Shown here piece by piece: positions 1-64,000 of a stretch of DNA of 64,000 nt. Position 1 is the stretch's first letter. Every line of letters starts with the position of its first letter. The notes under the pieces were generated by a model that saw only the letters and a program-made list of their open reading frames with translations, was not told the origin of the DNA and made no database searches. Source of the stretch: Pseudomonadota bacterium. Its GTDB lineage: Bacteria > Myxococcota_A > UBA9160 > SZUA-336. Where the stretch lies: contig QJZC01000004.1 in the NCBI GenBank assembly GCA_003247575.1, forward strand, positions 1 through 64,000. The letters are read 5' to 3'. Both the position numbers and the translations under genes were made by a program.

Positions 1-71
1 TTGGGAGTCCGCGACCAGGCCCGGCCGCCGAAACGCCAGAGCCCCTCACGAAGACTCGTGACCTAGTCGGG

Positions 72-1001
72 CTAGAAGCCAGACCCTGTTCCCGCTTCAG
101 GTGCGCCGTTGCGCGCTTCCAGCAGCGCCTTCAGTTCGCGTAACTTGCGCTTGGTGCGCTCGACGTTGGCTGGCCCCATCCTGAGGAGCTGGCGCTGGGC
201 TGGAGCCAGTGCCTCCAGCTCGGGATCCTCGTACGCGTAGGTCTTGGCGCGCGGGATCAGAGCCGGCGCCCGGTCGAGCTCGGGAACTGCGAGCAGGACA
301 TCGAGGGCGGCTCGGAAGGTGTCGTCGAAATCCTCGCCCGGATATCCGAGCTCGGCATATGCCTGGTCGAACAACGGCTCGAGCCGAGTGTAGACGCGCA
401 CCAACGCGGAGGCGTCGAGAGCGCTCAAGGCATCGACGAGCGGTGTATAGCGTGCATAGCTCGCCGGGTCGATCCGCAGATAGAGCAAGTCGCCCCTGAC
501 CTTGAACTGGCCCTTTGGAGCCAAGTATTCGAAGCGCTGCTGTGGGCTACGCCCTTCGGCGACCTCGAGAGCGGCAGTTACGAAAGTCTGGATCAGGTCG
601 GGCTGGTTGAGTACGCGCTTTGCAAGTGGGTGGCTATCGAGCGGAGCGGCGAAGTCCCTCAGGATCGCATCGCTCTCGGATAGCTGGGGTAGCTCGATCG
701 AGCGCTCGGGCTCGAGCACCGAGGGAGCTGGCTCGAGCCTGTCGAGCGCTGCTTCCCTGGAAGTGCCGACATCGTTCTTGGACTCGGGAGTCGGAGCGAG
801 CGCGGGGGGTGGCCTGCGCGCCGCCACGTCGGGGTTCTCCTGGTGCGAGGCGAGCAACTCATCGAGCTGCGGGGGCGGCCACGGGGCCTGCCCCAGATAG
901 ACCAAGGTACCGTACCCTGCTGCTGCGACGAGCAGAAGCAGAGCAATACGCTTGAGCCACCGGGCTCCGGCCCGACTATTTCCAGACCTGCGGTTGCCCA
1001 C
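72..1001 (-). CDS. DUF3014 membrane-anchored protein
   Basis: This 309-residue protein has a short basic N-terminus, one transmembrane helix (about residues 17-36, ALLLLVAAAGYGTLVYLG), a proline/glutamate-rich linker and a C-terminal domain from about residue 100. That domain has the layout I know from DUF3014: LPQLSESDAILRDF, then AYAELGYPGEDFDDTF, then a final block ending QRQLLRMGPANVERTKRKL. The family is uncharacterised, and the topology suggests a bitopic inner-membrane protein with a periplasmic domain. The start is GTG, the first available in frame, and it leaves a basic residue cluster just before the helix. The gene stands alone at the window edge, 162 bases downstream of the pseudokinase gene on the same strand. 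I am confident of the family but can assign no function. Confidence 0.8.
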   Translation of the reverse strand: MGNRRSGNSRAGARWLKRIALLLLVAAAGYGTLVYLGQAPWPPPQLDELLASHQENPDVAARRPPPALAPTPESKNDVGTSREAALDRLEPAPSVLEPERSIELPQLSESDAILRDFAAPLDSHPLAKRVLNQPDLIQTFVTAALEVAEGRSPQQRFEYLAPKGQFKVRGDLLYLRIDPASYARYTPLVDALSALDASALVRVYTRLEPLFDQAYAELGYPGEDFDDTFRAALDVLLAVPELDRAPALIPRAKTYAYEDPELEALAPAQRQLLRMGPANVERTKRKLRELKALLEARNGAPEAGTGSGF

Positions 1002-1163
1002 CTCGAGAGACTACCATTTCTATGCGGGCGCGCGATGGGCGCGCGTGGCTCGAAGAGCTTCGACTACGGATCTGCCTCTGTTCTACAAGTGTGTAGCTTC
1101 TGTTCGATCGGGCGTGTGGGCGGCTGCTCAGCAGATTTCGCGTAAGATCTCGGGTAGAAACAC

Positions 1164-4100
1164 TCACGTAGGCGGGGGTACGAGCTCGTCGTGCTTCCAG
1201 CCAAGTCCCCACGCTGCATAGTGGAGGCCGGCTTCACGCAGGGCGACTTCCGCCTCGGCTCCTCGGCCGAGCTCGCGCAGGTAGGTCCCCCTGCGTTCCT
1301 GGATCAGGGCCTCGTAGTGTAGATGCTGCTGCTCGCGTGCCGCTCTGGCCGCGGCTTCGTAGAGCTCCAGTGAAGGGTCCACGCGCTGTTCGCTGCGCGC
1401 CAGCTCGGCGCGCAAGAGGAGCTCCATGTGGAGGCAGTCGGGGGCATTTTGTGCCCAGGTGCGAAGGCGCGACTGGCAGCCGCGGGCAATTGTCACGGCC
1501 TGATGTGCAGAGGGGACCAGGGGCGCGTCCATTCGGGCCAGTACACAGAGCCCCCGACACAAGGTGAAGTCGGCCATTTCCGCGGTTCGGGGGCCCTCGA
1601 CGTGAATCCGGTGTGCGAGCTCCTCCGAGAGCTCGGAGCCCGCCGCGTAGTCCCCGATGAAGGTCAGCGCCACTACCCAGTGCGCAGCAGCGTGTGGATT
1701 GTCTGTACTCGCGATCTCGAGCAGGCGAGCGGAGTCGAGTGTGGCTTTGCGCTCGGTAGGCAGGGCGGCCGCGTCAGCGAGTGGTTCTGCGCCCAGCTCC
1801 TCTCCTAAGAGTAGACGGTACGCTTCGATGGGGTGTGCCAGCGAATCGCGAAGCCACGGCTCCCGGAGCTGATCGTACACAATATCGAGTGTTTCGAGCA
1901 ACGCCGTGAGCTCAGTGCCGACGAGCGCGGTGTAGGTCGCACGTGCGTAGCAGCACGCCTCGACGGTCTCCGTGTCTCCGAGCTCGTACGCCTGCTTTGC
2001 GATCCGATCGAGCCCATCCAGCAGGCTGCGACGTGGATGTAGCCAGGGCAGCACACTGACGTACAGGATCGTGTGTGCTCGTACGTCGAGCATCGGGAGG
2101 GGGGAGCGCTCCATCCACTCCATGGCCATGTCGATGAGACGACTCACTCCCCACATAGGGTCGAACGCGGCCACTCGATAGGCGATGTAGCGGACGAGGG
2201 CGAAGGTCGCGTACGGCTGGCCCGAATCCTCGAGCAACCCGCGTAGGCGGAACGCGCTCGCCAGGCACATCCAACCATTGCTGATCCCCGCTAGAGTCTC
2301 GGCGCCTGCCTCGATCAGGCACGTGACAGGATCCGGTGCAGCCTGACCAGTTTCTGTGTATTTCGGCTCGGCGTCTGCCCGACTTTCCGATCCAGGCCGA
2401 GATCCGGCTGCTCTCTTCCTCGCGAGCCAATCCGTCCAGCAGACATGGAGCAGCACACGCGCGCGCGAAGGGGCCAGTGGCCATCGTATCGAGAGCTTCT
2501 GTAGGCCGGTCAGGGCCAGCTTCGCCGCTCGGGGGCGGTTCTGCTCTGCCACCCGCGCGAGCGTGATCTGTCTTGCAAGGACTCGAGCGGCGGCTTCTTT
2601 GGACAACGGCTTGGATTCGACCTGCGTGAGTAGTTCCGTGCACGCGGGGAAGTCTCGCGCATGAAAGGCAGCCTCGATCTCCAGCCAGAAGCTCTCGAAT
2701 GCGAGCCCGGGTCGCAGGTGCCAGTCGTCCTGTCGCAGTGAAGCGCGCGCCCGAGACAGGTATGCGCGAGCACTAGACGCGTCTCCGGCTCGGAGCGTCT
2801 GAATTCCCGCTGCGCGGTTCACTTCTCTCAGTAGCTCCTCCTCCTTCAGTGACAGCAAGGTCTGCGCGTGGTTCCAGTGCCAGGCGACCGCGAACAGCGA
2901 GTCGAGCTCGTCGAGATTCTGGTGTCCCGCCAAGAGCCAGCGACCGATGCGGTAGTGGATCTGGCGCGACGTCTCGGAGGAGATCCGCAGACTCGAAGCC
3001 TGCCGGACCGTGGGATCGGATAGCCGATAGCCTCGATCGGATACGTCGAGGATTCGGCGCACGTGTAGCTCGTGTAGCAGCGCGGGAACGCGTGGCAAAC
3101 GGAGGCCCGCAAGATCGGCGATCAGCTCGGGATCGATCGCGCCGGTGAGGTGACTGGCAAGGGCCACGATCTCGAGTGCCTCCTGCGGAAGGTTCTCGAG
3201 GCGGTGGGCGGTGAGCAGGGGTCTTCCCTTCGCGGCAGCGAGCGACTCGATGCGTTCGGGGCTCCACGTCCAGCCCGTGTCTGCGCGGTGCCGTAGCTCC
3301 CCCGCCTCGGATAGAAAGAACAAAAGCTCGTGGATCAACCGGGGTTGGCCAGCGGTCTGCCACTGCGTCGCGCGCGCAAGGTCTCGCACGCGTTCTTCCG
3401 GGAGATCGAGACGAGCGCCGAGGAGTCGAGAGATGTCTTGCGGGTCGAGGGGGCGTACGGAGAGCTCAGAGATCGCCATCGAGCCGTCCTGAGATGTACT
3501 GCGTAGCTCGCTCAGCAGCAGCCGTTCCCGCTCCGAGTCGGTGGCCAGTGACAGAACCACCACCAGGCTACACGGGCTCGCTGATTTCAAGATGCGCCGC
3601 AGCAGATAAAGGCTCCCCGAGTCTGCGTAGGTGAGATGGTCGAAGCAAAGGACGAGCGGAGCGTTAGGCCGTGCGATCGCCCGGATGAGGTGGTGGATGG
3701 CCGTTCCCAAGCGGGTTCGGCTCTCCTCGGGACCCAGCACGCCCAGCGGAGATTTCGTTCGTACGAGCGTGGATAGCTCAGGCAAGAACTCGGTGAGTAC
3801 GCCGCCGAGCTCTCCGAGCTCTGCCTGCAGTGCTCGCGACGTGTCGCTCTGGTTGCTTGCGTCGGACATCGAGCTCTCGTGGTTGCCGTCGCTCCCGAGG
3901 GACACGGCCAGGAGTTGCGCGACGAGCCGTTGGAGGCAGTCTCTGATTCCCGCGTAGGGCTCGGCTTCGCGCTCGGGCTCGAATGAGGTGCGCACGAGAT
4001 GGCCGCCGGCTCGCACGGTGTCGGCGCGGAGCGACGGACCCAGCGCAGATTTTCCGCTGCCGCTGGGACCGCGGACGAGTACGAGCTGAGGTTCACCGTG

Positions 4101-5072
4101 AAGAGCGCGCGCTAGAGCGGCACTCAGCTCAGTGAGCTGGGGTTCGCGCCCGTACAGGTGGTCGTCGATTCTCGGAAGCTCATCGATCGGCTCGCGCGGG
4201 TCCGTGTCCGTGTCCGTGCCCGTGTCGTTGGAGCCGGCTCTGGGCGATCCGCAGATGACCTTGCGGCAGCTCTCCAGATCTGCGAGTACGTCCGCCGCGG
4301 ATGCGTAACGATGCTCCGGGCGGCGTTCGATCAAACGCATGATCAGCCGAGACAGGGACACCGGGATCTCGGAACGAGCGTCGGCTACGGAACGCGTGCG
4401 CCTCGAGAGCTGCGCGTAGATCCTCTCTCGCGGTTCGCCCTCGCCGAACGGGGGGGTGCCGGTCAGGGCTCGATACAGGATTGCCCCGAGTGCGTACAGA
4501 TCGCTGCGGATGTCCGCGTGCCCATCCAGCAGGCCACTCGCTTCGGGAGCCCCATACGCCTGCGAGCGTGAGTCCGGTCGAGCCTTCCGGGCCGCACGCC
4601 CCCGAGGGGCCAGGGCGCCCGGTTCGAATGCGTGTCCGAACCCGACCAGGGCGAGGGTGTGCGTCCCCGGGTTGACCAGAACGTGAGTCGGGCTGAGCGA
4701 AGCGTGAATGATCCCGGATGTGTGTACGCCGACGAGCGCATCGGTGAGCTCGATCGCCAGCTCCAGGATCTCGACGGTAGACGGCGCGGTTTCGTCGGCC
4801 CAGCGGTCGAGGGGGACGCCGGGCATGAGCTCGAGGGCCAGATACGTGAAGCCGTCTGCGTTTCCTCGCTCCAGCGCTCGCGGAATGCGACGGTCGCGGA
4901 GGCGGTGCAGCAGCTGGAACTCCGTGTCGAGCCAGTACGCGGGATCGCTGTCGGCTAGGCACCATCGGACCAGGACGTGTTCTTCCGTGTCCTCCCGGAT
5001 GGCCAGGTGAAGACGCTCATCGCTCTTGCACGAGAGAGCTCGGACCAGGGTGTATCCGGGTGGGTGGAACAT
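1164..5072 (-). CDS. Giant pseudokinase-AAA ATPase-helical repeat protein
   Basis: This 1302-residue protein starts with a Ser/Thr protein-kinase fold (about residues 7-270). The structural marks are kept: YGAPEAS (APE motif, about 173-179) and DLYALG (about 191). The catalytic ones are not: the beta-3 lysine position reads VLVRW (33-37), the HRD loop reads HAS (123-125) and DFG reads GFG (144-146). A Thr/Asp-rich linker follows, then a PknK/AfsR-type AAA domain with an intact Walker A (GPSGSGKS, about 335-342) and a Walker B-like LVLCFDHL. The remaining ~700 residues look like alpha-helical repeats. Kinase-AAA-TPR proteins of this layout are common in Myxococcota-type genomes as signalling ATPases. 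Here the kinase domain is most likely an inactive binding module. Its partners are unknown. The desaturase gene lies 106 bases upstream on the same strand. Confidence 0.85.
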   Translation of the reverse strand: MFHPPGYTLVRALSCKSDERLHLAIREDTEEHVLVRWCLADSDPAYWLDTEFQLLHRLRDRRIPRALERGNADGFTYLALELMPGVPLDRWADETAPSTVEILELAIELTDALVGVHTSGIIHASLSPTHVLVNPGTHTLALVGFGHAFEPGALAPRGRAARKARPDSRSQAYGAPEASGLLDGHADIRSDLYALGAILYRALTGTPPFGEGEPRERIYAQLSRRTRSVADARSEIPVSLSRLIMRLIERRPEHRYASAADVLADLESCRKVICGSPRAGSNDTGTDTDTDPREPIDELPRIDDHLYGREPQLTELSAALARALHGEPQLVLVRGPSGSGKSALGPSLRADTVRAGGHLVRTSFEPEREAEPYAGIRDCLQRLVAQLLAVSLGSDGNHESSMSDASNQSDTSRALQAELGELGGVLTEFLPELSTLVRTKSPLGVLGPEESRTRLGTAIHHLIRAIARPNAPLVLCFDHLTYADSGSLYLLRRILKSASPCSLVVVLSLATDSERERLLLSELRSTSQDGSMAISELSVRPLDPQDISRLLGARLDLPEERVRDLARATQWQTAGQPRLIHELLFFLSEAGELRHRADTGWTWSPERIESLAAAKGRPLLTAHRLENLPQEALEIVALASHLTGAIDPELIADLAGLRLPRVPALLHELHVRRILDVSDRGYRLSDPTVRQASSLRISSETSRQIHYRIGRWLLAGHQNLDELDSLFAVAWHWNHAQTLLSLKEEELLREVNRAAGIQTLRAGDASSARAYLSRARASLRQDDWHLRPGLAFESFWLEIEAAFHARDFPACTELLTQVESKPLSKEAAARVLARQITLARVAEQNRPRAAKLALTGLQKLSIRWPLAPSRARVLLHVCWTDWLARKRAAGSRPGSESRADAEPKYTETGQAAPDPVTCLIEAGAETLAGISNGWMCLASAFRLRGLLEDSGQPYATFALVRYIAYRVAAFDPMWGVSRLIDMAMEWMERSPLPMLDVRAHTILYVSVLPWLHPRRSLLDGLDRIAKQAYELGDTETVEACCYARATYTALVGTELTALLETLDIVYDQLREPWLRDSLAHPIEAYRLLLGEELGAEPLADAAALPTERKATLDSARLLEIASTDNPHAAAHWVVALTFIGDYAAGSELSEELAHRIHVEGPRTAEMADFTLCRGLCVLARMDAPLVPSAHQAVTIARGCQSRLRTWAQNAPDCLHMELLLRAELARSEQRVDPSLELYEAAARAAREQQHLHYEALIQERRGTYLRELGRGAEAEVALREAGLHYAAWGLGWKHDELVPPPT
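4201..4224. repeat. Hexanucleotide tandem repeat in pseudokinase linker
   Basis: Four tandem TCCGTG units (the fourth is CCCGTG) encode the alternating Asp/Thr stretch TDTDTD on the minus strand, between the pseudokinase and AAA domains. The unit is a multiple of three, so slippage would change linker length without a frameshift. Confidence 0.8.
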
Positions 5073-5178
5073 CTGGAGTCTCTCGAGCCTGCATCGGCAG
5101 GAGAGACAGCTGGGTGAAGCACCTCGGGGGCTCCGAAGTCAGGCTCACTCCGCGCCTTCGAGCCCGGGAGCTACAGGG

Positions 5179-6225
5179 CTACATGCGTCGTGCCTCGGGT
5201 TTGGAAGTGGCTGCACGCAGCACCGTCCAGTAGCCGTTGGCGACGCAGGCATCGTCGAGGACGCCACGCTCCCCGAGGAGTCGGTGCAGACGGGGCAGCT
5301 TGTCGTGGGGCACCGTCATCATCAGGTGATGCTCGAGGTGGTAGTTGACGAAGTTGGGTGCGATGAGCAGGCGCTCCCACCAACTCGCGAGAGTCGTGCG
5401 GGTCTGTCCAAGGGGGTCGGATGCATTCGGGGTGAGCGCATGCTCCGCGATCGAGCGGATGCGCATGCACACCCGGTACGTGGTCAGCCAAGCGCCGATC
5501 CAGAGCAGATAGAGCATGGGGTGGCCGGCTACCGCCAAGCCCGCCAGCAAGATGGCGTTGGTGAGCGCGACCGACCTGAGCGTCTTCCAACGGCCCAGAG
5601 TGCCCATCGGTCGCCTGGCTGCGCGGAGATCGCGGCGCAGCACCGAGCGGGCTTGTTTGATGCCGGTGCGGCCGGACAGGTCGCGCCCGAGCTTGCGCAG
5701 GAAGCTGCTACGCGTGATCGGAAAGCGAGCCACCAAGTGGAGGTCGGGATCCCCGCTGGTGCCCGTCTTGGCGTGGTGGAGGAGGTGGTAGGGGCGATAG
5801 CCGTCGAGATCGGCCCAGATCGGGTAGCCAGCCAGCCAGCGTCCGACCCGGTCGTTCCAGCGTCGATCCGGGAGCAAGGTGCGATGCGCCGCTTCGTGCA
5901 TCAGGATGGCGAGACCGAGCTGGCGCGCACCGATGACGACCAAGGCCACCAGGACGCTCGAGATTCCCGGCAGCGCGGCAACGAGCGCGAAGCTCGCGAA
6001 GATCAGTCCCCAGTTGACTGCGAGCGAACGAATTGCGGGCAAGCGGTCGACCTGCAAGAGCGCTCTGCGCTCTTCATTCGAGAGAGCGTCCAGCCAGCGC
6101 GCTTGGGGTCGGTTGGAGCGCGTGTGGGGTAGGCTGGCCGCGGGTGGGGGCTCCGCGCGTCGAGGTTCGGAGCCGGCCTCCGGGGGGGCCGCGGCTACGG
6201 CTGAAGCGCGCCGCGGCTTCGTCAT
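5179..6225 (-). CDS. Membrane fatty acid desaturase
   Basis: This 348-residue integral membrane di-iron desaturase (COG3239 type) inserts a double bond into an acyl chain and needs an electron donor. All three histidine boxes are present: HEAAH (in MHEAAHRTLL), HLLHH (in YHLLHHAKTG) and HLEHH (in NYHLEHHLMM). Hydrophobic pairs lie before the first box and between the second and third. The N-terminal ~45 residues are polar and low in complexity. I chose the ATG at 6225 because it has an AGGGA ribosome site at good spacing. An upstream in-frame TTG at 6249 would add eight residues. The gene is divergent from dnaE2. The substrate (acyl-lipid, acyl-CoA or a carotenoid-like compound) cannot be read from the sequence. 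Confidence 0.88.
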   Translation of the reverse strand: MTKPRRASAVAAAPPEAGSEPRRAEPPPAASLPHTRSNRPQARWLDALSNEERRALLQVDRLPAIRSLAVNWGLIFASFALVAALPGISSVLVALVVIGARQLGLAILMHEAAHRTLLPDRRWNDRVGRWLAGYPIWADLDGYRPYHLLHHAKTGTSGDPDLHLVARFPITRSSFLRKLGRDLSGRTGIKQARSVLRRDLRAARRPMGTLGRWKTLRSVALTNAILLAGLAVAGHPMLYLLWIGAWLTTYRVCMRIRSIAEHALTPNASDPLGQTRTTLASWWERLLIAPNFVNYHLEHHLMMTVPHDKLPRLHRLLGERGVLDDACVANGYWTVLRAATSKPEARRM

Positions 6226-6394
6226 CGTCGAGGCTTCCCTTGCGGGCAACTCACGGCTCTCTGGCTCCCTTCGTCGTCCGCATGTTACGCGGAAGTCTGT
6301 AGGAATGCATCCGCGCCTCGGATGTCGTCTGCGTCGGGGGGCGCTCGGCGGTAAGGGTTCTGGTGACGTGGGTGGCGGGCGGCGTCGGCCACTT

Positions 6395-6418
6395 GCGAAA
6401 GGCGAAAATATAGCGAAA
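6395..6418 (+). promoter_or_regulatory. Triple GCGAAA motif just upstream of dnaE2
   Basis: GCGAAA occurs three times, at 6395, 6402 and 6413, in an A-rich patch directly before the dnaE2 GTG at 6427. The surroundings are otherwise very GC-rich. The patch could be a regulator site, a translation enhancer or the -10 neighbourhood. I found no recognised SOS (LexA) box in the 6226-6426 gap. Confidence 0.3.
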
Positions 6419-6426
6419 ATGGCATC

Positions 6427-9400
6427 GTGTCCAAGCCTACCTACGTCGAGCTAGGGATCCAGAGCGCGTTCAGCTTTCTGGAAGGAGGCGCACTCCCCGA
6501 AGACCTGGTGGCGCGCGCAGCTGATCGTGGACATGGGGTGCTCGCGCTCAGTGACGTCGATGGGGTCTACGGTATTCCTCGCTTCCATCGCGCGGCAGTG
6601 TCGCAAGGGGTACGTGCAATCGTGGGCGCGCGAATCCATCTGGCGGCGGAAGAAGCGGACTCGGCGATGTTGCATCGGAACGCCACAGCGCGTTCCTGGC
6701 GACATCGTCAACGGACGGGGCGAGCGTCGGACGATCGGGGGGATTCGCCGCGCGCACCCGCGGGGGCCCCGCCTTCTCGCGGCCGTGTCACGTTGTTGGT
6801 GAAGTCGGCGCTCGGGTACCGCAATTTGTGTCGCCTGTTGACCCTGGGGCATGCGGAGCATCCCAAGCCCCATGCTCGCGTGCGATTGGATCAGCTGCGC
6901 GAGCACGCGCAAGGACTGATCGCCTTGGTGCGTTTACCGGCGCTCGTCGCACCGCTGCGCGAGATGTTTCCTGGCGAGATCTATGGGGAGCTCTGGAGGC
7001 TGCTCGACCCCGACGAAGAGCGCCTCAACCGCGTGCTGTTGGCCACGGGGGTGCCTCCGCTGGCGACGGGTGCGGTGCTCTACGCCAAGCCAGAGGATCG
7101 GCGTCATGTCGACGCCTTTACGTGTCTACGTCACAAGCTGGCCCTCGATGCAGCTGGCCGGCGTTTGCTGCCGAATGCCGAGCGTCACGTGAAGGCTCCC
7201 GACGAAATGTGTGCGCGCTTCGGTGACCTGCCCGAAGCGCTCAGTAATACGCTGCGCGTCTCCGAGCGCTGCGAATTCTCGCTCGAGCATCTCGGCTATC
7301 GGTTTCCCGACTTTCCGCTCGGCCCCGGCGAGACGGCCGCTGCGAAGCTCCGGCAGCTGTCCGAGCAAGGATTGCGCGATCGATTCGGCCCGCGGATTTC
7401 GCAGCGTGTCTCGAAGCAGCTTGCTCACGAGCTCGCGGTCATTCGTCGGCTCGAGCTCGAAGGGTACTTCCTCATTGTTTGGGACATCGTCTGTGCCTGC
7501 AGAGAGAAAGGGATTCTGGTGCAGGGGCGAGGCTCTGCAGCGAACAGCCTGGTCTGCTACGCGCTCGGGATCACCGCGATCGATCCGATTCGCTACGAGC
7601 TGCTCTTCGAGCGCTTTCTCTCCGAGGAGCGCGGAGAGTGGCCCGACATCGATTTGGATCTGCCGTCGGGTGATCGCAGGGAAGAGATCTTGCAGTACGT
7701 CTACGCGCGCTATGGTCCCCATGGTGCTGGGATGACGGCGAACGTCATCACGTATCGACCGCGGAGTGCTGTGCGTGAAATGGGCAAGGTGCTCGGGTTC
7801 TCCGAGCCTCAGCTGGGACGGCTCGCGAGCATGCTGTCGCGCTTCGAGTACGTGGAAGAAGACGCCGGCGACGAGATCGTTCGTCGCGCTACGGAATCGG
7901 GAATGTCGCTGCGGGCTGCGCGCGTACGCCATCTACTGGATCTGGTTTGCCGCATCCAGCATCTTCCGCGGCACCTGAGCCAGCATTCGGGGGGCATGAT
8001 CGTGGCACAGGGGCGTCTCGACGAAGTCGTTCCACTCGAGCCCGCACGCATGCCCGGACGTTCGGTCATTCAGTGGGACAAAGAGGACTGTGCAGATCTG
8101 GGTATCATCAAGATCGATCTCCTCGGTCTCGGGATGATGGCCGTTTTGCAGGACGTCATCCCCTTGATTCGAACGCATGACCACGTCGAGATCGATCTCG
8201 CACAGCTCCCCGCGGATGACCCCCTGACGTATTCCATGCTGCAGAAGGCCGATACCGTCGGAGTCTTTCAGGTCGAGAGTCGCGCTCAGATGGCGACCTT
8301 GCCGCGCATGAAGCCCGCGTGCTTCTACGATCTGGTCGTCGAGGTAGCGATCATTCGCCCCGGGCCGATCGTCGGTGAGATGGTGCAGCCCTACCTACGC
8401 CGTCGGTCGAGCGAGGAACCTGTGACCTATCCGCATCCCGATCTCGAGCCGATCCTCGCGCGAACCTTGGGTGTGCCCTTGTTTCAGGAGCAGCTGCTGC
8501 GGGTGGCCATGGTGATTGCAGGCTTCAGTGGTGGTGAAGCCGAAGAGCTGCGCCGCGCCATGGGGTTCAAACGCTCCGTGGAGCGAATGCGTGCCGTGGT
8601 TCAGCAGCTCCAGCGTGGGATGACGGCGCGCGGGATCGATCCTGCGGTACAAGAGGAGCTGATCAAGCAGATCCGCTCCTTCGCCCTGTACGGGTTTCCC
8701 GAGAGTCATGCGGCCAGCTTCGCCCTGTTGGCCTACGCCTCGGCGTATCTGCGTGCGCACCATCCAGCGTGCTTCTTGGTCGCCATGCTGAACAATGCTC
8801 CGCTCGGGTTCTACAGCCCTGCGACGTTGGTGCACGATGCGCAGCGGCATGGAGTACGGGTGCTTCCCATCGATGTGCAGCGAAGCGAGGTCGCTGCCAC
8901 GGTCGATCCCGATGGTGCGGTGCGAATCGGTTTGGAGTATGTCACCGGACTACGTAGGTCGGCTGCGGAGCGCATAGCGCGCGGGCGTCCCTATGGCTCG
9001 CTGGCCGACCTGGCACGCCGCGCGCAGCTAGGGCGTGAGGAGCTCGAGAAGCTGGCCGAGGTGGGAGCCTGCCAGTCTCTGGGGCTCGAGCGCCGTGCTG
9101 CACTCTGGCAAGTGGCTGCTCTGCGTGGGGACCTCTTGGCCGAGGTGCGCTCGGAGGGCGCATCTCCTCTGCCCGAGATGGGGGCGCTAGAGGAGACGCT
9201 CGCGGACTACCGAGGCTCGGGTCTGACCGTGGCTGCGCACTTGATGCACCATTTTCGGTCTCGGCTGGAAGCTCGCGGCGCGTTGACGGCGCGCGCGCTC
9301 GCGCAGGTTCCGGATGGCCACTGGGTGCGGGTTGCCGGGGCTGTGATCGTTCGCCAGCGGCCGGGAACCGCCAAGGGCTTCCTGTTCCTGACGCTCGAAG

Positions 9401-9597
9401 ACGAGACGGGGATGGCCAATGTCGTGGTGGTCCCCAAGCTCTTCGCGCGCTTCCGGCACGTCCTGTTGGGATCGGGCCTGATCTGGGTCGAAGGCCCGTT
9501 GCAAAACGTACAGGGAGTGATTCATGTGCGTGGACGTCGTTTTCGCGAGCTCGAATTCGGCCGGGAGCCGCTGCCCCCATCTTATGACTTTCGCTGA
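6427..9597 (+). CDS. dnaE2: Error-prone DNA polymerase III alpha subunit DnaE2
   Basis: This 1056-residue C-family polymerase carries out translesion synthesis in the damage response. The order is PHP domain (1-~270, with an insertion near 85-115), palm/fingers, helix-hairpin-helix region and a C-terminal OB domain (VRVAGAVIVRQRPGTAKGF, about 955). The catalytic palm motif PDIDLDLPSG is present, as are GRGSAANSLVCYALGI and SGGMIVAQGRLDEVVPLEPA. The length fits DnaE2 (~1050) and is shorter than replicative DnaE1 (~1160). The PHP metal-ligand positions are degenerate (ELGIQSAFSFL instead of ELHxHS), as is usual in DnaE2. The usual partners imuA/imuB are not adjacent. The start is GTG; the nearby ATG at 6419 is out of frame. 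Confidence 0.93.
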   Translation: MSKPTYVELGIQSAFSFLEGGALPEDLVARAADRGHGVLALSDVDGVYGIPRFHRAAVSQGVRAIVGARIHLAAEEADSAMLHRNATARSWRHRQRTGRASDDRGDSPRAPAGAPPSRGRVTLLVKSALGYRNLCRLLTLGHAEHPKPHARVRLDQLREHAQGLIALVRLPALVAPLREMFPGEIYGELWRLLDPDEERLNRVLLATGVPPLATGAVLYAKPEDRRHVDAFTCLRHKLALDAAGRRLLPNAERHVKAPDEMCARFGDLPEALSNTLRVSERCEFSLEHLGYRFPDFPLGPGETAAAKLRQLSEQGLRDRFGPRISQRVSKQLAHELAVIRRLELEGYFLIVWDIVCACREKGILVQGRGSAANSLVCYALGITAIDPIRYELLFERFLSEERGEWPDIDLDLPSGDRREEILQYVYARYGPHGAGMTANVITYRPRSAVREMGKVLGFSEPQLGRLASMLSRFEYVEEDAGDEIVRRATESGMSLRAARVRHLLDLVCRIQHLPRHLSQHSGGMIVAQGRLDEVVPLEPARMPGRSVIQWDKEDCADLGIIKIDLLGLGMMAVLQDVIPLIRTHDHVEIDLAQLPADDPLTYSMLQKADTVGVFQVESRAQMATLPRMKPACFYDLVVEVAIIRPGPIVGEMVQPYLRRRSSEEPVTYPHPDLEPILARTLGVPLFQEQLLRVAMVIAGFSGGEAEELRRAMGFKRSVERMRAVVQQLQRGMTARGIDPAVQEELIKQIRSFALYGFPESHAASFALLAYASAYLRAHHPACFLVAMLNNAPLGFYSPATLVHDAQRHGVRVLPIDVQRSEVAATVDPDGAVRIGLEYVTGLRRSAAERIARGRPYGSLADLARRAQLGREELEKLAEVGACQSLGLERRAALWQVAALRGDLLAEVRSEGASPLPEMGALEETLADYRGSGLTVAAHLMHHFRSRLEARGALTARALAQVPDGHWVRVAGAVIVRQRPGTAKGFLFLTLEDETGMANVVVVPKLFARFRHVLLGSGLIWVEGPLQNVQGVIHVRGRRFRELEFGREPLPPSYDFR

Positions 9598-9672
9598 GGT
9601 TCCATCTGCGCGATCCTGATCGAGTTCCTTCGGTCTACCCCCGAGGCGCGGAGGATCGTCCGGCGCCAGCCT

Positions 9673-11907
9673 ATGAGTGAGTACAGTCCAGATTCCGTGA
9701 TGAACGAAGCCTTTGGCCTCCTGGAAGCGGGGCAGGCTGCACTGTGGCTCGAACTCTACGCTGCCTTTCCCGAGGAGACGCGCACGGAGTTTCCGGACGT
9801 AGTCCACCAGATGCTCGATCGGGAGGATGCGATCCCCACCGCGACCCTCGTGGCGCCGCTCTACGGTGAGGAGTCGGACCCTTCGGTGCGCGAGCACTTC
9901 ATCCAGATGCTCGCGTTCGAGTCCTGTATCGAGAGCGCGCAAGTGCTGCAGCTGTGGAAGGGCCTAGCCCCCACGCGACGCGAGAGACGCGCGATTCGCG
10001 CTGCTCTCGCGCAGCTCGGCCGTAGGGGCATCGAGATCCCTTCGGGCGAGGAGCGCGCATGGGAGTCGCAGATCTCCGCCCGCATGTCCAGCGCCGATGG
10101 AATGGGCTCGTACCGCATCGTGATCGAGTTTCGGATCGGCCGCTCCTCGGTGTTTCTCGCCTTTGCGATCAATGTGGATGCAGGGCTCCGCGAGGCCGAG
10201 CGCATGGGAGCCGATGCAGCCGAGTTCTTGATGAGATTCGGCGAAGACTACGGACTTGCGGATGCCGAGGTGTCTCCGTCCATGGCAGCCCTCACCGTGC
10301 GTCAGGCGGTGCGCTGTTCCCGGTCACTCGGGCGGGAGCTGCCAGAAGGGTGGAGCGACGCCTCCGCGTGGCTCGACAAGATCCCGAGCGCCACGATCCT
10401 CACGAATGGTTCCGAAAGCGCGGAGAGTGAGGTGCAGCGCCCGCGCGTCCCATCCGCGGCAATCGAGATGAAGCCGCAGGAGCCCAAGGCTGAACGCGTG
10501 CGTCTCACCACGCGTCAGCTCGCCCTGCGACGAGAGTTCGAGACCTGGTTCCTGCCCCCGGTCGCCGAGCTTCGGCGGCGCGCGGACGCCTATCTGACCG
10601 AGATGGGTGGGCGCCGAACGGGAACGTACGCGAATCGTACCGGGCTTCTGCAGATCGTGTCCGAGTACGTGATCCGTCCCGCGTACCGCGAGCGTCTGGT
10701 GGCGATGCTGCGCCATCAAGCCGAGCTCTATCTCTTGCGCGGAGACGTGCCCGCGATGCGAGCCGCGCGTCGTAGCATCGATGAGGTCGAGCTCGGCCAG
10801 GTCGGGCGGGGCTTCTTGAAAGTCTTCGCAGAGCGCAGCCTCGAATGCCTGTCGGACGAGCTGTCCCGTTCGGACCCGCTGCCGCCCGACGAGCGCAGGC
10901 CGGCGTGGGTCGAGGCGCTGCGACCCCTGGAGCCTCCCCGCCGCCGGGACGTCGTCCGCGCGGACTTCGCGGTGCTGCTGGATCACGTGTTGGCCACGGA
11001 GCTCGATTTGGTGCCGCTGGTGCAGCGACCGACGGAGTCGCAGCTGATCGAGGTGATCACCAACTGCGCTGACGCGGTGGTCGAACGTCTCGAGCTGCGG
11101 GCGCGAGCCGCGCGCAGTTCCAGGACGATCCTGACGCAGCAGGACGCACGCCTGCTGGCGAGTGAGTTCACCCGCTTGTTGCGTCTCCGGACAGCTCTCG
11201 GACGTGGCGATACGGCCGCGATCGGGCGTGTGCTGGCCGAGCGTACGCGCGCATTCGCGAATCAGGCGTGTGGGCAGTATTGCACGCACGCATGCCCGGC
11301 CGCCCTCGATGCCTGTGGGGAAGCCCTGTACGACATCGAGGGGCATCCTGCGCGACTCTCGGGGGACACCTTCGACCCTGCGCTGGCGCTCGACGCGGTG
11401 GGGCCTCGTACGAAGTCCGCACTGCCTGGCGCGTTGCTCGATGAGCTGCGCCGCCTCGAGCGCGCCTGCCGGGTCGTCGGTCTCCACACGAGCGACCTAG
11501 CGCAATCTTTCGCCCGGTGGGAGCGTCGCTTCGCGATCTCGGAGGGTCTCCAACCCTGGAGTGAGCTGGGACGAGAGGCGGCGCACGATCTCTGTACCGC
11601 CTTGCGTGCTGCTCTCGAGCGTCTGCCGCGGCTGTCCCCCTCGTCGGATCCGGAGACCCGCTCCGCATGGGAGGCCTTCGCGTCCGTTTATCCGGTTCTT
11701 CCGGTAGAGCTCGTGAGCCGCATGATCGCACGCAGCGAGCGCTCGACCGATGTGCTCGCGGTCCTGCTCGGGGCCGCGGAGGGCTTCGAACGCCGCGCCT
11801 TGCCGCTGGCCGAGGTGAGGCCCGCACTGGAGAGGCTATGGAACGCGACCCCGCGCCCCGAGCTTCATGGCAGGACCCCCAACCAGGTGGAGGACTCGGG
11901 CCGCTGA
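9673..11907 (+). CDS. Unknown 744-residue protein with Cys motif, upstream of fxsA-addBA
   Basis: I do not recognise this protein. It is soluble, has no signal peptide or membrane segment, and is mostly predicted alpha-helical and rich in Arg, Glu and Leu. Visible features are an acidic N-terminal helical region, a central stretch at about 280-400 with TRQLALRREFETWFLPPV and YVIRPAYRERLVAMLRHQAE, and a cysteine motif near 532-547 (CGQYCTHACPAALDAC, pattern C-x3-C-x3-C-x6-C) that could bind zinc or an Fe-S cluster. It lies 75 bases after dnaE2 and 45 bases before fxsA, on the strand of addB-addA, so it may share their transcript. No ribosome site is obvious at the ATG. Codon usage matches its neighbours, so it is a real gene, but its function is open. 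Confidence 0.8.
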   Translation: MSEYSPDSVMNEAFGLLEAGQAALWLELYAAFPEETRTEFPDVVHQMLDREDAIPTATLVAPLYGEESDPSVREHFIQMLAFESCIESAQVLQLWKGLAPTRRERRAIRAALAQLGRRGIEIPSGEERAWESQISARMSSADGMGSYRIVIEFRIGRSSVFLAFAINVDAGLREAERMGADAAEFLMRFGEDYGLADAEVSPSMAALTVRQAVRCSRSLGRELPEGWSDASAWLDKIPSATILTNGSESAESEVQRPRVPSAAIEMKPQEPKAERVRLTTRQLALRREFETWFLPPVAELRRRADAYLTEMGGRRTGTYANRTGLLQIVSEYVIRPAYRERLVAMLRHQAELYLLRGDVPAMRAARRSIDEVELGQVGRGFLKVFAERSLECLSDELSRSDPLPPDERRPAWVEALRPLEPPRRRDVVRADFAVLLDHVLATELDLVPLVQRPTESQLIEVITNCADAVVERLELRARAARSSRTILTQQDARLLASEFTRLLRLRTALGRGDTAAIGRVLAERTRAFANQACGQYCTHACPAALDACGEALYDIEGHPARLSGDTFDPALALDAVGPRTKSALPGALLDELRRLERACRVVGLHTSDLAQSFARWERRFAISEGLQPWSELGREAAHDLCTALRAALERLPRLSPSSDPETRSAWEAFASVYPVLPVELVSRMIARSERSTDVLAVLLGAAEGFERRALPLAEVRPALERLWNATPRPELHGRTPNQVEDSGR

Positions 11908-11952
11908 AGCACGCTGCCGGCGCCCCCATCGGGGGTATGCCATGCTGTGCGG

Positions 11953-12654
11953 ATGGCCGTGCTGGCATTTCTCTTCATCGCGATTCCAGCTCTGGAGCTG
12001 GCGCTCCTGATCGAGGTGGGATCGCGCATCGGTACGCTGCCCACCTTTCTGCTGATCGTTGCGACGGGAGTCGCAGGTGCAGCGCTTGCGCGGGCGCAGG
12101 GCTTGGGGGTATTGGCACGGATCCAACGAGAGCTCGCAGAAGGCCGCGCGCCTGCGACCGCTCTGGTCGATGCGGCGATCGTGTTGGTATCGGCGGCGCT
12201 GCTCTTGACCCCTGGACTGCTGACCGATCTGGTGGGGCTCGCAGGCCTGATTCCGCCCGTGCGGGCGATCCTGCGTCGTCTGGGTTGGAAGTACGTCGAG
12301 CACGCGATCGCCACGCGGCGAATCCATGTGCAGACCTTCTCCTCGCAGACGGGAGTCGGTGGACCTCGTGCAGCGGGGAGCGCGCGAGACGGCGAGATCC
12401 TCGAGCCAGACTACGTCGCCGTGCCCGAGACGGATCCACCCGAGGCGGATCTGCGGGAGCCCGACACCCGCGGGGCGGGACCCGCAGCCGAGGGCGCCCG
12501 TGCGAGTGGTTCTCGGGGTACGGCTTCGAGACAGGCCGGAGGAGAGGAATTCGAGCGGAGGCCTCTCGATGATCTCGATGACGGGGGATCCCGGTCACGG
12601 GCGCCTGGTCGTCTGCAGCGGGGTCCGCGCGGCTCGCGATCGGCTCGCGACTGA
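11953..12654 (+). CDS. fxsA: FxsA-family membrane protein
   Basis: The first ~125 residues match FxsA: an N-terminal hydrophobic helix (FLFIAIPALELALLIEVGS), a glycine-rich second segment (LIVATGVAGAALARAQG), the LLLTPGLLTDLVGL stretch and the final basic LRRLGW. FxsA is a small inner-membrane protein; in E. coli it relieves phage T7 exclusion by F plasmids, and its normal role is unclear. This copy is about 233 residues, longer than usual because of a hydrophilic, charged tail from about residue 130. I prefer the ATG at 11953 to the GTG at 11947. The last 86 bases overlap the start of addB, so the tail may be kept partly because it carries the addB ribosome site. Confidence 0.85.
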   Translation: MAVLAFLFIAIPALELALLIEVGSRIGTLPTFLLIVATGVAGAALARAQGLGVLARIQRELAEGRAPATALVDAAIVLVSAALLLTPGLLTDLVGLAGLIPPVRAILRRLGWKYVEHAIATRRIHVQTFSSQTGVGGPRAAGSARDGEILEPDYVAVPETDPPEADLREPDTRGAGPAAEGARASGSRGTASRQAGGEEFERRPLDDLDDGGSRSRAPGRLQRGPRGSRSARD

Positions 12655-15600
12655 AGTCGTCGCCCAGCTGGATGTGGCACAGGGTGAGGGTGTGCTCGCA
12701 CGACCCGCGGCACTCGCCCGGCCAGTCTGGGTGTTGGTCCCTTCGCGCGCCCTGCGCCAGCAGCTGCTCGCGGATTGGGTCCAGCAGACGCGCCGGCCGC
12801 TCCTGGGACTGCGCGTGGAGACATTCGCGGCTGCGGCTGCCGAGGTCCTGCGACGTTCGGGGATCGATCTCGCACCTGCCGACGCGCTGTTCCCGGTTCT
12901 GATCCAGCGAGCGTTGTCGCTGCAAACGGATTTGGCTCATGACGTCGGCCGACTGCGCGCACGCGCTTCGATCGTGGCCGCCTCGGTCGCCGATCTGCTG
13001 GATGCCGGGTTGGAGGACTCGAGCGCAGAGGCCTGCGAGGAAGCGCTCTCCGGTCTGCAAGGGGAGCCCGCGCGCCGTGCTCGCGGAGTCGTGCGCGTGG
13101 CGCTTCAGGTACGAAGATGGCTAGGTGCGTTGGGATGGGCCCGGCCGGGAGATCGCCTCGACCGAGCCGGCCGTATGCTCGACCAGTTCGGTGCGGAGGT
13201 CCTGCCCGCCTCTCGGGTGTGGATCTACGGAGTGGTCGATGCGACAGGGAGGCTCTACGACTTCCTGGATGCCGTCGTCCGGACGCACGACGCACGCATC
13301 ATCGTCGATGCCCCCCCCGATCCGATGCGCTCAGGGCAGCTGCTCACGGACTATGTCGAGAGCTTCGTGGTGCGGATGGGAGGGACCCTTTCGAAGCGGG
13401 CGCAGCCGGCGGGCGAGATCCCCGATCCGAGCGCGAGCGGAGTGCTCTCGTCACGAGCAGACTCCGCGCTCCCGCCCGCGCGAGACGCGCGCATCGAGGG
13501 GATCTGCGCAGCAGGAGCCGAGGGCGAGGTGCGAGCGGTCGCTGCGCGTGTGCGAGCGCAGCTGGACGCGGGGTGCGCACCAGAGTCGATCGCGGTGGTG
13601 GCGCGCAACCTGGAGAGCTACTCGGTGCCCCTGCGGACGCACTTCGGGCGGCTCGGAATTCCGTTCTCCGGCCTGGATCTTGCGGGTCCATCGGACCCCG
13701 CGGGCATGCGCACGCTCGTCGTGCCCGAGCTGATCCGGCGGGGGCCGGAGACGCCGCTCGATCGTTGGCTCGATGCGCTCGGGTACATCGAGGAGCTCGG
13801 GTCGGCGGAGCGCCCCGAGCCTCGACGCAACCCGCTGCGTCGAGACCTGGCGACCGCGTTCCATGCGCTCGGGCTGGGACGACTCCGCGACCTGGCCGAG
13901 CTGGATCTAGGCGAGCGCCTCGGCGAGCGCAGCGTTCTGCGCCTTCCGGGGCCTGCTCGCCAGTTTGCGCCGCTCGATCCGGGCGCGGACGCGTTGGACT
14001 TCGAGGAGGCGGATGGTCTCATGGACTCCGATCGGCCTCCCGCTGCTCACGTCACGCGCGCGCAGCTCGAGCTGGCGCGCCTGCGCGCCGCACGCTTGCT
14101 GCGTTGCTTCGAGATCTGGGGCTCGGTGCGCAGCGCAGCAGACCACGCACGGCTGCTGCAGCGGTTGCTGAGTGAGGAGCTCGGCCATGACGAGGCGGTT
14201 CCCGGCTTCGATCGTCTGTCCGAAGCGATCGAGCTGCTGTTCGCGTGGCTACCCGAAGACTTCGAACTCGATCGGGTGGAGCTCGCGGACGCACTCGAGC
14301 AACAGCTGCGTGCGCGCGCGGCTACGGCGTTCGGTGGTGTGGGCGGCGGAGTGCAGATTCTCGAGGTGACCGCGGCGCGAGCGCTCGCATGGGAGTCGCT
14401 GTTCGTCCTCGGCCTCAATCGCAACGTGTTCCCGCGAGTCGTGAGCGAGGATCCTCTACTGCCCGATTCCTTGCGCCGAGCTCTGCTATCCGTACTGCCG
14501 GAGCTACCCATCAAGGCGCGCGGTCACGTCGAGGAGGAGCATCTCTTCGCGCAGCTGCTCTCGGCGAGCGCGAGGGTCACGCTCGCCTACCAGAACGTAT
14601 CGGACGACGGAGATGAGCGACCTGCCTCGGTGCTGCTGCGCCGCTACCAGCTTGCTCATCCAGGCTTCCGAGCCGAGGTCTTCGAGCCGCCGCTCTCGCT
14701 GCGCTCGGAGCTTGCGACTCGCCCAGCCTTCGAGCATGCGGTGCGTGCGGCTCTGCACGCGTCTGGCCAAGAAGCGGAGCTGGTCTTGCGTCTGATGCTA
14801 GAGGACGAGCCGAACTACGCTGTGGGTGCCGCTGGCGCGCTGCTCGGAAGCACGGAGCTCGCGTCGGCACGATCCGCCGTGGTTGCCGCCTTGGACACTC
14901 CACCGCATCGTGCCGTCGACTTCGGAGGGTTCTTGGGGAGAGTCGGCGAATTCTCCTCGCCGCGAGAGGTCGTTGCGATCACTACACTCGAAGGTGTAGC
15001 GCGCTGCCCTTGGCAGACGTTCCTGCGCAAGGTGCTGCGCTTGCAAGCTCCCCCTGATGCGCTCGATGTGTTGCCGGCCCTCGATCCGCGTTGGGTAGGA
15101 ATCGCGGTGCACGCGACCTTCGAGCTGATCGTCGCGCGCGCCGCCAGCGGATCGTCGCACAGGCGCGCTCCGACCTTTGCGGTCGCTTGGCCGTCAGCGG
15201 ACGAACGAGGCGCGATCATCCTCGAGGCCTGTCGCCGCACCCTGATCGACGCGGGCATCGCTTTCACCGGACTGATGCGTGCCCTCGCAGCGCTGGTGCA
15301 GCCGCAGGTCGAGTCCGCGCATGCGCTGCTGTGGCCACAGGATGGTAGCGCCCTCGAAGTCTACGGCGCAGAGGTCCCGGGTAGCTTCGGCATCGAGCGG
15401 TCGGATCAGAGCGCACGCCAAATTCACTTCCGCGCAGATCTCGCAGTGGTCCAGGCTGGACGCCGCCGTTGGATCGACCTCAAGACGGGCAGGCCGCTCT
15501 CGACCGCGGCCAAGCCGGACACGCGCCGCAAGCACCTGCTGCAGTCCGTCGCCAAGGGCACGCACCTGCAGGCCCTCGCCTATGCATCTGCGGCCGCGCC

Positions 15601-15952
15601 AAGCGAGGATGGGCCCGATGGAACGCAGACACAGGGTGCGTACGTATTTCTGGCTCCGGAGCTTCCGCGCGAGCATGCGCTCTGGGTCATGGACCTGGAC
15701 GACGACGAGCTCCGCCGGACCTTCGAGCGGACCACCCGCGCGCTCGCCGGCGCTTGGGAGTCCGGATGCTTCTTCCCGCGCTTGATCGAGCCCGATCGCG
15801 ATCAAGCGCCGACTGCATGCGGGTACTGCGAGGTGGCGGAGGCCTGTCACCAGGGGGACTCCGGAGCGCGGCTCCGACTGCGCGAGGTGACCAAGCGCGC
15901 TACCGAGCGTGCCTTCCTCGACGTCTGGCAGCTCCCGCACGGTCGTTGGTAG
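12569..15952 (+). CDS. addB: AddB-type helicase-nuclease subunit
   Basis: This ~1127-residue protein is the AddB-like partner of the AddA gene that follows. AddAB resects double-strand DNA ends and loads recombinase. The N-terminal half is a degenerate helicase-like fold (WVLVPSRALRQQLL, then LEVTAARALAWESLFVLGLN). The C-terminal third is a PD-(D/E)XK nuclease with RADLAVVQAG and WIDLKTGRPL. The four Fe-S cysteines expected for AddB are there: one in CPWQTFLRKVL and three in CGYCEVAEAC (C-x2-C-x5-C). I placed the start at ATG 12569 because GGAGG lies seven bases upstream; the open frame continues upstream only as an overlap with fxsA. It ends 15 bases before addA, so the two are almost certainly co-translated. 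Confidence 0.88.
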   Translation: MISMTGDPGHGRLVVCSGVRAARDRLATEVVAQLDVAQGEGVLARPAALARPVWVLVPSRALRQQLLADWVQQTRRPLLGLRVETFAAAAAEVLRRSGIDLAPADALFPVLIQRALSLQTDLAHDVGRLRARASIVAASVADLLDAGLEDSSAEACEEALSGLQGEPARRARGVVRVALQVRRWLGALGWARPGDRLDRAGRMLDQFGAEVLPASRVWIYGVVDATGRLYDFLDAVVRTHDARIIVDAPPDPMRSGQLLTDYVESFVVRMGGTLSKRAQPAGEIPDPSASGVLSSRADSALPPARDARIEGICAAGAEGEVRAVAARVRAQLDAGCAPESIAVVARNLESYSVPLRTHFGRLGIPFSGLDLAGPSDPAGMRTLVVPELIRRGPETPLDRWLDALGYIEELGSAERPEPRRNPLRRDLATAFHALGLGRLRDLAELDLGERLGERSVLRLPGPARQFAPLDPGADALDFEEADGLMDSDRPPAAHVTRAQLELARLRAARLLRCFEIWGSVRSAADHARLLQRLLSEELGHDEAVPGFDRLSEAIELLFAWLPEDFELDRVELADALEQQLRARAATAFGGVGGGVQILEVTAARALAWESLFVLGLNRNVFPRVVSEDPLLPDSLRRALLSVLPELPIKARGHVEEEHLFAQLLSASARVTLAYQNVSDDGDERPASVLLRRYQLAHPGFRAEVFEPPLSLRSELATRPAFEHAVRAALHASGQEAELVLRLMLEDEPNYAVGAAGALLGSTELASARSAVVAALDTPPHRAVDFGGFLGRVGEFSSPREVVAITTLEGVARCPWQTFLRKVLRLQAPPDALDVLPALDPRWVGIAVHATFELIVARAASGSSHRRAPTFAVAWPSADERGAIILEACRRTLIDAGIAFTGLMRALAALVQPQVESAHALLWPQDGSALEVYGAEVPGSFGIERSDQSARQIHFRADLAVVQAGRRRWIDLKTGRPLSTAAKPDTRRKHLLQSVAKGTHLQALAYASAAAPSEDGPDGTQTQGAYVFLAPELPREHALWVMDLDDDELRRTFERTTRALAGAWESGCFFPRLIEPDRDQAPTACGYCEVAEACHQGDSGARLRLREVTKRATERAFLDVWQLPHGRW

Positions 15953-15967
15953 CGCGAGCGGAGCCAC

Positions 15968-18900
15968 ATGAGCGGATCGAGCAGGATCTCTCCCACCCCC
16001 CACCGAAGCGAGCTTGCGGAGTCCGATGCGTTCGCACGCCGGCTGGCCCAGACCGAATTCGAGCAGCCGCTCGTGCTCGAGGCGGGAGCGGGTACAGGCA
16101 AGACGCACACCTTGGTCGCGCGCATCGTCGCCTGGATGCTCGGCCTGGGCTGGGCTCGGGCGAGCGCACATTGCGGAGACGATGCACGGCCCGAGCGAAT
16201 CGCCGCTCGCGTCGTCGAGCGCATCGTGGCGCTCACGTTCACGGAGGCCGCTGCCTCCGAGATGTGTACGCGCGTGGCGGCGACGCTCGCCATGCTCGCG
16301 GACGGCCGTCTTCCGCAGGGGATCGAGCGGGACTCGCTGCCCTCCGAGGTAGCCGAGCGTAGCGCGCGGGCGCGCGCGTTGTTGGCGCAGAGCGATCGTC
16401 TGGGTGCTCGGACCCTACATTCGTACTCTCGTCATTTGCTGTCGGAACGTCCGCTCGAGGCTGGGCTGGTTCCTGGATTCGAGATCGACGCTGACGGGAG
16501 CCTGCAACGTGCGGTCGTGCGCGAGCTGATCGAGAGTCGTCTGCCGGTCTGGTACGGGGAGCCCGGAGACGAGCACGCGCTCGCGCTCGCTCGGCGTGGG
16601 ATCGCGGCGCGCGAGCTCGAGGGCGCCCTGCTGACCCTGCTCGCGGCGGGTGCCGCGCCTCGAGACCTCGAACGCGACGCGTTCTCGCCGGAGGCGCTCG
16701 CATCGCTCTGGTCCACGGGCATTGAGCGTATGGAGTGCGTGTACGCAGCCGGTCTGGATCGCCTATCCGCGGCTAGAGGAAAGCGCACGCGCGAGCTGGT
16801 CTCGGCGCTCGATCGGCTGCGGCAGATCCTCGAGCAGCCTCCGCCGATGGCTCCGGCTCTGGCACAGGTCGCGGAGCGGATCCGAGAGCTGTTCGATGAC
16901 TCGCAGTTGGGCCGTCTGGCCGAGTGGTCGCGAGCGAGGTTCAATCAGGGAGAGTCCGAGCTGATCGAGCACGATGCGGAGAGCTTGGCGCAGCAGTGTC
17001 GTGCGCTTCGCAGCTGGATCGCACATGTGGCTTCGCTCGATCCCGACTCGTTCGAGCCGGCCCGCGCGCTCCTCTCCCCGCTCCTCGGTGACGCGACGGA
17101 CGAGCTCGTCGCGCGCGGAGTGCAAACCTACTCCGGCTTGATTCGAGATGCGGTCGAGCTCCTCGAGCATCCGGAGATTGCCACTCAGGTGCGCGCGCAG
17201 ATCGACCAGTTGTTGGTGGACGAGTTTCAGGATACCGACGCATTACAGTGTCGAATGCTCCGCTGTCTGGCGCTGGACCCACGCCTGGGCCCGCGCCCCG
17301 GCCTGTTCCTGGTGGGTGATCCGAAGCAGTCGATCTACGGCTGGCGTCAGGCCGATCTGGCAGCGTACGAGGGCTTCGTCAGCGAGGTGATCGCAGCCGG
17401 CGGAGCGAAGCAACGCCTCTCGCTCAACTTTCGCTCGCTGCCGGCAATCCTCGACGAGGTCGAGACGGCGATCGCACCGGTGATGCGCTACGAGCGGGGT
17501 GTCCAGCCAGGCTTCGAGCCGTTGATTGCGCACCGAGTCGCGGCCGAAGATTCATCACAAGCCGCCTCTGAGAGAGAGTCTTCGCGTGGCTGTGTCGAGT
17601 ACTGGATCCCATGCGAGATGGATGCAAACGATGCACGCCCCGTGCAGACGTCGCGGGAACGAGCGATCCAGCTGGAAGCGCGCGCCGTCGCCTTGGACAT
17701 GTGCCGGCAGCACGCCGAGTGTGGGGTCGCATGGGGGCGCATGGCGCTGCTGCTGCGTGCGCGCACGGATCAGGAGGCGTTTCTGGCCGCGCTGCGTGAG
17801 CATGCCGTCCCGTTCGAGGTACAGGGCGATCGCGGCTACTATCGGCGACGTGAAGTCATCGAGGCGGCTGCATGGGTCCGTTGTATCGTGGATGCGCGCG
17901 ACTCGGTCGCTCTGGTTGCCTGGCTGCGCTCGTCTCCGGTCGGCGTGCCCGATTCCGCGCTGCTCCCCCTTTGGAAGATGGGTCTCCCCGAGCGGCTCGC
18001 CGAGCTCTCGCGGCCGGATCCTGTTCGGCTCGCGGCGCTGTTTGCCGACATTCGCGCTTGCGGCCGCGCTGTTCCCGCCAGCGCAGCCCTCGACCCTGTG
18101 CTCGCGCAGGCCTGGCCGGCCACGTTGTGTGCGGCCGTCGAGACGCTCGCGCGACTACGCGAATCGTTCGAGACCGAGCCGGCCGACCACTTCGTCGAGA
18201 AGCTGCGCACCTTGTCCTTGCTGGAAGTGAGCGAGGGCCGGCGCTATCTCGGTGCGTATCGGGTGGCGAATCTGGATCGGTACTTCCGGACTCTCGTGCG
18301 CGATCTCGGTGCTGGCACGGGCGACGTGGCGCACGTCTTGAGGCGTCTGCGGCAGCGCGTTCGCGATGCCGAGGAAGCCGAGGAGAGTCGAATCGCCGAG
18401 TCTCAGCGCGACGCGGTGTCCGTTCTGACGATTCATCAAGCGAAGGGCCTGGACTTCGATCACGTCTATCTGGCGCAGCTCTACAAGGGCAGTCGCCGTG
18501 CGGACGTCCCGAGTGTCGCGGCCATACGCATTGGGGACGTGCTCGAGTACGTGTTGTTTCGCGCACCTACACCCGGCTGGTTCCACAGCGCGGAACGCGC
18601 CCTCGCCGTCGAGCGCGCGGAGCAGGTTCGTACGTTCTATGTCGCGCTGACGCGGGCGCGCGATCGCCTGGTGCTCTCCGGAGTGGGCCCGGTGGGTGTG
18701 CGCGGCGGCGGACCCTCGGCGCATGCTGCGAGCTACGCGGATCTACTGGCGACGCGCGCGCGCGGGCTCCCGAGCCTCGACGAACTCGCGGCGCAGGATC
18801 CTGCTGCCGAGACCGTCTGGGACGATGTGCGCTGGTGTTTTCTGGCGCGGCGTGTTCTCGCCAGCAAACCCACGAGCGGCGCAGGGCCCACGCTCACATC

Positions 18901-19603
18901 TCCAGCCGAGCAGGCTCGCCGCGATCTCCCGCGACTGCGCGAGTTGCGGGCGAGTGCCCAGCGTCGTTCGGCCCGCGCCTTGGGGGCGCCGGTCACGCAA
19001 GCTCGACTGTCGGAGCCGACTTTCGCCGACCTTCGCAGTGGGAAGCGGCGCGGCAGTGGCCTGAGTGCCTTCGGCGCGCGCGCGCTCGGTAGCATCGTGC
19101 ACGGTCTGCTCGAAGAGCTCGATCTCGCGGCCGAGGTGGATGCAATCGATGCGGGGCTCGAGCGCGGGCTCCGGGCTCACGCGCGGGCGGATGAACGCGA
19201 GGATGTGAGGCAGGCAGTGGTGGAGTTCTGGCACCGTTTCCAGCAGGGCCCGCTGCGCGCTCGCCTGCGCGAGCTTGCGAGTTGCGTGGTGGCGCGCGAG
19301 CTACCCTTCGTGATGCCCGTTGCGAACGACCTTCGGAGCGAGGATGCGCCGCTCTACTACAACTCGGGGACCATCGACCTGGTGTACCGCGATCTCGGCC
19401 TCGGGACTCTGGTGGTGGTCGACTTCAAGACGGAGTCGGCTCATGGCGAGGGCGAAGCTTCGAAGTCGGAAGGTCCGCGGTCTGCCGCGATCCGTCAGGT
19501 CCAGGCGTACATGATCGCGCTGCGAGATGGGTTGCGGCTCGATCCGCCGCCTCGTGGCGAGCTGTGGTATCTCGCGACGGGACAGATCGTCGAAGTCAGC
19601 TGA
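15968..19603 (+). CDS. addA: AddA-type UvrD-like helicase-nuclease subunit
   Basis: This 1211-residue superfamily 1A helicase with a C-terminal nuclease is the ATP-driven motor of AddAB. Motif I is GAGTGKTHT near residue 40. Motif II is LLVDEFQDTDALQ, motif III GDPKQSIYGWRQAD, motif IV LNFRSLP, motif V LTIHQAKGLDFDHV and motif VI YVALTRARDRL. The RecB-family PD-(D/E)XK nuclease lies at the end: IDLVYRDLG, then VVVDFKTES, then QVQAYMIAL. The ATG has a GGAG site and follows addB by 15 bases. The last eight bases overlap the 3' end of the convergent CheY-like gene. With addB it replaces RecBCD. A recA or Chi-type signal cannot be judged from this window. Confidence 0.93.
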   Translation: MSGSSRISPTPHRSELAESDAFARRLAQTEFEQPLVLEAGAGTGKTHTLVARIVAWMLGLGWARASAHCGDDARPERIAARVVERIVALTFTEAAASEMCTRVAATLAMLADGRLPQGIERDSLPSEVAERSARARALLAQSDRLGARTLHSYSRHLLSERPLEAGLVPGFEIDADGSLQRAVVRELIESRLPVWYGEPGDEHALALARRGIAARELEGALLTLLAAGAAPRDLERDAFSPEALASLWSTGIERMECVYAAGLDRLSAARGKRTRELVSALDRLRQILEQPPPMAPALAQVAERIRELFDDSQLGRLAEWSRARFNQGESELIEHDAESLAQQCRALRSWIAHVASLDPDSFEPARALLSPLLGDATDELVARGVQTYSGLIRDAVELLEHPEIATQVRAQIDQLLVDEFQDTDALQCRMLRCLALDPRLGPRPGLFLVGDPKQSIYGWRQADLAAYEGFVSEVIAAGGAKQRLSLNFRSLPAILDEVETAIAPVMRYERGVQPGFEPLIAHRVAAEDSSQAASERESSRGCVEYWIPCEMDANDARPVQTSRERAIQLEARAVALDMCRQHAECGVAWGRMALLLRARTDQEAFLAALREHAVPFEVQGDRGYYRRREVIEAAAWVRCIVDARDSVALVAWLRSSPVGVPDSALLPLWKMGLPERLAELSRPDPVRLAALFADIRACGRAVPASAALDPVLAQAWPATLCAAVETLARLRESFETEPADHFVEKLRTLSLLEVSEGRRYLGAYRVANLDRYFRTLVRDLGAGTGDVAHVLRRLRQRVRDAEEAEESRIAESQRDAVSVLTIHQAKGLDFDHVYLAQLYKGSRRADVPSVAAIRIGDVLEYVLFRAPTPGWFHSAERALAVERAEQVRTFYVALTRARDRLVLSGVGPVGVRGGGPSAHAASYADLLATRARGLPSLDELAAQDPAAETVWDDVRWCFLARRVLASKPTSGAGPTLTSPAEQARRDLPRLRELRASAQRRSARALGAPVTQARLSEPTFADLRSGKRRGSGLSAFGARALGSIVHGLLEELDLAAEVDAIDAGLERGLRAHARADEREDVRQAVVEFWHRFQQGPLRARLRELASCVVARELPFVMPVANDLRSEDAPLYYNSGTIDLVYRDLGLGTLVVVDFKTESAHGEGEASKSEGPRSAAIRQVQAYMIALRDGLRLDPPPRGELWYLATGQIVEVS

Positions 19604-19958
19604 CGACCTTTGCCACCGTGCGCAGCAGCTGCTCGGGGTCGAAGGGCTTGACGATCCATCCGGTCGCGCCCGCCGCCTTGCCGCGCTGCTTCTGCTCGGC
19701 GCTCGAGTCCGTCGTCAGCACCAGGATCGGCGTGAACTTGTAGGCGGGCAGGGTGCGCAGCTCGCCTACCAGAGTGATCCCATCCATGCGCGGCATGTTG
19801 ATGTCGGTGATCACCAGATCGAATGACTCGGCCGCCGCGATCTCGAGCGCCTCCACGCCATCTTCCGCACAGCGGGGCTGGTGGCCGCCACTCTCGAGTG
19901 TGTATTGAACCATCTCACGCATCGACTTGGAGTCGTCGACACAAAGTATGCGGGCCAT
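19596..19958 (-). CDS. CheY-like single-domain response regulator
   Basis: This 120-residue protein is a stand-alone receiver domain. The acidic pair is in ILCVDDSKSMREMV, the phosphorylated aspartate in LVITDINMPRMDG, the switch threonine in LVLTTDSS and the conserved lysine in GWIVKPFDPEQL. There is no output domain, so it acts like CheY by binding a partner. I chose the ATG at 19958, which has GGGAG upstream, over the GTG at 19964. The gene is divergent from the soluble chemoreceptor-like gene at 20281 and overlaps the end of addA by eight bases, convergently. Context makes a chemotaxis-like or motility-related two-gene module likely. Confidence 0.9.
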   Translation of the reverse strand: MARILCVDDSKSMREMVQYTLESGGHQPRCAEDGVEALEIAAAESFDLVITDINMPRMDGITLVGELRTLPAYKFTPILVLTTDSSAEQKQRGKAAGATGWIVKPFDPEQLLRTVAKVVS

Positions 19959-20280
19959 CCCCACCCACTCCCGTCGTTAGCGAACGAAGTGCTTTCGTGC
20001 GGCTGAACTTCTAGGGGTCTCTTCGGCTGCTACAGGGTGGTCTTGAACTCTAACTCGCCCGGTGCGGAGAAGAGGCGCTCTGCTGGGCCGGTGATCTAGG
20101 CTGGCGCCTGCGGGTATTGCACAGGCGTGCCAGCGGTGGCCAGCATGTGCACGGGCGGATCAGCGGGGAAAGAGTGCGTTCCGCGCGAGAGCCTCCTGCC
20201 AAGGCGGCTGCGAGCGCACCTTGCAACGCGGAGTGCCGTCCCCTGTACGGTTCTCCGCGGACAGAGCCGATAGCGAGGCC
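19959..20280. other. Divergent intergenic region, CheY-like / receptor
   Basis: These 322 bases separate two divergent signalling genes and should hold both promoters. I see an imperfect inverted repeat GCCTG...CAGGC around 20105-20125, but no motif I can name and no credible small gene. An in-frame TTG at 20221 could extend the receptor gene into this region. Confidence 0.5.
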
Positions 20281-21396
20281 ATGCCTGCAGTCCCGTCGTC
20301 ATCTTCACCGGAGTGCGAAGCAGAGACGTGCGCCAATCTGGACTCCACCCGTTCGGGCGGTTCTGATCGGGTGGGAGGCTCTGAGCTGGCGTACGAATCT
20401 CGTCCGGAGTCGCTGATGGATGTGATCGGCGCGATCAGTCGCTTCTCCTGTGTGGAGATTGGCGAGGTCAGTCGGATGTCGGTCGGGCTGCGCAAGCTAC
20501 TCGCCGACGCGGTGGTCACCATGCGTGAGAGCTTTCACGGGATGCGCGAGGGTGCGGAGGGCCAAGCTGCGCTCGTCGAGCAGATGGTGGGGGAGCTTGC
20601 GACCGACACCGAGGATCTCGTCAGGCGGGAGCGCGGCTTTCAGCACTTCGCAGCAGAGCTCGATGAGGTGTTGAGGGGCCTGGTCGACCGGCTCGAGCTG
20701 ATGGGAGCCACCAGCTGTCGCATGACCGCACTCGCCCATCGCGGCTTCGCGTACGTCGAGGAGATCAGCCAGATTGCGAAGCGCGTCGGGGATATCGCCG
20801 ACCAGACGCGTTGGCTGTCCCTGAACGCGCGTATCGAGGCCGCTCACGCGGGCGATGCGGGCTCGGGCTTCGAGGTCGTGGCTACCGAGGTCAAGAATCT
20901 GGCGAACGATGCCGCCGATGCGGCACAACGCATCTCCGACGCGGTCGACGAGGCGAAGAAGGTTTCCGAGCAGATGTCGCATCGCTCTGCCGAGGTGGCG
21001 CTCGGCGAGGCTCGCGGCGCACTCGAGGCCGGGGAGCGTGTCGGCGAGATCATGCGCGAGGTGAGCGAGCTCAATGGCCGCGCCATGCACGCCTTCGAGC
21101 AGATCTCACAGCTCGCGCAGAAGCTCAAGCGTGATGCCGCGCGGGCGGTGATGAGCCTGCAGTTCGAGGACATCGCGCGCCAGCAGCTCGAATTCGTGGA
21201 GGCGACCCTGAGTCGCGTGACCGACGTTCTCACGGTCCTCGACTGCGCTTGTCGTGAATCGGACGGGAGTTCGACGGACTCCGCGCGCCTGGCCGCCGAT
21301 CTACGCGGCGTCCTCGAGCGCACTCGCGGGAGCGAGATTCGCAATGTCGCGCACCAGACCGACGTAAGCGGCGGCGGGGGCTGCGACTTCTTCTAG
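20281..21396 (+). CDS. Soluble MCP-like signalling protein with CheZ-like motif
   Basis: This ~371-residue protein has the methyl-accepting chemotaxis signalling domain but no membrane helix or classical sensor domain. The hairpin-tip region is clear: IADQTRWLSLNARIEAAHAG followed by GFEVVATEVKNLA. The N-terminal 50 residues are low in complexity, and residues ~60-170 form a helical region of unknown sensing role. Near the end is SLQFEDIARQQ (D297 and Q301), the D-x3-Q spacing of the catalytic pair in CheZ phosphatases. It is divergent from a CheY-like gene, so receptor and regulator probably work together. The start is uncertain: ATG 20281 is preferred, with TTG 20221 as the alternative. Confidence 0.82.
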   Translation: MPAVPSSSSPECEAETCANLDSTRSGGSDRVGGSELAYESRPESLMDVIGAISRFSCVEIGEVSRMSVGLRKLLADAVVTMRESFHGMREGAEGQAALVEQMVGELATDTEDLVRRERGFQHFAAELDEVLRGLVDRLELMGATSCRMTALAHRGFAYVEEISQIAKRVGDIADQTRWLSLNARIEAAHAGDAGSGFEVVATEVKNLANDAADAAQRISDAVDEAKKVSEQMSHRSAEVALGEARGALEAGERVGEIMREVSELNGRAMHAFEQISQLAQKLKRDAARAVMSLQFEDIARQQLEFVEATLSRVTDVLTVLDCACRESDGSSTDSARLAADLRGVLERTRGSEIRNVAHQTDVSGGGGCDFF

Positions 21397-21622
21397 CAGC
21401 CGCGGCGCAGCCGGGTAGCATTCGAAGGGCAGGGCCGGTGGCACGGTCGAGCACGTGCGCAGATCGAGATCCGTCGTTCCAAGGAGGCTGGAGCGGCACA
21501 GATCCGAAAGCCGATCTCAGCGGGTAGCTGGAGGCGCGGGCCCGTGGGCGGCGGACGGCCTGGCGGGTCCGTACTCGTCGGCCTGCTCGCCGAGCGTGCG
21601 CCTGCGGTACACTGCGCAGCCT

Positions 21623-22783
21623 ATGGATCTGGAGCTTCTCGATCTCTCGCAGCTGCGCCAGCGCCGTGGCGAGAAGTGGCGCCGATATCCGGAAGATGTG
21701 CTGCCCGCCTGGGTGGCCGACATGGATTTCGGCCTCGCCGCCCCCTTGCGCGAGTGCCTCCGCAGAGCCGTCGAGCTCTCGGACGTCGGCTACCCGCAGT
21801 ATGCCTCGGATCACGGCGTGCAAGCGGTGCTGGCAGCGCGCATGCAGCGACTCTACGGGTGGCGCATCGAAGCCGAGAGAGTCGAGGTTCTGAGCGATGT
21901 GGTTCAGGGTCTGTACCTCGGGCTGATTGCCTTTTCCGGTCCCGGAGACGGCGTCATTACTCCGCTGCCCGTATATCCTCCGTTTCTGAGCGCTGTGGGC
22001 GAACTCGGGCGGAAGCGGGTCCCACTGCACCTCGTGCCGGGAAAGGATCGCTTCGAACTCGACTTCGACCGGCTCGAGGCCGCGCTCGATCCGTCGCCGA
22101 AGGTGCTGATGCTCTGCCATCCGCACAATCCAACAGGGCGCGTGCTGGAGCGTTCGGAGCTCGAGCGTCTGGCAGAGCTGACCCTGCGCCATGGCTGGGT
22201 CGTGCTGTCCGACGAGATTCACGCCGACCTCTGTTACACGCCGCATACGCACGTGCCGTTCGCATGTCTCTCGCCCGAGGTCGAGGCGCGCACGATCACG
22301 CTCACGTCGGCGAGCAAGGCGTTCAATTTGGCTGGCCTGCGCTGTGCCGTAGCGGTCTTCGGCAGTGCCGAGCTGCAGCGTGACTTCCAAGCGCAGATCG
22401 GCCGGCACACGCGTGGTGGGCTCGGAATTCTCGGACTGGAGACGACGCGGGTCGCGTGGACCGAGTGCGACGCCTGGCTTGCCGAGCTGCGGAGCTACTT
22501 GCGGGGCAACCGGGATGCCGTCGCCGACTTCCTCGCGAGTCGTTGGCCCGACGTGAGTCATCATCCCCCGGAGGCAACCTATCTGGCTTGGCTCGATTGT
22601 CGGGAGCTGGACCTGCCCGAGGGTGCCTATCGATTCTTTCTGCGTCGCGCCAAGGTCGCGCTTTCTCCCGGAGAAGCGTATGGGGCCGAGGGCACTGGCT
22701 ATGTGCGGCTCAACTTCGCGACGTCGCGTCGAGTGCTACACGAAATACTGGAGCGGATGGATTCCGCGCTCGAGCGACTCTGA
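21623..22783 (+). CDS. PatB/MalY-type PLP-dependent C-S lyase or aminotransferase
   Basis: This 386-residue fold-type I PLP enzyme belongs to the MalY/PatB subgroup, whose members are mostly cystathionine beta-lyases and related C-S lyases. Subgroup signatures are LPAWVADMDFGLAAPLR near the start, GYPQYAS, VLMLCHPHNPTGRV (PLP-ring region), VLSDEIHADL (Asp contact), the Schiff-base lysine in TSASKAFNLAGL, and YVRLNFATSR with the carboxylate-binding arginine. Length is typical (~390). The ATG at 21623 matches the usual N-terminus; the open frame continues upstream without homology. No clear ribosome site is visible. The acyl-CoA synthetase gene starts 27 bases downstream on the same strand. The substrate (cystathionine, cysteine or another thioether) cannot be decided from sequence. 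Confidence 0.88.
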   Translation: MDLELLDLSQLRQRRGEKWRRYPEDVLPAWVADMDFGLAAPLRECLRRAVELSDVGYPQYASDHGVQAVLAARMQRLYGWRIEAERVEVLSDVVQGLYLGLIAFSGPGDGVITPLPVYPPFLSAVGELGRKRVPLHLVPGKDRFELDFDRLEAALDPSPKVLMLCHPHNPTGRVLERSELERLAELTLRHGWVVLSDEIHADLCYTPHTHVPFACLSPEVEARTITLTSASKAFNLAGLRCAVAVFGSAELQRDFQAQIGRHTRGGLGILGLETTRVAWTECDAWLAELRSYLRGNRDAVADFLASRWPDVSHHPPEATYLAWLDCRELDLPEGAYRFFLRRAKVALSPGEAYGAEGTGYVRLNFATSRRVLHEILERMDSALERL

Positions 22784-22810
22784 TCGCTCGACCGCAGAGG
22801 AGGGAAGACG

Positions 22811-24511
22811 ATGGGAGAAATGTCGCTCGAGGAGGTCCAGGCCCAGCTCGTCGCGCCTGGCTCGGCCTTCGAGATCGAAGAGGTCGAGATCCGCGGGATT
22901 CGAACGAAGACGTGGAAGAATGCGATTCCCACCTTGCGTGCGCTCACCGAGAACATGCGGGGATACGCAGACCGGATCTTCCTTGTGTACGAGGACGAGC
23001 GGGTCACCTACGCGCAAGCCTACGCCCGCATTGCCGCGTTGGCGCACTATCTGCGGGCCCAGCTCGGGGTTGCGCCAGGTGATCGCGTCGCCATCGCCAT
23101 GCGCAACTACCTCGAATGGCCGATCGCGTTCTATGCGGTGACGTCGATCGGAGCCATTGCGGTGCCGATCAATGCATGGTGGAAGGGAGATGAGATCGAG
23201 TACGGACTCGCGGATTCCGGCGCAGCGGTGCTGATCGCCGACCACGAGCGAGCGGAGCTCTTGGAGCCGCACTACCCGAAGCTCGAGCTGCGCGGTGTGC
23301 TGGTGGCGCGGCCCGCGAGTGCTCTGCGACCCGGGTTCGTCGATCTCGCGCAGGCGATGTCGAGTGCCACACCCGCGTTGCAGCTGCCGGAGGCGGACGT
23401 CACTCCCGATATGGATGCGACGATCTTCTACACGTCTGGTACCACCGGGAATCCCAAGGGTGCGCTCGGAACCCATCGCAACCTGCTGACGAACGTAATC
23501 AGTGCGGCGTACTCCCAGGCGCGCGCTCAGATGCGTCGAGAGGGGACCGCTCCCGACCTGACACAGGAGCGTCCCCAGCGTTCCATACTGGTGTCCGTGC
23601 CCTTCTTCCACGTGACCGGAAGCCACTCCGTGCTGGCCGCGAATACAGCTGGTGGGAACAAGCTGGTGCTCATGCATCGTTGGAATCCCGAGCGGGCGCT
23701 CGAGCTGATCGAGCGGGAGCGGGTGAACCAGTTCGGCGGCGTACCGTCGATGGTGTGGCAGGTGCTCGAGTCTCCCGACTTTCACAAGCGTGATACCTCG
23801 AGTATCGCCGTCGTTGGTTACGGCGGCGCTCCCGCATCGCCCGAGCTCGTTCGGCGTATCAACGAGTCGTTTCGAACCGCGACGCCGAGCAATGGCTACG
23901 GTATGACGGAGACCTCCGCGATCAGCACCGTGAACAATGGGCTCGACTACGTACGCAAGCCCGACAGCATCGGCACGCCCGTAGCGGTCGTCGACGTCAA
24001 GGTGGTGGACGAGTCAGGCAACGTCCTTCCGTGCGGCGAGGTTGGCGAGCTGTGCATTCGCGGCCCCAACATCGTGCGGGGCTACTGGAACAAGCCCGAA
24101 GCGACGGCAGCGACCTTCCGCGATGGATGGTGTCACTCTGGGGACGTCGCGAGGATAGACGAAGAGGGCTTCGTCTATATCGTGGACCGCGCCAAAGACA
24201 TGTTGATTCGCGGTGGCGAGAACATCTACTGCGTCGAGGTCGAGGACGTCCTCTACAGTCACCCCGCGATCATGGATGCCGCCGTCGTGGGCATTCCGCA
24301 CCCGGTCCTCGGGGAGGAGGTGGGGGCGGTGGTTCAGGTCGTCCCCGGTGCCCGCGTGAGTGAGCGCGAGCTCCGAGACTTCGTCGCGGAGCGCTTGGCG
24401 CGCTTCAAGGTGCCCGTGCGGATCGACCTGAGGATGGAGCCGCTCCCTCGCAATGCCAACGGCAAGATCTTGAAGCGGGAGCTGCGCGAGAGCATGATCG
24501 CGACGACCTGA
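22811..24511 (+). CDS. AMP-forming acyl-CoA synthetase / ligase
   Basis: This 566-residue ANL-superfamily adenylating enzyme forms an acyl-AMP and then the CoA thioester. The P-loop is FYTSGTTGNPKGA, followed by VPFFHVTGSH, GYGMTETSAI (motif A5) and GWCHSGDVARIDEEGF (A7). The hinge is DRAKDMLIRGGENIYCVEVE (A8), and the catalytic lysine is in NANGKILKRELR (A10). It most resembles long-chain or aryl acyl-CoA ligases with an ~50-residue N-terminal lead. AGGAGG lies at good spacing before the ATG, so expression should be strong. It follows the PatB-type gene closely. The regulator gene at 24711 is 199 bases further on. The acid substrate is unknown. Confidence 0.9.
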   Translation: MGEMSLEEVQAQLVAPGSAFEIEEVEIRGIRTKTWKNAIPTLRALTENMRGYADRIFLVYEDERVTYAQAYARIAALAHYLRAQLGVAPGDRVAIAMRNYLEWPIAFYAVTSIGAIAVPINAWWKGDEIEYGLADSGAAVLIADHERAELLEPHYPKLELRGVLVARPASALRPGFVDLAQAMSSATPALQLPEADVTPDMDATIFYTSGTTGNPKGALGTHRNLLTNVISAAYSQARAQMRREGTAPDLTQERPQRSILVSVPFFHVTGSHSVLAANTAGGNKLVLMHRWNPERALELIERERVNQFGGVPSMVWQVLESPDFHKRDTSSIAVVGYGGAPASPELVRRINESFRTATPSNGYGMTETSAISTVNNGLDYVRKPDSIGTPVAVVDVKVVDESGNVLPCGEVGELCIRGPNIVRGYWNKPEATAATFRDGWCHSGDVARIDEEGFVYIVDRAKDMLIRGGENIYCVEVEDVLYSHPAIMDAAVVGIPHPVLGEEVGAVVQVVPGARVSERELRDFVAERLARFKVPVRIDLRMEPLPRNANGKILKRELRESMIATT

Positions 24512-24710
24512 GGGGGACGTGCATGCTCCCATTCTGCTTCCGCTTCGGCCGGCGGTCTGACTATGATGCTTTGGGTCAGGTTTCTATCCCGGAGAGACCT
24601 AAGGGAAACTAACAGAGCCAAGTGCGGGTCGAGCAGACGGCTCGGGGTCCGAGCCGTGTCCTTCATCGGGTCTAGCTTGATTATGTTGAGGTTGAATTTA
24701 TGCAAGGTGG

Positions 24711-27700
24711 ATGGATTTGATCTATCGCTTTGATGAGTTCGAGCTCGACGGGCATCACTACGAGCTGCGTTGTCGAGGTGAGGTGCGGCCCCTGCCGCGG
24801 AAGGGGTTCGATCTTCTCCGCTATCTGTTGTCCCAGGCTGGGCGTGTGGTCAGCAAGGAGGAGATCTTCGAGCAGATCTGGCCTTCGCTCGCTGTCAGCG
24901 AAAACGTGCTGCCCGTGACGATCCGGACGATCCGCCGCGTCCTGCGGGACGAGGGCGGAGTGCTTTTGCGCACCGTGAGGGGGCGCGGCTACTCGATCGT
25001 GTGTCCCGTAACCGAAGAGAGTCCCGAGCGCGCCCAAGCGGGACCGGAGCCCGCGCCTGAGCGCGGTTTCGTAGGGCGCGAAGCGCTCATGCAAGACCTC
25101 GAAGCGCAGTTCCGCGCTGCGCAGGCCGGCGAGGGACGCATCCTCTTGATCCACGGTGATGCCGGGGTCGGGAAGAGCCGCGTCCTGGACGAGCTAGTGC
25201 ACCTACTGCGCCCACGCACGCGGCTGATCTTGAGGACGCGTTGCAGCTCCGAGCCGGGAGTTCCCCCGTATTGGCCTTTGAGCCAGGCTCTCGAGCAGGC
25301 TCAGGGCCTCTTCGAGCCGCCTCCGGGCAGCGGTGAGCCCTCCGATGGAGGCGCGGGGAGCGCGCATGCGGCCGGGGGGACCTACGCGAGTCTGGTCGAA
25401 CTCCTCGATCCCGAACTGAATCGCGGGGTGCCGCCAGCGGAGGTTCGATTCAGGTTCTCGCGCACGGTGATTCGCTATCTCCAGGAGCTCGGATCGTCGG
25501 CTCCGGTCGCGATTCTGCTCGACGATCTGCACGAGGCCGATCTCGACACGCTCCATGTCGTCGAATCCGTAGTGCGCGAGATCGCTGGCGTGCCCGTGCT
25601 CATCGCCGCGAGCTACCGACAAGGTGGGAGTCGCCGCGGCGGCGAGCGTTCCTACCTGTTGGCCCGAATCGCGCAGGCTACGAATGCGCACCAGATTCGC
25701 CTCGTGGGCTTCGATGAACGCGAGATCGCGCAGTTCATCCAGCAGGAGGCGGGCGTCGAGCCGCGTGCCGAGTTGGTGGCGGCCTTGCGCGAGAAGACGG
25801 AAGGCAATCCCTTCTTCCTGCGAGAGACGGTGCGATGGCTACTCGAGGAGGGTGGCATCGACGAGAACTGCAACCTCGCGGAGCTCGGACTGCCCGCGAC
25901 TGTGCGAGACGTCACTCTGCGCCGTCTCGACGTGTTGTCCGAAGAGTGTCGCTTGCTGCTCAGCTGGGCGTCGGTCATCGGAAGTACCTTCACGATTCCG
26001 GTGCTGGAGCAGGTGACCGAGATGTCGAGTGATACCATTCTGCTTCAGCTAGGGGACGCCGAGAACGCGCGTATCATTTCGAGCCGTGACCCGAGCGGCC
26101 CGCCCCGTCCTCCTGGTGAGTACGGGTTTGCGCACGCTCTGACCGCAGAGGCGCTCTACCAGGAGATCTCGGCTCCAGAGCGCGTGCGGCGTCATCGTCG
26201 CGTAGCCATTGCCCTCGAGGTGGTGAGTGGCCGCTCGATCACGGAGAGAGTGGGCGAGCTCGCGCACCACTTCTTCCAGGCCGCGCCAGCAGGTGAGGTC
26301 GACCGTGCTGGATATTATGCGATCCAGGCGGCGGAACGTGCGCTCGAGATGTTTGCCTACGACGACGCTGTCACCCAGTTCCGCAATCTGCTCACGATCG
26401 AGGAGATGCGTGTGCCGCGAGATGACGTGCGCTACTGCAATGGCCTCCTCCGGTTGGGAGATGCACTGTCACGCACCGGTCGCTACGCGGACTCCGAGCA
26501 GACCTTCCTGCGGGCTGCGGAGCTTGCGAGCCACCTGGATTCTGCGGAGCTGTATGCCCGAGCGGCACTGGGGGTCGCGGGCGATCCGTTCCGACGCGTT
26601 GGCCCCGAGTTCAAGGAGGATCCGGCACGCCCTTCGGCGCGCGAGCTCCTGGAACGCGCAGTGGAGTGGATGGCGGAGGGGAGTCTCGAAGTGCGCGCGC
26701 GCACTTGTGCCGCGTTGGCGCGACGCATGGTCGGGTCTGGCACCCGCGCCGAAGAGCTCGCACAGCGCGCGGTAGAGCTGGCTCGTGACGCGGATAGTCG
26801 CACGGCCTTGTTCGACGCGCTGATGGCGCAGCTCACGGTCCTGGTGGGACCCGAGCACACGGAGGCCCGCCTCCTCCTGGCGGACGAGGGTGTGCAGCTC
26901 GCGAAGTCACTGGATGCAAAGCCGCTGCTGGCGCAGGCCTACGCGGCTCGAATTTCGCTGCTCATCGCCATAGGGGATATGGACGCCGCCGATCGTGATA
27001 TTGCAGCTTTCGTTGCGCTAGCGAAGCGCCTGCGCGTGTCGCGCTACATGTACGACGCGCTTCGATTTCGTGTATGCCGTGCCGTGGGGAGCGGCAGATT
27101 CGAAGAGGGCCGCCAGCTGACGAATCGACTGCTGGAGCTGGGTCGCGAAGTCGGCGATCCCGCGGCGGGTTGGATCGCCGGCTCGAATGGGATGGCGATG
27201 CTCAGCTTCGTGGAGAGAAAGCGCGAGATTCTGCGCGCTGCAGCCGAGTCCATCGCCTCGCAAGAGCATATGGAGGGGCCTACGGCTGATACGTTCGCCG
27301 CGTACTTCGCGATGAGCTCGGGCGACAAGCAAGTGGCTCGAGCGAGGTTGGAGCGAGTGGCCGCTGATGGGTTCGCGCACTACCCGAAGACGGAGGACTG
27401 GCTCTGGAATCTCTCGCTCTTGGCGGACGTATGCGTGAGCCTGAGAGACGTGAAGCGCTCCGAGCAGCTGTATGAGCTACTGCTCCCTTACGCGCACCTG
27501 AACGTCGTGAACCGGCTGTCCAACTATCGAGGCTCGCTAGCCAGTGTCCTCGGCCGGCTTGCACTCATTCTGGGGGACCGAGAAGCTGCGAAGGCCCACA
27601 TGCAGGCTGCGATCGAATTCAATCGCAAGCTCGGCGCGTCGGTCACGGTGCTCGTGAACCGATTTTTCTATGCGGTGGCACTCCGACTGGGAGCGCCTGC

Positions 27701-27812
27701 AGAGCGTGCTGAAGCGCGGACGATCTTCAAGGAGGTTCTCGCCGAGGCGCCGCGCTACGGAGTGCTTCCATTCATCGAGAGGATGCGGCGAGAGGCCGGT
27801 GTCGCGTTCTGA
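24711..27812 (+). CDS. Winged-helix / AAA ATPase / TPR transcriptional regulator
   Basis: This 1033-residue regulator resembles AfsR and LAL-type activators. Residues 1-~103 are an OmpR/PhoB-type winged helix (YRFDEFELDG, LPRKGFDLLRYLLSQAGRVV, then RTVRGRGYSIVCPV). Residues ~118-450 are an AAA ATPase with Walker A GDAGVGKSR, Walker B ILLDDLHEADL and the GFDEREIAQFI helical segment. From ~500 to the end come helical TPR-like repeats. In this class the ATPase and repeats sense a signal and control DNA binding. Start choice is close: ATG 24711 sits almost on AAGGTGG, while TTG 24717 would have ideal spacing to it. The upstream 199 bases are locally AT-rich, so the gene probably has its own promoter. 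Targets are unknown; the neighbouring acyl-CoA ligase is a candidate. Confidence 0.85.
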   Translation: MDLIYRFDEFELDGHHYELRCRGEVRPLPRKGFDLLRYLLSQAGRVVSKEEIFEQIWPSLAVSENVLPVTIRTIRRVLRDEGGVLLRTVRGRGYSIVCPVTEESPERAQAGPEPAPERGFVGREALMQDLEAQFRAAQAGEGRILLIHGDAGVGKSRVLDELVHLLRPRTRLILRTRCSSEPGVPPYWPLSQALEQAQGLFEPPPGSGEPSDGGAGSAHAAGGTYASLVELLDPELNRGVPPAEVRFRFSRTVIRYLQELGSSAPVAILLDDLHEADLDTLHVVESVVREIAGVPVLIAASYRQGGSRRGGERSYLLARIAQATNAHQIRLVGFDEREIAQFIQQEAGVEPRAELVAALREKTEGNPFFLRETVRWLLEEGGIDENCNLAELGLPATVRDVTLRRLDVLSEECRLLLSWASVIGSTFTIPVLEQVTEMSSDTILLQLGDAENARIISSRDPSGPPRPPGEYGFAHALTAEALYQEISAPERVRRHRRVAIALEVVSGRSITERVGELAHHFFQAAPAGEVDRAGYYAIQAAERALEMFAYDDAVTQFRNLLTIEEMRVPRDDVRYCNGLLRLGDALSRTGRYADSEQTFLRAAELASHLDSAELYARAALGVAGDPFRRVGPEFKEDPARPSARELLERAVEWMAEGSLEVRARTCAALARRMVGSGTRAEELAQRAVELARDADSRTALFDALMAQLTVLVGPEHTEARLLLADEGVQLAKSLDAKPLLAQAYAARISLLIAIGDMDAADRDIAAFVALAKRLRVSRYMYDALRFRVCRAVGSGRFEEGRQLTNRLLELGREVGDPAAGWIAGSNGMAMLSFVERKREILRAAAESIASQEHMEGPTADTFAAYFAMSSGDKQVARARLERVAADGFAHYPKTEDWLWNLSLLADVCVSLRDVKRSEQLYELLLPYAHLNVVNRLSNYRGSLASVLGRLALILGDREAAKAHMQAAIEFNRKLGASVTVLVNRFFYAVALRLGAPAERAEARTIFKEVLAEAPRYGVLPFIERMRREAGVAF

Positions 27813-27880
27813 AACGGGGTGGCTGATCACTCTGCTCGAGGTCGGCCGCGCGTCGTCGTACCCCGAGATCCGCCGTACGC

Positions 27881-28921
27881 CTACACCCGTTGCTCGTGTG
27901 CAGTCGCCTCCGCTTGCTGTGCGCTGAGCTGGATCGCCCGCTCCGTCCTATATCGATGCGGAGTCTCGTTATACCAGCGTTTGAAGGCGCGATGAAATGC
28001 CGCGACCTCAGCGAACCCGAGCAGTTGGGCGACCTCGGCAACACTGAGCCCATCCTCGACCAGATATCGCGTGGCCAGACTTCGTCGAAGCTCGTCCAAG
28101 AGCGCGCGAAAGCCAGTGCCTTCCTGGTCGAGGCGCCGGCTCAGGGTCCGACGACTCATGCGCAGACGTGCGGCGACCGTGTCGGCACAGACGCGACCCT
28201 CGCGAATCTGCTCCGATAGGATCCGTTGAACGCGATGAGAGAAGCTCGGCTGGGAGCGTAGGGTGCTGACCTCGCGGTCTGCCCAGCGCCTCAGCAGGTC
28301 GTGTAGGCGCGGATCGGCCGTGGGTTGAGGTACGTCCAAGAGCTCGGATGGGATCGCGAAGCCGTCGAACCGGGAGCAGAAGACCAGATTGCAGTCGCCG
28401 AAGGTCTTGCGGTACTCCGAGAGATCGGCCGGTGCGGAGTGTCGGAACGAAACGCTGATGCTGGGGTGAATCGGTTGGCGCCACCAGTGTCGAATGACTT
28501 CGAAGAGAAGTGCGCTCTTGAACTCCGTCGCGACTCGGTTCAACGGGACGCCGCTGTCGAAGCAGACATGGGTAGTCTCCCCCTGGTCGCTCAGCTTGAA
28601 GCTGCAGGCGTCGCTGATCAGGCGGACGTATTCCGACAGTACCTGGAAGCCGTGGCGAACACTCCGCGAGGAGAACGCCAGATACTCGAGCAAGTCGTAG
28701 TCTCCGCGCTTGACCTCGCGAGCAGCTCGTAGCCCCAAGGTGAGGTCTCCCGTCGCCTGCTGTGCCTGGTCCAAAAAGTGAATCGCCGTGGAGATCGAGA
28801 TACGCTGTTCCGGCTGGACGCCCTCGAACTCTTCGAGCAAGTATGCGGGGGCTCGAGCCTCTCGCTTGAGCAGCGAGATGAACGGCGCGAGAACGCGCAT
28901 GGATACGCATGTTTCTGACAT
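27881..28921 (-). CDS. AraC-family transcriptional regulator
   Basis: This 346-residue regulator has an N-terminal Arabinose_bd-type sensor domain (TLGLRAAREVKRGDYDLLEY and VRHGFQVLSEYVRLI) and a C-terminal double helix-turn-helix AraC domain (VAARLRMSRRTLSRRLDQEG, then VAEVAQLLGFAEVAAFHRAF and W-N-x-P-x-x-YR). Members of this branch (OruR, ArgR2, MmsR-like) usually activate amino-acid or fatty-acid catabolic genes. I chose the ATG at 28921 because AGGAGGT lies eight bases upstream; an upstream frame to 29023 has no support. It is divergent from the indolepyruvate oxidoreductase-like gene, which is its obvious candidate target. Direct repeats occur in the shared 511-base gap. Confidence 0.9.
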   Translation of the reverse strand: MSETCVSMRVLAPFISLLKREARAPAYLLEEFEGVQPEQRISISTAIHFLDQAQQATGDLTLGLRAAREVKRGDYDLLEYLAFSSRSVRHGFQVLSEYVRLISDACSFKLSDQGETTHVCFDSGVPLNRVATEFKSALLFEVIRHWWRQPIHPSISVSFRHSAPADLSEYRKTFGDCNLVFCSRFDGFAIPSELLDVPQPTADPRLHDLLRRWADREVSTLRSQPSFSHRVQRILSEQIREGRVCADTVAARLRMSRRTLSRRLDQEGTGFRALLDELRRSLATRYLVEDGLSVAEVAQLLGFAEVAAFHRAFKRWYNETPHRYRTERAIQLSAQQAEATAHEQRV

Positions 28922-29432
28922 GGAGCAGGACCTCCTCGGTTCGGTCGCAGGCAGGGCACGTCCGCTTCGAACCCTGTGCGACCGCCGAGCAGTGCGATCG
29001 CCGACCACGGACGCGCCGGCCATCTGACACCGGACGAGGCGTCGACCGGACGCGTCGTTGGAGTCTAGATGACATGCTGCAAGTCGAGCCTATCAGCTAT
29101 CCACCTTCGAGCGGGGCTCGCTACTGCAATACGCAGCATCTTTTCATCTACTGAATGGGGCCGGAATATTGAGGATTTGCGGGTATTTATGGGGTTTTCA
29201 TCGAAACCTCATCGATTCGGTGTGTAAGTCGCATCAACGGGTCCAGGGCGCGACACCGGCGTCGTACACGGAAGCCAGCCACACTGGGTGCTGTTCAAAG
29301 GTAGCTGCGTGTTGGGGCCCACGACGGGTCTGTCCGTACTGACGGCCGCTGGCTGGCTTCGGCTCGAGTTGCGCTCACCTTGCTTGGTAGAGGGTAAACC
29401 CGCGCTCACTGCGGGCCGATAGAACCCGCAGA
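28922..29432. other. Divergent intergenic region, AraC regulator / IOR-like gene
   Basis: These 511 bases hold no convincing gene. The middle part (about 29120-29220) is clearly AT-richer than the rest of the window and probably contains the promoters. The pair of TCATCGA repeats lies here. Confidence 0.6.
29198..29215. repeat. TCATCGA direct repeat, 11-base period
   Basis: TCATCGA occurs at 29198-29204 and again at 29209-29215, one helical turn apart, inside an AT-rich patch. AraC-type proteins commonly bind direct repeats on one face of the helix, so this could be the operator of the adjacent AraC-type regulator. A GGTTT/AAACC inverted pair overlaps it. Confidence 0.4.
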
Positions 29433-32400
29433 ATGGCGGAAACGTCGCGCACTTGGCCCGTTCTCTGGGACCGTTTTCACAAAGCCGAGGGACGGGTTCA
29501 TCTTACCGGCTACGAGGCGGTCGTTCGGCTGATGCTCGACCACGTGCGGCTCGAACGCAGGGCAGGGCGACGTGTAGCCGCGCTCTACTCTGGCTGTCCT
29601 GGTAGCTCGATGGACGCGCTCGTCGATCTACTCGATGCGCTCGAGCCCTTGCTCACGGATCATGATACGCGCTTCGTTCCTGCGCTGGACGAGGCCCTGG
29701 CAGCGGAAGCGATCGTCGGCACTCAGGCGCTGGATCTATTTCCGCACTCGCACCACGACGGCGTGCTCGGTGCGTGGATCGGGTCGGCCTCTGGGCTGGA
29801 ACGCGCCCTGAGTGTCGTGCGGCGCGCCAGCTATCAGGGAGTGTCGCGCTTCGGGGGTGCGCTCGTACTCGTGGGCGACGATCCATCCGGGGCGAGCACG
29901 GGGATGCCGACCTACTCCGAGAGTGCGCTCGCTCACGCCTTCGTACCGGTCTTCTATCCCGCGGACGCTGCGGAGATCCTGAGCTTGGGACGTCACGCAT
30001 TGGCGATCTCTCGCTTTGCTGGAACCTGGGTCTCGCTCAAGCTCGTGCGCGACGTCGTGGCTGGCGGCATGATCGTGACACTCGAACGGAATCCGTTCGA
30101 GCCTCAGCTTCCGAAGCTCGAATTCGCGGGACGAGCATTCGAGAAGCGCCTCGAGCCCTCGCTGCGGCGCGCCGCGATCCGCCGCAGCGAGCATGAGTTG
30201 GTCTATGAGCGCCTCGAGGCGGTCCAGAGATACGCCGATCTGAATGAGCTGAATCCAGTCGAGCATCGTCATGCGCGCGATCGCCTCGGGATCGTCGCCA
30301 GCGGTCGCCTGTATCGGGAGCTCCAGAGCGCCTTCGAGCTGTTGGGCCTCGATGCGGCGGCGCTCGGAAAGCTGGGGATTCGGGTTCTGCGTCTGCAGCT
30401 GCTCTATCCCATCCCCAAGCGTCGTCTGCGTGAATTTGCCGAGGGGCTCAGCGAAGTCATCGTGCTCGATGATCGACGCGGGTTCATCGAGGATCAGATT
30501 CGGATCGGACTGTGCGATCTGACTTCGCCGCCGCGCGTGCTGGGCCAGCGCGATCGCCGTGGGGCACCCTGGCTTGCTCGTCATGCCGAGGTCACTGCGG
30601 AGTCGCTCGCGCTCGATTTGGGGCCCTACCTGGCGCGGCAGTACGCGCCTTCGGGAAGCGACCTGCCGGTCCTTCAGCGGCTTCACAAGAAGGTCGATCC
30701 AGAGACGGGAGAGGCGCGCATCGTTCCCGTTCAGGGACCCGACGTGGTGCGGGATGCCCTCGTGAGCCGCATCGCGGAGCTCGGAATCGCGCGCCATCGC
30801 CTGCCGAGCGCGTGGAGCGTGTCGGAGGCGTGTTCACGCGCCGAAGAAAGCAGTGCCGCCTGCCCATCGGGGGAGATGGGGCCCCTCTCCGAAGAGGTGT
30901 ATGGCGTCGGATCGGTGTCGAGCTGGATCGGGCTTGCTCCCTACATCCACACGCGGCATCGCTTCGTGCGGCTGCCACGAACCCTGCCCTGGCACAGATC
31001 ACGGCTCGTGATCCAGGCAGCGATCGATGCGGGGGTCACCGTGACCTACGTGTTGCAGCTGCATTCGATCTCCGGGGGGCGTGACGAACGTCGCGCAGGA
31101 AAACCCGTCGGCGACGCAAGCGCCGTTGCGAGCGAGAGACGCTGTCGGCCATCGCGTGCCGATTGCATCCGCGCACTCCTCGCCGAGGGGGTCGCGCACG
31201 TAGTCGCTCGGATTCACGACCCAGCGATCGATGCATTGGCCGAGCGAGATCCGAGAGTCGAGGTCGTGCGCACGCAGAACATCGAGCAGATGCAGCAGCG
31301 GTTGGCCGCTCAGTCTGGGGTCAGCCTGTGGATCGAGCAGGAGCCGGCGGATTCCCTCACCGAGCTGCAGCGGCGCGTGCCCGTTTGGGCCTTCCCCCCG
31401 GAATCGTTCGGGCCGAGCTGGTCAGAGCTGTTCGACATCGAGGGGGAGTGGGCTCCTGGGCCGGCGTATCGAGAGCTCGAACAGCTCGTCCTGGATGAGC
31501 CTGATCTCCCGACGGAGGGTGCGAGGCGCGTTCAGCTGTGCGCTTCCGGTCCTTCTGCGGAACGCATCATCGACGTCATCGTGCGAGCGGCCGAGATCGA
31601 GGGGCTTCATGCTGTGCATCTGGCCTGCCCGCACGGGCCTCAGCCCGCTGCGTCCGACTGGGCCAGCTGTATCCTGAGCTCTACACCGATCCCGGGATCC
31701 GCGCGGGTCGTGCTCGAAGGGGCGAGCTGCGTGTTCGCATCGAGCTTCGAGCTCCCGCCCAGCGCCTCAGGTGATCGCGTACTGTCACCGGAGAGGTCGC
31801 TGGTGCTTCTGCACCGGCCAGCAGCTCCGGATCGGATCGTCGGCACCCGGAGCTCCGCGACGGACGTGCAACACAGCTGGGATGCGCGTTGCCGGGAGCT
31901 CCAGGTGATAGACGCGCGCGAGCTCTGTCGCAGCGTGCTCGGGGCACCGCAGCACCATCCGATGGTGCTCCTTGGGATGGCTGCCCAGCGGGGTAGGCTG
32001 CCCTTTGCAAGTGCTGGGCTCGAGTGTGCGATTCGCGACCGCGAGTCCGATCTGGAAGGGAGCCTGCTGGCCCTGCGGCTGGGCCGGGCCGTTGTCGCGG
32101 CCCCCGAGGTCGTGGAGAGATGGATGCGCGCGGCGCTGGATCATGACAGTGCCCACTCTCTCCGGACGGCCTCCGCGTCTGCGGGCCGCCCCGATGATCC
32201 ACATGCGATTCTCGAGCGAGCGTTGGCGCCTTTCACGGATCGACGAGTGGCCACCGGTGCGCTGGAAGCGCTGTCCAGGCAGGCCCGCGAGCTGGCGGAC
32301 TACCAGGACCTTGCCTACGCCACCCGGTTCGCGTCCGTCGTCGAGGTTCTACTCGCTTCAGAGGCCCGAAGTTCGGAGCTTCGCCAGCCTCTGCTCTCGG

Positions 32401-32936
32401 TTCGAGCTGCCGACGTCTTGGCTGAGCTGATGCTGACCCCGGACTTCTACGAATCTGCTCGGCAGCGTCTGCGGGGGAGGTATCGGCTCTGGCTCGAAGG
32501 GCGCTCGAAGCGCCTCAGGCTCCGCCACCGCCTACGATCCGCGCTCTGGCCTACGCTCCAGCGAACAAAGTCCGCGTGGGAGGGCGCCGGAAGCCCGCTG
32601 CCCACCGCCGAGATCTCCGTCTCAGCACGCTGGGGGGATTGGCTGCTGGCGGTCGTCGTTTCCGCACGTCGGCTGCGCAACTCGGTGCTCGACCCTGCGC
32701 GACTGAGTCCGCGGGTCAGGTTGCTGCGCGCACGGCGCGAGTTCGGGGTCGCGTGTCTGGGACGTCTCGGTGAGCTGTGGGCGCGGAGATCCTCCGAGGG
32801 GATCGAGAGCGACAACGTGGTCGGGTTCTGCATCGAACAGCTCCACCATCTGGCGGCGCTCGATCCGAGTGAGGTGGACTCAGTCCGCCGCATCGAGGCG
32901 CGCATCGAGACCCGCCTGGAAGGCGAGCGCGAATGA
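29433..32936 (+). CDS. Catalytically degenerate fused indolepyruvate ferredoxin oxidoreductase homologue
   Basis: This 1167-residue protein follows fused indolepyruvate:ferredoxin oxidoreductase (IorA-IorB) over its full length. It has the N-terminal pyrimidine-binding region (FVPALDEALAAEAIVGTQ, then DGVLGAWIGSASGLERALSV, FGGALVLVGDDPS, ISRFAGTWVSLKLV), the IGLAPY segment, a gamma-type domain (about 695-790) and the C-terminal helical DUF6537-like part (YQDLAYATRF). What is missing is striking. The CSGCPHN motif is absent, and the TPP-Mg motif GDGxxxxSG...N reads PRTLPWHRS...T near 513-530. No CxxCxxC ferredoxin motif remains. It may be a non-catalytic scaffold or have a new chemistry. Frame and codon use are intact, so this is not decay by mutation. 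It is divergent from the AraC-type gene. Confidence 0.75.
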   Translation: MAETSRTWPVLWDRFHKAEGRVHLTGYEAVVRLMLDHVRLERRAGRRVAALYSGCPGSSMDALVDLLDALEPLLTDHDTRFVPALDEALAAEAIVGTQALDLFPHSHHDGVLGAWIGSASGLERALSVVRRASYQGVSRFGGALVLVGDDPSGASTGMPTYSESALAHAFVPVFYPADAAEILSLGRHALAISRFAGTWVSLKLVRDVVAGGMIVTLERNPFEPQLPKLEFAGRAFEKRLEPSLRRAAIRRSEHELVYERLEAVQRYADLNELNPVEHRHARDRLGIVASGRLYRELQSAFELLGLDAAALGKLGIRVLRLQLLYPIPKRRLREFAEGLSEVIVLDDRRGFIEDQIRIGLCDLTSPPRVLGQRDRRGAPWLARHAEVTAESLALDLGPYLARQYAPSGSDLPVLQRLHKKVDPETGEARIVPVQGPDVVRDALVSRIAELGIARHRLPSAWSVSEACSRAEESSAACPSGEMGPLSEEVYGVGSVSSWIGLAPYIHTRHRFVRLPRTLPWHRSRLVIQAAIDAGVTVTYVLQLHSISGGRDERRAGKPVGDASAVASERRCRPSRADCIRALLAEGVAHVVARIHDPAIDALAERDPRVEVVRTQNIEQMQQRLAAQSGVSLWIEQEPADSLTELQRRVPVWAFPPESFGPSWSELFDIEGEWAPGPAYRELEQLVLDEPDLPTEGARRVQLCASGPSAERIIDVIVRAAEIEGLHAVHLACPHGPQPAASDWASCILSSTPIPGSARVVLEGASCVFASSFELPPSASGDRVLSPERSLVLLHRPAAPDRIVGTRSSATDVQHSWDARCRELQVIDARELCRSVLGAPQHHPMVLLGMAAQRGRLPFASAGLECAIRDRESDLEGSLLALRLGRAVVAAPEVVERWMRAALDHDSAHSLRTASASAGRPDDPHAILERALAPFTDRRVATGALEALSRQARELADYQDLAYATRFASVVEVLLASEARSSELRQPLLSVRAADVLAELMLTPDFYESARQRLRGRYRLWLEGRSKRLRLRHRLRSALWPTLQRTKSAWEGAGSPLPTAEISVSARWGDWLLAVVVSARRLRNSVLDPARLSPRVRLLRARREFGVACLGRLGELWARRSSEGIESDNVVGFCIEQLHHLAALDPSEVDSVRRIEARIETRLEGERE

Positions 32937-32995
32937 GGTCTACTTCATCCGAGCTCGCATGAGGTGGATCCCCGAGTCTGCGGGGAACACGCGTT

Positions 32996-33041
32996 TCTCA
33001 AAAAACGAGAATCGCCGCCACGAGACTCCGTGGCGGCGATT
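32996..33041 (-). terminator. Intrinsic terminator of the TonB/TtpC operon
   Basis: A perfect 13-base stem (33010-33022 with 33029-33041, arm AATCGCCGCCACG) with a six-base loop is followed, on the minus strand, by six T at 33005-33000. It lies 84 bases after the TPR gene stop and is the clearest terminator in the window. No T-tract follows on the plus strand, so it acts one way. Confidence 0.9.
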
Positions 33042-33124
33042 CAGTCAGTCTTCTGCGAGTCAGTGGAGCGCGAGGCGTGCGAGATCGGTCCGAGCTTGCA
33101 CGCGGCGCGGCATTCAGGCTAGAG

Positions 33125-34393
33125 CTACTCGGCGGAGTCCGCAGCCTTCTTCGTGTCGATGAACTTGACCCACTGGCTGCCCTTCTTGCGAGTGTCGTCG
33201 AACTTCTGTGCTCGAACGAACTCCTTCCGAGCAGTGTCCAGCTTGCCGAGGTTGAAGAGCGCGATTCCACGCAGGAAGTGCGTTTCGCCACGGCTCTTCA
33301 GCTTGCCTCGCTTGACGCCTGAGTCGATCGCCTCGATGGCGTCGTTCCAGCGCTCGCCATCGATGTGCACCTTGGCCAATCGAACGAAGAGCTCGCCATC
33401 GGACGAGAGCTTCGCGGCTTCGGTGAGCGGCTGGATGCTCTTGTCGAACTCACGTGCCTGTAGCCAGGCATCTGCGAGCAGCTCCCAGTTCCTCTCGGAC
33501 TTTTCCATGCGGCCGGCCGCGATCTCCGTCTCGATGAGTTTCGCACCCTTGAAGGGGATCTCGAGAAAGAGGTACGTCTCCGCAAGGCGACGGAGGTCCG
33601 TGTTGCTGGTGAGGAAGCCCTGCTTGTAAGCCAGCTCCTGGGCTACGAGTGCGCCCTTGTCATCCTTGAGCTCCGAGTAGACGGCTGCCAGCTGCTTCCA
33701 GTAGGAGGCCTTCGGGAACCGAAGAGCCATCGACTCGAGCAGAGGTGCAGCCTTCTTGTACGCCTTCTTGTCGATGTAGAGCGCGACCGCCAGATTCATC
33801 CAGCTCTCTTCTGGATCGGGCCGAGTGGCGAGCGCCTTCTCGATCAGCTCGAGCGAACGGCCGAACTTCTCGGCCTGATAGTAGGTGCTCGAGATCGCGT
33901 AGAACTGGGTTCCGGTGGGACTCTCAGCGCCTTGCAGCCAGGTTTCGAAGGTGCGGATGCTCTCGGGGAGCTTCTCCAGGGCTCGGTACATCTGGGCGAC
34001 GTTGAACTGGAAGTCCAGGGTCTGCCCGGGGCTCAGCTGGCCCGTCGCGATTGCCTTCTCGAAGAACGAGATTGCCTTGTCGTACTTTTCCTGGGCGCTG
34101 TAGGCATACCCGAACATCTGGTACGTGACGGCGGTCTCGTAACCATTCAGGCTCTCGACGTCGATCGCCTGGAGGCACTTGAGGGCCTCGTTCGTCTTGT
34201 CCTCGGCCAGCATCTCCTGGCACGGCAGGATCTTCTTGTAGGTGTTCGGGCGCATGACCTGAGCCTTGCGCGTCTCTGGCGGCGGTCGCTGCCCTTCCTT
34301 CTGAGCGTTGGCGGCGGACAGAGGCAGGAGGACGCAGAGCCCTCCGACCCACACGAACCGAAGCAATGCGAAACCGCGTGTCGATGTTCTCAT
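33125..34393 (-). CDS. Secreted TPR protein of TonB2/TtpC-type operon
   Basis: This ~422-residue protein has a signal peptide (basic start, LLRFVWVGGLCVLLPLSAANA, cleavage near AQ) and a body of about nine TPR-like helical pairs (examples: AVTYQMFGYAYSAQEKYDKA, ESWMNLAVALYIDKKAYKKA). It should be periplasmic. A TPR protein closes the TonB2-type operon in Vibrio and relatives, where it supports TonB2-dependent transport. The ATG at 34393 has AGGAG upstream; a GTG directly precedes it. It is the last gene of the operon, 21 bases after tonB, and is followed by the terminator at 33041-32996. Confidence 0.85.
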   Translation of the reverse strand: MRTSTRGFALLRFVWVGGLCVLLPLSAANAQKEGQRPPPETRKAQVMRPNTYKKILPCQEMLAEDKTNEALKCLQAIDVESLNGYETAVTYQMFGYAYSAQEKYDKAISFFEKAIATGQLSPGQTLDFQFNVAQMYRALEKLPESIRTFETWLQGAESPTGTQFYAISSTYYQAEKFGRSLELIEKALATRPDPEESWMNLAVALYIDKKAYKKAAPLLESMALRFPKASYWKQLAAVYSELKDDKGALVAQELAYKQGFLTSNTDLRRLAETYLFLEIPFKGAKLIETEIAAGRMEKSERNWELLADAWLQAREFDKSIQPLTEAAKLSSDGELFVRLAKVHIDGERWNDAIEAIDSGVKRGKLKSRGETHFLRGIALFNLGKLDTARKEFVRAQKFDDTRKKGSQWVKFIDTKKAADSAE

Positions 34394-34414
34394 CACCTTA
34401 GTCTCCTAGGTCGC

Positions 34415-35038
34415 TCAGCCGCGCTCTTCGCCCGCGATCTTGAAGGTCAGCACGACCTGCACACCGGTGCGTGCGACCGGAACCCCATCGACCACCTTGG
34501 GCTTGTACTTCCAGCGCTCGACCGCCCGAATCGCTGCGCGATTGAAGATCGAGGAGGGCTCGGAGTCGATCACCTGCGGATCGATCACCGCGCCGGTTTC
34601 CGACACCGTGAACTCGAGCTGGACCCAGCCCTCGATTCCGCGCGAGAGCGCGCGTGGCGGATAGCGCGGCTCGATGCGGACCAGGGGAACCTCTTCGCCG
34701 TCGCTGGGAGGGCCACCGAGGCTTGGACCACCCACGAGGCTCACCTGCGAGACCATCACGCCCAGGTTGGTCATACCCTGATTGGTGGGCTTCGGGACGT
34801 TGCTCAGGTCGATCTCCGGCGGCTCGGGTGGCTGCTCGTTCTCGACCTTGTCCGGGAGCTTGCGCTCGCGGACCTGGGTCTGCGTGTCCTGGATGGTGCG
34901 CGAGAACTCGACGATGGTCGTTTCGACCTTCTTCAGCTCGCGATCACCGGAGTTGGCGATGAGCGACTGCATCGTGAAGAAGAGGCCGACCGTGATCGAG
35001 AAGCCCGCCAGACCGGTGATTGCATAGCGACCTGTCAT
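34415..35038 (-). CDS. tonB: TonB family energy-transducing protein
   Basis: This 207-residue protein has a single N-terminal membrane anchor (residues ~4-25, preceded by a short cytoplasmic start), a proline-containing periplasmic linker (PPEPPEIDL) and a TonB C-terminal domain (IEPRYPPRALSRGIEGWVQL, then AIRAVERWKYKP). It carries proton-motive energy from ExbB-ExbD to outer-membrane receptors. It is shorter than classic TonB and like the TonB2 type. It overlaps exbD by four bases (ATGA type). No TonB-dependent receptor gene is in the window. Confidence 0.92.
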   Translation of the reverse strand: MTGRYAITGLAGFSITVGLFFTMQSLIANSGDRELKKVETTIVEFSRTIQDTQTQVRERKLPDKVENEQPPEPPEIDLSNVPKPTNQGMTNLGVMVSQVSLVGGPSLGGPPSDGEEVPLVRIEPRYPPRALSRGIEGWVQLEFTVSETGAVIDPQVIDSEPSSIFNRAAIRAVERWKYKPKVVDGVPVARTGVQVVLTFKIAGEERG

Positions 35039-35451
35039 AGGTTCCCCTCGAGGGCGGAGATCGCAACTTCCTTTACGCCCGCCTGCTTGGCTTGATCGAA
35101 TACCTTTACGAAGACTCCGTTCTTGGACCGGCGATCGGCCTGGATCACGACCGACGCCTCCGGCGTCTCGCTGAGTAGACGCTCGACGTTGGAGCGCACC
35201 TGATCCGGCTCGATCCGCCGCTTCTGGACCCAGACCTCGCCGGTCTGACTGATCGCGATCAAGATGTTTCCTCGAGGCTTCGGGATGCTCTTGGCTGCGA
35301 CCGGGCGATCGATCTGGATGCCCGCCTCCTTGACGAACGAAGCGGTGACGATGAAGAAGATCAGCATGATGAACACGACGTCCAGCATGGGCGTCACGTT
35401 CACCTCCGACTCCTCGTCGGCCGCTGCGGATTGTCGTGTGCGTATGCTCAT
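35035..35451 (-). CDS. exbD: ExbD/TolR family biopolymer transport protein
   Basis: This 138-residue protein has a short cytoplasmic N-terminus, one membrane helix with the proton-path aspartate (PMLDVVFIMLIFFIVTASF) and a periplasmic domain (RGNILIAISQTGEVWVQKR, then VVIQADRRSKNG). It forms the ion-conducting core with ExbB. It starts seven bases after the exbB stop and overlaps tonB by four bases. Confidence 0.93.
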   Translation of the reverse strand: MSIRTRQSAAADEESEVNVTPMLDVVFIMLIFFIVTASFVKEAGIQIDRPVAAKSIPKPRGNILIAISQTGEVWVQKRRIEPDQVRSNVERLLSETPEASVVIQADRRSKNGVFVKVFDQAKQAGVKEVAISALEGNL

Positions 35452-35458
35452 GTTGGGC

Positions 35459-35986
35459 TCACTTCTGCACGAGGAGGTCTGCCGTCCGCTGGGTCTCGGA
35501 TCGCGCGCGCTGGAGTAGGGACACGCTCGGGTAGAACCCGGAGATGGCTGCGACCATGCCGGCCATGGTGGGAATGGTCGCCTTGGTGACGCCCGACGCC
35601 ATGGCTCGAGCGCTTCCGCTCCCTGTGATGGCCATGATGTCGAACACCTCGATCATGCCGGTCACGGTGCCGAGCAGGCCGAGCAGCGGACAGACGGCCA
35701 CCAGGGTATTGATCGTCCCCAGTGAGCGGCTGAGCTTCTCGTTCACCTCGGCGATCAGCTTGCGCCGAATACACGAGGCGTGCCAGGAGCGGGTGTCGTC
35801 GCGCGAGGTCCACTCTTCGACGACCCGCTGGACCTCCTTTGGATGCCCCGTGCGCATGTACCAGTATCGCTCCAGCAGCAGGGTCCACATCATGAACAGG
35901 ACCACTCCGATCCAGTTGAGGATGGGACCGCCGGCTACGCGGAAGTCCTGAATCGCGATCCAGGCTTCAGACAGACTTACCAGCAC
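35459..35986 (-). CDS. exbB: ExbB/TolQ family proton channel subunit (ExbB2 type)
   Basis: This 175-residue protein has three membrane helices and the MotA/TolQ/ExbB domain. The signature is in VAVCPLLGLLGTVTGMIEVF and MASGVTKATIPTMAGMVAAI. Its small size matches the ExbB2 of TonB2 systems. The start is GTG with GGGAG seven bases upstream. The first 20 bases overlap the end of the preceding TtpC-like gene, so translation is coupled. Confidence 0.93.
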   Translation of the reverse strand: MLVSLSEAWIAIQDFRVAGGPILNWIGVVLFMMWTLLLERYWYMRTGHPKEVQRVVEEWTSRDDTRSWHASCIRRKLIAEVNEKLSRSLGTINTLVAVCPLLGLLGTVTGMIEVFDIMAITGSGSARAMASGVTKATIPTMAGMVAAISGFYPSVSLLQRARSETQRTADLLVQK

Positions 35987-37370
35987 CGCTCGACTCCCTC
36001 TCGGCGCGCTGGGCGATCATGCCCGCCGCCTGCTCCTCGAGAATCTGAACCAGCGACTTGCTCCGGTCCCGGAGGAAGCTGTGTGCGAGCACCATCGGGA
36101 TGGCCACGATCAGACCCTGTGTCGTGGTGACCAGAGCCGTGGAGATGCCGCCTGCCATCAGCTTGGGATCACCGGTACCGAACAGGGTGATCTGCTGGAA
36201 CGTAACGATCATACCGGTAACCGTGCCGAGGAGTCCCAGCAGGGGGGCGATGACCGACAGCACCTTCAGTGTGCTGAGGCCACGCTCAAGCGACGGAACC
36301 TCCTTGATGATGATCTCGTCCAGCTTGAGCTCGAGCGTCTCGACGTCGACGTCCTTGTTCTGCTCGTAGATCGCCATCACCCGGCCCAACGGGTTGTTCA
36401 TGTTGGGCGAGTTCGACTTCATCTGGCTGCGCATCTTGCTCCCGGTAGTAGAGAGGGCGAGCAGCCTGAACAGCAGGATCAGGGTTCCGAAGGCACCGAG
36501 TCCGATGATCACGTAGCCGACCAAGCCGCCCTGGTCTACGCGCTCCATGAAGTCTGGAGCGGAAACCAGCAGGCCCAGGATCGTGCCGCGCGACGGATCG
36601 ACCGACATGCGCACGACCTCTCCCGGGGCTGCAGACAGGATGGTGGATGCCGCAGCCGTGTGGCGCGAAGGCGGCTGCCGCTCGAGTTCGGCCAGGGTCT
36701 CGGTGTCGGGCTTCCAGACCAGGAACTTGTCGTCGGCAACCGCGCTGAAGGGGCCGACGCGCACCACGGGGAGTGTCTCCGCGGTGCCGTCCGTGCGAAC
36801 CACCGCGGCTTCGAACTTGCTGACCTGGCCCGTGTAGGCCATTTCGCCGAGCAGGGTCTCCCAGAGGAGCTTGAGCTCGGAAACCTTGGGCAGGCTCTGC
36901 GCCGCAGCCATCTTGTCCATCTCTTCGATGCGACCCGGGTACTCGGCCGAGGTCATCGAACCGCGCAGCTTCTCGCGCGTGTCACCGGCCACCTGGCGGA
37001 AGACCCCGAAGAGCTCGCCCAAGTTCCCCTGCCGCTCCGTCAACCGTGCCTCGAGCTCGGTGAGTGCCTGCTCGTTCTCACGGAAGGTCGTCTCGAGGGC
37101 GGTCGTCGCGGCCTCTTGACGCGCGCGCTCCTGCTGGGCTCGGCCCAGGGTGGCGCGTAGCTTCTCGAGGTTGGCGCGGAACTCCTTCTCGCGCTCCTGG
37201 TTGAGACGCTTGTCCCCGCTGTTCTCGTCGCGTACCGCCTTCAGAAGGTCCTTGATCGACGTGCCTTCCTGTGCGAACGCCGGGCCGTGCGGCAGGGTAA
37301 GGGCCAGCGTCGCCACCGCGGCTCCGAGCCCTCGGGCTCCGATCCATCGAAGTGTATGAAGCGGATTCAT
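35967..37370 (-). CDS. ttpC: TtpC-like large MotA/TolQ/ExbB protein
   Basis: This 467-residue protein has a signal peptide (GLGAAVATLALTLPHGPAFA), a periplasmic coiled coil (~60-160, QAxLR- and E/Q-rich), a periplasmic domain to about 290, and then three membrane helices with an ExbB-type channel domain (LSVIAPLLGLLGTVTGMIVT, STALVTTTQGLIVAIPMVLA). This is the architecture of TtpC, the fourth component required by TonB2 systems in Vibrio. It begins one base after the DUF3450 stop and overlaps exbB by 20 bases. The symbol follows family architecture; receptor specificity is not visible. Confidence 0.88.
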   Translation of the reverse strand: MNPLHTLRWIGARGLGAAVATLALTLPHGPAFAQEGTSIKDLLKAVRDENSGDKRLNQEREKEFRANLEKLRATLGRAQQERARQEAATTALETTFRENEQALTELEARLTERQGNLGELFGVFRQVAGDTREKLRGSMTSAEYPGRIEEMDKMAAAQSLPKVSELKLLWETLLGEMAYTGQVSKFEAAVVRTDGTAETLPVVRVGPFSAVADDKFLVWKPDTETLAELERQPPSRHTAAASTILSAAPGEVVRMSVDPSRGTILGLLVSAPDFMERVDQGGLVGYVIIGLGAFGTLILLFRLLALSTTGSKMRSQMKSNSPNMNNPLGRVMAIYEQNKDVDVETLELKLDEIIIKEVPSLERGLSTLKVLSVIAPLLGLLGTVTGMIVTFQQITLFGTGDPKLMAGGISTALVTTTQGLIVAIPMVLAHSFLRDRSKSLVQILEEQAAGMIAQRAERESSGAGKSV

Positions 37371-37371
37371 C

Positions 37372-38157
37372 TTAGTTTCCCCCCGCGCTAGGAGCTGCGA
37401 TGGGCAGGCTGATCAGGTCGGGTGGAGCCTGCTTGCGAGCGATGCGGAAGCCATCCTCGATCTCGTTGCGATACGAGCCGTCGACCTCCTTCCAGCTGCG
37501 ACTGGTGTTGTCCCAGTACGCGATCTCGTCCGCATCGGGTGTGCGGTAGATCAGCAGCACGCGGCCGACCTGGAGGAACTCGACCGTGCGGCCGTCGGGG
37601 AGCGTGTCGTTGTATGCGCTCATCGTGCGGGCGTAGTCGTTCTCGATCTGATAGGCCTCCGTGAGTCGTCGGTACTTCTCGGCGGTGGTCACATCGGGCT
37701 GGTCCATCAGGTCTTTGAGCAGAGCCACGCGGGTCTCTCGTTCCTCGAGCAGGAACGGTACGTCGCGCTTGATGAACTCATCGAGCGTACTGATCATGTC
37801 GTCCATCAGCGGAAGGATGTTTCGCTCGACCTCTTTGACGCCGTCGATGTCGCCACTGATCCGGACCTTGTCCTGCTCCTGGGTCGCGATCAGGCTCCGC
37901 AGACGATCGTTGTAGCGCTTGAGGTTCTCGATGGTCTCGAGCTCCTGCTTCAACTTCGCGATCTTGTCGTCCGTTTCATTGCTCATCTTGTCGATCGCAG
38001 CTTGTGATCTCGCGTTCGACACGTTCTGAGCGATGCGCGGTCCGAGGATGCTGTCTCGCAGTTGCTCGTCAGCCTGTGCATTCACACTGAGCAGGCCCGT
38101 AGCAGCGGCCGCCGTCAGCGCGAACGTCGTGCTCCGTAGTATCTTGATCTTGCGCAA
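37372..38157 (-). CDS. DUF3450 periplasmic protein, first gene of TonB2/TtpC-type operon
   Basis: This 261-residue protein has a signal peptide (basic MRKIKILRS, then TFALTAAAATGLLSVNAQA), a coiled coil at about 55-105 (KIAKLKQELETIENLKRYND), and the DUF3450 block with LPLMDDMISTLDEFIKRDVP, EKYRRLTEAYQIENDYARTM and VLLIYRTPD. DUF3450 genes head TtpC-TonB2 operons in proteobacteria and are thought to work with TtpC in the periplasm. I placed the start at TTG 38157, ten bases after GGAG, because it gives a proper signal peptide. The frame is open far upstream but that part has no family resemblance. Confidence 0.85.
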   Translation of the reverse strand: MRKIKILRSTTFALTAAAATGLLSVNAQADEQLRDSILGPRIAQNVSNARSQAAIDKMSNETDDKIAKLKQELETIENLKRYNDRLRSLIATQEQDKVRISGDIDGVKEVERNILPLMDDMISTLDEFIKRDVPFLLEERETRVALLKDLMDQPDVTTAEKYRRLTEAYQIENDYARTMSAYNDTLPDGRTVEFLQVGRVLLIYRTPDADEIAYWDNTSRSWKEVDGSYRNEIEDGFRIARKQAPPDLISLPIAAPSAGGN

Positions 38158-38916
38158 TTCCAGTGTACTCCCAGCTGATGTGCCCCGATTCTGCCACGGG
38201 TGCACTCGAAAGTGGAAACTCAACCTCGGGCAAGTCACGCTTGGCTTGCTCGCGACGGCAGCGAATCTGTACGCCTTATCGGGTCGTCTGCCCCGAGACC
38301 AGAGCCCATCGGTCCAGGATGCGGATCTGCTCGCGCGCATCATCGCAGAATCTTGCGAGTTCTGCGCGATGGGAATGAATGGATCCGGCAGTGCAGCGGA
38401 CGAATTCACTGTGGCCTGGCCGGGATGTTCGACCGGCGAACGGATACCGTGTGAGGACCAAACGGGCGTTCGACTGTCAGCCGCCGGCGGAACGCGTTCG
38501 ACCATTCGGGCGCGCACGTTCAGGCTTGCGCTCGCGGTGGCTGCGGACGCGCAACTCTCCGGCAGCGCTCGCACGACCGAGCGTCGTCGAGCCCTGTCGC
38601 TCGTGCTGCGTGGCGAGTTCCGGGTCGGAGTGAGCGCGCCTGGCTGCTTTTGTGCTTTTTTCGCTTCTTGCGGCGTACGCGTGCTCGAGGGATCCGCCGA
38701 GGGATCGGTCAGACCAACCCAGGGCGCGGCGTGAGCGTGGCCGCAAACCCCGCCGCCGCCCTCGTTCCGAGCCCGCCGGGACGTGGCTGATTCGGGAGCC
38801 ATCAAGGTTCGGATGCGCGAGGTCGGCCCAAGATTCATCCAGGGATCGAACGTACGCAATATTCGGTTGGGTCGCCGGCGCTCCCGCGGAGGCGCCGGGG
38901 GCCGGCGCCGCAGAGA
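38158..38916. other. Long gene-free stretch between cysE and DUF3450 operon
   Basis: These 759 bases are open in several frames, as expected at this GC content, but no translation looks like a protein family or has a good start. The part near 38158 should hold the promoter of the minus-strand TonB operon. I saw no Fur-box-like sequence there. The other end holds a GC hairpin just after cysE. Confidence 0.5.
38891..38909. repeat. GC-rich hairpin after cysE
   Basis: GGCGCCGG and CCGGCGCC are separated by GGG, eight bases past the cysE stop. It could be an mRNA 3'-end hairpin. No T-tract follows, so intrinsic termination is not shown. Confidence 0.5.
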
Positions 38917-39744
38917 TCAGATCTCGTATCCGGAACCGGGCTCGCGCCCGGAGTCGGTGCGCAGGTGGAGGCGCGGCTGTTCGATCGCCACGCGGGTATT
39001 CGGCGGAAGCGAGTGCGTGAGCCAGACGTTGCCCCCGACCACGCAGTTCCTACCCACCACGGTGTCACCCCCCAGAATGGTGGCGTTCGGATAGATGGTT
39101 ACGTCGTCCTCGATGGTCGGATGCCGCTTCTTGCCGAGGTCGGCGCGACCTTGGCGGTTGGAGAAGGCTCCCAGCGTGACCCCGTGGTAGAGCTTTACTC
39201 GGTTCCCAATGTGAGTCGTTTCGCCAATCACGACGCCTGTCCCGTGGTCGATGAAGAAGTGGCAGCCGATCTGGGCGCCCGGGTGGATATCGATTCCAGT
39301 GCGGTTGTGGGCCTCTTCTGCCATGATCCGGGAGATCACCGCATGTCCTTGTTGGTAGAACGCGTGAGCGATCCGATGGGTCGAGACTGCGGCCATGGAC
39401 GGGTAGGCGGCGACGATCTCGGAGAAGGTCTTCGCGGCGGGGTCACCGTCGAAGGCGGCTTGCAGATCCATCGCGATGCAGTGGCGGATGTCGGGCAGCT
39501 CTTCGATCAGGCGCGATGCGTCGCTGCGGCCGCATGCGGCGGCGATCAGCCCGTGAATGACTTCGAGGTCGGCGCGTAGGTGGCGAGTCGGCGTGCGGTC
39601 GAACAGAACGGCGCGCAGGCGCTCGAGGATCTCGTAGGCGCGCCGAGAGTCCGGGGCATCCTCGCGGGATGCCTGGCAGAGCGCGTCCGGCTTCTCCCGC
39701 TGCGCGGCCAAGTGCTGAGCGACTCGATCGATCTCGTTTTCCAT
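38917..39744 (-). CDS. cysE: Serine O-acetyltransferase
   Basis: This 275-residue enzyme makes O-acetylserine from serine and acetyl-CoA, the first step of cysteine synthesis. The N-terminal helical domain (1-~135) is followed by the left-handed beta-helix of hexapeptide repeats: GIDIHPGAQIGCHFFIDHGT, the catalytic region GVVIGETTHIGNRVKLYHGV, and DVTIYPNATILGGDTVVGRN. The tail ends SGYEI. The long N-terminal domain fits the EpsC/SrpH subtype rather than the short E. coli form. Start ATG 39744. It is divergent from the RecB-family nuclease and appears monocistronic. Confidence 0.93.
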   Translation of the reverse strand: MENEIDRVAQHLAAQREKPDALCQASREDAPDSRRAYEILERLRAVLFDRTPTRHLRADLEVIHGLIAAACGRSDASRLIEELPDIRHCIAMDLQAAFDGDPAAKTFSEIVAAYPSMAAVSTHRIAHAFYQQGHAVISRIMAEEAHNRTGIDIHPGAQIGCHFFIDHGTGVVIGETTHIGNRVKLYHGVTLGAFSNRQGRADLGKKRHPTIEDDVTIYPNATILGGDTVVGRNCVVGGNVWLTHSLPPNTRVAIEQPRLHLRTDSGREPGSGYEI

Positions 39745-40038
39745 CAGGCAGCCTCCATCCTCGAAGCGAAGAGTTGCGCGAGCGACGGCTTAACATCAAG
39801 ACCTCTGATGCTGCTTGGATCTCGCCGCGTCTCGCGAGGTTTCATCGACGTCGGTCCCCGGGAGCCCGCCCGAGCGCTCAGGCCGCGCCGACGCATTCGG
39901 AGACCCTCCCGCGGAGCCGCAGCCTGCACGCGGTTGACGTGCAAGCGCCCGCCCCACCATACTCCTGGCGCCCCCCCGACAACCGGAAACACAGAGCGCG
40001 AGCGCGGCTCTACCGCTGACGCTCGAGTGGGCTTCTGC

Positions 40039-40941
40039 TTGGTCGCATTCAGTCATTCGAGGCTCTCGTCCTACGAGAACTGCCCCGCGCAGTACCGCTA
40101 CCGATACATCGACAAGATCGAGGTTCCCTACGAAGGCGTCGAAGCGTTCATGGGGAAGCGCGTGCACGAGGTACTCGAGCGGTTGTACCACCACGTGGCG
40201 CGCCACGGGCGCCCCCCGAGCCTGGCGCAGGTACTGTCGCGCTTCCAGAAGGACTGGCGCTTTCACTGGCACGAAAACGTGCGCATCGTGCGGGTCGAGA
40301 ACAGCGAGAGCTTCTACCAGGACCAGGGGGCGCGCTGCTTGGAGAACTACTACCGCTCGCACTACCCCTTCGATGCCGACGAGACGGTCGCGCTCGAGCA
40401 TGCGGTTCAGCTGGTGCTCGATGAGCACGGGAGGTACCGGATGCGAGGCGTGATCGATCGCCTCGTCCGGACGGGTGAGGGGAGCTACGAGGTCCACGAC
40501 TACAAGACGTCGGGCTCGCTCCCTCCTCGTCGGCGCTTGGAGCAGGATCGCCAGCTCCCGCTCTACCAGATCGCCGTCCAGCAGGCATTTCCGGATGCGC
40601 GCGAGGTGGGACTCGTCTGGCACTACCTCGCATTCAATCGAACCCTCCGCCAGGGGCGTACCGAGGAGCAGCTCGAGACCCTGCGCGCGGACACGATCGC
40701 CCTGATCGACGAGGTCACTACTGCAGCCGAGTTTCCGGCGCGCACGGGCCCGCTCTGCCGCTGGTGCGACTACCGCGAGCTGTGCCCAGCGGTATCGGGG
40801 GCCGACGTGGCCGAGCTGGCGGAAGCCGCGGCTGCGGACGGGCCGGGCGAAACGGGCTCGCCCGAGGAGCGGACTGCAGTGCAAGCGTCGGAATCCGGGC
40901 AGCCCGATTCCGCCCGTCGAGGCCAGCTCTCGCTGCTCTAG
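40039..40941 (+). CDS. RecB-family PD-(D/E)XK exonuclease with Fe-S cysteines
   Basis: This ~300-residue single-domain nuclease resembles the COG2887/Cas4 group. It starts FSHSRLSSYENCPAQYRYRY (first cluster cysteine) and has MGKRVHEVLERL (nuclease histidine region), YRMRGVIDRLV (catalytic Asp), YEVHDYKTSG (D-x-K) and a C-terminal CRWCDYRELCP with the other three cysteines (C-x2-C-x5-C). It probably degrades single-stranded or end DNA, and no CRISPR genes are nearby. The start is unclear: TTG 40039 is preferred, GTG 40027 is possible. Upstream sequence in the same frame lacks homology. The last ~50 residues are low-complexity. It may act alone or assist the AddAB pathway. Confidence 0.82.
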   Translation: MVAFSHSRLSSYENCPAQYRYRYIDKIEVPYEGVEAFMGKRVHEVLERLYHHVARHGRPPSLAQVLSRFQKDWRFHWHENVRIVRVENSESFYQDQGARCLENYYRSHYPFDADETVALEHAVQLVLDEHGRYRMRGVIDRLVRTGEGSYEVHDYKTSGSLPPRRRLEQDRQLPLYQIAVQQAFPDAREVGLVWHYLAFNRTLRQGRTEEQLETLRADTIALIDEVTTAAEFPARTGPLCRWCDYRELCPAVSGADVAELAEAAAADGPGETGSPEERTAVQASESGQPDSARRGQLSLL

Positions 40942-40964
40942 CGACGCTCCGAGCGGATCGCGAA

Positions 40965-40985
40965 CACCACCGCGGCGGGGTGGTG
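40965..40985. repeat. CACCACC/GGTGGTG hairpin after nuclease gene
   Basis: A seven-base perfect stem with a seven-base GC loop lies 24 bases after the nuclease stop and 48 before gloB. It is a possible terminator or processing hairpin, but no T-tract follows. Confidence 0.45.
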
Positions 40986-41033
40986 GACGGCGACCCGTGT
41001 GTCATACCCACGTGAAACGCTGCTACCGTTACA

Positions 41034-41840
41034 ATGAGAGCCATGCAGGTCGAGAGAATCCCCACTCTGAATGACAACTATACGTATCTGGTGATCGACC
41101 CCGAGACTCGTAAGGCCGCGGTGATCGACGCGCCCGAGGCCGACCCGGTAGTACGCCGGGTCGACGAGCTCGGCGTGCAGCTCACGAAGGTTTTGTCCAC
41201 GCATCACCACTGGGACCACAGCGGAGCCAATCAGGCACTCGCCAAGCGCTACGATGCCCCCGTCTACGGCCACAGCTCCGATGCGGGACGCGTCCCTGCC
41301 CTGAGCGAAGGCCTCGAGGAGGGAGACGCGGTGCGCGTGGGCAACCTCGAGGCCCGCGTCCTTTTCATTCCCGCGCACACTCGGGGGCACATTGCATACG
41401 CCTTTCCGGGGGCCGTTTTCTGTGGCGACACGCTCTTCGCTGGCGGATGTGGACGGCTCTTCGAAGGAACCCCCGAAATGATGCATCGCGCTCTGAACGA
41501 GGTCCTCGCCAAGCTACCCGATGAGACGCTCGTCTACTGTGGCCACGAGTACACGGAATCGAATCTCCGCTTTGCACTCACGCTAGAGCCGGGCAATGCA
41601 GCGCTCCAGGAGAAATTTCGGCGCGTCCAAGCCCAGCGGGCGAGTCGGGCGACGGATTGGCACGACGCAACACCCGCGGAGATGACGATCCCCTCGACCT
41701 TGGCCGAGGAGAAGGCCACGAACCCGTTCATGCGCGCGCACTCGGTCGAGCTGCAGGCATCGGTGCATCGCACTCATCCGGGAGCGACGGACCCTGTAGC
41801 GATCCTCGGGGCAGTGCGCGAGCTCAAGGATCGGTTCTAG
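41034..41840 (+). CDS. gloB: Hydroxyacylglutathione hydrolase (glyoxalase II)
   Basis: This 268-residue metallo-beta-lactamase-fold enzyme hydrolyses S-lactoylglutathione in methylglyoxal detoxification. The metal motif is LSTHHHWDHSGAN (residues ~55-67). Further ligands are in IPAHTRGHIAY, FCGDTLFAGGCGRLFEG and VYCGHEYTESNLRFA. The glyoxalase II C-terminal domain (HAGH_C) follows with PSTLAEEKATNPFMR. Length is usual. Two starts are possible, ATG 41034 and ATG 41043; the second matches the common N-terminus MQVERIP. The secreted-protein gene starts two bases after the stop. Confidence 0.92.
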   Translation: MRAMQVERIPTLNDNYTYLVIDPETRKAAVIDAPEADPVVRRVDELGVQLTKVLSTHHHWDHSGANQALAKRYDAPVYGHSSDAGRVPALSEGLEEGDAVRVGNLEARVLFIPAHTRGHIAYAFPGAVFCGDTLFAGGCGRLFEGTPEMMHRALNEVLAKLPDETLVYCGHEYTESNLRFALTLEPGNAALQEKFRRVQAQRASRATDWHDATPAEMTIPSTLAEEKATNPFMRAHSVELQASVHRTHPGATDPVAILGAVRELKDRF

Positions 41841-41842
41841 CC

Positions 41843-42523
41843 ATGTGGTCCCTGCGACACGCTCGGTGGGTGGGAACCTTGGCTTTGTTCGCCTTCCTCT
41901 GCATGGGCCAGTCCAGTTCCCGCATTTTCCCGGGCACTCCGGTCGAAGATCAGCTGGATCTGTTCCAGGTCGATCGACGCGTGCTGTTGATCGACTCGAA
42001 GAATCAGCGCACGCAGGAGTTCGATCTAGAGGTGGGCGAGGAGATCCTGGGGCTCGAGAGCCGCGGCCTGATGGCGGTGGTACGCACGACCGCCCGGCTG
42101 ATGGGAACCACCACCGAACAGCAGAACTGGAAGGAGGCGCGCTACCGGATTCGTGAGCGCGCCCAGCCGCCTTCGCGCAGCTTCGTCGGCGACCGGGTGG
42201 CGCTCGTCGTGCTTCAGAACCGGCTGCTCGGCATGAGCACCACGAGTCAGAACTGGCAGGAGTTCGCGCTCGGTCCGCGCGAGCCGCGCGGACGGGTCGA
42301 GCTCGGGGCCAACCTCGCCATCATGCTGACGGGGCGCCGCGCCATCGCCTACGGGCCAGCGATCTCGTCCTTCGTGGAGATCAATCTGACGCCGAACGAG
42401 GAGATTGAACGGACCCAAGTGCGAGACAACTCCGCGACGGTCACGACCTCGCGTCGAATTCTGATCTTCCGGGCCACTGCGGGCCAGTGGACGGAGTTAC
42501 GACGCTCCGCGCGCGGGAACTAG
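41843..42523 (+). CDS. Secreted protein of unknown function downstream of gloB
   Basis: This 226-residue protein has a clear N-terminal signal or anchor (MWSLRHARWVGTLALFAFLC). The rest is rich in beta-strand-like repeats around two similar units, MGTTTEQQNWKEARYRIRER and MSTTSQNWQEFALGPREP, which suggests a small beta-propeller-like or duplicated fold. I do not recognise the family. The ATG at 41843 lies two bases past gloB, so co-transcription is likely. No cysteine remains in the mature part. The role is unknown. Confidence 0.75.
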   Translation: MWSLRHARWVGTLALFAFLCMGQSSSRIFPGTPVEDQLDLFQVDRRVLLIDSKNQRTQEFDLEVGEEILGLESRGLMAVVRTTARLMGTTTEQQNWKEARYRIRERAQPPSRSFVGDRVALVVLQNRLLGMSTTSQNWQEFALGPREPRGRVELGANLAIMLTGRRAIAYGPAISSFVEINLTPNEEIERTQVRDNSATVTTSRRILIFRATAGQWTELRRSARGN

Positions 42524-42724
42524 TCCCGTACTGTCAGACTTCTGACACTCGACGTCAGTCGGCTGACAAATTTTGCGGCGCCGATCTGCCGAGAGGTTGC
42601 CGAGAATTCTGATTTTACTGGATTTTCGGGGGTCGACGTCCGCTGGCCGAAACTCTCGTCCTTGGTACGTGAAATGCATATCCGGTGCGTGGCTGTGCAT
42701 GACGCGCGCAAAGGAGAGCACGAC

Positions 42725-42946
42725 ATGTTTGACGTCGGAGTTTCGATCCAGACAGCGCCCATCGGAGCCTTCGCACAGGACCTCCCTAGCGAGAAGAGAA
42801 CGGGGCGCTCGCCGTCGCTGACTCTCCTCGATCTAGTAGAGGCGGTCGCGGAGAGCTGCGAGAGCGAGATCGAGGTCATCGCGACGATTCGCCACCTGCT
42901 TTCGAGCGGTCGCGTACGTCTCCAAGCCTGTGAGCTACCTCTCTGA
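42725..42946 (+). CDS. Small conserved-looking protein (73 residues)
   Basis: The ATG at 42725 has GGAGAG six bases upstream. The product reads as a real small protein: a polar N-terminus, then LTLLDLVEAVAESCESEIEV and IATIRHLLSSGRVRLQACEL. The second half has the look of short uncharacterised proteins from GC-rich bacteria with a 'DLVEAV...ATxxHLLxSGRVRL' block. I name this by resemblance only. Its last 71 bases overlap the 3' end of the convergent epimerase gene. The upstream 200 bases are AT-richer and probably hold its promoter. Confidence 0.6.
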   Translation: MFDVGVSIQTAPIGAFAQDLPSEKRTGRSPSLTLLDLVEAVAESCESEIEVIATIRHLLSSGRVRLQACELPL

Positions 42947-44078
42947 ACGCAACGTAGACGTGGTACACCGTCGTCGCGTTCATGGCATCGCTGTGGATGC
43001 GTCCTGCGCGGTCTGCGTGCTCATTCCAGCCTCCGTGGCTGGCGTCGATGTAGCGCTCGAAACACAGGTCCAGACTTCGGCCTAGGCGCTGTTCGGTCTG
43101 CGAGGCCGGAGCCCATGCGTGATCGGAGTCGAGCAGAATGGCCAGCGCCTTCTGATATTCGGTCTGGGGCCAGACGCGCTTGTTCGTGTCACGTGGGCGT
43201 CCATCGAGCTCGACCCGATCGAAGACCGCACCGTCCGCCGGATCCACTCCGTGGGACTCTCCAAACTGGAAGAGCGCCCGAAGCAGCGCCTCTGGCAGTT
43301 CGCGCAGTCGCATGCGTCGCGCCCGCTCGAGAAGCCAGAACCACTCGAAGTGGTGCCCTGGCTCGCTGTGCGTGCCCGCGGCCGGAGTCCAATCCTGGTC
43401 GTAGGTTTCTGCGAGGCCAACATAGGGTGGGGGATAGAGTCGTTCGAGCATCAGGTCGAGCAACTCCTGAGCCAGCGCTTCGAAGCGAGTCGTGTAGCCG
43501 AGCTCGCAGGCGGCCAGAGCCGCCTCGAACAGGTGCATGTGGGGATCGTGACGCCGTACCCGCGATTGTGGGGCCCAGGTGTTGCTGGTCGCCTCCAGAA
43601 AGCCTCCATACCGCGAGTCCCTGAGGTAGCGGTCCATCAGGTCGAGCGTTCGTATGGCCAGTTCGAGGGCCCCCGCCTCCGGACGCAGATGGTGGTAGTG
43701 GGTGAGGCCCAGGATCGCGAAGGCGTGAGAATACGTGTCCTTGGTGCGATCGAGCGGCTTCCCCTGTGGAGTCGTGGTGAAGAACCAGCCACCGTGTTCA
43801 GAGTCCCAGAAGCGTGCGAGCGCATGTCGGAAGGTCGCATCTGCACGCGGACCTGCGATCGGATCGTCCGGGCTCGCGAGAGCAGCCAGAGAGTAGACGT
43901 AGAGCTGCCGCATCTGCACGGTGAGCCGCTTGAAACCATCCGGGACCGGCTGGAGTCTGGGATCGAGACGCGAATGGAAGCCGCCATGGGTCGCATCCCA
44001 GCCGAAGCGATCCCAGAGCGGCAGCAGCCGCTGGGTCAGGTGGTCCCGCAGCCGGCTGAGGTCAAGAGACTGCGGCAA
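42876..44078 (-). CDS. AGE-family sugar epimerase/isomerase
   Basis: This 400-residue (alpha/alpha)6-barrel enzyme belongs to the N-acylglucosamine 2-epimerase family, which includes mannose isomerase and cellobiose 2-epimerase. Family marks are GGFHSRLD near the start, DTYSHAFAILGLTHYH, RRHDPHMHLFEAALA, EPGHHFEWFWLLERA (catalytic His region), VWPQTEYQKALA and GGWNEHAD. The substrate is not decided by these motifs; free mannose/fructose interconversion is a common activity for this length. The only start is TTG 44078, after a GGGGAT stretch. It follows bfd by 48 bases on the same strand. Confidence 0.85.
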   Translation of the reverse strand: MPQSLDLSRLRDHLTQRLLPLWDRFGWDATHGGFHSRLDPRLQPVPDGFKRLTVQMRQLYVYSLAALASPDDPIAGPRADATFRHALARFWDSEHGGWFFTTTPQGKPLDRTKDTYSHAFAILGLTHYHHLRPEAGALELAIRTLDLMDRYLRDSRYGGFLEATSNTWAPQSRVRRHDPHMHLFEAALAACELGYTTRFEALAQELLDLMLERLYPPPYVGLAETYDQDWTPAAGTHSEPGHHFEWFWLLERARRMRLRELPEALLRALFQFGESHGVDPADGAVFDRVELDGRPRDTNKRVWPQTEYQKALAILLDSDHAWAPASQTEQRLGRSLDLCFERYIDASHGGWNEHADRAGRIHSDAMNATTVYHVYVAFREVAHRLGDVRDRSKAGGESSR

Positions 44079-44126
44079 CGGGATCCCCAGTGCGGGCGCC
44101 TGGATCGGCGCCGGGCATCTCCAGCG

Positions 44127-44357
44127 CTAGGTGGGTGCGATCAGCAGCTCGAGCGCGTCCAGCGGATCCGGGGGTAGGGCAGACGCTCGATGCAGCTGCA
44201 GCTCGTGCTCCAGGATCTCTTCCACGGCGGGGCTGCAGCCCCCACATCCGCCGCCGGCGCCGCAGGCGCGTTCCACGTCGTCGAGGCAACGGGCGCCCGA
44301 GCGGATCGTGCTGCGAATTTGCTTCTCGCAAACCGAGTTGCAGTGGCAGACCAACAT
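44127..44357 (-). CDS. bfd: Bacterioferritin-associated ferredoxin-like [2Fe-2S] protein
   Basis: This 76-residue protein has the Bfd cysteine set: C4 and C6 in MLVCHCNSV, and two more in GAGGGCGGCSPAVEEIL. Bfd reduces the iron core of bacterioferritin to release iron. It is downstream of fur by 75 bases, and a Fur-box-like sequence lies in that gap, so it should be induced when iron is low. No bacterioferritin gene is in the window. Confidence 0.9.
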   Translation of the reverse strand: MLVCHCNSVCEKQIRSTIRSGARCLDDVERACGAGGGCGGCSPAVEEILEHELQLHRASALPPDPLDALELLIAPT

Positions 44358-44379
44358 TGCCCCGTAGTATCGGTTCTTT

Positions 44380-44398
44380 GAGAATGAAAATCAACGCT
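44380..44398 (-). promoter_or_regulatory. Fur-box-like site upstream of bfd
   Basis: GAGAATGAAAATCA at 44380-44393 matches 12 of the first 14 bases of the Fur consensus GATAATGATAATCATTATC. The last five bases do not match. It lies 23-41 bases before the bfd ATG, between bfd and fur, where a repressor would block transcription of bfd. Confidence 0.6.
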
Positions 44399-44432
44399 GG
44401 AATCGGCCTGGGCGAGTTCGAAGCCTCCCGCA

Positions 44433-44888
44433 TCAGCGGGAGTCCAATCCTTGTCGCTGACACTTGCCGCAATATCCGAACAGGTGGTGCCGGTGGCGAG
44501 TCAGTCGGTAGCCGTGCTCGTTCGCGATTTCGAGCTGTCTCGCCTCGATCGACGGGCATTCAAACTCGATGATCTCTCCACAGCCCAAGCAGACGAGGTG
44601 ATCGTGGTGCTCGGTATCGCTCTCGTAGACCGTGACGCCCTCGCGAAAGGTGCTCGCGTTTGCCAGTCCTGCGTCGACCAGTAGCTTCAGGGTCCGGTAC
44701 ACGGTGGCCGTGCCGATGTCCGGATGATCCTGACGCACGCGCTCGTACACGTCCTCGCTGGTCACGTGCCCCCTGGCGTCGAGAAAGGCGTCGAGGATCG
44801 CTTCCCGCTGTCGGGTCTGTTTCAGGCCGTGTCGGGACAGGTATTCCGCGAGACGCGATCTTGCGTCCTCGTACGCTTCTTCCGCCAT
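44433..44888 (-). CDS. fur: Fur-family metal-dependent repressor
   Basis: This 151-residue protein has the Fur winged helix (LKQTRQREAILDAFLDARGH, then IGTATVYRTLKLLVDAGLA) and the metal-binding C-terminal domain (HHDHLVCLGCGEIIEFECP and HRHHLFGYCGKCQ). The metal-site HHDH and two CxxC pairs are kept. Adjacent bfd with a Fur-like box supports iron sensing rather than zinc or peroxide sensing, but Zur or PerR cannot be excluded. It follows the XRE gene by 77 bases. Confidence 0.9.
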   Translation of the reverse strand: MAEEAYEDARSRLAEYLSRHGLKQTRQREAILDAFLDARGHVTSEDVYERVRQDHPDIGTATVYRTLKLLVDAGLANASTFREGVTVYESDTEHHDHLVCLGCGEIIEFECPSIEARQLEIANEHGYRLTRHRHHLFGYCGKCQRQGLDSR

Positions 44889-44965
44889 GGCAGCACACGC
44901 TATCGAGGCCAGGTGCGGCCTGTCAACGCTTGCTCAGCCAGGTGTCGGCGCAGCTGCCGATCGGC

Positions 44966-45232
44966 TCAGTCGAGGAAGACTTCGCCCTTCTGCTCGAATG
45001 GAATTCCCAGCGCCAGAAGGATCTTGCGCTTGGTGTCCATGCGGCAGTTCATGCCCTTCTCGACCGAGTGGATCGTTCGCAGTGCGACGCGGGCCTTGCG
45101 GGCCAGCTGCGCTTGGGTCATCAGCTTGTCTTCGCGAAGCTCCCGCACACGATTCCGCTTCCGCCCGCCACTCTGCTGGTCCTGAGACTCGCCACTCATC
45201 TGCTGCTGGTTCGGGTAGCTCGACTGCTCCAT
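44966..45232 (-). CDS. XRE-family helix-turn-helix regulator
   Basis: This 88-residue protein has a polar, Gln/Ser-rich N-terminal tail and one HTH domain: RVRELREDKLMTQAQLARKA, RVALRTIHSVEKGMNCRMDT, then KRKILLALGIPF. It resembles Cro/C1-type regulators of XRE type. I chose the ATG at 45232, nine bases after AAGGAG, over an upstream frame start at 45292. It precedes fur on the same strand. Its target is unknown. It is divergent from the AsmA-like gene. Confidence 0.82.
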   Translation of the reverse strand: MEQSSYPNQQQMSGESQDQQSGGRKRNRVRELREDKLMTQAQLARKARVALRTIHSVEKGMNCRMDTKRKILLALGIPFEQKGEVFLD

Positions 45233-45469
45233 TCCTTGGAGCTCCTTTCCGCGTTGGAGGAGACCCCCCCAGGCACTCCATTGGGGTTTCACCGCAATGA
45301 TTCGGGCCCGCGAAATGGATTCTTTAGAGCGGTTCAGGGTTTAGGTGTGGCGTTCACCTGATGGGCGCGGGGCCGCGGAGAGCGCCGCGCGGGGCGCGAG
45401 CGTACGATCTGCCAGAGGCTTCGCGGACAAGCTGCGTGTCGGAGTACCCTTGGCTGCGCTCGTGCGTAG

Positions 45470-48172
45470 ATGCTAGTTGGGGGAGTGATTTCACCGTTGC
45501 ATGAGTTCGAGACGAAGCGGCCACGCAGGCGGCGCTGGATTCGGATCGCGCTCTCCGCCTTCGTAATCCTGGCCTTCGGAGCTGGCGCCGCCGGATCCGT
45601 CTGGCTGCTGCGCAGAGCGCCGGAGCTGACGGCGGAGGCCATCGGAAGCGCGCTCGGGCGCAAGGTCGAGATGCGACAGATCGAGGTGCGTCTCGGCTGG
45701 CGCGTTCGGGTCGAGGTGCGCGAGCTACGCGTCTACGAAACACTCCAGGCCTTCGGTGATCCCCTCCTCGAAGCCCCGCTCGCGCGGGGATATCAGTCTT
45801 GGCCGCGCGTGCTGCTCGGACAGCTGGTTCCGCAGGATTGGGAGCTCGATTCGCCTGTGGCAAGGATTCGTCTGGACGAGTCCGCATCGGGCTCGGAGAT
45901 CCCCGCGTTTCCCCTGGGGTCGCTCGCTGTCTCCGACGCCGTGCTGGAGATCGATGCGGGTTCGCGCGGCGCGTTTCGCATCGACCAGCTCAGCATGGAG
46001 CTCGGTCAACCACGCTTGCTGTCGGCGTTGATCTCGGGTGTCCGCGGCGAGGGCGCGGGTCGGATCTCGAACGCGAGCGGTGTACTCGGGCGCGCGAAGC
46101 TCGAGTTCTCTGCGGCGGGTGACAGCCTGAGCGTATCGGGACGCGTGGACAATGTGATCCTGTCGCGTGTGCGTCCCCTGCTCGGCATCGACGATCGCGT
46201 GCCGAGCCTGCGCGGTAGAGCAGCGGGCAGGATCGGTTTCGAGCGTGAGGGGAGCCAAGTGCAGATCGAGCTCGACCTCGAGCTGCGAAGTCTCCGCGCG
46301 GAGCTCACGGGGATCGAGTCCCAGCTCGTGACACCGAACGCCCGCATCGCCGCCCGGATCGACTACAGCCGTGGCTTCTGGCGAATCCGGCCGCGCCCTC
46401 TCACGCTCGGGGACTTCAGTGTGCGCGGAGAGCTGAGTGTCGATCCGCGGACGGACGGGCGTGTGCGCGCCGAGCTCGAGGTTGCCGACTTCTCGGCGAA
46501 ACGAGGCGAGGCGAAGGCTTTGAACCTGATCTCGTTGCTCGGGCTCCGCCTCGCTACCTGGCGCTCGCTCGACGAGCGACTGCTAGCGGGCGATTTCGAG
46601 GGTGTGTCGCTGAGCTTGGATCTTCCACGGGAGGGCTTCTGGCAGTCCTTTGCGTTTCCGCGCCCGCTCGCGGAGGATGAGTTTCGTTTCCGCGCGAAGG
46701 TCAGCGGGGGAGTTCTGGAGACGGGTCCTCGGTCCGCTCCGCTCGAGTCCCTATCCGGCAGCTTTGCGCTCCTCGGCGACGCGTTTCGCGTCGAGCAACT
46801 GAGGGTCGCACGTAGCGGTCAGCGCTATCCCGAGCTCAACCTCGAGATCGACGGGTTTGCTCGCTACACCAAGCTCCCGCCTGAGGACCGCGCGATTCCG
46901 AGCGGTCCGGGGCGCTCGCTTCCCGGCATCGGTCCCGCACTGGGCGCCCTGCGCGGCGACCCGGATCCGGCGACCGAGGTGGTCGGGCGAGCCGCGGCAG
47001 CCAGCGAACCACTCCGGATCGACTTCGAGAACCTGTCGATCGATTACCCCGGGCTTCTGTTCCAGATCCGGGACGCGAGGGGCCGAATGCTCTTCCCGAA
47101 GACGGGCCTCGAGATCCGCAAGGCACGGGCGGTGATCGCCGGGGGGCTGGCGGACCTCGACATCTCGTGGAACCAGGTCGCCGATCGGATCGATGCTCGC
47201 ATCGGATACGTCTCCGGCCCGACGCCCAGGCGTCGCATCCCTGCTGGGCAATGGCTGTCGGCCGAGCTCTCCATTCCCCACCTGCTGGTCGGCCCGTGGA
47301 AGCTCCGCGATGTCTCCACTCGCCTGACCGGCCGCGAGGGTCTGGTGCGCTTTGGAGCGCTGGAGGGTTCCACCAGCGGAGGACTGCTGGCTGGACGCGG
47401 CGAGCTCGACCTCACCCGAGACGAGCGTGCACCGATCCGCTTCCAGCTCAGCCTGAAGAACGCCGATGCGGCGCAGGCGACGGCGTTCATGAAGATCGAA
47501 CGCGGCGCGATCAGTGGCGAGGCCAATGCCGAGGTGCGCATCGACGGCGTGCTCGACTCGACGCAAGAGTTCATGCCGTCCGCGGATCTCGACGTCACCT
47601 TCCTGATGACGAATGGCACCCTCGTGGATCTGCCGATTGCACTCCAGATCGCGCGTCTGCTCTCACTCGAGGGCATTCGAGGCCTGTTCGGGCAGGCGCT
47701 CCCCTATCGGCAGCTGAGTGGACAGGTACTGCTACGCAAGGGACTGCTCTCACTCGAGGATCTGGTATTGACGGGTCCGCAGCTGCGCGCGCTCGCGGCG
47801 GGCCGGATGGACTTGAACACGGAGTCGCTCGAGAGTGACCTCGTCGTTGCGATTCTCTTCCTGCAGACGCTCGATCGGGTCATCGGCAGGGTGCCCCTGC
47901 TGGGACAGATGCTGCTCGGGGACGACGGCAGTCTACTGAGTTTGGGCTTTCGCGTCCGCGGTCCGTTCGCCAGCCCATCCGTGACTCCTGCAACCCCCGA
48001 GACCCTGCAGAGTGCTGCCGATTGGACTGGGGGCTGGCTGCGGCGTGTAGGCGACCTGATTCCCGGGTTGCGCTCCGGCGACGGGACGGAGGAGACTCCC
48101 CCTGCACCGCGGGTGGAGAAGCTGCGCCCATTGCTGCCCGCAGTGCCCGAGCCAGCTCCGGGAGGTCCATGA
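45470..48172 (+). CDS. AsmA/YhdP-like inner-membrane-anchored envelope protein
   Basis: This ~900-residue protein has a basic N-terminus (RPRRRRW), one membrane helix (about 25-48) and a long beta-rich periplasmic part. The C-terminal ~200 residues have the AsmA-like block, with GQALPYRQLSGQVLLRKGLL, LAAGRMDLNTESLESDL and the closing FRVRGPFASPSVTP. AsmA-family proteins are thought to bridge inner and outer membranes for phospholipid transport. The start is uncertain among ATG 45470, GTG 45485 and TTG 45497. It overlaps the rfaE2 start by ATGA, so the two are translationally coupled, which fits an envelope-biogenesis role. Confidence 0.82.
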   Translation: MLVGGVISPLHEFETKRPRRRRWIRIALSAFVILAFGAGAAGSVWLLRRAPELTAEAIGSALGRKVEMRQIEVRLGWRVRVEVRELRVYETLQAFGDPLLEAPLARGYQSWPRVLLGQLVPQDWELDSPVARIRLDESASGSEIPAFPLGSLAVSDAVLEIDAGSRGAFRIDQLSMELGQPRLLSALISGVRGEGAGRISNASGVLGRAKLEFSAAGDSLSVSGRVDNVILSRVRPLLGIDDRVPSLRGRAAGRIGFEREGSQVQIELDLELRSLRAELTGIESQLVTPNARIAARIDYSRGFWRIRPRPLTLGDFSVRGELSVDPRTDGRVRAELEVADFSAKRGEAKALNLISLLGLRLATWRSLDERLLAGDFEGVSLSLDLPREGFWQSFAFPRPLAEDEFRFRAKVSGGVLETGPRSAPLESLSGSFALLGDAFRVEQLRVARSGQRYPELNLEIDGFARYTKLPPEDRAIPSGPGRSLPGIGPALGALRGDPDPATEVVGRAAAASEPLRIDFENLSIDYPGLLFQIRDARGRMLFPKTGLEIRKARAVIAGGLADLDISWNQVADRIDARIGYVSGPTPRRRIPAGQWLSAELSIPHLLVGPWKLRDVSTRLTGREGLVRFGALEGSTSGGLLAGRGELDLTRDERAPIRFQLSLKNADAAQATAFMKIERGAISGEANAEVRIDGVLDSTQEFMPSADLDVTFLMTNGTLVDLPIALQIARLLSLEGIRGLFGQALPYRQLSGQVLLRKGLLSLEDLVLTGPQLRALAAGRMDLNTESLESDLVVAILFLQTLDRVIGRVPLLGQMLLGDDGSLLSLGFRVRGPFASPSVTPATPETLQSAADWTGGWLRRVGDLIPGLRSGDGTEETPPAPRVEKLRPLLPAVPEPAPGGP

Positions 48173-48642
48173 AAGCACGCGACAAGATCCTGAGCCGACA
48201 GAAGCTGCGGCCGGTACTGGCGCGTGCCCAGGCGCGCGGCAAGCGGATCGTGTTCACGAACGGATGCTTCGATCTGCTTCACGTAGGCCATCTGCGTAGT
48301 TTCGAGCAGGCGCGCAGCCATGGAGACGTGCTCGTGGTGGGAGTGAATCGCGATCGCCGAGTGCGCGAGCTCAAAGGGCCGGCACGTCCGATCATTCCGG
48401 AGGCACAGCGCGCGGAGATGGTGGCTGGGTTCGGCGTCGTAGACTACGTCGTGCTGTTCTCCGAGGATACCCCGAGTGCGTTGATCCGAGCGCTGCGCCC
48501 GGATGTGATCTGCAAGGGGAGCGAGTACCGGGGCCAGCCGACCGAAGAGCGTCGTACCATCGAGGCGCTCGGCGGGCGTTGCGTCTTTCTGCGTCAGACC
48601 CCCGGGGTGCGAACTTCGCGGATCCTCGCGAAACTCGCCTGA
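48169..48642 (+). CDS. rfaE2: D-glycero-beta-D-manno-heptose 1-phosphate adenylyltransferase
   Basis: This 157-residue nucleotidyltransferase corresponds to the C-terminal half of E. coli HldE and makes ADP-heptose for the LPS core. Signatures are VFTNGCFDLLHVGHLRSFEQ (HxGH motif), VVGVNRDRRVRELKGPARPI, and ICKGSEYRG near the end. GGAGG lies just upstream and the ATG overlaps the previous stop. The kinase half (rfaE1) is not in this window. It starts the tight run into moxR (13-base gap). Confidence 0.93.
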   Translation: MKARDKILSRQKLRPVLARAQARGKRIVFTNGCFDLLHVGHLRSFEQARSHGDVLVVGVNRDRRVRELKGPARPIIPEAQRAEMVAGFGVVDYVVLFSEDTPSALIRALRPDVICKGSEYRGQPTEERRTIEALGGRCVFLRQTPGVRTSRILAKLA

Positions 48643-48655
48643 GCCAGAGACTCCG

Positions 48656-49573
48656 ATGCAGGACACGATCGCGCGTTTGCGCAAAGAGATGGGACGGGTA
48701 CTGGTCGGGCAAACGGGGCTGCTCGATGGGCTGCTGATCTCGCTCCTGTGTGGTGGTCATGTGTTGGTCGAGGGTGTGCCCGGGCTTGCGAAGACGACCG
48801 CGGTCAAGGCCTTTGCGCGCGTGCTCGGACTGTCGTTCCGCCGCATTCAGTTCACACCCGACCTGTTGCCCGCAGATCTGCTCGGAACGCAGATCCTCGA
48901 TCCGGCCACCGCCGAGTTTCGTCTGCATCGAGGCCCGCTGTTCCAGCAGATCGTGCTCGCAGACGAGATCAATCGCGCTCCAGCCAAGGTGCAAAGTGCG
49001 TTGCTCGAGGCCATGGAGGAGCGACAGGTGACTTTGGCGGGACAGACGCTCGCGCTGCCCAAGCCGTTTCTCGTCATGGCTACACAGAATCCTGTAGAGC
49101 AGGAAGGCGTATATCCTCTGCCCGAAGCGCAGGTGGATCGCTTCATGCTCAAGGTTCGCGTCTCGTATCCGACTCCCGAAGAAGAGCTTCGCGTGGTCGA
49201 GCAGCGCAGTCGCGGAGCGGTGGAACTCGAGCCGATCCTGGATGCCGAGCGAATCGAGCGACTGATCCAGGCCGTCGCCCAGGTGCACGTCGAGCGCTCG
49301 ATTGCGGCCTATGCGATCAGCTTGGTGGGGGCGACCCGCGCGCGCGAACGCGTGCGGCTCGGGGGATCGCCGCGCGCGTCGATCTATCTGGTGGATGCGG
49401 CGCGCGCCCGGGCCTTTCTCGAAGGACGCGACTACGTGCTGCCCGAAGACGTGAAGCAGGTCGCCATGAGCGTGCTGCGTCACCGCATCTTGCTCAGCTA
49501 CGAGGCCGAGGCAGAGGGAGGGGAGCCCGAGGCGGAGATCGAAGCGGTCCTCGCCAAAGTGCCCGTTCCATGA
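48656..49573 (+). CDS. MoxR-family AAA+ ATPase
   Basis: This 305-residue AAA+ chaperone-like ATPase has Walker A GVPGLAKTTAVKAF, LLPADLLGTQILD, Walker B with sensor region VLADEINRAPAKVQSALLEA, sensor 1 FLVMATQNPVEQEGVYPLPE, and DRFMLKVRVSYP. MoxR proteins partner with VWA-domain proteins, as here, and are thought to remodel or insert metal into client proteins. The next gene overlaps its stop by ATGA. Confidence 0.93.
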   Translation: MQDTIARLRKEMGRVLVGQTGLLDGLLISLLCGGHVLVEGVPGLAKTTAVKAFARVLGLSFRRIQFTPDLLPADLLGTQILDPATAEFRLHRGPLFQQIVLADEINRAPAKVQSALLEAMEERQVTLAGQTLALPKPFLVMATQNPVEQEGVYPLPEAQVDRFMLKVRVSYPTPEEELRVVEQRSRGAVELEPILDAERIERLIQAVAQVHVERSIAAYAISLVGATRARERVRLGGSPRASIYLVDAARARAFLEGRDYVLPEDVKQVAMSVLRHRILLSYEAEAEGGEPEAEIEAVLAKVPVP

Positions 49574-50403
49574 GGGTGCGCGCGAGTCGGGACGCGCGTG
49601 GCCTGTTCGTCGGAGCGCGGCGCGACGTCACGCGGCCCTTCGCGGGGGCCTATCGCAGCGCGTTTCGCGGCCACGGATTGATCTTCGATGAGCTACGCGA
49701 CTACGTCCCCGGCGACGACGCCCAGTGGATCGAGTGGAACGCGACCGCGCGCCTGGCCCGGCCGATCACGAAGCAGATGCGCGAGGAGCGTGAGGCCGCG
49801 GTTGCGCTTTTGGTCGATGTCTCCGATTCAGGTCTGCCCGGGCATGGCGAGTCCTCGCGCAAGGCGGTGTGTGTTCGTGCCGCTGCCGCGCTCGCCTACG
49901 CGGCGGTACAGGTGGGCGACCCGGTGGCGCTCTGCTGCTTCGGGGGGCCGACCTTGCGCACCTGGCCCGCGCGCACGGGCCAGGCTCATCTCGAGCGACT
50001 GCTCCAGGGGATGGCTCACGCACCGGGTGGTTCGGACAGCGACCTGCGCGCGCCGCTTCACTGGGCGTGTGAGCGCTTGCCGCGTCATTCCATCGTGATC
50101 CTGTTGAGTGACGGCTACTGCGAGGACCCTGGCGCCCTGCTGGCCCTGTGCGCGCGCCGGCACGAGCTGATCGTACTGAGGCTCGAGGACGCCATCGATC
50201 ACCTCGCACCGAACGGTGCCCAGGCGCGGGTCGTGGCGGCCGAAGACGGACGTCTCGGGAGCTGGCGCGCGCGGGGACCGGTCGCCCGGCTGTCGCTCGA
50301 GCGTCTGCGGTCTCGCGGTGCAGTCGCCGGCTCGCTCGAGGGCACGCATGTGATCGCGGATCTGCGCCGCTTCTTCGCGCGTCGAGCGGGTTTGGTCGCG
50401 TGA
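49570..50403 (+). CDS. DUF58 (VWA-like) protein
   Basis: This 277-residue protein has the DUF58 core FDELRDYVPGDDAQWIEWNA (usual start RxYxPGDDxRxIDWxxxAR), then KQMREEREAAVALLVDVSDS, a MIDAS-like VDVSDS in which the DxSxS pattern is partly kept, and IVILLSDGYCEDPG. DUF58 proteins accompany MoxR everywhere in this operon type. There is no signal peptide, so it is cytoplasmic. It overlaps moxR and the lipoprotein gene at stop/start, so it is part of a translationally coupled chain. Confidence 0.9.
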   Translation: MRVRASRDARGLFVGARRDVTRPFAGAYRSAFRGHGLIFDELRDYVPGDDAQWIEWNATARLARPITKQMREEREAAVALLVDVSDSGLPGHGESSRKAVCVRAAAALAYAAVQVGDPVALCCFGGPTLRTWPARTGQAHLERLLQGMAHAPGGSDSDLRAPLHWACERLPRHSIVILLSDGYCEDPGALLALCARRHELIVLRLEDAIDHLAPNGAQARVVAAEDGRLGSWRARGPVARLSLERLRSRGAVAGSLEGTHVIADLRRFFARRAGLVA

Positions 50404-51365
50404 GCCTCCGGATCGCCTGTCTGTGTGCATTCGCAGCTCTTGCGTGCGCGGATTTCCGAGAGCGCGCGCAGGCGCCGCTCGAGCCCTTCGAAGTGCGCTC
50501 GGCCGTGGATCGGGTCGAAGCCTATGTCGGCGATTCCATCGGTGTGTCGATCGAACTCGACCTACCCGACGGCTATGTTGCGAGCCTCCCGCGACCGGAT
50601 GCGAGCGCAGAGTTCGAGACCGAGGCTTTGGAGCCGGTCACGCCCTTCCGAGTAGAGGGGGGCGTGCGCTATGCCTTCAAGTGGCGACTGCGCGCGCGTT
50701 CTCCCGGAGTCCAGGCCATTCCGAGTCTGCGCGTCCCGGTGCGTCTCGAGGCGCCGGCGCCCACCGGAGGTTCCTCCGCTTCGCCCCTCTCTCCCGCAGC
50801 TGGGAGCGACGGTAGAGCTGGGGATGCTTACGCAGATCTGCGTACTGCATCGCTGCCACTCAACGTGCGCTCGGTGCGAGCGGAGCTCGCAGCACGAGAT
50901 GTGCTGTTCGATATCCGCGCCGCGCCGCGCGGCTCGAACGAGGTGACCTACGCGATGCTGGCGGGGATCCTCGTCGCCTTCGGCTGGGCGGGGTGGGCGA
51001 TGCTACGGAGCCGTCCGAGTGTGAACTCGGCCCAGCTCGAACGGCTGCGGGAGGAGATCCTGGCGCGGCTGGAGTCCGCTCCGGACGACATCACCTCCGA
51101 GCGGCTGCGCGATCTGCGAGGGATGCTGCGGCGCTTCGTGCAGCTCCGCTTCGGGCTCCAGGGCGCGAGCTGGACGCCGGCAGAGCTGTCGCTCGGGGTC
51201 GATGCGAGAACCCGTGCGCTGATCGCCGAGCTCGAGCAGGTCTGCTTCGCGCCGACCAAGGACGGAGCGCGGACGCGTGATCTGCTCGTCGCCTGGAGCG
51301 TCATGTTGCGTGCGGGTACGGCTACGGACGTCTCCTCAGTGCCGAGCGGAGGGCTCGATGGCTGA
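50400..51365 (+). CDS. BatD-like/DUF4381-type lipoprotein with one membrane helix
   Basis: This 321-residue protein starts at GTG 50400, overlapping the DUF58 stop. The N-terminus SLRIACLCAFAALACADF has a lipobox-like ALAC. A beta-rich domain (about 20-190) is followed by a membrane helix (YAMLAGILVAFGWAGWAML) and a cytoplasmic helical domain with ITSERLRDLRGMLRRFVQLR and LIAELEQVCFAPTKDG. This corresponds in position to the DUF4381/BatD-like member of Bat operons. I infer assembly with the VWA proteins. The previous signal calls an N-terminal anchor, but lipidation is not certain. Confidence 0.72.
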   Translation: MSLRIACLCAFAALACADFRERAQAPLEPFEVRSAVDRVEAYVGDSIGVSIELDLPDGYVASLPRPDASAEFETEALEPVTPFRVEGGVRYAFKWRLRARSPGVQAIPSLRVPVRLEAPAPTGGSSASPLSPAAGSDGRAGDAYADLRTASLPLNVRSVRAELAARDVLFDIRAAPRGSNEVTYAMLAGILVAFGWAGWAMLRSRPSVNSAQLERLREEILARLESAPDDITSERLRDLRGMLRRFVQLRFGLQGASWTPAELSLGVDARTRALIAELEQVCFAPTKDGARTRDLLVAWSVMLRAGTATDVSSVPSGGLDG

Positions 51366-52404
51366 CGCGTTTGCAGCGGTGGAGTGGACGCGTGTGATCG
51401 GAAGCTTCGCCTGTGAGCGCCCGGAACTCCTCGTCTGCGTGTCCGTCTCTCTTCTGTGTCTAGGGCGCTTGGCGGTTTGCCGCGGCCCCTGGCGAGTGCG
51501 CGTGCCGGCAGTCGCGTCTTCCGAGGTGGAGCCGGGCCCGAGCGCGGATCTGGCTTGGCGCATCGGCATGGGACTGCGTGTGCTCGTGCTGATTCTCCTG
51601 GGACTCGCGCTCGCTGGGCCGAGCATCCGCTTGCCCGAGCAGCCGGCTGCCGGCTCTGGAGTCGACCTCGTCATTGCGCTCGACGCGTCGGGTAGCATGG
51701 AAGCGCTCGATGGACAGCTCGACGGAGCGCGCGTGACTCGTCTGGAGCTCGCGAAGCGGGCCGTGGCGGAGCTGATCCGAGAGCGCGCGGGAGATCGCAT
51801 CGGCTTGGTGGTCTTCGGACAGCGTGCCTACACGCAGTGTCCGCTGACCCTCGACCACGATCTGGTGCTGCGAGCCCTGGCGCGCGTTCGCATCGGAGAT
51901 GCGGGAGACTCGACGGCAATCGGCGACGCGGTCGGACTCGCGGTGCGACGGCTACGTGCCGATGGCGCACGGAGCGACGCGGAACGGGTGCTCGTGTTGT
52001 TGACGGATGGCCGCCAGAACTCCGGCGAGATCTCGCCCACGACGGGTGCGAGGCTCGCGGTGCGCGAGGGGATTCGAGCGCATACCGTGGGAATCGGGAC
52101 CTCCGGTGTGGTGCCATTCGCGTCCGAACGAAGCCCGCAGCCGTTGCGCTTCGAACGCATCGACCTGGATCGTGAAGCGCTGATTCGATTGGCGCAGGCG
52201 ACCGGTGGCGAGTTTTTCGCAGCGCGACGTCCTGAGGACGTGCTGGCGGTTGCCGACTCGATCCATCGGCTCGAGGCGCGTCCAATCCAGGAGCTGGGTC
52301 CTGAGCGCCAAGTCTCCGCCGTTCCCTGGATTCTGTGGGCCGCGCTGCTCGCGCTCGGGCTCGATGCTTCGAGCCAGTACGCGCTCTTGCGGAGGCTCCC
52401 GTGA
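51358..52404 (+). CDS. batA: BatA-like VWA-domain membrane protein
   Basis: This 348-residue protein has a hydrophobic N-terminus, two membrane helices (one near 22-40, the second ~75-97), a VWA domain and a C-terminal helix. The MIDAS is intact: DASGSME (DxSxS), DSTAIGDAVG (Thr) and LLTDGRQNSG (Asp). The final LWAALLALGLDASSQY segment is the C-terminal anchor. The ATG at 51358 lies eight bases inside the previous gene. BatA/BatB pairs act with MoxR in stress and envelope integrity, but the substrate is unknown. Confidence 0.9.
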   Translation: MADAFAAVEWTRVIGSFACERPELLVCVSVSLLCLGRLAVCRGPWRVRVPAVASSEVEPGPSADLAWRIGMGLRVLVLILLGLALAGPSIRLPEQPAAGSGVDLVIALDASGSMEALDGQLDGARVTRLELAKRAVAELIRERAGDRIGLVVFGQRAYTQCPLTLDHDLVLRALARVRIGDAGDSTAIGDAVGLAVRRLRADGARSDAERVLVLLTDGRQNSGEISPTTGARLAVREGIRAHTVGIGTSGVVPFASERSPQPLRFERIDLDREALIRLAQATGGEFFAARRPEDVLAVADSIHRLEARPIQELGPERQVSAVPWILWAALLALGLDASSQYALLRRLP

Positions 52405-53999
52405 TCTGGGCCGCAGGCGGGCTCGTACTCGGCGTGCTGGCGATGGGGGTGCACTTCGCCAGGCGAAACAACCAGGAAATGCACGCGTGGCTTGCCAGCG
52501 ATCCCTATGCGCGACGTCGCTGGGCTCGAGTGACAGCGACCTCGGTCGCCGCTCTGCTGTGTGCGCTCGCTTGGATGCTGTCACAGCGGATCCCTCCGGG
52601 ACTCGGACGCGGTGCGGGCGACACCGTGCTGGTGATCGACGTCTCACGGAGCATGCGCGCCCAGGACGTTCCGCCCAGCCGGCTACGCCGCGCGGCGCGT
52701 CTGGCCGAACGGCTCGTCGCACAGGAGTCGGGGCAGCGTGTGGGGCTCGTGCTCTTCGCGGGTGATGCCTTTGCGGCGCTGCCGCTCACGCTCGACCGCG
52801 ATGCTGCGTTGCCCTATCTGCGCGCCTTGGATACCGAGCTGATCTCCCGTCGCGGAAGCGATGTGGCCCGCGCACTCGAGGTCGCCGCCCGTCTGTTCGA
52901 CGCCGAGTCCGAGCGTCCCCGGCGCATCCTGCTGATGTCGGACGGCGAGCATGCGGGGCCACCGCTGGCGGGCGTGCTCTCGCGGCTCAGAACGGCCGGT
53001 ATCCGGATCTCGGTCGTCGGTTTGGGCACACCGCTACCGGTTGCACTTCCGGCCGATCGCGACAGCCAGGTGCTCGTGGATGCGGCCGGCCGCGAGGTTC
53101 GATCGGCCTTGCAGGCGGATCTGCTGCGCGAGATCGCACGCGAGGGGAGCGGGCGGTACTGGGACGAATGGCGCGAACGTCCCAGCGAGGCCGAGATCGG
53201 AAATTCGCTGCAGAGGTCTGCCGCGGCCTCGTCGAGTGGCAGCGAGAGTTTCGTGCGGGTCCTTGCGCTGCTCGTCTTCTGCCTGCTCGCGTTGGAATGG
53301 CGTGCGAGCATGGCCCTGGCGCCGAGAGCTCGTGTGGGGCGACCGGGGCCCGCGCTCGCGCTGCTGGTCGGGGCGCTGCTGACCCTCGGTGCGAGCTACG
53401 AGGAACAGCTTCTGGCGGCGGACCATGCGCTCGAGGAGGGCGACGCCCAGTCCGCACTGCGGATCTATCGAGGTCTGGAGGACTCGCGCAAGCCGCACCC
53501 CGACCTGGAGCTACGCATCGGGAACGCGCTCTATCGGTTGGGACGCTTCGAGGAGGCAGCTGCGTACTACCTCGCGCTCACTCGAGCGGACGTCGTGTCT
53601 GCGCCGCGGCTACGCTTCCGAGCACAGTTCAATCTGGGCAATGCCTTCGCCGAGCTCGGGCGCTACGGAGAGGCGGCGAACGCCTTCTTTGCCGCGCTGC
53701 GCGAACAGCCAGGGCACCGAGAGACGCTCTTCAACTACGAGTGGGTGCTCGAGCGTGTCGAGGCCGGTGGGGGGGGAGAGGGAGAGCTCGATCCGAGCGC
53801 CGACTCCGAGGAGGCGTTGGCTGCGCTCCCGTCGGATGGAGCGGGCAGCTCCGAGCTCGCGCCCATGGGCGATCTGGAAGCAGAGCGCTGGCTCGCAGGG
53901 CTCGAGGATCGACTCGACGACGTGCTCCGCGATCAGATCGAGCGCGAGCTATCAATGAGCGGACAGGAGGGTGAGCCCCCAGGAGGTCAAGCCTGGTGA
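52401..53999 (+). CDS. batB: BatB-like VWA protein fused to TPR (BatC-like) domain
   Basis: This 532-residue protein starts at GTG 52401, overlapping the batA stop. It has two N-terminal helices, a VWA domain with VIDVSRSMRAQD (DxSxS), RRGSDVARALE and LMSDGEHAG, then two more hydrophobic segments. From about 340 it has TPR-like helices (DHALEEGDAQSALRIYRGLE, FNLGNAFAELGRYGEAANAF). The end is acidic and polar. In classic Bat operons BatB and BatC are separate; here they are one polypeptide. The MIDAS Thr is replaced by Ser in GSD. Confidence 0.88.
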   Translation: MIWAAGGLVLGVLAMGVHFARRNNQEMHAWLASDPYARRRWARVTATSVAALLCALAWMLSQRIPPGLGRGAGDTVLVIDVSRSMRAQDVPPSRLRRAARLAERLVAQESGQRVGLVLFAGDAFAALPLTLDRDAALPYLRALDTELISRRGSDVARALEVAARLFDAESERPRRILLMSDGEHAGPPLAGVLSRLRTAGIRISVVGLGTPLPVALPADRDSQVLVDAAGREVRSALQADLLREIAREGSGRYWDEWRERPSEAEIGNSLQRSAAASSSGSESFVRVLALLVFCLLALEWRASMALAPRARVGRPGPALALLVGALLTLGASYEEQLLAADHALEEGDAQSALRIYRGLEDSRKPHPDLELRIGNALYRLGRFEEAAAYYLALTRADVVSAPRLRFRAQFNLGNAFAELGRYGEAANAFFAALREQPGHRETLFNYEWVLERVEAGGGGEGELDPSADSEEALAALPSDGAGSSELAPMGDLEAERWLAGLEDRLDDVLRDQIERELSMSGQEGEPPGGQAW

Positions 54000-55462
54000 G
54001 ATCGGCGTGCGTCGCGGCGGCGTGCGCAGTCGTGCTGGCGGTGTCGGGGTTCAGCTCTGCCGAGGAGCCTACGGTCCCTCCAGCACCGTCAGCGGTACCG
54101 TCCGCGACTCAGGCGGAGTCGCGACGGCGCGAGGCTTTTCCTGAGGTGCCAGAGCCTTCTGCTGCGCAGATCCGTTGGTCGCGAAGCCCGGTACGCGTCG
54201 GGCAGCAGGTGATGCTCGAAGTGATGCTTCAGCACTCGGTCACGCAGGAGCCACGCTGGCGAGCCCCCGAGTTCGCCGGCTTCCTGGTCGAACGTCTACC
54301 CGCCCAGGGCAGCGCTCTGGAGCGGGACCTTCGTGGGCGCGCGGTGCGCACCACGAGGTTTTTCCGTGTGCTGTTTCCGACTCGTCCCGGCCATCTCGAG
54401 GTGCCGGAGTCAGCCATCGTGCTGCAGGATCGTCGCGGAGTCGAAGTGCGTGTGGTCGTGCCCTCAGCCGCACTGACTGCGGAGTCCCCGCCACTCGAGG
54501 GTCGCCCCTCGGACTTCCGCGGTGCGGTCGGGGACGTGAGTGTTCGCATTGCGCGGCTGGAGGACAACGTGAGCTTGCGAGGGTATATCCCGCTGCGTGT
54601 CGACGTCGTCGCGACCGCGCATCCTGCGCAGCTAGCGGAGCCGGACTTTGCCGAGCTCCTGAGCGAAGCTGGGGAGGTGTTTCCCGAGCGCACCCAGACC
54701 TCGATGGCAGTGCGACAGGGAGAGCTGGTCAGCCGACGAACGTATCGCTTTTCGCTCGTACCGCGCCGAGTCGGCGAGCTCACCATTCCGGCGCTCTCGC
54801 TCGCGTACTTCGATCCGATGCTGGAGCGCTACCGCTTTGCCACCACTGCACCGCTAACCGTCGAGGTCGTGCGAGACCCGGCCGTCGAGCCGCCGCCGGC
54901 GGAGTCTCTCGACGCCCGTGACCCCGTTGGACGAGAGGCTGCGGACGACGATGCGAGCGCCGCGGGCGGGGCGGGCGACGTCATGCCGATCCTCGCCGTG
55001 GGCTGGACCGTGCTGCGCAGCGTCGCCCTCGCTTGTGCGCTGATCGGACTCTTCCTGGTGCAGCGCCGGCGGCGGAGAAACTCCTCGATGGATCAGGCGC
55101 GAACCGCAAAGCCGACTTCCCGGGCGCGCGCAGAGCCTGCTGAGGCGGTGGGCTCCTCAGCGACAGAGCTCTCGGCGCGCGAACGCGTGCGCGCTGTGCG
55201 AGCCGATCTACGCGAGTACCTTGCGGTGCTGCACGGTCTGGAGCTGTCGGCCGTGAGCACGTCCGAGCTCGCGCGGCGTATTCGAGACGACGAGGCCATC
55301 GAGATCCTGCAGCGCCTCGACCGGCTGGCATTCGCTTCCGAATGCTCCGAAGCGGAGCTCTCCAGCTGGGCCGAGCGTGCTCGGAGGTATCTCGAGTCCG
55401 CGGATACGACGGCGCGACACCCCCTACACGAGTGCACGCCTCCGGTGTCCGGCGGACACTAG
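53996..55462 (+). CDS. batD: BatD-like protein (oxygen-tolerance family)
   Basis: This 488-residue protein has a signal peptide (ACVAAACAVVLAVSGFSSA), a beta-rich periplasmic domain (IRWSRSPVRVGQQVMLEVML, then SRRTYRFSLVPRRVGELTIP), a membrane helix near 330-355 (ILAVGWTVLRSVALACALIG) and a cytoplasmic tail with a helical end. This is the BatD layout. The start is GTG with AGGAGGT eight bases upstream, and it overlaps the previous stop. It is the last gene of the coupled run; the FHA gene follows after 167 bases. Confidence 0.85.
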   Translation: MRSACVAAACAVVLAVSGFSSAEEPTVPPAPSAVPSATQAESRRREAFPEVPEPSAAQIRWSRSPVRVGQQVMLEVMLQHSVTQEPRWRAPEFAGFLVERLPAQGSALERDLRGRAVRTTRFFRVLFPTRPGHLEVPESAIVLQDRRGVEVRVVVPSAALTAESPPLEGRPSDFRGAVGDVSVRIARLEDNVSLRGYIPLRVDVVATAHPAQLAEPDFAELLSEAGEVFPERTQTSMAVRQGELVSRRTYRFSLVPRRVGELTIPALSLAYFDPMLERYRFATTAPLTVEVVRDPAVEPPPAESLDARDPVGREAADDDASAAGGAGDVMPILAVGWTVLRSVALACALIGLFLVQRRRRRNSSMDQARTAKPTSRARAEPAEAVGSSATELSARERVRAVRADLREYLAVLHGLELSAVSTSELARRIRDDEAIEILQRLDRLAFASECSEAELSSWAERARRYLESADTTARHPLHECTPPVSGGH

Positions 55463-55629
55463 TGCACTGTCGTCCTCTCGGCGTCTCGGCGTCGTGCTGC
55501 ATGGCGGGCGCGGAGAGGTGTCGCGGCTATTTCAGCCGGGATCGACGAGGCCGATAAGCTCCTGGTGCCGGTGCGACCTCTGCTGCGGCACACGAGCTGG
55601 TGCAGAACCGGGTCTTGTGGGGGGGCTGA

Positions 55630-56673
55630 GTGTCGGCGTCGCGAGCCCAGATCGTCGTGATCATCGAGGGACAGACAGAGCGCGTCCTCGACGTGACGGA
55701 GGTCTTCACGATCGGGAGATCGTCGAAGAGCGATCTCGTGATCGACCAGCTGGACTGCTCGCGACAGCACGCCGAGCTGCGCCGCTTGGGGGAGGGCAAG
55801 GTCGTGCTGGTCGATCTCGGTAGCCGCAACGGCTGCTACGTGAATGGTGTACGCATCGAGGGGCGACATACACTCGAGGATGGAGACCGGATCGACATCG
55901 CCGAGGTGATCCTGCGCTTCGCTTGTGACCCACCCGAGAGTGCCTCGGCGAGGGGTCCAGCCGGGGTCGATCTCGGGGTCTCACTCGACGAGTCGACCGC
56001 CGTGCTCGCAGGTACGGGCCCGGATCTCTTCGAGGGTGTTGCTCCGCTCTCCGATCGAGACGATGGCGTATGTGCGATCGTCGTGGTCGCGGACATCACG
56101 GACCGCAAGGAGATTGGACCCGAGCGCGCGAGCGATCCGCGCGAGGCCTTCGTGGTCGATTGGATTCGCGATGTGGACCGCGTGCTGGAGCGCTCGGGGG
56201 CCGCTCGTTATCACTCGCACCCAGATTCGGGTGCGCGCATGTCGATCGGCTACTGGCTTGTGGATCAACCAGAGAACCCAAAGCCCGATGTGCGGCTGGC
56301 GCTACGCGCTGTGCGCCAGGCGATCGCCCTGGCTGTCGAGGCAGCTCCGCTGGTCGCAGCCGGTCTCGGCGGTGCTTCATTGGTGCCGGCGATCGGGATG
56401 CACCTCGGCACGATGTATCTCGACCCACTGCCCGGCGCGCGAAACGGGAGCTGGGAGATCTCGGGAGAAGCCCTCGACTCGGCTGCGTCGCTCCGGCGCA
56501 CGTGCGAGCGTCTTCGGGCCGGGGTGCTGGTCAGTGGCGAGATCGTCGGCGCGCTGCCCGGGCTCGCGCCTTGTACGGCTCCCTGCGCGGAGCGGATGAA
56601 CGGAGCTGACGCGGGGGTGGTTCCGCTCGGCTACAGCATCGATTTGGCACGCGTGGGCTCCGTCCTGGCCTGA
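55630..56673 (+). CDS. FHA-domain protein with degenerate class III cyclase domain
   Basis: This 347-residue protein starts with an FHA phosphopeptide-binding domain: FTIGRSSKSDLVIDQLDCSR, RQHAELRR, GSRNGCYVNG. From about 145 it has a class III adenylyl/guanylyl cyclase-like fold: VVVADITDRKEI (first metal Asp kept), AIGMHLGTMYLD, and SGEALDSAASLRRTCERL. In the last motif the usual N-x3-R reads D-x3-S, and the substrate-binding Lys region is unclear, so catalysis is doubtful. The start is GTG. It follows batD on the same strand and may be part of the regulation of that operon. Confidence 0.82.
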   Translation: MSASRAQIVVIIEGQTERVLDVTEVFTIGRSSKSDLVIDQLDCSRQHAELRRLGEGKVVLVDLGSRNGCYVNGVRIEGRHTLEDGDRIDIAEVILRFACDPPESASARGPAGVDLGVSLDESTAVLAGTGPDLFEGVAPLSDRDDGVCAIVVVADITDRKEIGPERASDPREAFVVDWIRDVDRVLERSGAARYHSHPDSGARMSIGYWLVDQPENPKPDVRLALRAVRQAIALAVEAAPLVAAGLGGASLVPAIGMHLGTMYLDPLPGARNGSWEISGEALDSAASLRRTCERLRAGVLVSGEIVGALPGLAPCTAPCAERMNGADAGVVPLGYSIDLARVGSVLA

Positions 56674-56712
56674 GCCCGCAGCCCGTCGGACTAGCGATCG
56701 ACGGGCGCGGGC
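56674..56712. terminator. Bidirectional hairpin between convergent FHA and NUDIX genes
   Basis: GCCCGTCG (56681-56688) pairs with CGACGGGC (56699-56706), and GCCCG/CGGGC extend the stem. It lies in the 17-base convergent gap and includes the NUDIX stop. No T-tract is present, so termination is only suggested. Confidence 0.4.
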
Positions 56713-57215
56713 TCCGAGCGCGTGCACACATCGAGTGTGTAGTCGAGCATCCGGTCGCCATCGAACAGAAAGCGGCCCGAGAACCGCCGCTCCTCGAATA
56801 GCCAAGGCAGCCAGACGCTCGTGTCTTCCCACATTTCTGTGTAGGGTATGGCGCCGATGGGGAACCAGTGAGGGCGCGCTTCGTCGGTCTCCGAGGGGAC
56901 GCCTCGAATCGAGTCGGCGCGGAAGACGTCGAGGTGAAGTGATAGTCCGGTCAGGAACTGGATGCGGTGTTCACCTGCCCAGACCAGGTTCTGGGGGGTT
57001 ACGCAAAGCTCTTCCTCGACCTCACGGATTCCGCATGCCTCCAGCGATTCGTCGGGTTCGAGACGACCTCCGGGGCCGTTGATCTTGCCGGCTCCGAGGC
57101 CCCGCTTCTTGCGGATGAGGAGGATGCGGTCGTTCTCTATGACCAGAACCTCTGCCGCCCGCATCTCCGCGCGCCAGCGTTCCCAGTCTATGTCCGACAC
57201 CCTGCGCCAGTGCAT
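56691..57215 (-). CDS. NUDIX hydrolase, MutT/MTH1-like
   Basis: This 174-residue protein has a NUDIX box: GGRLEPDESLEACGIREVEE, continuing ELCV, in the pattern G-x5-E-x7-REUxEExGU with Cys in place of the second Gly. The first strand is VLVIENDRILLIRKKRGLGA, and KINGPGG resembles MTH1/8-oxo-dGTPase types. It hydrolyses nucleoside diphosphates linked to X; the exact substrate is unknown. The ATG at 57215 has no strong ribosome site. It is convergent with the FHA gene and follows the CGNR regulator by 82 bases. Confidence 0.87.
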   Translation of the reverse strand: MHWRRVSDIDWERWRAEMRAAEVLVIENDRILLIRKKRGLGAGKINGPGGRLEPDESLEACGIREVEEELCVTPQNLVWAGEHRIQFLTGLSLHLDVFRADSIRGVPSETDEARPHWFPIGAIPYTEMWEDTSVWLPWLFEERRFSGRFLFDGDRMLDYTLDVCTRSEPAPVDR

Positions 57216-57297
57216 CCGCGCACTTTGCCACAGTCCCGCTGGTGTCGTGCCTCCGAAATGAGCGTCTCTCCCCGTTGTTGGCCCGCGGTCGAGACGT

Positions 57298-57894
57298 TCA
57301 GGCGTAGGCTTCGGCGTGTTCTGACTGGCGCGCTCTGTGCCGCGCGACCTTGGTTCGGTTGCCGCAGATCTGCATGCTGCACCAGCGCCGCGCGTGATTT
57401 CGGCTGGTGTCATAGAAGAGGAGTTCGCAGGGATCCTTCTGGCACACGCGAAGCAGGGAGGTCTCGGCCTCGACGACGAAGCTGGCGAAATCCTCGGCGA
57501 TTGCGGCCAGAATACCGTCCGCCCCCGAGCTGACGAGCTCCGATTGGGAGCTCCATTCTCCACTGCGCTTGCGCAGCTGGATGATCCGTGGATGATCGCG
57601 CAGTAGGCCATTGACCCGCGAGATGGTGGAGGGGCGGGGCCGAGCCCCGTCTAACATCTGTTTTGCCGCGCCGACCAAGGTGGTTCGCAGGGCGCGCGCG
57701 TCGCGTAAGATGCGCTTCTGCTCTGTGCGCGATACGGACTTCGGGAGCGAACGCTTCGTGCCGAGGTCGATCACACCGGCTTCGAGTGCCCAAGCCAGTA
57801 GATCCTCGAAGGTAGTTAGACACTCTTCATCGTGACTGACTCTGGTGTTCACGAAATCGATCCAGACCGAGTTTCCGATGAATTGAAAGTCCAT
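57298..57894 (-). CDS. ABATE/CGNR zinc-finger transcription regulator
   Basis: This 198-residue protein has an N-terminal ABATE domain (VWIDFVNTRV, then LRDARALRTTLVGAAKQMLD) and a C-terminal CGNR zinc finger: CELLFYDTSRNHARRWCSMQ, then ICGNRTKVARHRAR. The four zinc cysteines/histidines and CGNR are in place. Such proteins are DNA-binding regulators of stress or secondary pathways. ATG 57894. It sits upstream of the NUDIX gene; both could be in one transcript. Codon usage is slightly less GC-biased than neighbours. Confidence 0.88.
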   Translation of the reverse strand: MDFQFIGNSVWIDFVNTRVSHDEECLTTFEDLLAWALEAGVIDLGTKRSLPKSVSRTEQKRILRDARALRTTLVGAAKQMLDGARPRPSTISRVNGLLRDHPRIIQLRKRSGEWSSQSELVSSGADGILAAIAEDFASFVVEAETSLLRVCQKDPCELLFYDTSRNHARRWCSMQICGNRTKVARHRARQSEHAEAYA

Positions 57895-58438
57895 TCGCCC
57901 GCTGCCCCCTGAATCTGTTGTCTCTACACGTTTTGCTCGGGTTTGCGGCCGAGGTGGAGGGTCTCGCGCCGACCTCCCCCCGCCATGTCGCAGACCCTGA
58001 AAGCGCCGACCCTGAATCGCGCCTTGATTCTACGCACTCGATCCGTATGAACTCCTGCAGCGCTCGAGCATGCGCGATGGCCTTCACGCGAGCAACCCAC
58101 GACAGCATCCGAGCACTATAAGTGAAGCAACGATGGTACGGAAGCGGAAGGAGTCATTCGGTGAGTAGATGGTCAGTCGATCGACGCGAGACTACTGCGA
58201 AGCTGGGCGGCGCCACCACTGCGTGTACGACCTGGTGAGTCGGTGGTCGGTGTGCCGGATCTAAGCATTTTCTCTCGAAACTCTTTGCGGTTGTCCGTTT
58301 GGGAAGCCGAGAGGGGTCCCAATGCCAGTGACTCACCCGATCTATCCCTGGGTTGCTCGGCGAGACACGCCAGGAGGGGACCAGGGTCAATCGCGAGCAG
58401 CTGCCTCGAGCGCAGCGGCCGCGAGCAGGGTCGCAGGC
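57895..58438. other. Gene-free stretch between membrane protein and CGNR regulator
   Basis: These 544 bases have no credible gene; the possible short translations are polar and have poor starts. The right-hand end is upstream of nothing on the minus strand, and the left end should hold the promoter of the CGNR gene. I see no repeat of note. Confidence 0.5.
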
Positions 58439-59125
58439 TCAGGGTTGTGTTGGCGCCTCGCTCTTTGAACGCTGGGAGGCGCGAATGAGGCTTGCCGCGA
58501 TGTCGGCCGCATCCAGCGCACGTACGACGTCTCGGCGCTCGGTCCAGCCGCGCGCTGCGAGTTCTGACTCAATTTGACCTGCCCCCTTGCCCTGAAACAG
58601 CAGGTAGAGAACGAACTCCGTGACTTCGGTCGGCACCGAATGGAGGCGGACCTGGGCCAGCGCTCGATTGGCTAGCCGCAGGGCGACGTATGTGGTCAGA
58701 CCAATTTCGCCAATCCACAGACTGAGATTCATCCAAGTGCCGGGGCGCAAGCCGAAGACCACGGACTGCTCGGCGGCGCGATACGCCATGAACGCAAAGA
58801 AGCTCGGATAGCTCCCCGATACGCCCGAGATCGACTGTAGATACAGGCCGACGTCGAACAGCAGGTAGATCAGGGTGCTCGCTGCCCACGCCATGCGCCC
58901 AACGGAGACCGGGTAGCGCCCGAGGCGGATTCCCAGGGCGAGTGCGCCACCGAGGACCAGCCCGAGCCCGACGTTGTAGACGAAGAAGACGTAACCGAAC
59001 TGGGCGAGTCCGAGCAGGACGAGTGCCAGTACGCAAGCGGACGAGAAGCTGAGCACGTACAGCGGGAGCGCGCTCGGCGGCGCGAGGTCGAGGGGTTCGG
59101 GTAGACGCTTGGGCGCTTCGTACAT
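58439..59125 (-). CDS. Multi-pass membrane protein of unknown function
   Basis: This 228-residue protein has a short polar start, four or five membrane helices (about 25-48, 50-70, 80-102, 110-130 and 140-160), and a soluble C-terminal domain after about 165 with EVTEFVLYLLFQGKGAGQIE and ELAARGWTERRDVVRALDAA. I do not recognise the family. It starts 20 bases after the trmL stop on the same strand and is the last gene of the moeA-mobA-trmL run. The C-terminal tail may bind a partner. Confidence 0.78.
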   Translation of the reverse strand: MYEAPKRLPEPLDLAPPSALPLYVLSFSSACVLALVLLGLAQFGYVFFVYNVGLGLVLGGALALGIRLGRYPVSVGRMAWAASTLIYLLFDVGLYLQSISGVSGSYPSFFAFMAYRAAEQSVVFGLRPGTWMNLSLWIGEIGLTTYVALRLANRALAQVRLHSVPTEVTEFVLYLLFQGKGAGQIESELAARGWTERRDVVRALDAADIAASLIRASQRSKSEAPTQP

Positions 59126-59145
59126 TGAACGAGGACGATCCTATT

Positions 59146-59682
59146 CTACATGGTCGCTCGCGTGGAGTGCGAAGCGGGAGCCCCGAGCCCAGAGGCTCTG
59201 GATTCGCGCCATTGGCGGCGCACTTCGTAGGCTGCGACGGCCGCACTATTCGACAGATTGAGTGAGCGCAGCTCGGGGTCCTCCATCGGAATCTTGAGCA
59301 GCTGATCGGTGTAGCGGTCGCGGATCGCCGGCGGAAGCCCGGTGCTCTCACGGCCGAGGACGAGCACGGCGGGGCGCGGATACTCGACGTCGAGATAGCT
59401 CCGATTTCCTTCCGAGCTCAGAAAGAAGGCCGTTCCGAGGCTGCCCATCTCGGCTTCGAAGCTGCGCCAGTCTTCCCATACGCGAGGTTTCACGCGTGGC
59501 CAATAATCGAGTCCGGCGCGTCTCACCTGGCGGGCGTCGAGCGAGAACCCGAGCGGCTCGATCAGGTGCAGCTGCGCACCGACCGCGAGGCAGGTGCGAC
59601 CGATGGCTCCAGTGTTGAAGTGGATCTCTGGGTGAACCAGGGCAATGTGGAGCTCGCGCGCGGTCTGCGGCAGGGGAGGCAC
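59146..59682 (-). CDS. trmL: tRNA (cytidine/uridine-34-2'-O)-methyltransferase
   Basis: This 178-residue SPOUT enzyme methylates the wobble base of tRNA-Leu. Signatures are LHIALVHPEIHFNTGAIGRT (N-terminal), LIEPLGFSLDARQVRRAGLD, then the knot: VLVLGRESTGLPPAI and IPMEDPELRSLNLSNSAAVA. Length is slightly above the usual ~155. The GTG at 59682 comes directly after the mobA stop, so the two are coupled. Confidence 0.92.
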   Translation of the reverse strand: MPPLPQTARELHIALVHPEIHFNTGAIGRTCLAVGAQLHLIEPLGFSLDARQVRRAGLDYWPRVKPRVWEDWRSFEAEMGSLGTAFFLSSEGNRSYLDVEYPRPAVLVLGRESTGLPPAIRDRYTDQLLKIPMEDPELRSLNLSNSAAVAAYEVRRQWRESRASGLGAPASHSTRATM

Positions 59683-60336
59683 CTAGCCGCGCTCGCGCCG
59701 CCCTCGCGCTGCTTCGACGCGACGGAGGTCCTCGGGGTCGTTTACGTTCGCGAGACACTCCAGGCTCGCATCGATCTGCGCGAGGATCGAGAGCGGCACC
59801 TCCACCCGCTCGCACTGCGTGACCAGGCTCTTCAGGCCAAGCTGGCCTGCCGCAATTCGCTCGAGTACTCGGGGGAGCAGCCGGCGCCGGTAGATCGCCA
59901 GAAGCGGCTCGGGTCCGTGCTCGCCGATCGGAATCACGACATCGTATGCGGTCGAGTCTGCAGCCAGCGACAGCAAGCCGAGGAGGACGGACGCAGACAG
60001 GTTCGGCATGTCGCAGGCGGTGACCAGTACCCAGGGCGCCCGCGCGGCCGCCAGCGCGACTGCGACACCGACGATCGGGGCCCGCACGGGTTCCACTCCC
60101 ATGAGATGGCGGTTCCAGAGCTCGTGGTCCCGCAGGAGTGGGCGGGTCACGTCCGCAGGAGCGGAGGCCGCTCCGTCGTGCAGCACCAGTGAGACGTGCG
60201 CGAGGCAGTCGCCGAGCGCCGTGGTCACATGATAGGCCAGCGAGTGATCACCGAGCACGACCGCCGCCTTGTCCGATCCCATTCGGCTCGAGCGGCCTCC
60301 GGCGAGCACCGCACCTTCGACGTGGGTCAGGATCAA
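59683..60336 (-). CDS. mobA: Molybdenum cofactor guanylyltransferase
   Basis: This 217-residue protein transfers GMP to molybdopterin. It has the nucleotidyltransferase start LTHVEGAVLAGGRSSRMGSD with conserved GGRSxRMGxDK, followed by WVLVTACDMPNLSASVL (metal-binding D) and EPLLAIYRRRLLP. I placed the start at TTG 60336, which overlaps the moeA stop by TTGA; no better start is near. It works with MoeA just upstream. Confidence 0.88.
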   Translation of the reverse strand: MILTHVEGAVLAGGRSSRMGSDKAAVVLGDHSLAYHVTTALGDCLAHVSLVLHDGAASAPADVTRPLLRDHELWNRHLMGVEPVRAPIVGVAVALAAARAPWVLVTACDMPNLSASVLLGLLSLAADSTAYDVVIPIGEHGPEPLLAIYRRRLLPRVLERIAAGQLGLKSLVTQCERVEVPLSILAQIDASLECLANVNDPEDLRRVEAARGRRERG

Positions 60337-61616
60337 AACCCGGGAGTGCGCCGCATGTCGCTGCGGTCGAGCATCTGCACCTGGACCCGCGTGCCAGCCG
60401 GAATGTGGGTCGCCTCCTCGGGAAGAATCATCAGGCCCTGCGCCTGCACCATCGAGAGCAGGATGCCGGAGCTCTGATCCCCCGAGACGAACGCGTAGAC
60501 CTGTCCCTCGCGTATGCGCAGGAGCACGCGCACGAAGTGCATGCGCCCAGCGGCCTTCTCGAAGTCCTCGGCGAGGATCGCGCTTTCGACGGGTCGGAAG
60601 ATCTCGTTGTGCCCCATCATGCGGAGCAGCGCTGGACGTACGAACTGCTCGAAGCTGACCAGGGTCGAGACCGGGTTGCCGGGGAGGCCGAACACGGGGA
60701 CTGCACCCACCATGACGAAGGCCAGAGGAGCGCCCGGCTTCATGCGCACGCGCCACAATCGGAGAGTTCCGCCGAGTTCCGCCAGCACCTGCTTGATGAA
60801 GTCGTGGTCGCCGACGGATACGCCACCGGTGGACACGATCGCGTCGAAGCGCAGCGCGTCCCGGAATGTCTCACGCAGCGCATCCGGACGGTCCGGCGCG
60901 ATGCCGAGGTAGATCGGATCAGCCCCCGCCTCTTCGATGCAAGCGCGCAAGCCGTAGCTATTCGAGTTTCCGATTCGCCCGTCGTCGATGAGCCGATCCG
61001 GCTCCACGAGTTCGTCGCCCGTCGCGATGATCGCGACCCGCGGGCGGCGGAAGACGCGGACTTGCGTGCGTCCGAGTGCGGCGAGCATGCCGATCAGGGC
61101 GGGCCGTAGCCGAGTACCCGTGGCTGCAATGGGTGCGTCGGGAGCGACGTCGGACCCCGCGCGCCGAATGTGGTCACCGCTGCGCGCGGCCTTGAGCACC
61201 AACACCTCGCCGTCGCCGGCTTCGGTGTGCTCCTGCATGACGACGGCATCGGCTCCCGGCGGAATCGGTGCGCCCGTGAAGATGCGCATCGCCTCGTTAG
61301 GGCCGAGGGCGCGCGAGGTTGCGTGGCCGGCGGGGATCGTGTCCACGACCCGCAGGGTCGCGGGCACGCGCGCCGTGTCGTCGGAGCGCACGGCATACCC
61401 GTCCATGGCCGAGTTGTCGCGGGGGGGAATCGTGCGCTCCGAGACGATCGCCTCCGCGAGCACGCGTCCCGTGGCGTGGCCCAGCCCGACCGTCTCGGTA
61501 CCCAGGGGGCGCAGGGAGCCCAGCATGATGTCCCGCGCCTCGGCGACCTCGACGGCAGTCCGCTCGGCGGCCTGAGGGGATTGTCCATGACCGGGCTCTC
61601 GTGCGGGCTCGCGCAT
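60333..61616 (-). CDS. moeA: Molybdopterin molybdenumtransferase MoeA
   Basis: This 427-residue protein inserts molybdate into adenylated molybdopterin. Signatures are PPRDNSAMDGYAVRSDD, IFTGAPIPPGADAVV, ATGDELVEPDRLIDDGRIGN, STGGVSVGDHDFIK, PGAPLAF and FGLPGNPVSTLVSFEQFV. Length is usual for MoeA. The ATG has GGGAGAG upstream. It is the first gene of the minus-strand run moeA-mobA-trmL-membrane protein and is divergent from dusB. Confidence 0.93.
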   Translation of the reverse strand: MREPAREPGHGQSPQAAERTAVEVAEARDIMLGSLRPLGTETVGLGHATGRVLAEAIVSERTIPPRDNSAMDGYAVRSDDTARVPATLRVVDTIPAGHATSRALGPNEAMRIFTGAPIPPGADAVVMQEHTEAGDGEVLVLKAARSGDHIRRAGSDVAPDAPIAATGTRLRPALIGMLAALGRTQVRVFRRPRVAIIATGDELVEPDRLIDDGRIGNSNSYGLRACIEEAGADPIYLGIAPDRPDALRETFRDALRFDAIVSTGGVSVGDHDFIKQVLAELGGTLRLWRVRMKPGAPLAFVMVGAVPVFGLPGNPVSTLVSFEQFVRPALLRMMGHNEIFRPVESAILAEDFEKAAGRMHFVRVLLRIREGQVYAFVSGDQSSGILLSMVQAQGLMILPEEATHIPAGTRVQVQMLDRSDMRRTPGF

Positions 61617-61636
61617 GATCTCTCCCGAGGGTAACC

Positions 61637-61653
61637 TGCCTAGTTAGTAGGCA
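61637..61653. promoter_or_regulatory. TGCCTA-N5-TAGGCA inverted repeat upstream of moeA
   Basis: The perfect six-base arms around GTTAG lie 20 bases before the moeA ATG. The symmetry and spacing suit a dimeric repressor. No known family consensus fits with confidence. Confidence 0.4.
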
Positions 61654-61668
61654 ATCTAGTTTTCGATG

Positions 61669-61685
61669 CGCCCGAATTTCGGGCG
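61669..61685. repeat. CGCCCGAA-T-TTCGGGCG palindrome
   Basis: The eight-base arms around a single T lie in the moeA/dusB gap. A one-base loop cannot form a good RNA hairpin, so a DNA-binding site is more likely than a terminator. Confidence 0.45.
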
Positions 61686-61847
61686 TTCCAAAGGCTCGCA
61701 GGTACCCACCGAGCGGCTCGCCTCCGCCGCGAAGCTCCCCAAAAGCCGCCTCTCTGGGCTGGAGCGTCGCCTCTGGCGGAGAAATGAGCAAGAACGCTCA
61801 GAGTGGTTTGAAGCTTGCAGCGCCAGTGTGGGAGTCCAACGGCCGTG

Positions 61848-62858
61848 ATGCAACAAGAGCGCAGTTCAATACATCCGCGTGTGTGCCCGCTTCGCGTCGG
61901 AGGGGTCACGCTCGCTCGTAACCTTCTGCTGGCGCCCATGGCGGGTGTGACCAACCTGCCGTTTCGGTTGATCGCGCGCGAGACGGGTGCATCGCTCGTC
62001 TTCACCGAGACCGTTTCGGCAAAGGGATTGGTCCGCGGGGGCAAGAAGAGCTGGGGGCTCGTGGAGACGGCTCCGGGCTCCGAGCCGCTGGCCTATCAAC
62101 TGTTCGGTCGCGAGCCCGAGTTCGTCGGGGAGGCGACGCGGCTGCTGGCCGATCGCGGTGCAGAATTCGTAGATCTCAATCTGGGGTGTCCGGTGAAGAA
62201 GTTCCTGAAGCATGGGGCGGGTGCTTGCCTGTTGCGCGAGCCCGAGGCGATCGCGCCGATCGTGCGCGCGATGCGCAAGGCGCTGCCCCAGGGCGTGCTC
62301 TCGGTGAAGATCCGCCTGGGCTGGGACTCGCGCTCGATCAACGCACCCACGGTCGCGCGCCTCGTGGAGTCGGAGGGCGTGGACTTCGTGAGCGTCCACG
62401 GTCGTACGCGCGCGCAGCTGTACCGCGGCAGAGCCGATCGCGGGCGCATCGCCGAGGTCGTCGAGGCGGTGAGCATCCCCGTGATCGCCAACGGGGACAT
62501 CGTGATTGCGCAGGATGCGCTGGACATGCTCGATGAGACCGGAGCCGCCGGAGTCATGATCGGCCGCGGCGCCCTGAACAACCCGTGGATCTTCTCCCAG
62601 ATCGCGGAACTGGCCGAGGGCCGCCCAGCACCGGAGCCCTCTGTGGGGCAGCGCGCCGAGCTCGTCGAGCGCCATCTGGAACTGATGCTCGGGTACTTCC
62701 CGGAAGACGCCTCGGCCGTTCACATGCTCAAGAAGTACCTGTCCGCGTACTCGACTGGGCTGCCCGGTGCGCACGCGTTTCGCGATCGAGTCAACCGCGC
62801 GCAGCAGCTCGACGCCGTCCTGGCGGATGCGCGCGACTTCTTTCGGGTGGCCGCATGA
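61848..62858 (+). CDS. dusB: tRNA-dihydrouridine synthase
   Basis: This ~336-residue FMN TIM-barrel enzyme reduces uridines in tRNA D-loops. The start is LLLAPMAGVTNLPFRLIARE, followed by QLFGREPEFVGEATRLLADR, VDLNLGCPVKKFLKHGAGAC (catalytic Cys in the DLNxGCP motif), SVHGRTRAQLYRGRADRGRI and GVMIGRGALNNPWIF. Starts ATG 61848 and GTG 61845 are equivalent. It overlaps the kinase gene by ATGA. DusB ahead of a nitrogen-regulator-type pair is a common order. Confidence 0.93.
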   Translation: MQQERSSIHPRVCPLRVGGVTLARNLLLAPMAGVTNLPFRLIARETGASLVFTETVSAKGLVRGGKKSWGLVETAPGSEPLAYQLFGREPEFVGEATRLLADRGAEFVDLNLGCPVKKFLKHGAGACLLREPEAIAPIVRAMRKALPQGVLSVKIRLGWDSRSINAPTVARLVESEGVDFVSVHGRTRAQLYRGRADRGRIAEVVEAVSIPVIANGDIVIAQDALDMLDETGAAGVMIGRGALNNPWIFSQIAELAEGRPAPEPSVGQRAELVERHLELMLGYFPEDASAVHMLKKYLSAYSTGLPGAHAFRDRVNRAQQLDAVLADARDFFRVAA

Positions 62859-63934
62859 GGATATCGCTCGATCGGATGGCCGCTGCGCTCGATGCCGTTC
62901 GCGTCGGGATTCTCGCGCTCGATGGAGAGGGGCGTGTGGAGTTCCAGAACTCGGAGACGAGCCGCATCTTGGGTCTCTCGTCGGGCACCTCTACCGGGCG
63001 GTCGCTGACGAAGCTCCTCGGCGACACACACCCCGCGGTGTCGCTCGTAGGTGAGGTGCTGAAGTCGGGACGCGAGAAGGCTCAGAACGCCTGCATGCTC
63101 CCTTCGCAGACCGAGGAGCGCCCGCTGTGGGTCGACATGATCGCCTCGCCGGCGGTGGACGGTGGCCGGGGCTGCGTGCTGACCCTGCACGATCGCACCA
63201 TCGGCCAGGAGCTCGAGGCGCTCGTCGCTCAGCGCACGAGCGACCGGCTGTTCCAGCACCTGGCGGCCGGGATCGCCCATGAGATTCGCAATCCCCTCTC
63301 CGGTATCAGTGGTGCCGCCCAGCTACTGCAGCAGCGTCTCTCCGAGCCCGCGCTGCGCCGCTATCCCGATCTGATCGCGGAGGAGATCGACCGCATTCGT
63401 CGCTTGCTGGACGACCTGGCCCAGTTGACCTGGGGGCGTGAGGACGAGCGTCGCATGGTCAACCTGCACCAGGTGCTCGATCACATCCTCGAGCTGCAGA
63501 TGTCGGCCAGTGGCGACGAGCGCCCCCACATCGTGCGGGAGTACGATCCGAGCTTGCCCGAGCTCTGGGTAGACCGCGATCGCATGACGCAGGTGTTCTT
63601 GAATCTAGTGCGCAATGCGGTGCATGCGGCGGGTCCCGAGGGACGCGTGACCGTGCGGACGCGGATCGAGGCGCTGTTCCAGATCGCCGCCGAAGACGGC
63701 ACCCGCCACCGCATGGTTCGCATCGACGTCGAGGACTCGGGACCGGGTATCTCGGAAGAGGATCTGCCGCACATCTTCACGCCGTTCTTCACGACGAAAC
63801 CGGATGGCACCGGATTGGGCTTGGCGATTGCTCAGCACTGGGTCGTACGTCACGGCGGCCGCATTCACGCCGCGCGTGGACACGCGGGAGGAGCGCGAAT
63901 GCGCGTTCTGCTTCCCGTAGGGAGGGGTACATGA
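62855..63934 (+). CDS. NtrB-like PAS sensor histidine kinase
   Basis: This 359-residue protein has an N-terminal PAS-like domain (VRVGILALDGEGRVEFQNSE), a HisKA H-box (AAGIAHEIRNPLSGISGAAQ) and an HATPase domain with the N-box FLNLVRNAVHAAG, G1 DSGPGIS, the F-box and G2 (FTPFFTTKPDGTGLGLAIAQ). No membrane helix, so it is cytoplasmic like NtrB. ATG 62855 overlaps the dusB stop. The response regulator starts at ATGA overlap downstream, so the pair is coupled. Confidence 0.93.
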   Translation: MRISLDRMAAALDAVRVGILALDGEGRVEFQNSETSRILGLSSGTSTGRSLTKLLGDTHPAVSLVGEVLKSGREKAQNACMLPSQTEERPLWVDMIASPAVDGGRGCVLTLHDRTIGQELEALVAQRTSDRLFQHLAAGIAHEIRNPLSGISGAAQLLQQRLSEPALRRYPDLIAEEIDRIRRLLDDLAQLTWGREDERRMVNLHQVLDHILELQMSASGDERPHIVREYDPSLPELWVDRDRMTQVFLNLVRNAVHAAGPEGRVTVRTRIEALFQIAAEDGTRHRMVRIDVEDSGPGISEEDLPHIFTPFFTTKPDGTGLGLAIAQHWVVRHGGRIHAARGHAGGARMRVLLPVGRGT

Positions 63935-64000
63935 GTCGGATTCTGGTAGCGGACGACGAGAACTCGATCCGCTTCGTACTGCGCGAAGCACTGGAGGAGA
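63931..64000 (+). CDS. Response regulator, partial (receiver start)
   Basis: The first 23 codons, MSRILVADDENSIRFVLREA and on, are a receiver-domain start with the acidic pair DDE. It overlaps the histidine-kinase stop by ATGA. By pairing with an NtrB-like kinase it is probably an NtrC-type sigma-54 activator, but the rest is outside the window. The N-terminal fit is good; the output domain is inferred. Confidence 0.85.
   Translation, partial: MSRILVADDENSIRFVLREALEE

Follow-up and report, generated by a model that had tools for sequence, protein, structure and literature searches.

Bacterial proteins with kinase-like domains that lack catalytic residues have been surveyed on several occasions. 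One early survey counted kinase-like sequences without the catalytic Asp across prokaryotes, as described in the part of the text available (PMC1262709), and a cyanobacterial survey, in the sections available, listed kinases without this residue, one of which, SpkE, is inactive (PMC2176072). In the available part of O'Boyle et al. (2025; PMC12599244), the CP1 pseudokinases are placed mainly in cyanobacteria and proteobacteria, are without a transmembrane region and are all linked to the predicted ATPase COG3899, often together with GAF or PAS parts. About 40 % of CP1 proteins are pseudokinases, with varied combinations of lost motifs, and the same text reviews alternative activities of pseudokinases. 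For ATPases of the STAND kind, excerpts of a review of NLR proteins describe a nucleotide-contacting His in the winged-helix motif FxHxxxQEhxA, constitutive activation of NLRC4 when His443 is changed to Leu, and the holding of unhydrolysed ATP by CED-4 (PMC7583971).

A pseudokinase fused to an ATPase of the COG3899 kind is an already described kind of protein, and the 1302-aa protein analysed here appears to be an unusually degenerate variant of it. It is encoded near the start of the window, a stretch of 64,000 nucleotides (positions 1 to 64,000 of contig QJZC01000004.1). A preliminary description, made from the letters of the sequence, had presented the protein as a pseudokinase fused to an intact AAA ATPase.

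Gene, protein layout and neighbours

The reading frame is uninterrupted by stops or frameshifts from its ATG, and in codon pattern the gene resembled its paralogues throughout, from the kinase part through the ATPase part to the C-terminus. The encoded protein consists of a protein kinase fold (Pfam Pkinase at residues 49–257), an AAA_16/STAND ATPase, a winged-helix-like part and a helical C-terminus (Table 1). A Pfam scan of all 1302 residues gave no match in the C-terminal half and no GAF, HisKA or HATPase domain, and no transmembrane segment was detected (highest 19-residue Kyte–Doolittle mean, 1.34).

Table 1. Features of the locus, with positions counted in the window
Feature	Position	Strand	Basis
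Upstream neighbour, fatty acid desaturase	5179..6225	(-)	PF00487; 106 bases before ATG of the 1302-aa gene
CDS, 1302 aa, predicted pseudokinase - AAA_16/STAND - helical C-terminus	1164..5072	(-)	ORF, Pfam, codon pattern
Protein kinase fold, residues 1-275	4248..5072	(-)	AlphaFold2 model, PknB match
Arg36 at beta-3 Lys position	4965..4967	(-)	Alignment: Lys in 60/66 rows; model strand 31-39
HAS (123-125) at HRD	4698..4706	(-)	Alignment: Asp in 41/66 rows
GFG (144-146) at DFG	4635..4643	(-)	Alignment: Asp in 45/66 rows
APE (175-177)	4542..4550	(-)	Pro-Glu (176-177) in 66/66 rows
AAA_16 ATPase core, residues 306-505	3558..4157	(-)	Pfam, 81.9 bits; genome scan
Intact Walker A GPSGSGKS (335-342)	4047..4070	(-)	Alignment; fits STAND GxxGxGK[ST]
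Walker B Asp478-His479, putative second acid replaced by His	3636..3641	(-)	Asp in 56/60 rows of paralogue alignment
Ala510 at putative sensor-1 Arg position	3543..3545	(-)	Arg in 46/60 rows
Asp686 replacing putative winged-helix His	3015..3017	(-)	His in 59/60 rows, then 2/3 extra rows
Helical C-terminal region, residues 740-1302	1167..2855	(-)	Without GAF or histidine kinase module
Downstream neighbour, DUF3014 protein	72..1001	(-)	PF11219

Since no terminator-like site was found in bases 1–6700 (2.2 expected in shuffles), the desaturase gene, the 1302-aa gene and the DUF3014 gene could share a transcript, a suggestion that the sequence makes weakly. Of 39 genomes, 34 had relatives of the desaturase. 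When 356 neighbour proteins were clustered, no operon partner recurred apart from paralogues and a cluster of nine proteins; the latter resembles TonB receptors, a name given by eye. A role in anti-phage defence was rejected, the 25 PADLOC matches listed touching the kinase domain only.

Kinase domain

Three catalytic positions had been described as changed, and alignment with 65 paralogues bore out all three and added a fourth, His130 at the position of the catalytic-loop Asn. The four positions read R, S, H and G (R36, S125, H130 and G144), so that none of the four catalytic residues is kept, the sole such case among 66 rows in its own genome. GFG at the DFG position was also common among relatives in other genomes. 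The retention of APE and the aspartate that follows was likewise confirmed: Pro-Glu, Asp191 and also Gly196 were present in all 66 rows.

Structure prediction, which had been proposed as a check, indicated that the kinase fold is retained. The AlphaFold2 model of residues 1–290 had a mean pLDDT of 90.9, and its best solved match was PknB of M. tuberculosis (5u94; Z 30.9, rmsd 2.1, 252 residues aligned). This fold match, together with the 34 of 66 rows that have all four catalytic residues at the same columns, marks the resemblance as more than chance.

Had structure put both a Lys and an Asp into the active site, this would have spoken against a pseudokinase; in the model such a placement looks unlikely. 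Residues 112–149 contain neither Asp nor Glu, and therefore no acid replaces the lost catalytic ones. Only three Lys occur in residues 1–275 (16, 163 and 271). Lys16, the only one in the N-lobe, was modelled where the first strand ends, by the glycine-rich loop; of 63 rows, one has Lys at this position. The alignment, the confident model and the acid-free stretch support the reading of this domain as a pseudokinase, which would not be expected to transfer phosphate.

ATPase part

The Walker A motif is intact, as the preliminary description had stated. The description of the whole ATPase as intact did not hold, because His479, Ala510, His461 and Asp686 replace conserved residues. Alignment A2, which comprised 59 of 62 long paralogue rows and the 1302-aa protein, was used for these counts, with the remaining three (L089, L090 and L094) checked afterwards; alignment A3 comprised 30 rows. 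External counts refer to 82 reading frames from named organisms; these lie at the 80 loci that gave the best of 546 matches and were chosen by motif and score. In this selected set Asp was found at the second Walker B position in 78 of 82 rows (of the remaining four, one has a gap). Position 461 is Arg in 56 of 60 paralogue rows, and the putative sensor-1 Arg is not strict across the family. Position 510 is called 'sensor 1' and position 479 the 'second Walker B acid' on the order of motifs, and both names are provisional.

The winged-helix change stands at a nearly invariant position, with His in 82 of 82 of the selected external rows and in 143 of 145 rows in all. Residue 686 lies within the family motif FxHDRIREA, preceded by a beta hairpin and followed by a helix in a model of residues 1–740 (pLDDT 86.3, pTM 0.87). 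From the motif and its place in the model, it probably corresponds to the nucleotide-contacting winged-helix His of NLR proteins. The other row with Asp here was L094, in which Walker A is lost too, and the idea of the 1302-aa protein as sole loser of this His was dropped. Matches in a VIA search with the 740-residue model were filled by kinases. When the ATPase alignment was searched against PDB sequences, the P-loop matches were weak, and the winged-helix region matched PH0952 (E 2e-4).

The Walker A Lys was kept in 58 of 60 rows and two of the three left-out rows (60/63), and in 81 of 82 selected external rows, the other being a gap. Arg454, Pro577 and Arg690 are also kept in the 1302-aa protein. 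Of 96 positions conserved in the family, 23 deviate in this protein, more than in any other of the 60 rows (median 7). A looser cut gave deviations at 16 of 61 positions of the ATPase part and, with the catalytic positions set aside, at 14 of 54 in the kinase part. This pattern of replacements suggests that the ATPase part would hydrolyse little or no ATP.

Paralogue family and repeated loss of kinase residues

A search with the 1302-aa protein yielded 87 matches in its genome (5.83 Mb, 68 contigs, 74 % complete), where it has at least 65 paralogues. Of 70 family ORFs, 55 were 1200–1450 aa and five were 1857 aa or longer, one of the latter (L070) having GAF, HisKA, HATPase and receiver domains past the shared part. 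Broken or cut members were also present, with ORFs of 398–1101 aa (some at contig ends) and internal stops in three of the 87 matches. The kinase domain could be scored in 66 of the 70 (65 paralogues and the 1302-aa protein): all four catalytic residues are present in 34, whereas at least one catalytic Asp has been lost in 29 and both in 17. Walker A, both Walker B Asp and the winged-helix His were all kept in 22 of 25 rows with dead kinase domains and in 29 of 35 with live ones, and ATPase-part deviations differed little between dead and live members (median 7 versus 6, p 0.05).

Whether the losses are shared was a question of the preliminary description. A tree of 63 rows was reconstructed from the columns after the kinase domain by a quick search, with long branches. 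On this tree the live and dead states needed 17 changes, compared with 20.8 (sd 2.0) for shuffled labels, and 14 of 300 shuffles reached 17. This indicates that kinase losses were repeated and weakly clustered. One well supported clade of four dead members was found (one paralogue each in L102, L109, L111 and L113). The 1302-aa protein grouped with L122, also dead (support 86); at 1.64 changes per column its end branch is the second longest, after that of L094 (2.3). The protein keeps 143 of 160 hydrophobic columns (0.894; second lowest of 60 rows, median 0.968), a low retention of the hydrophobic core that also fits relaxed selection.

Across the family, the ATPase switch is near constant and kinase catalysis has been lost many times. 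This indicates that the kinase fold has mostly been retained for a function other than phosphorylation, and it probably serves the STAND switch in regulation or docking. Within a single cell, the members of this genome grade naturally from fully live to fully dead, with the 1302-aa protein at the extreme end, and such a series would allow direct tests of a non-catalytic role of bacterial pseudokinases.

Relatives in other genomes

No orthologue of the 1302-aa protein was found in a search of genome contigs. Within the class, 89 other genomes yielded a single match at E<=1e-30, a distant one in G080, and in the phylum sample matches were present in 69 of 282 genomes, its own included. Matches of at least 100 bits numbered 68 in its own genome and at most 19 in any of eight phylum genomes (G265, 10.6 Mb), a comparison in which the own-genome query favours its own genome. 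These eight were picked from the 282 mainly for large size or good matches, with 81 candidates scored in each. All four kinase columns were present in 74 of the 82 external ORFs, the other eight not being counted. Among these 74, from the best 80 of 546 matches, 51 lost at least one catalytic Asp and three lost all four kinase residues; loss of all four is rare and not unique to the 1302-aa protein. Two external relatives (L149 and L161) had GAF, HisKA and HATPase domains past the shared part.

Explanations for the double degeneracy

The residue losses, the predicted fold, the unbroken frame, the paralogue family and the repeated losses within it are direct results. We favour, with a probability of about 0.5, a doubly degenerate paralogue of the kinase–STAND family that is most likely non-enzymatic, at most nucleotide-binding, and serves as an adaptor or decoy. 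The kinase domain would have retained its fold and given up phosphate transfer. The STAND ATPase would probably still bind nucleotide through Walker A and Asp478, having lost the residues for hydrolysis and for an ADP-held closed state, and the protein may be fixed in the open state or unresponsive to nucleotide. Both its partners and a role as adaptor or decoy are speculative; association with live paralogues, or with their partners, might take place through the kinase, STAND and helical parts. Support comes by analogy from the available account of NLR proteins, in which the His443-to-Leu change activates NLRC4 and CED-4 holds ATP that it does not hydrolyse. Only tentatively, and with some doubt, may the protein be likened to a bacterial counterpart of a 'dead' NLR, in which a pseudokinase is joined to a pseudo-STAND switch that cannot be held in an ADP-bound off state and acts as a constitutive adaptor or decoy among more than 60 live or half-dead paralogues in one genome.

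The main rival, which we consider rather improbable, is early decay, in which the gene, redundant among its many relatives, would be under relaxed selection and so far unbroken. Deviation at conserved positions beyond that of any other row (23/96 versus a median of 7), the second longest end branch, the involvement of both ATP sites and the presence of visibly broken or cut relatives are all consistent with such decay. Against it stand 1302 codons without a stop, although the branch exceeds one change per column, and the retention of 143 of 160 hydrophobic columns, a figure that nevertheless ranks second lowest among 60 rows. The frame is also free of frameshifts, its codon pattern is ordinary in all three parts, and the fold-related residues Pro-Glu, Asp191, Gly196, Arg454, Pro577 and Arg690 remain. 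The earlier proposal, of a pseudokinase that controls a working ATPase and has a ligand or partner bound to it, can draw on the kept Walker A and Asp478. It fits the family better than this protein, since members keep the Walker A Lys, Walker B and the winged-helix His as kinase residues vary and are often lost; in the 1302-aa protein, with His479, Ala510, His461 and Asp686 in its switch, it is unlikely. An unusual transferase activity, kept or gained through shifted residues as in SelO and SidJ, would be served by Lys16 at the modelled glycine-rich loop and by Arg36, which could contact phosphate, and alternative activities of pseudokinases are reviewed in the available part of PMC12599244. 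Such an activity is very improbable, with no metal or base ligand among residues 112–149, where the usual loops lie, and with Lys at position 16 in a single row.

Comparison with known systems

Members with both sites degenerate were not mentioned in the partial texts covered by a limited literature search. CP1 pseudokinases have lost at least one of the VAIK Lys, HRD Asp and DFG Asp; the doubly degenerate protein has lost all three (R36, S125 and G144) and, like them, is without a transmembrane region. The proportion of CP1 pseudokinases (about 40 %) in the available account may be set beside the 29 of 66 family members in this genome that lost a catalytic Asp. In the available CP1 description the linked ATPase is COG3899; the parts found here are AAA_16 (Pfam) and a helical C-terminus. 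In contrast to many CP1 proteins as described there, GAF and PAS parts are lacking, and the loss of ATPase switch residues has no mention in the CP1 section available (PMC12599244).

The 1302-aa protein shares Walker A and the first Walker B Asp with STAND NTPases (NLRC4, APAF-1 and CED-4), and the family motif FxHDRIREA resembles the NLR winged-helix motif FxHxxxQEhxA as given in the available review text. It differs from STAND NTPases in lacking the presumed second Walker B acid, sensor-1 Arg and winged-helix His, and from NLRC4, APAF-1 and CED-4 in that its N-terminal domain is a kinase fold. HstK-type proteins, with a kinase, an ATPase, a GAF domain and a histidine kinase, are presumably relatives of this family. 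The order Pkinase, AAA_16 and helical region is the same, and the long relatives here end in GAF-HisKA-HATPase, whereas the 1302-aa protein stops before GAF, without C-terminal GAF, HisKA or HATPase. With PknB-type Hanks kinases it shares the predicted fold (Z 30.9); unlike in active Hanks kinases, the Lys, HRD Asp, Asn and DFG Asp are all replaced.

Expansion of kinase-AAA_16 proteins in the genome

The genome holds at least 66 kinase-AAA_16 genes, a very large expansion of kinase-STAND proteins, most of which are short and lack the histidine kinase module. No match was found at E<=1e-30 in any of 10 sampled family-level relatives of this genome. The paralogue L094 is, beside the window protein, a second doubly degenerate family member. 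In its ATPase part L094 has lost both Walker A residues as well as the sensor-1 Arg and the winged-helix His, and neither of the two kinase Asp residues remains.

Other features of the window

The Trans_reg_C - AAA_16 - TPR proteins are a second expanded family in this genome. A genome scan gave, apart from the kinase-fused ones, about two dozen AAA_16 frames of approximately 1030-1160 aa. The DUF6537 product is presumably a divergent relative of indolepyruvate oxidoreductase without a recognised thiamine domain, and Pfam returned no matches for the 744 aa protein.

Features discussed, with positions in the window unless another sequence is named
Feature	Position	Strand	Remark
L094, long family member	G000:C19, 3329-5548	-	
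DnaE-like polymerase	6427-9597		name assigned by eye; adjoins 744 aa protein gene
744 aa protein	9673-11907	+	
Trans_reg_C winged helix - AAA_16 - TPR protein, 1033 aa	24711-27812	+	
DUF6537 protein, 1167 aa	29433-32936	+	PFOR_II match weak only

Kinase motifs of external relatives

Among the external relatives (best 80 of 546 matches), loss of the beta-3 Lys with the HRD Asp kept and DFG changed to GFG was common to a large proteobacterial group (for example, loci L149, L169 and L172). GFG is therefore a recurrent state in the kinase-AAA_16 family.

Follow-up and report, generated by a model that had tools for sequence, protein, structure and literature searches.

The window, the whole 64-kb stretch of DNA analysed here, carries on its forward strand (29433-32936) a gene for a degenerate homologue of the fused indolepyruvate oxidoreductase IorA-IorB, hereafter the IorAB-like protein, which is very probably catalytically dead and kept under selection. 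Domain II of this protein evolves at the rate of an active enzyme, and selection on the domains for catalysis and electron transfer has relaxed. The 2-oxoacid:ferredoxin oxidoreductases (OFORs) belong to the ancient enzymes of central carbon metabolism. The discarding of the cofactor sites together with a fully constrained domain II suggests that domain II has a function which can be separated from catalysis. We tentatively propose that the IorAB-like protein is an old, derived pseudoenzyme which may pair with, or modulate, an intact paralogue of the same genome; if this is true, an OFOR would be regulated by a dead paralogue.

Family assignment and lost cofactor motifs

The gene is one unbroken frame of 1167 codons from ATG to stop, without internal stops or frameshifts, as the first-pass annotation had described. 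Five intact relatives match it by tblastn over essentially its whole length without a change of frame, which rules out hidden or compensated frameshifts, and frameshifts are therefore not the cause of the missing motifs. The fused IorA-IorB layout, also claimed previously, is confirmed by this alignment and by the best curated matches, NF009589 (PRK13030, 415 bits against a curated cut-off of 816) and NF009588 (PRK13029, 330 bits against 952); IOR_alpha matches with 64 bits, likewise below its curated cut-off. Pfam DUF6537 (PF20169) matches residues 945-1097 with 45 bits, and PFOR_II weakly matches residues 287-349. Common descent and domain order (end-to-end alignment, nesting in the clade) link the protein to NF009589; its score, the absence of the GDG...N Mg-TPP motif and the absence of the CSGCPH motif and ferredoxin-type cysteines are at odds with that family. 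Among 91 genomes of the class, all other full-length, uncut fused copies exceed the NF009589 cut-off (1112-1647 bits), the IorAB-like protein being the sole exception; the remaining sub-threshold matches are short ORFs, whose coordinates mark them as fragments at contig ends, or are as long as stand-alone IorA-type genes. An Rfam search across the 64-kb window gave no match.

The protein was aligned with a reference set of 41 fused IORs of its own class, in which 176 columns were at least 97% conserved (conserved columns). Domain boundaries were drawn from Pfam matches, from the alignment and from the way conservation varies along it, without a structure: a PDB search returned relatives of the gamma subunit only, with no IOR alpha structure for residue mapping, and an AlphaFold model from a two-sequence alignment had a pLDDT of 32, too low to be of use. 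All features below lie on the forward strand. The pyrimidine-binding (PYR) domain (domain I; residues 1-263, 29433-30221) keeps its framework and 32 of 47 conserved columns, and has lost several near-invariant residues (Y55C, P59S, N86D, K118S, P120S). The PFOR_II-like OFOR domain II (residues 264-405, 30222-30647), whose homology to domain II of solved OFORs is based on the weak Pfam match and on family knowledge, retains 14 of 14; for this counting, PYR was taken as residues 1-215 and domain II as 216-405. It is followed by a remnant of the TPP-binding, domain VI-type region (residues 406-645, 30648-31367) with insertions, deletions and 14 of 49 conserved columns.

Within this remnant, the columns of the proximal-cluster motif CSGCPH (residues 461-466, 30813-30830) are replaced, in a region reading WSVSEA. 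The columns of the Mg-TPP motif GDGT (residues 515-518, 30975-30986) read PRTL, the QNLGDGTYFHSG of intact relatives having become VRLPRTLPWHRSR, and the Mg-ligand Asn of LYNGVIAMTGGQ is absent (residue 544, 31062-31064; N544H), as are the GGGIGCH and GAMGSEG loops. The ferredoxin segment (residues 646-694, 31368-31514) is shrunken to 4 of 23 conserved columns: its VCEGCGDC...C stretch is deleted (22- and 15-residue deletions relative to the intact paralogue) and all conserved cysteines are gone. The gamma (IorB-type) domain (residues 695-885, 31515-32087) is degenerate (15 of 28 conserved columns) and has lost its GIGSTG loop; the DUF6537 tail (residues 886-1167 plus stop, 32088-32936), where PF20169 matches, is degenerate as well (7 of 15). 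The earlier report that the CSGCPH motif, the GDG...N Mg-TPP motif and the ferredoxin cysteines had been lost therefore holds in the alignment with intact relatives, in which no substitute TPP or cluster motif is visible. In solved OFORs, domains I and VI enclose TPP; domain VI binds the Mg of Mg-TPP with its Gly-Asp-Gly motif and an Asn, and TPP is activated by a Glu of domain I (PMC5020499). The lost motifs suggest that activity has been lost too.

Uneven constraint, origin and age

In total, 86 of the 176 family-conserved columns are retained in the IorAB-like protein, against 94-100% in each of the 41 relatives (leave-one-out control). The difference between domain II (14/14) and the TPP domain (14/49) has a Fisher p of 1e-6. 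An identity profile in 30-column steps, expressed as identity to the intact clade divided by the clade's own level, gave ratios of 0.96-1.04 over residues 264-421, 0.67-0.93 upstream of residue 264 and 0.12-0.73 over residues 422-838, with a partial recovery (0.82) at residues 839-868; the boundary of constraint is sharp, at about residue 421. Terminal branch lengths, computed per domain on a fixed topology, were 0.46 for domain II (sister 0.59), 0.71 for PYR (0.31), 4.6 for the TPP domain (0.67, and so about 7 times longer), 2.9 for the gamma domain (0.65) and 2.0 for the tail (0.53). Identity profile and branch lengths together indicate that domain II is constrained as in an active enzyme and that the domains for catalysis and electron transfer have been freed from constraint; with TPP, gamma and tail strongly relaxed, selection is uneven along the length of the protein.

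The IorAB-like protein branches from within a clade of intact enzymes, and a placement outside was rejected (AU 0.003 for all sites, 5e-5 for the N half); the motif losses are thus derived. Its most likely sister is the genome's own intact copy, on contig C44; this placement is the best (UFBoot 93, AU 0.86), with some nearby placements still compatible and no resolved placement from the C half alone. Differences from the C44 copy at third codon positions amount to 0.56-0.68 in every domain, and those between the C44 copy and an enzyme of a different family to 0.59-0.62. Divergence at the between-family level shows that the duplication is old and that both halves are of the same age, and it rules out a recent isolated loss. 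Gene conversion or chimerism as the source of the conserved N half was also rejected, since third-position divergence is equal across the two halves; the N half is, moreover, 52% identical to its own paralogue, no higher than to other species.

The surviving frame was compared with neutral expectation by evolving an intact gene at the G+C of the window to 41-54% identity in 50 replicates, which yielded a mean of 16-20 stops and a minimum of 9; some 10-20 stop codons are what drift would have produced. The actual frame is open, which argues that selection preserved the gene during most of its history. The old duplication, this result and the lack of any rate increase in domain II support the first-pass judgement that the gene is selected rather than decaying; synonymous sites are saturated, and dN/dS values are therefore rough. 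Loss of cofactor and catalytic residues, active ancestry and selective retention (open frame, domain II rate) characterise the protein as a pseudoenzyme.

The protein is a singleton, from an assembly of 68 contigs with 74% completeness. The clade of orthologues sharing its losses, which the first-pass annotation had suggested looking for, did not turn up: no orthologue with the same losses was seen in the order, in the 91 class genomes or in a sample of 379 genomes of the phylum, and a search of 84,980 species genomes with six peptide patterns of the protein found no close relative.

Proposed role, gene neighbourhood and alternatives

The dimer interface of OFORs is formed by domains I, II and VI, and the two active sites lie so close that they could communicate (PMC5020499). 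The protein is therefore most likely to serve as a non-catalytic dimerising subunit. A dimer partner is the best fit for a protein that has neither clusters nor a domain VI-type site but retains an intact domain II and the framework of domain I. In the course of events we envisage, an active IorAB gene would have been duplicated and the C44 copy would have stayed catalytic; the other copy would have lost the Mg-TPP motif, the Fe-S cysteines and the gamma-domain loop but retained OFOR domains I and II, the latter as strongly constrained as ever. The degenerate protein would then dimerise with the intact C44 paralogue, the obvious candidate partner (or with itself), and as a non-catalytic subunit might tune the activity, stability or assembly of the paralogue. 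More hesitantly, we suggest that mixed dimers with the active IorAB could form through domains I-II and so control the OFOR. Against a partner role stand the loss of some near-invariant PYR residues, the strong divergence of domain VI, itself part of the interface, the singleton state, common to no orthologue found, and the location of the two genes on separate contigs, with no co-transcription as far as seen.

Upstream of the gene, 409 bp away and divergent from it, lies a gene for an AraC-type regulator (27881-29023, reverse strand; Arabinose_bd and HTH_18), which matches NCBIfam QhpR with 185 bits, below the cut-off of 250. The divergent gene noted at first pass is thus real; its supposed dedication to the IOR-like gene is unsupported, for AraC homologues in relatives (at most 39% identical) lie on contigs other than those of the IOR genes and none of the intact IOR relatives examined has an AraC-type neighbour. 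This bears on a doubtful alternative, namely that the protein has been repurposed to stand alone, its domain I-II fold serving, without intact IorAB, as a sensor or scaffold that binds a 2-oxoacid or acyl ligand, perhaps together with the AraC-type protein. The undiminished constraint on domain II and the adjoining divergent regulator gene would suit such a protein, and the yeast thiamine sensor Thi3p is a precedent in kind for the sensor (PMC4299793), but IOR genes are not accompanied by AraC homologues.

No conserved gene context was found around the IOR-like gene, the neighbours of the examined intact relatives being unrelated. A wHTH-AAA_16 gene in common with the G016 locus was rejected as shared context; its family has 15 matches in this genome. 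The member in the window (24711-27812, forward strand; 1033 aa) is a regulator with winged-helix, AAA_16 and TPR regions, and belongs to a family expanded in the lineage (the 15 matches are at E <= 1e-20). A class I/II aminotransferase and, after it, an AMP-binding acyl-CoA ligase (21455-24511, forward strand) lie upstream at a distance of a few kb; enzymes of these kinds could produce or consume aryl pyruvates and aryl-acetyl-CoA. Further upstream (6427-19603, forward strand) is a DNA-repair cluster of a DNA polymerase III alpha-type protein (1056 aa), a PD-(D/E)XK nuclease protein and a UvrD helicase-nuclease, the last two in tandem and AddB/AddA-like.

Slow decay of a duplicate, in which selection for an earlier function is giving way and domain II is simply the last region to erode, is unlikely. 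Strong relaxation over most of the protein, 22 in-frame indels against 6 in a control pair and the occurrence of the gene in one known genome are what decay would leave, but 1167 codons have stayed open without stops or frameshifts despite the old divergence, and constraint ends sharply. Highly improbable is continued enzymatic activity, whether with another cofactor or with other residues as ligands of TPP and the clusters: E87, the presumptive catalytic Glu in PYR, does survive, but the entire Fe-S segment is deleted, the GDG, the Asn and the GGGIGCH and GAMGSEG loops are gone with no visible substitute motif, and many catalytic-type PYR positions are also altered.

Downstream of the IOR-like gene and convergent with it is a cluster of ExbB/ExbD/TonB/TPR type (33125-38859, reverse strand), the order of which recurs in four genomes from this family; the parts of those genomes that were read show no IOR-like gene next to the cluster. 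This synteny indicates that the contig belongs to this bacterial family and that the stretch with the IOR-like gene is specific to the lineage. Between the convergent genes, a 15-bp stem-loop followed by a T run (33009-33042, reverse strand) is placed as the terminator of the TonB/ExbB/TPR cluster. An assembly or sequencing artefact, which the fragmented and incomplete genome might invite, can practically be dismissed given the one continuous frame, the syntenic Ton cluster alongside and a best sister in the protein's own genome.

Comparison with known systems

A full-text literature search, of partial coverage, found no paper describing a non-catalytic member of the OFOR family, IOR pseudoenzymes or DUF6537. 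The closest known system is the fused indolepyruvate:ferredoxin oxidoreductase (IOR) family (NF009589/PRK13030 and NF009588/PRK13029), whose reaction is the ferredoxin-linked oxidative decarboxylation of aryl pyruvates to acyl-CoA and which the IorAB-like protein resembles in domain order, length, end-to-end alignment (about 35-39% identity) and tree nesting; it differs in scoring below the cut-off, in lacking CSGCPH, GDG...N and the ferredoxin cysteines, and in the deletion of the ferredoxin segment. With the OFOR/PFOR superfamily at large it shares the PYR domain and the PFOR_II-like domain II, but neither a Mg-TPP site nor cluster ligands can be recognised in it. Yeast Thi3p, a relative of pyruvate decarboxylase, is comparable by functional analogy only, as a TPP-enzyme relative turned regulator; it belongs to an unrelated subfamily and senses thiamine, whereas the IorAB-like protein has lost its Mg-TPP motif.
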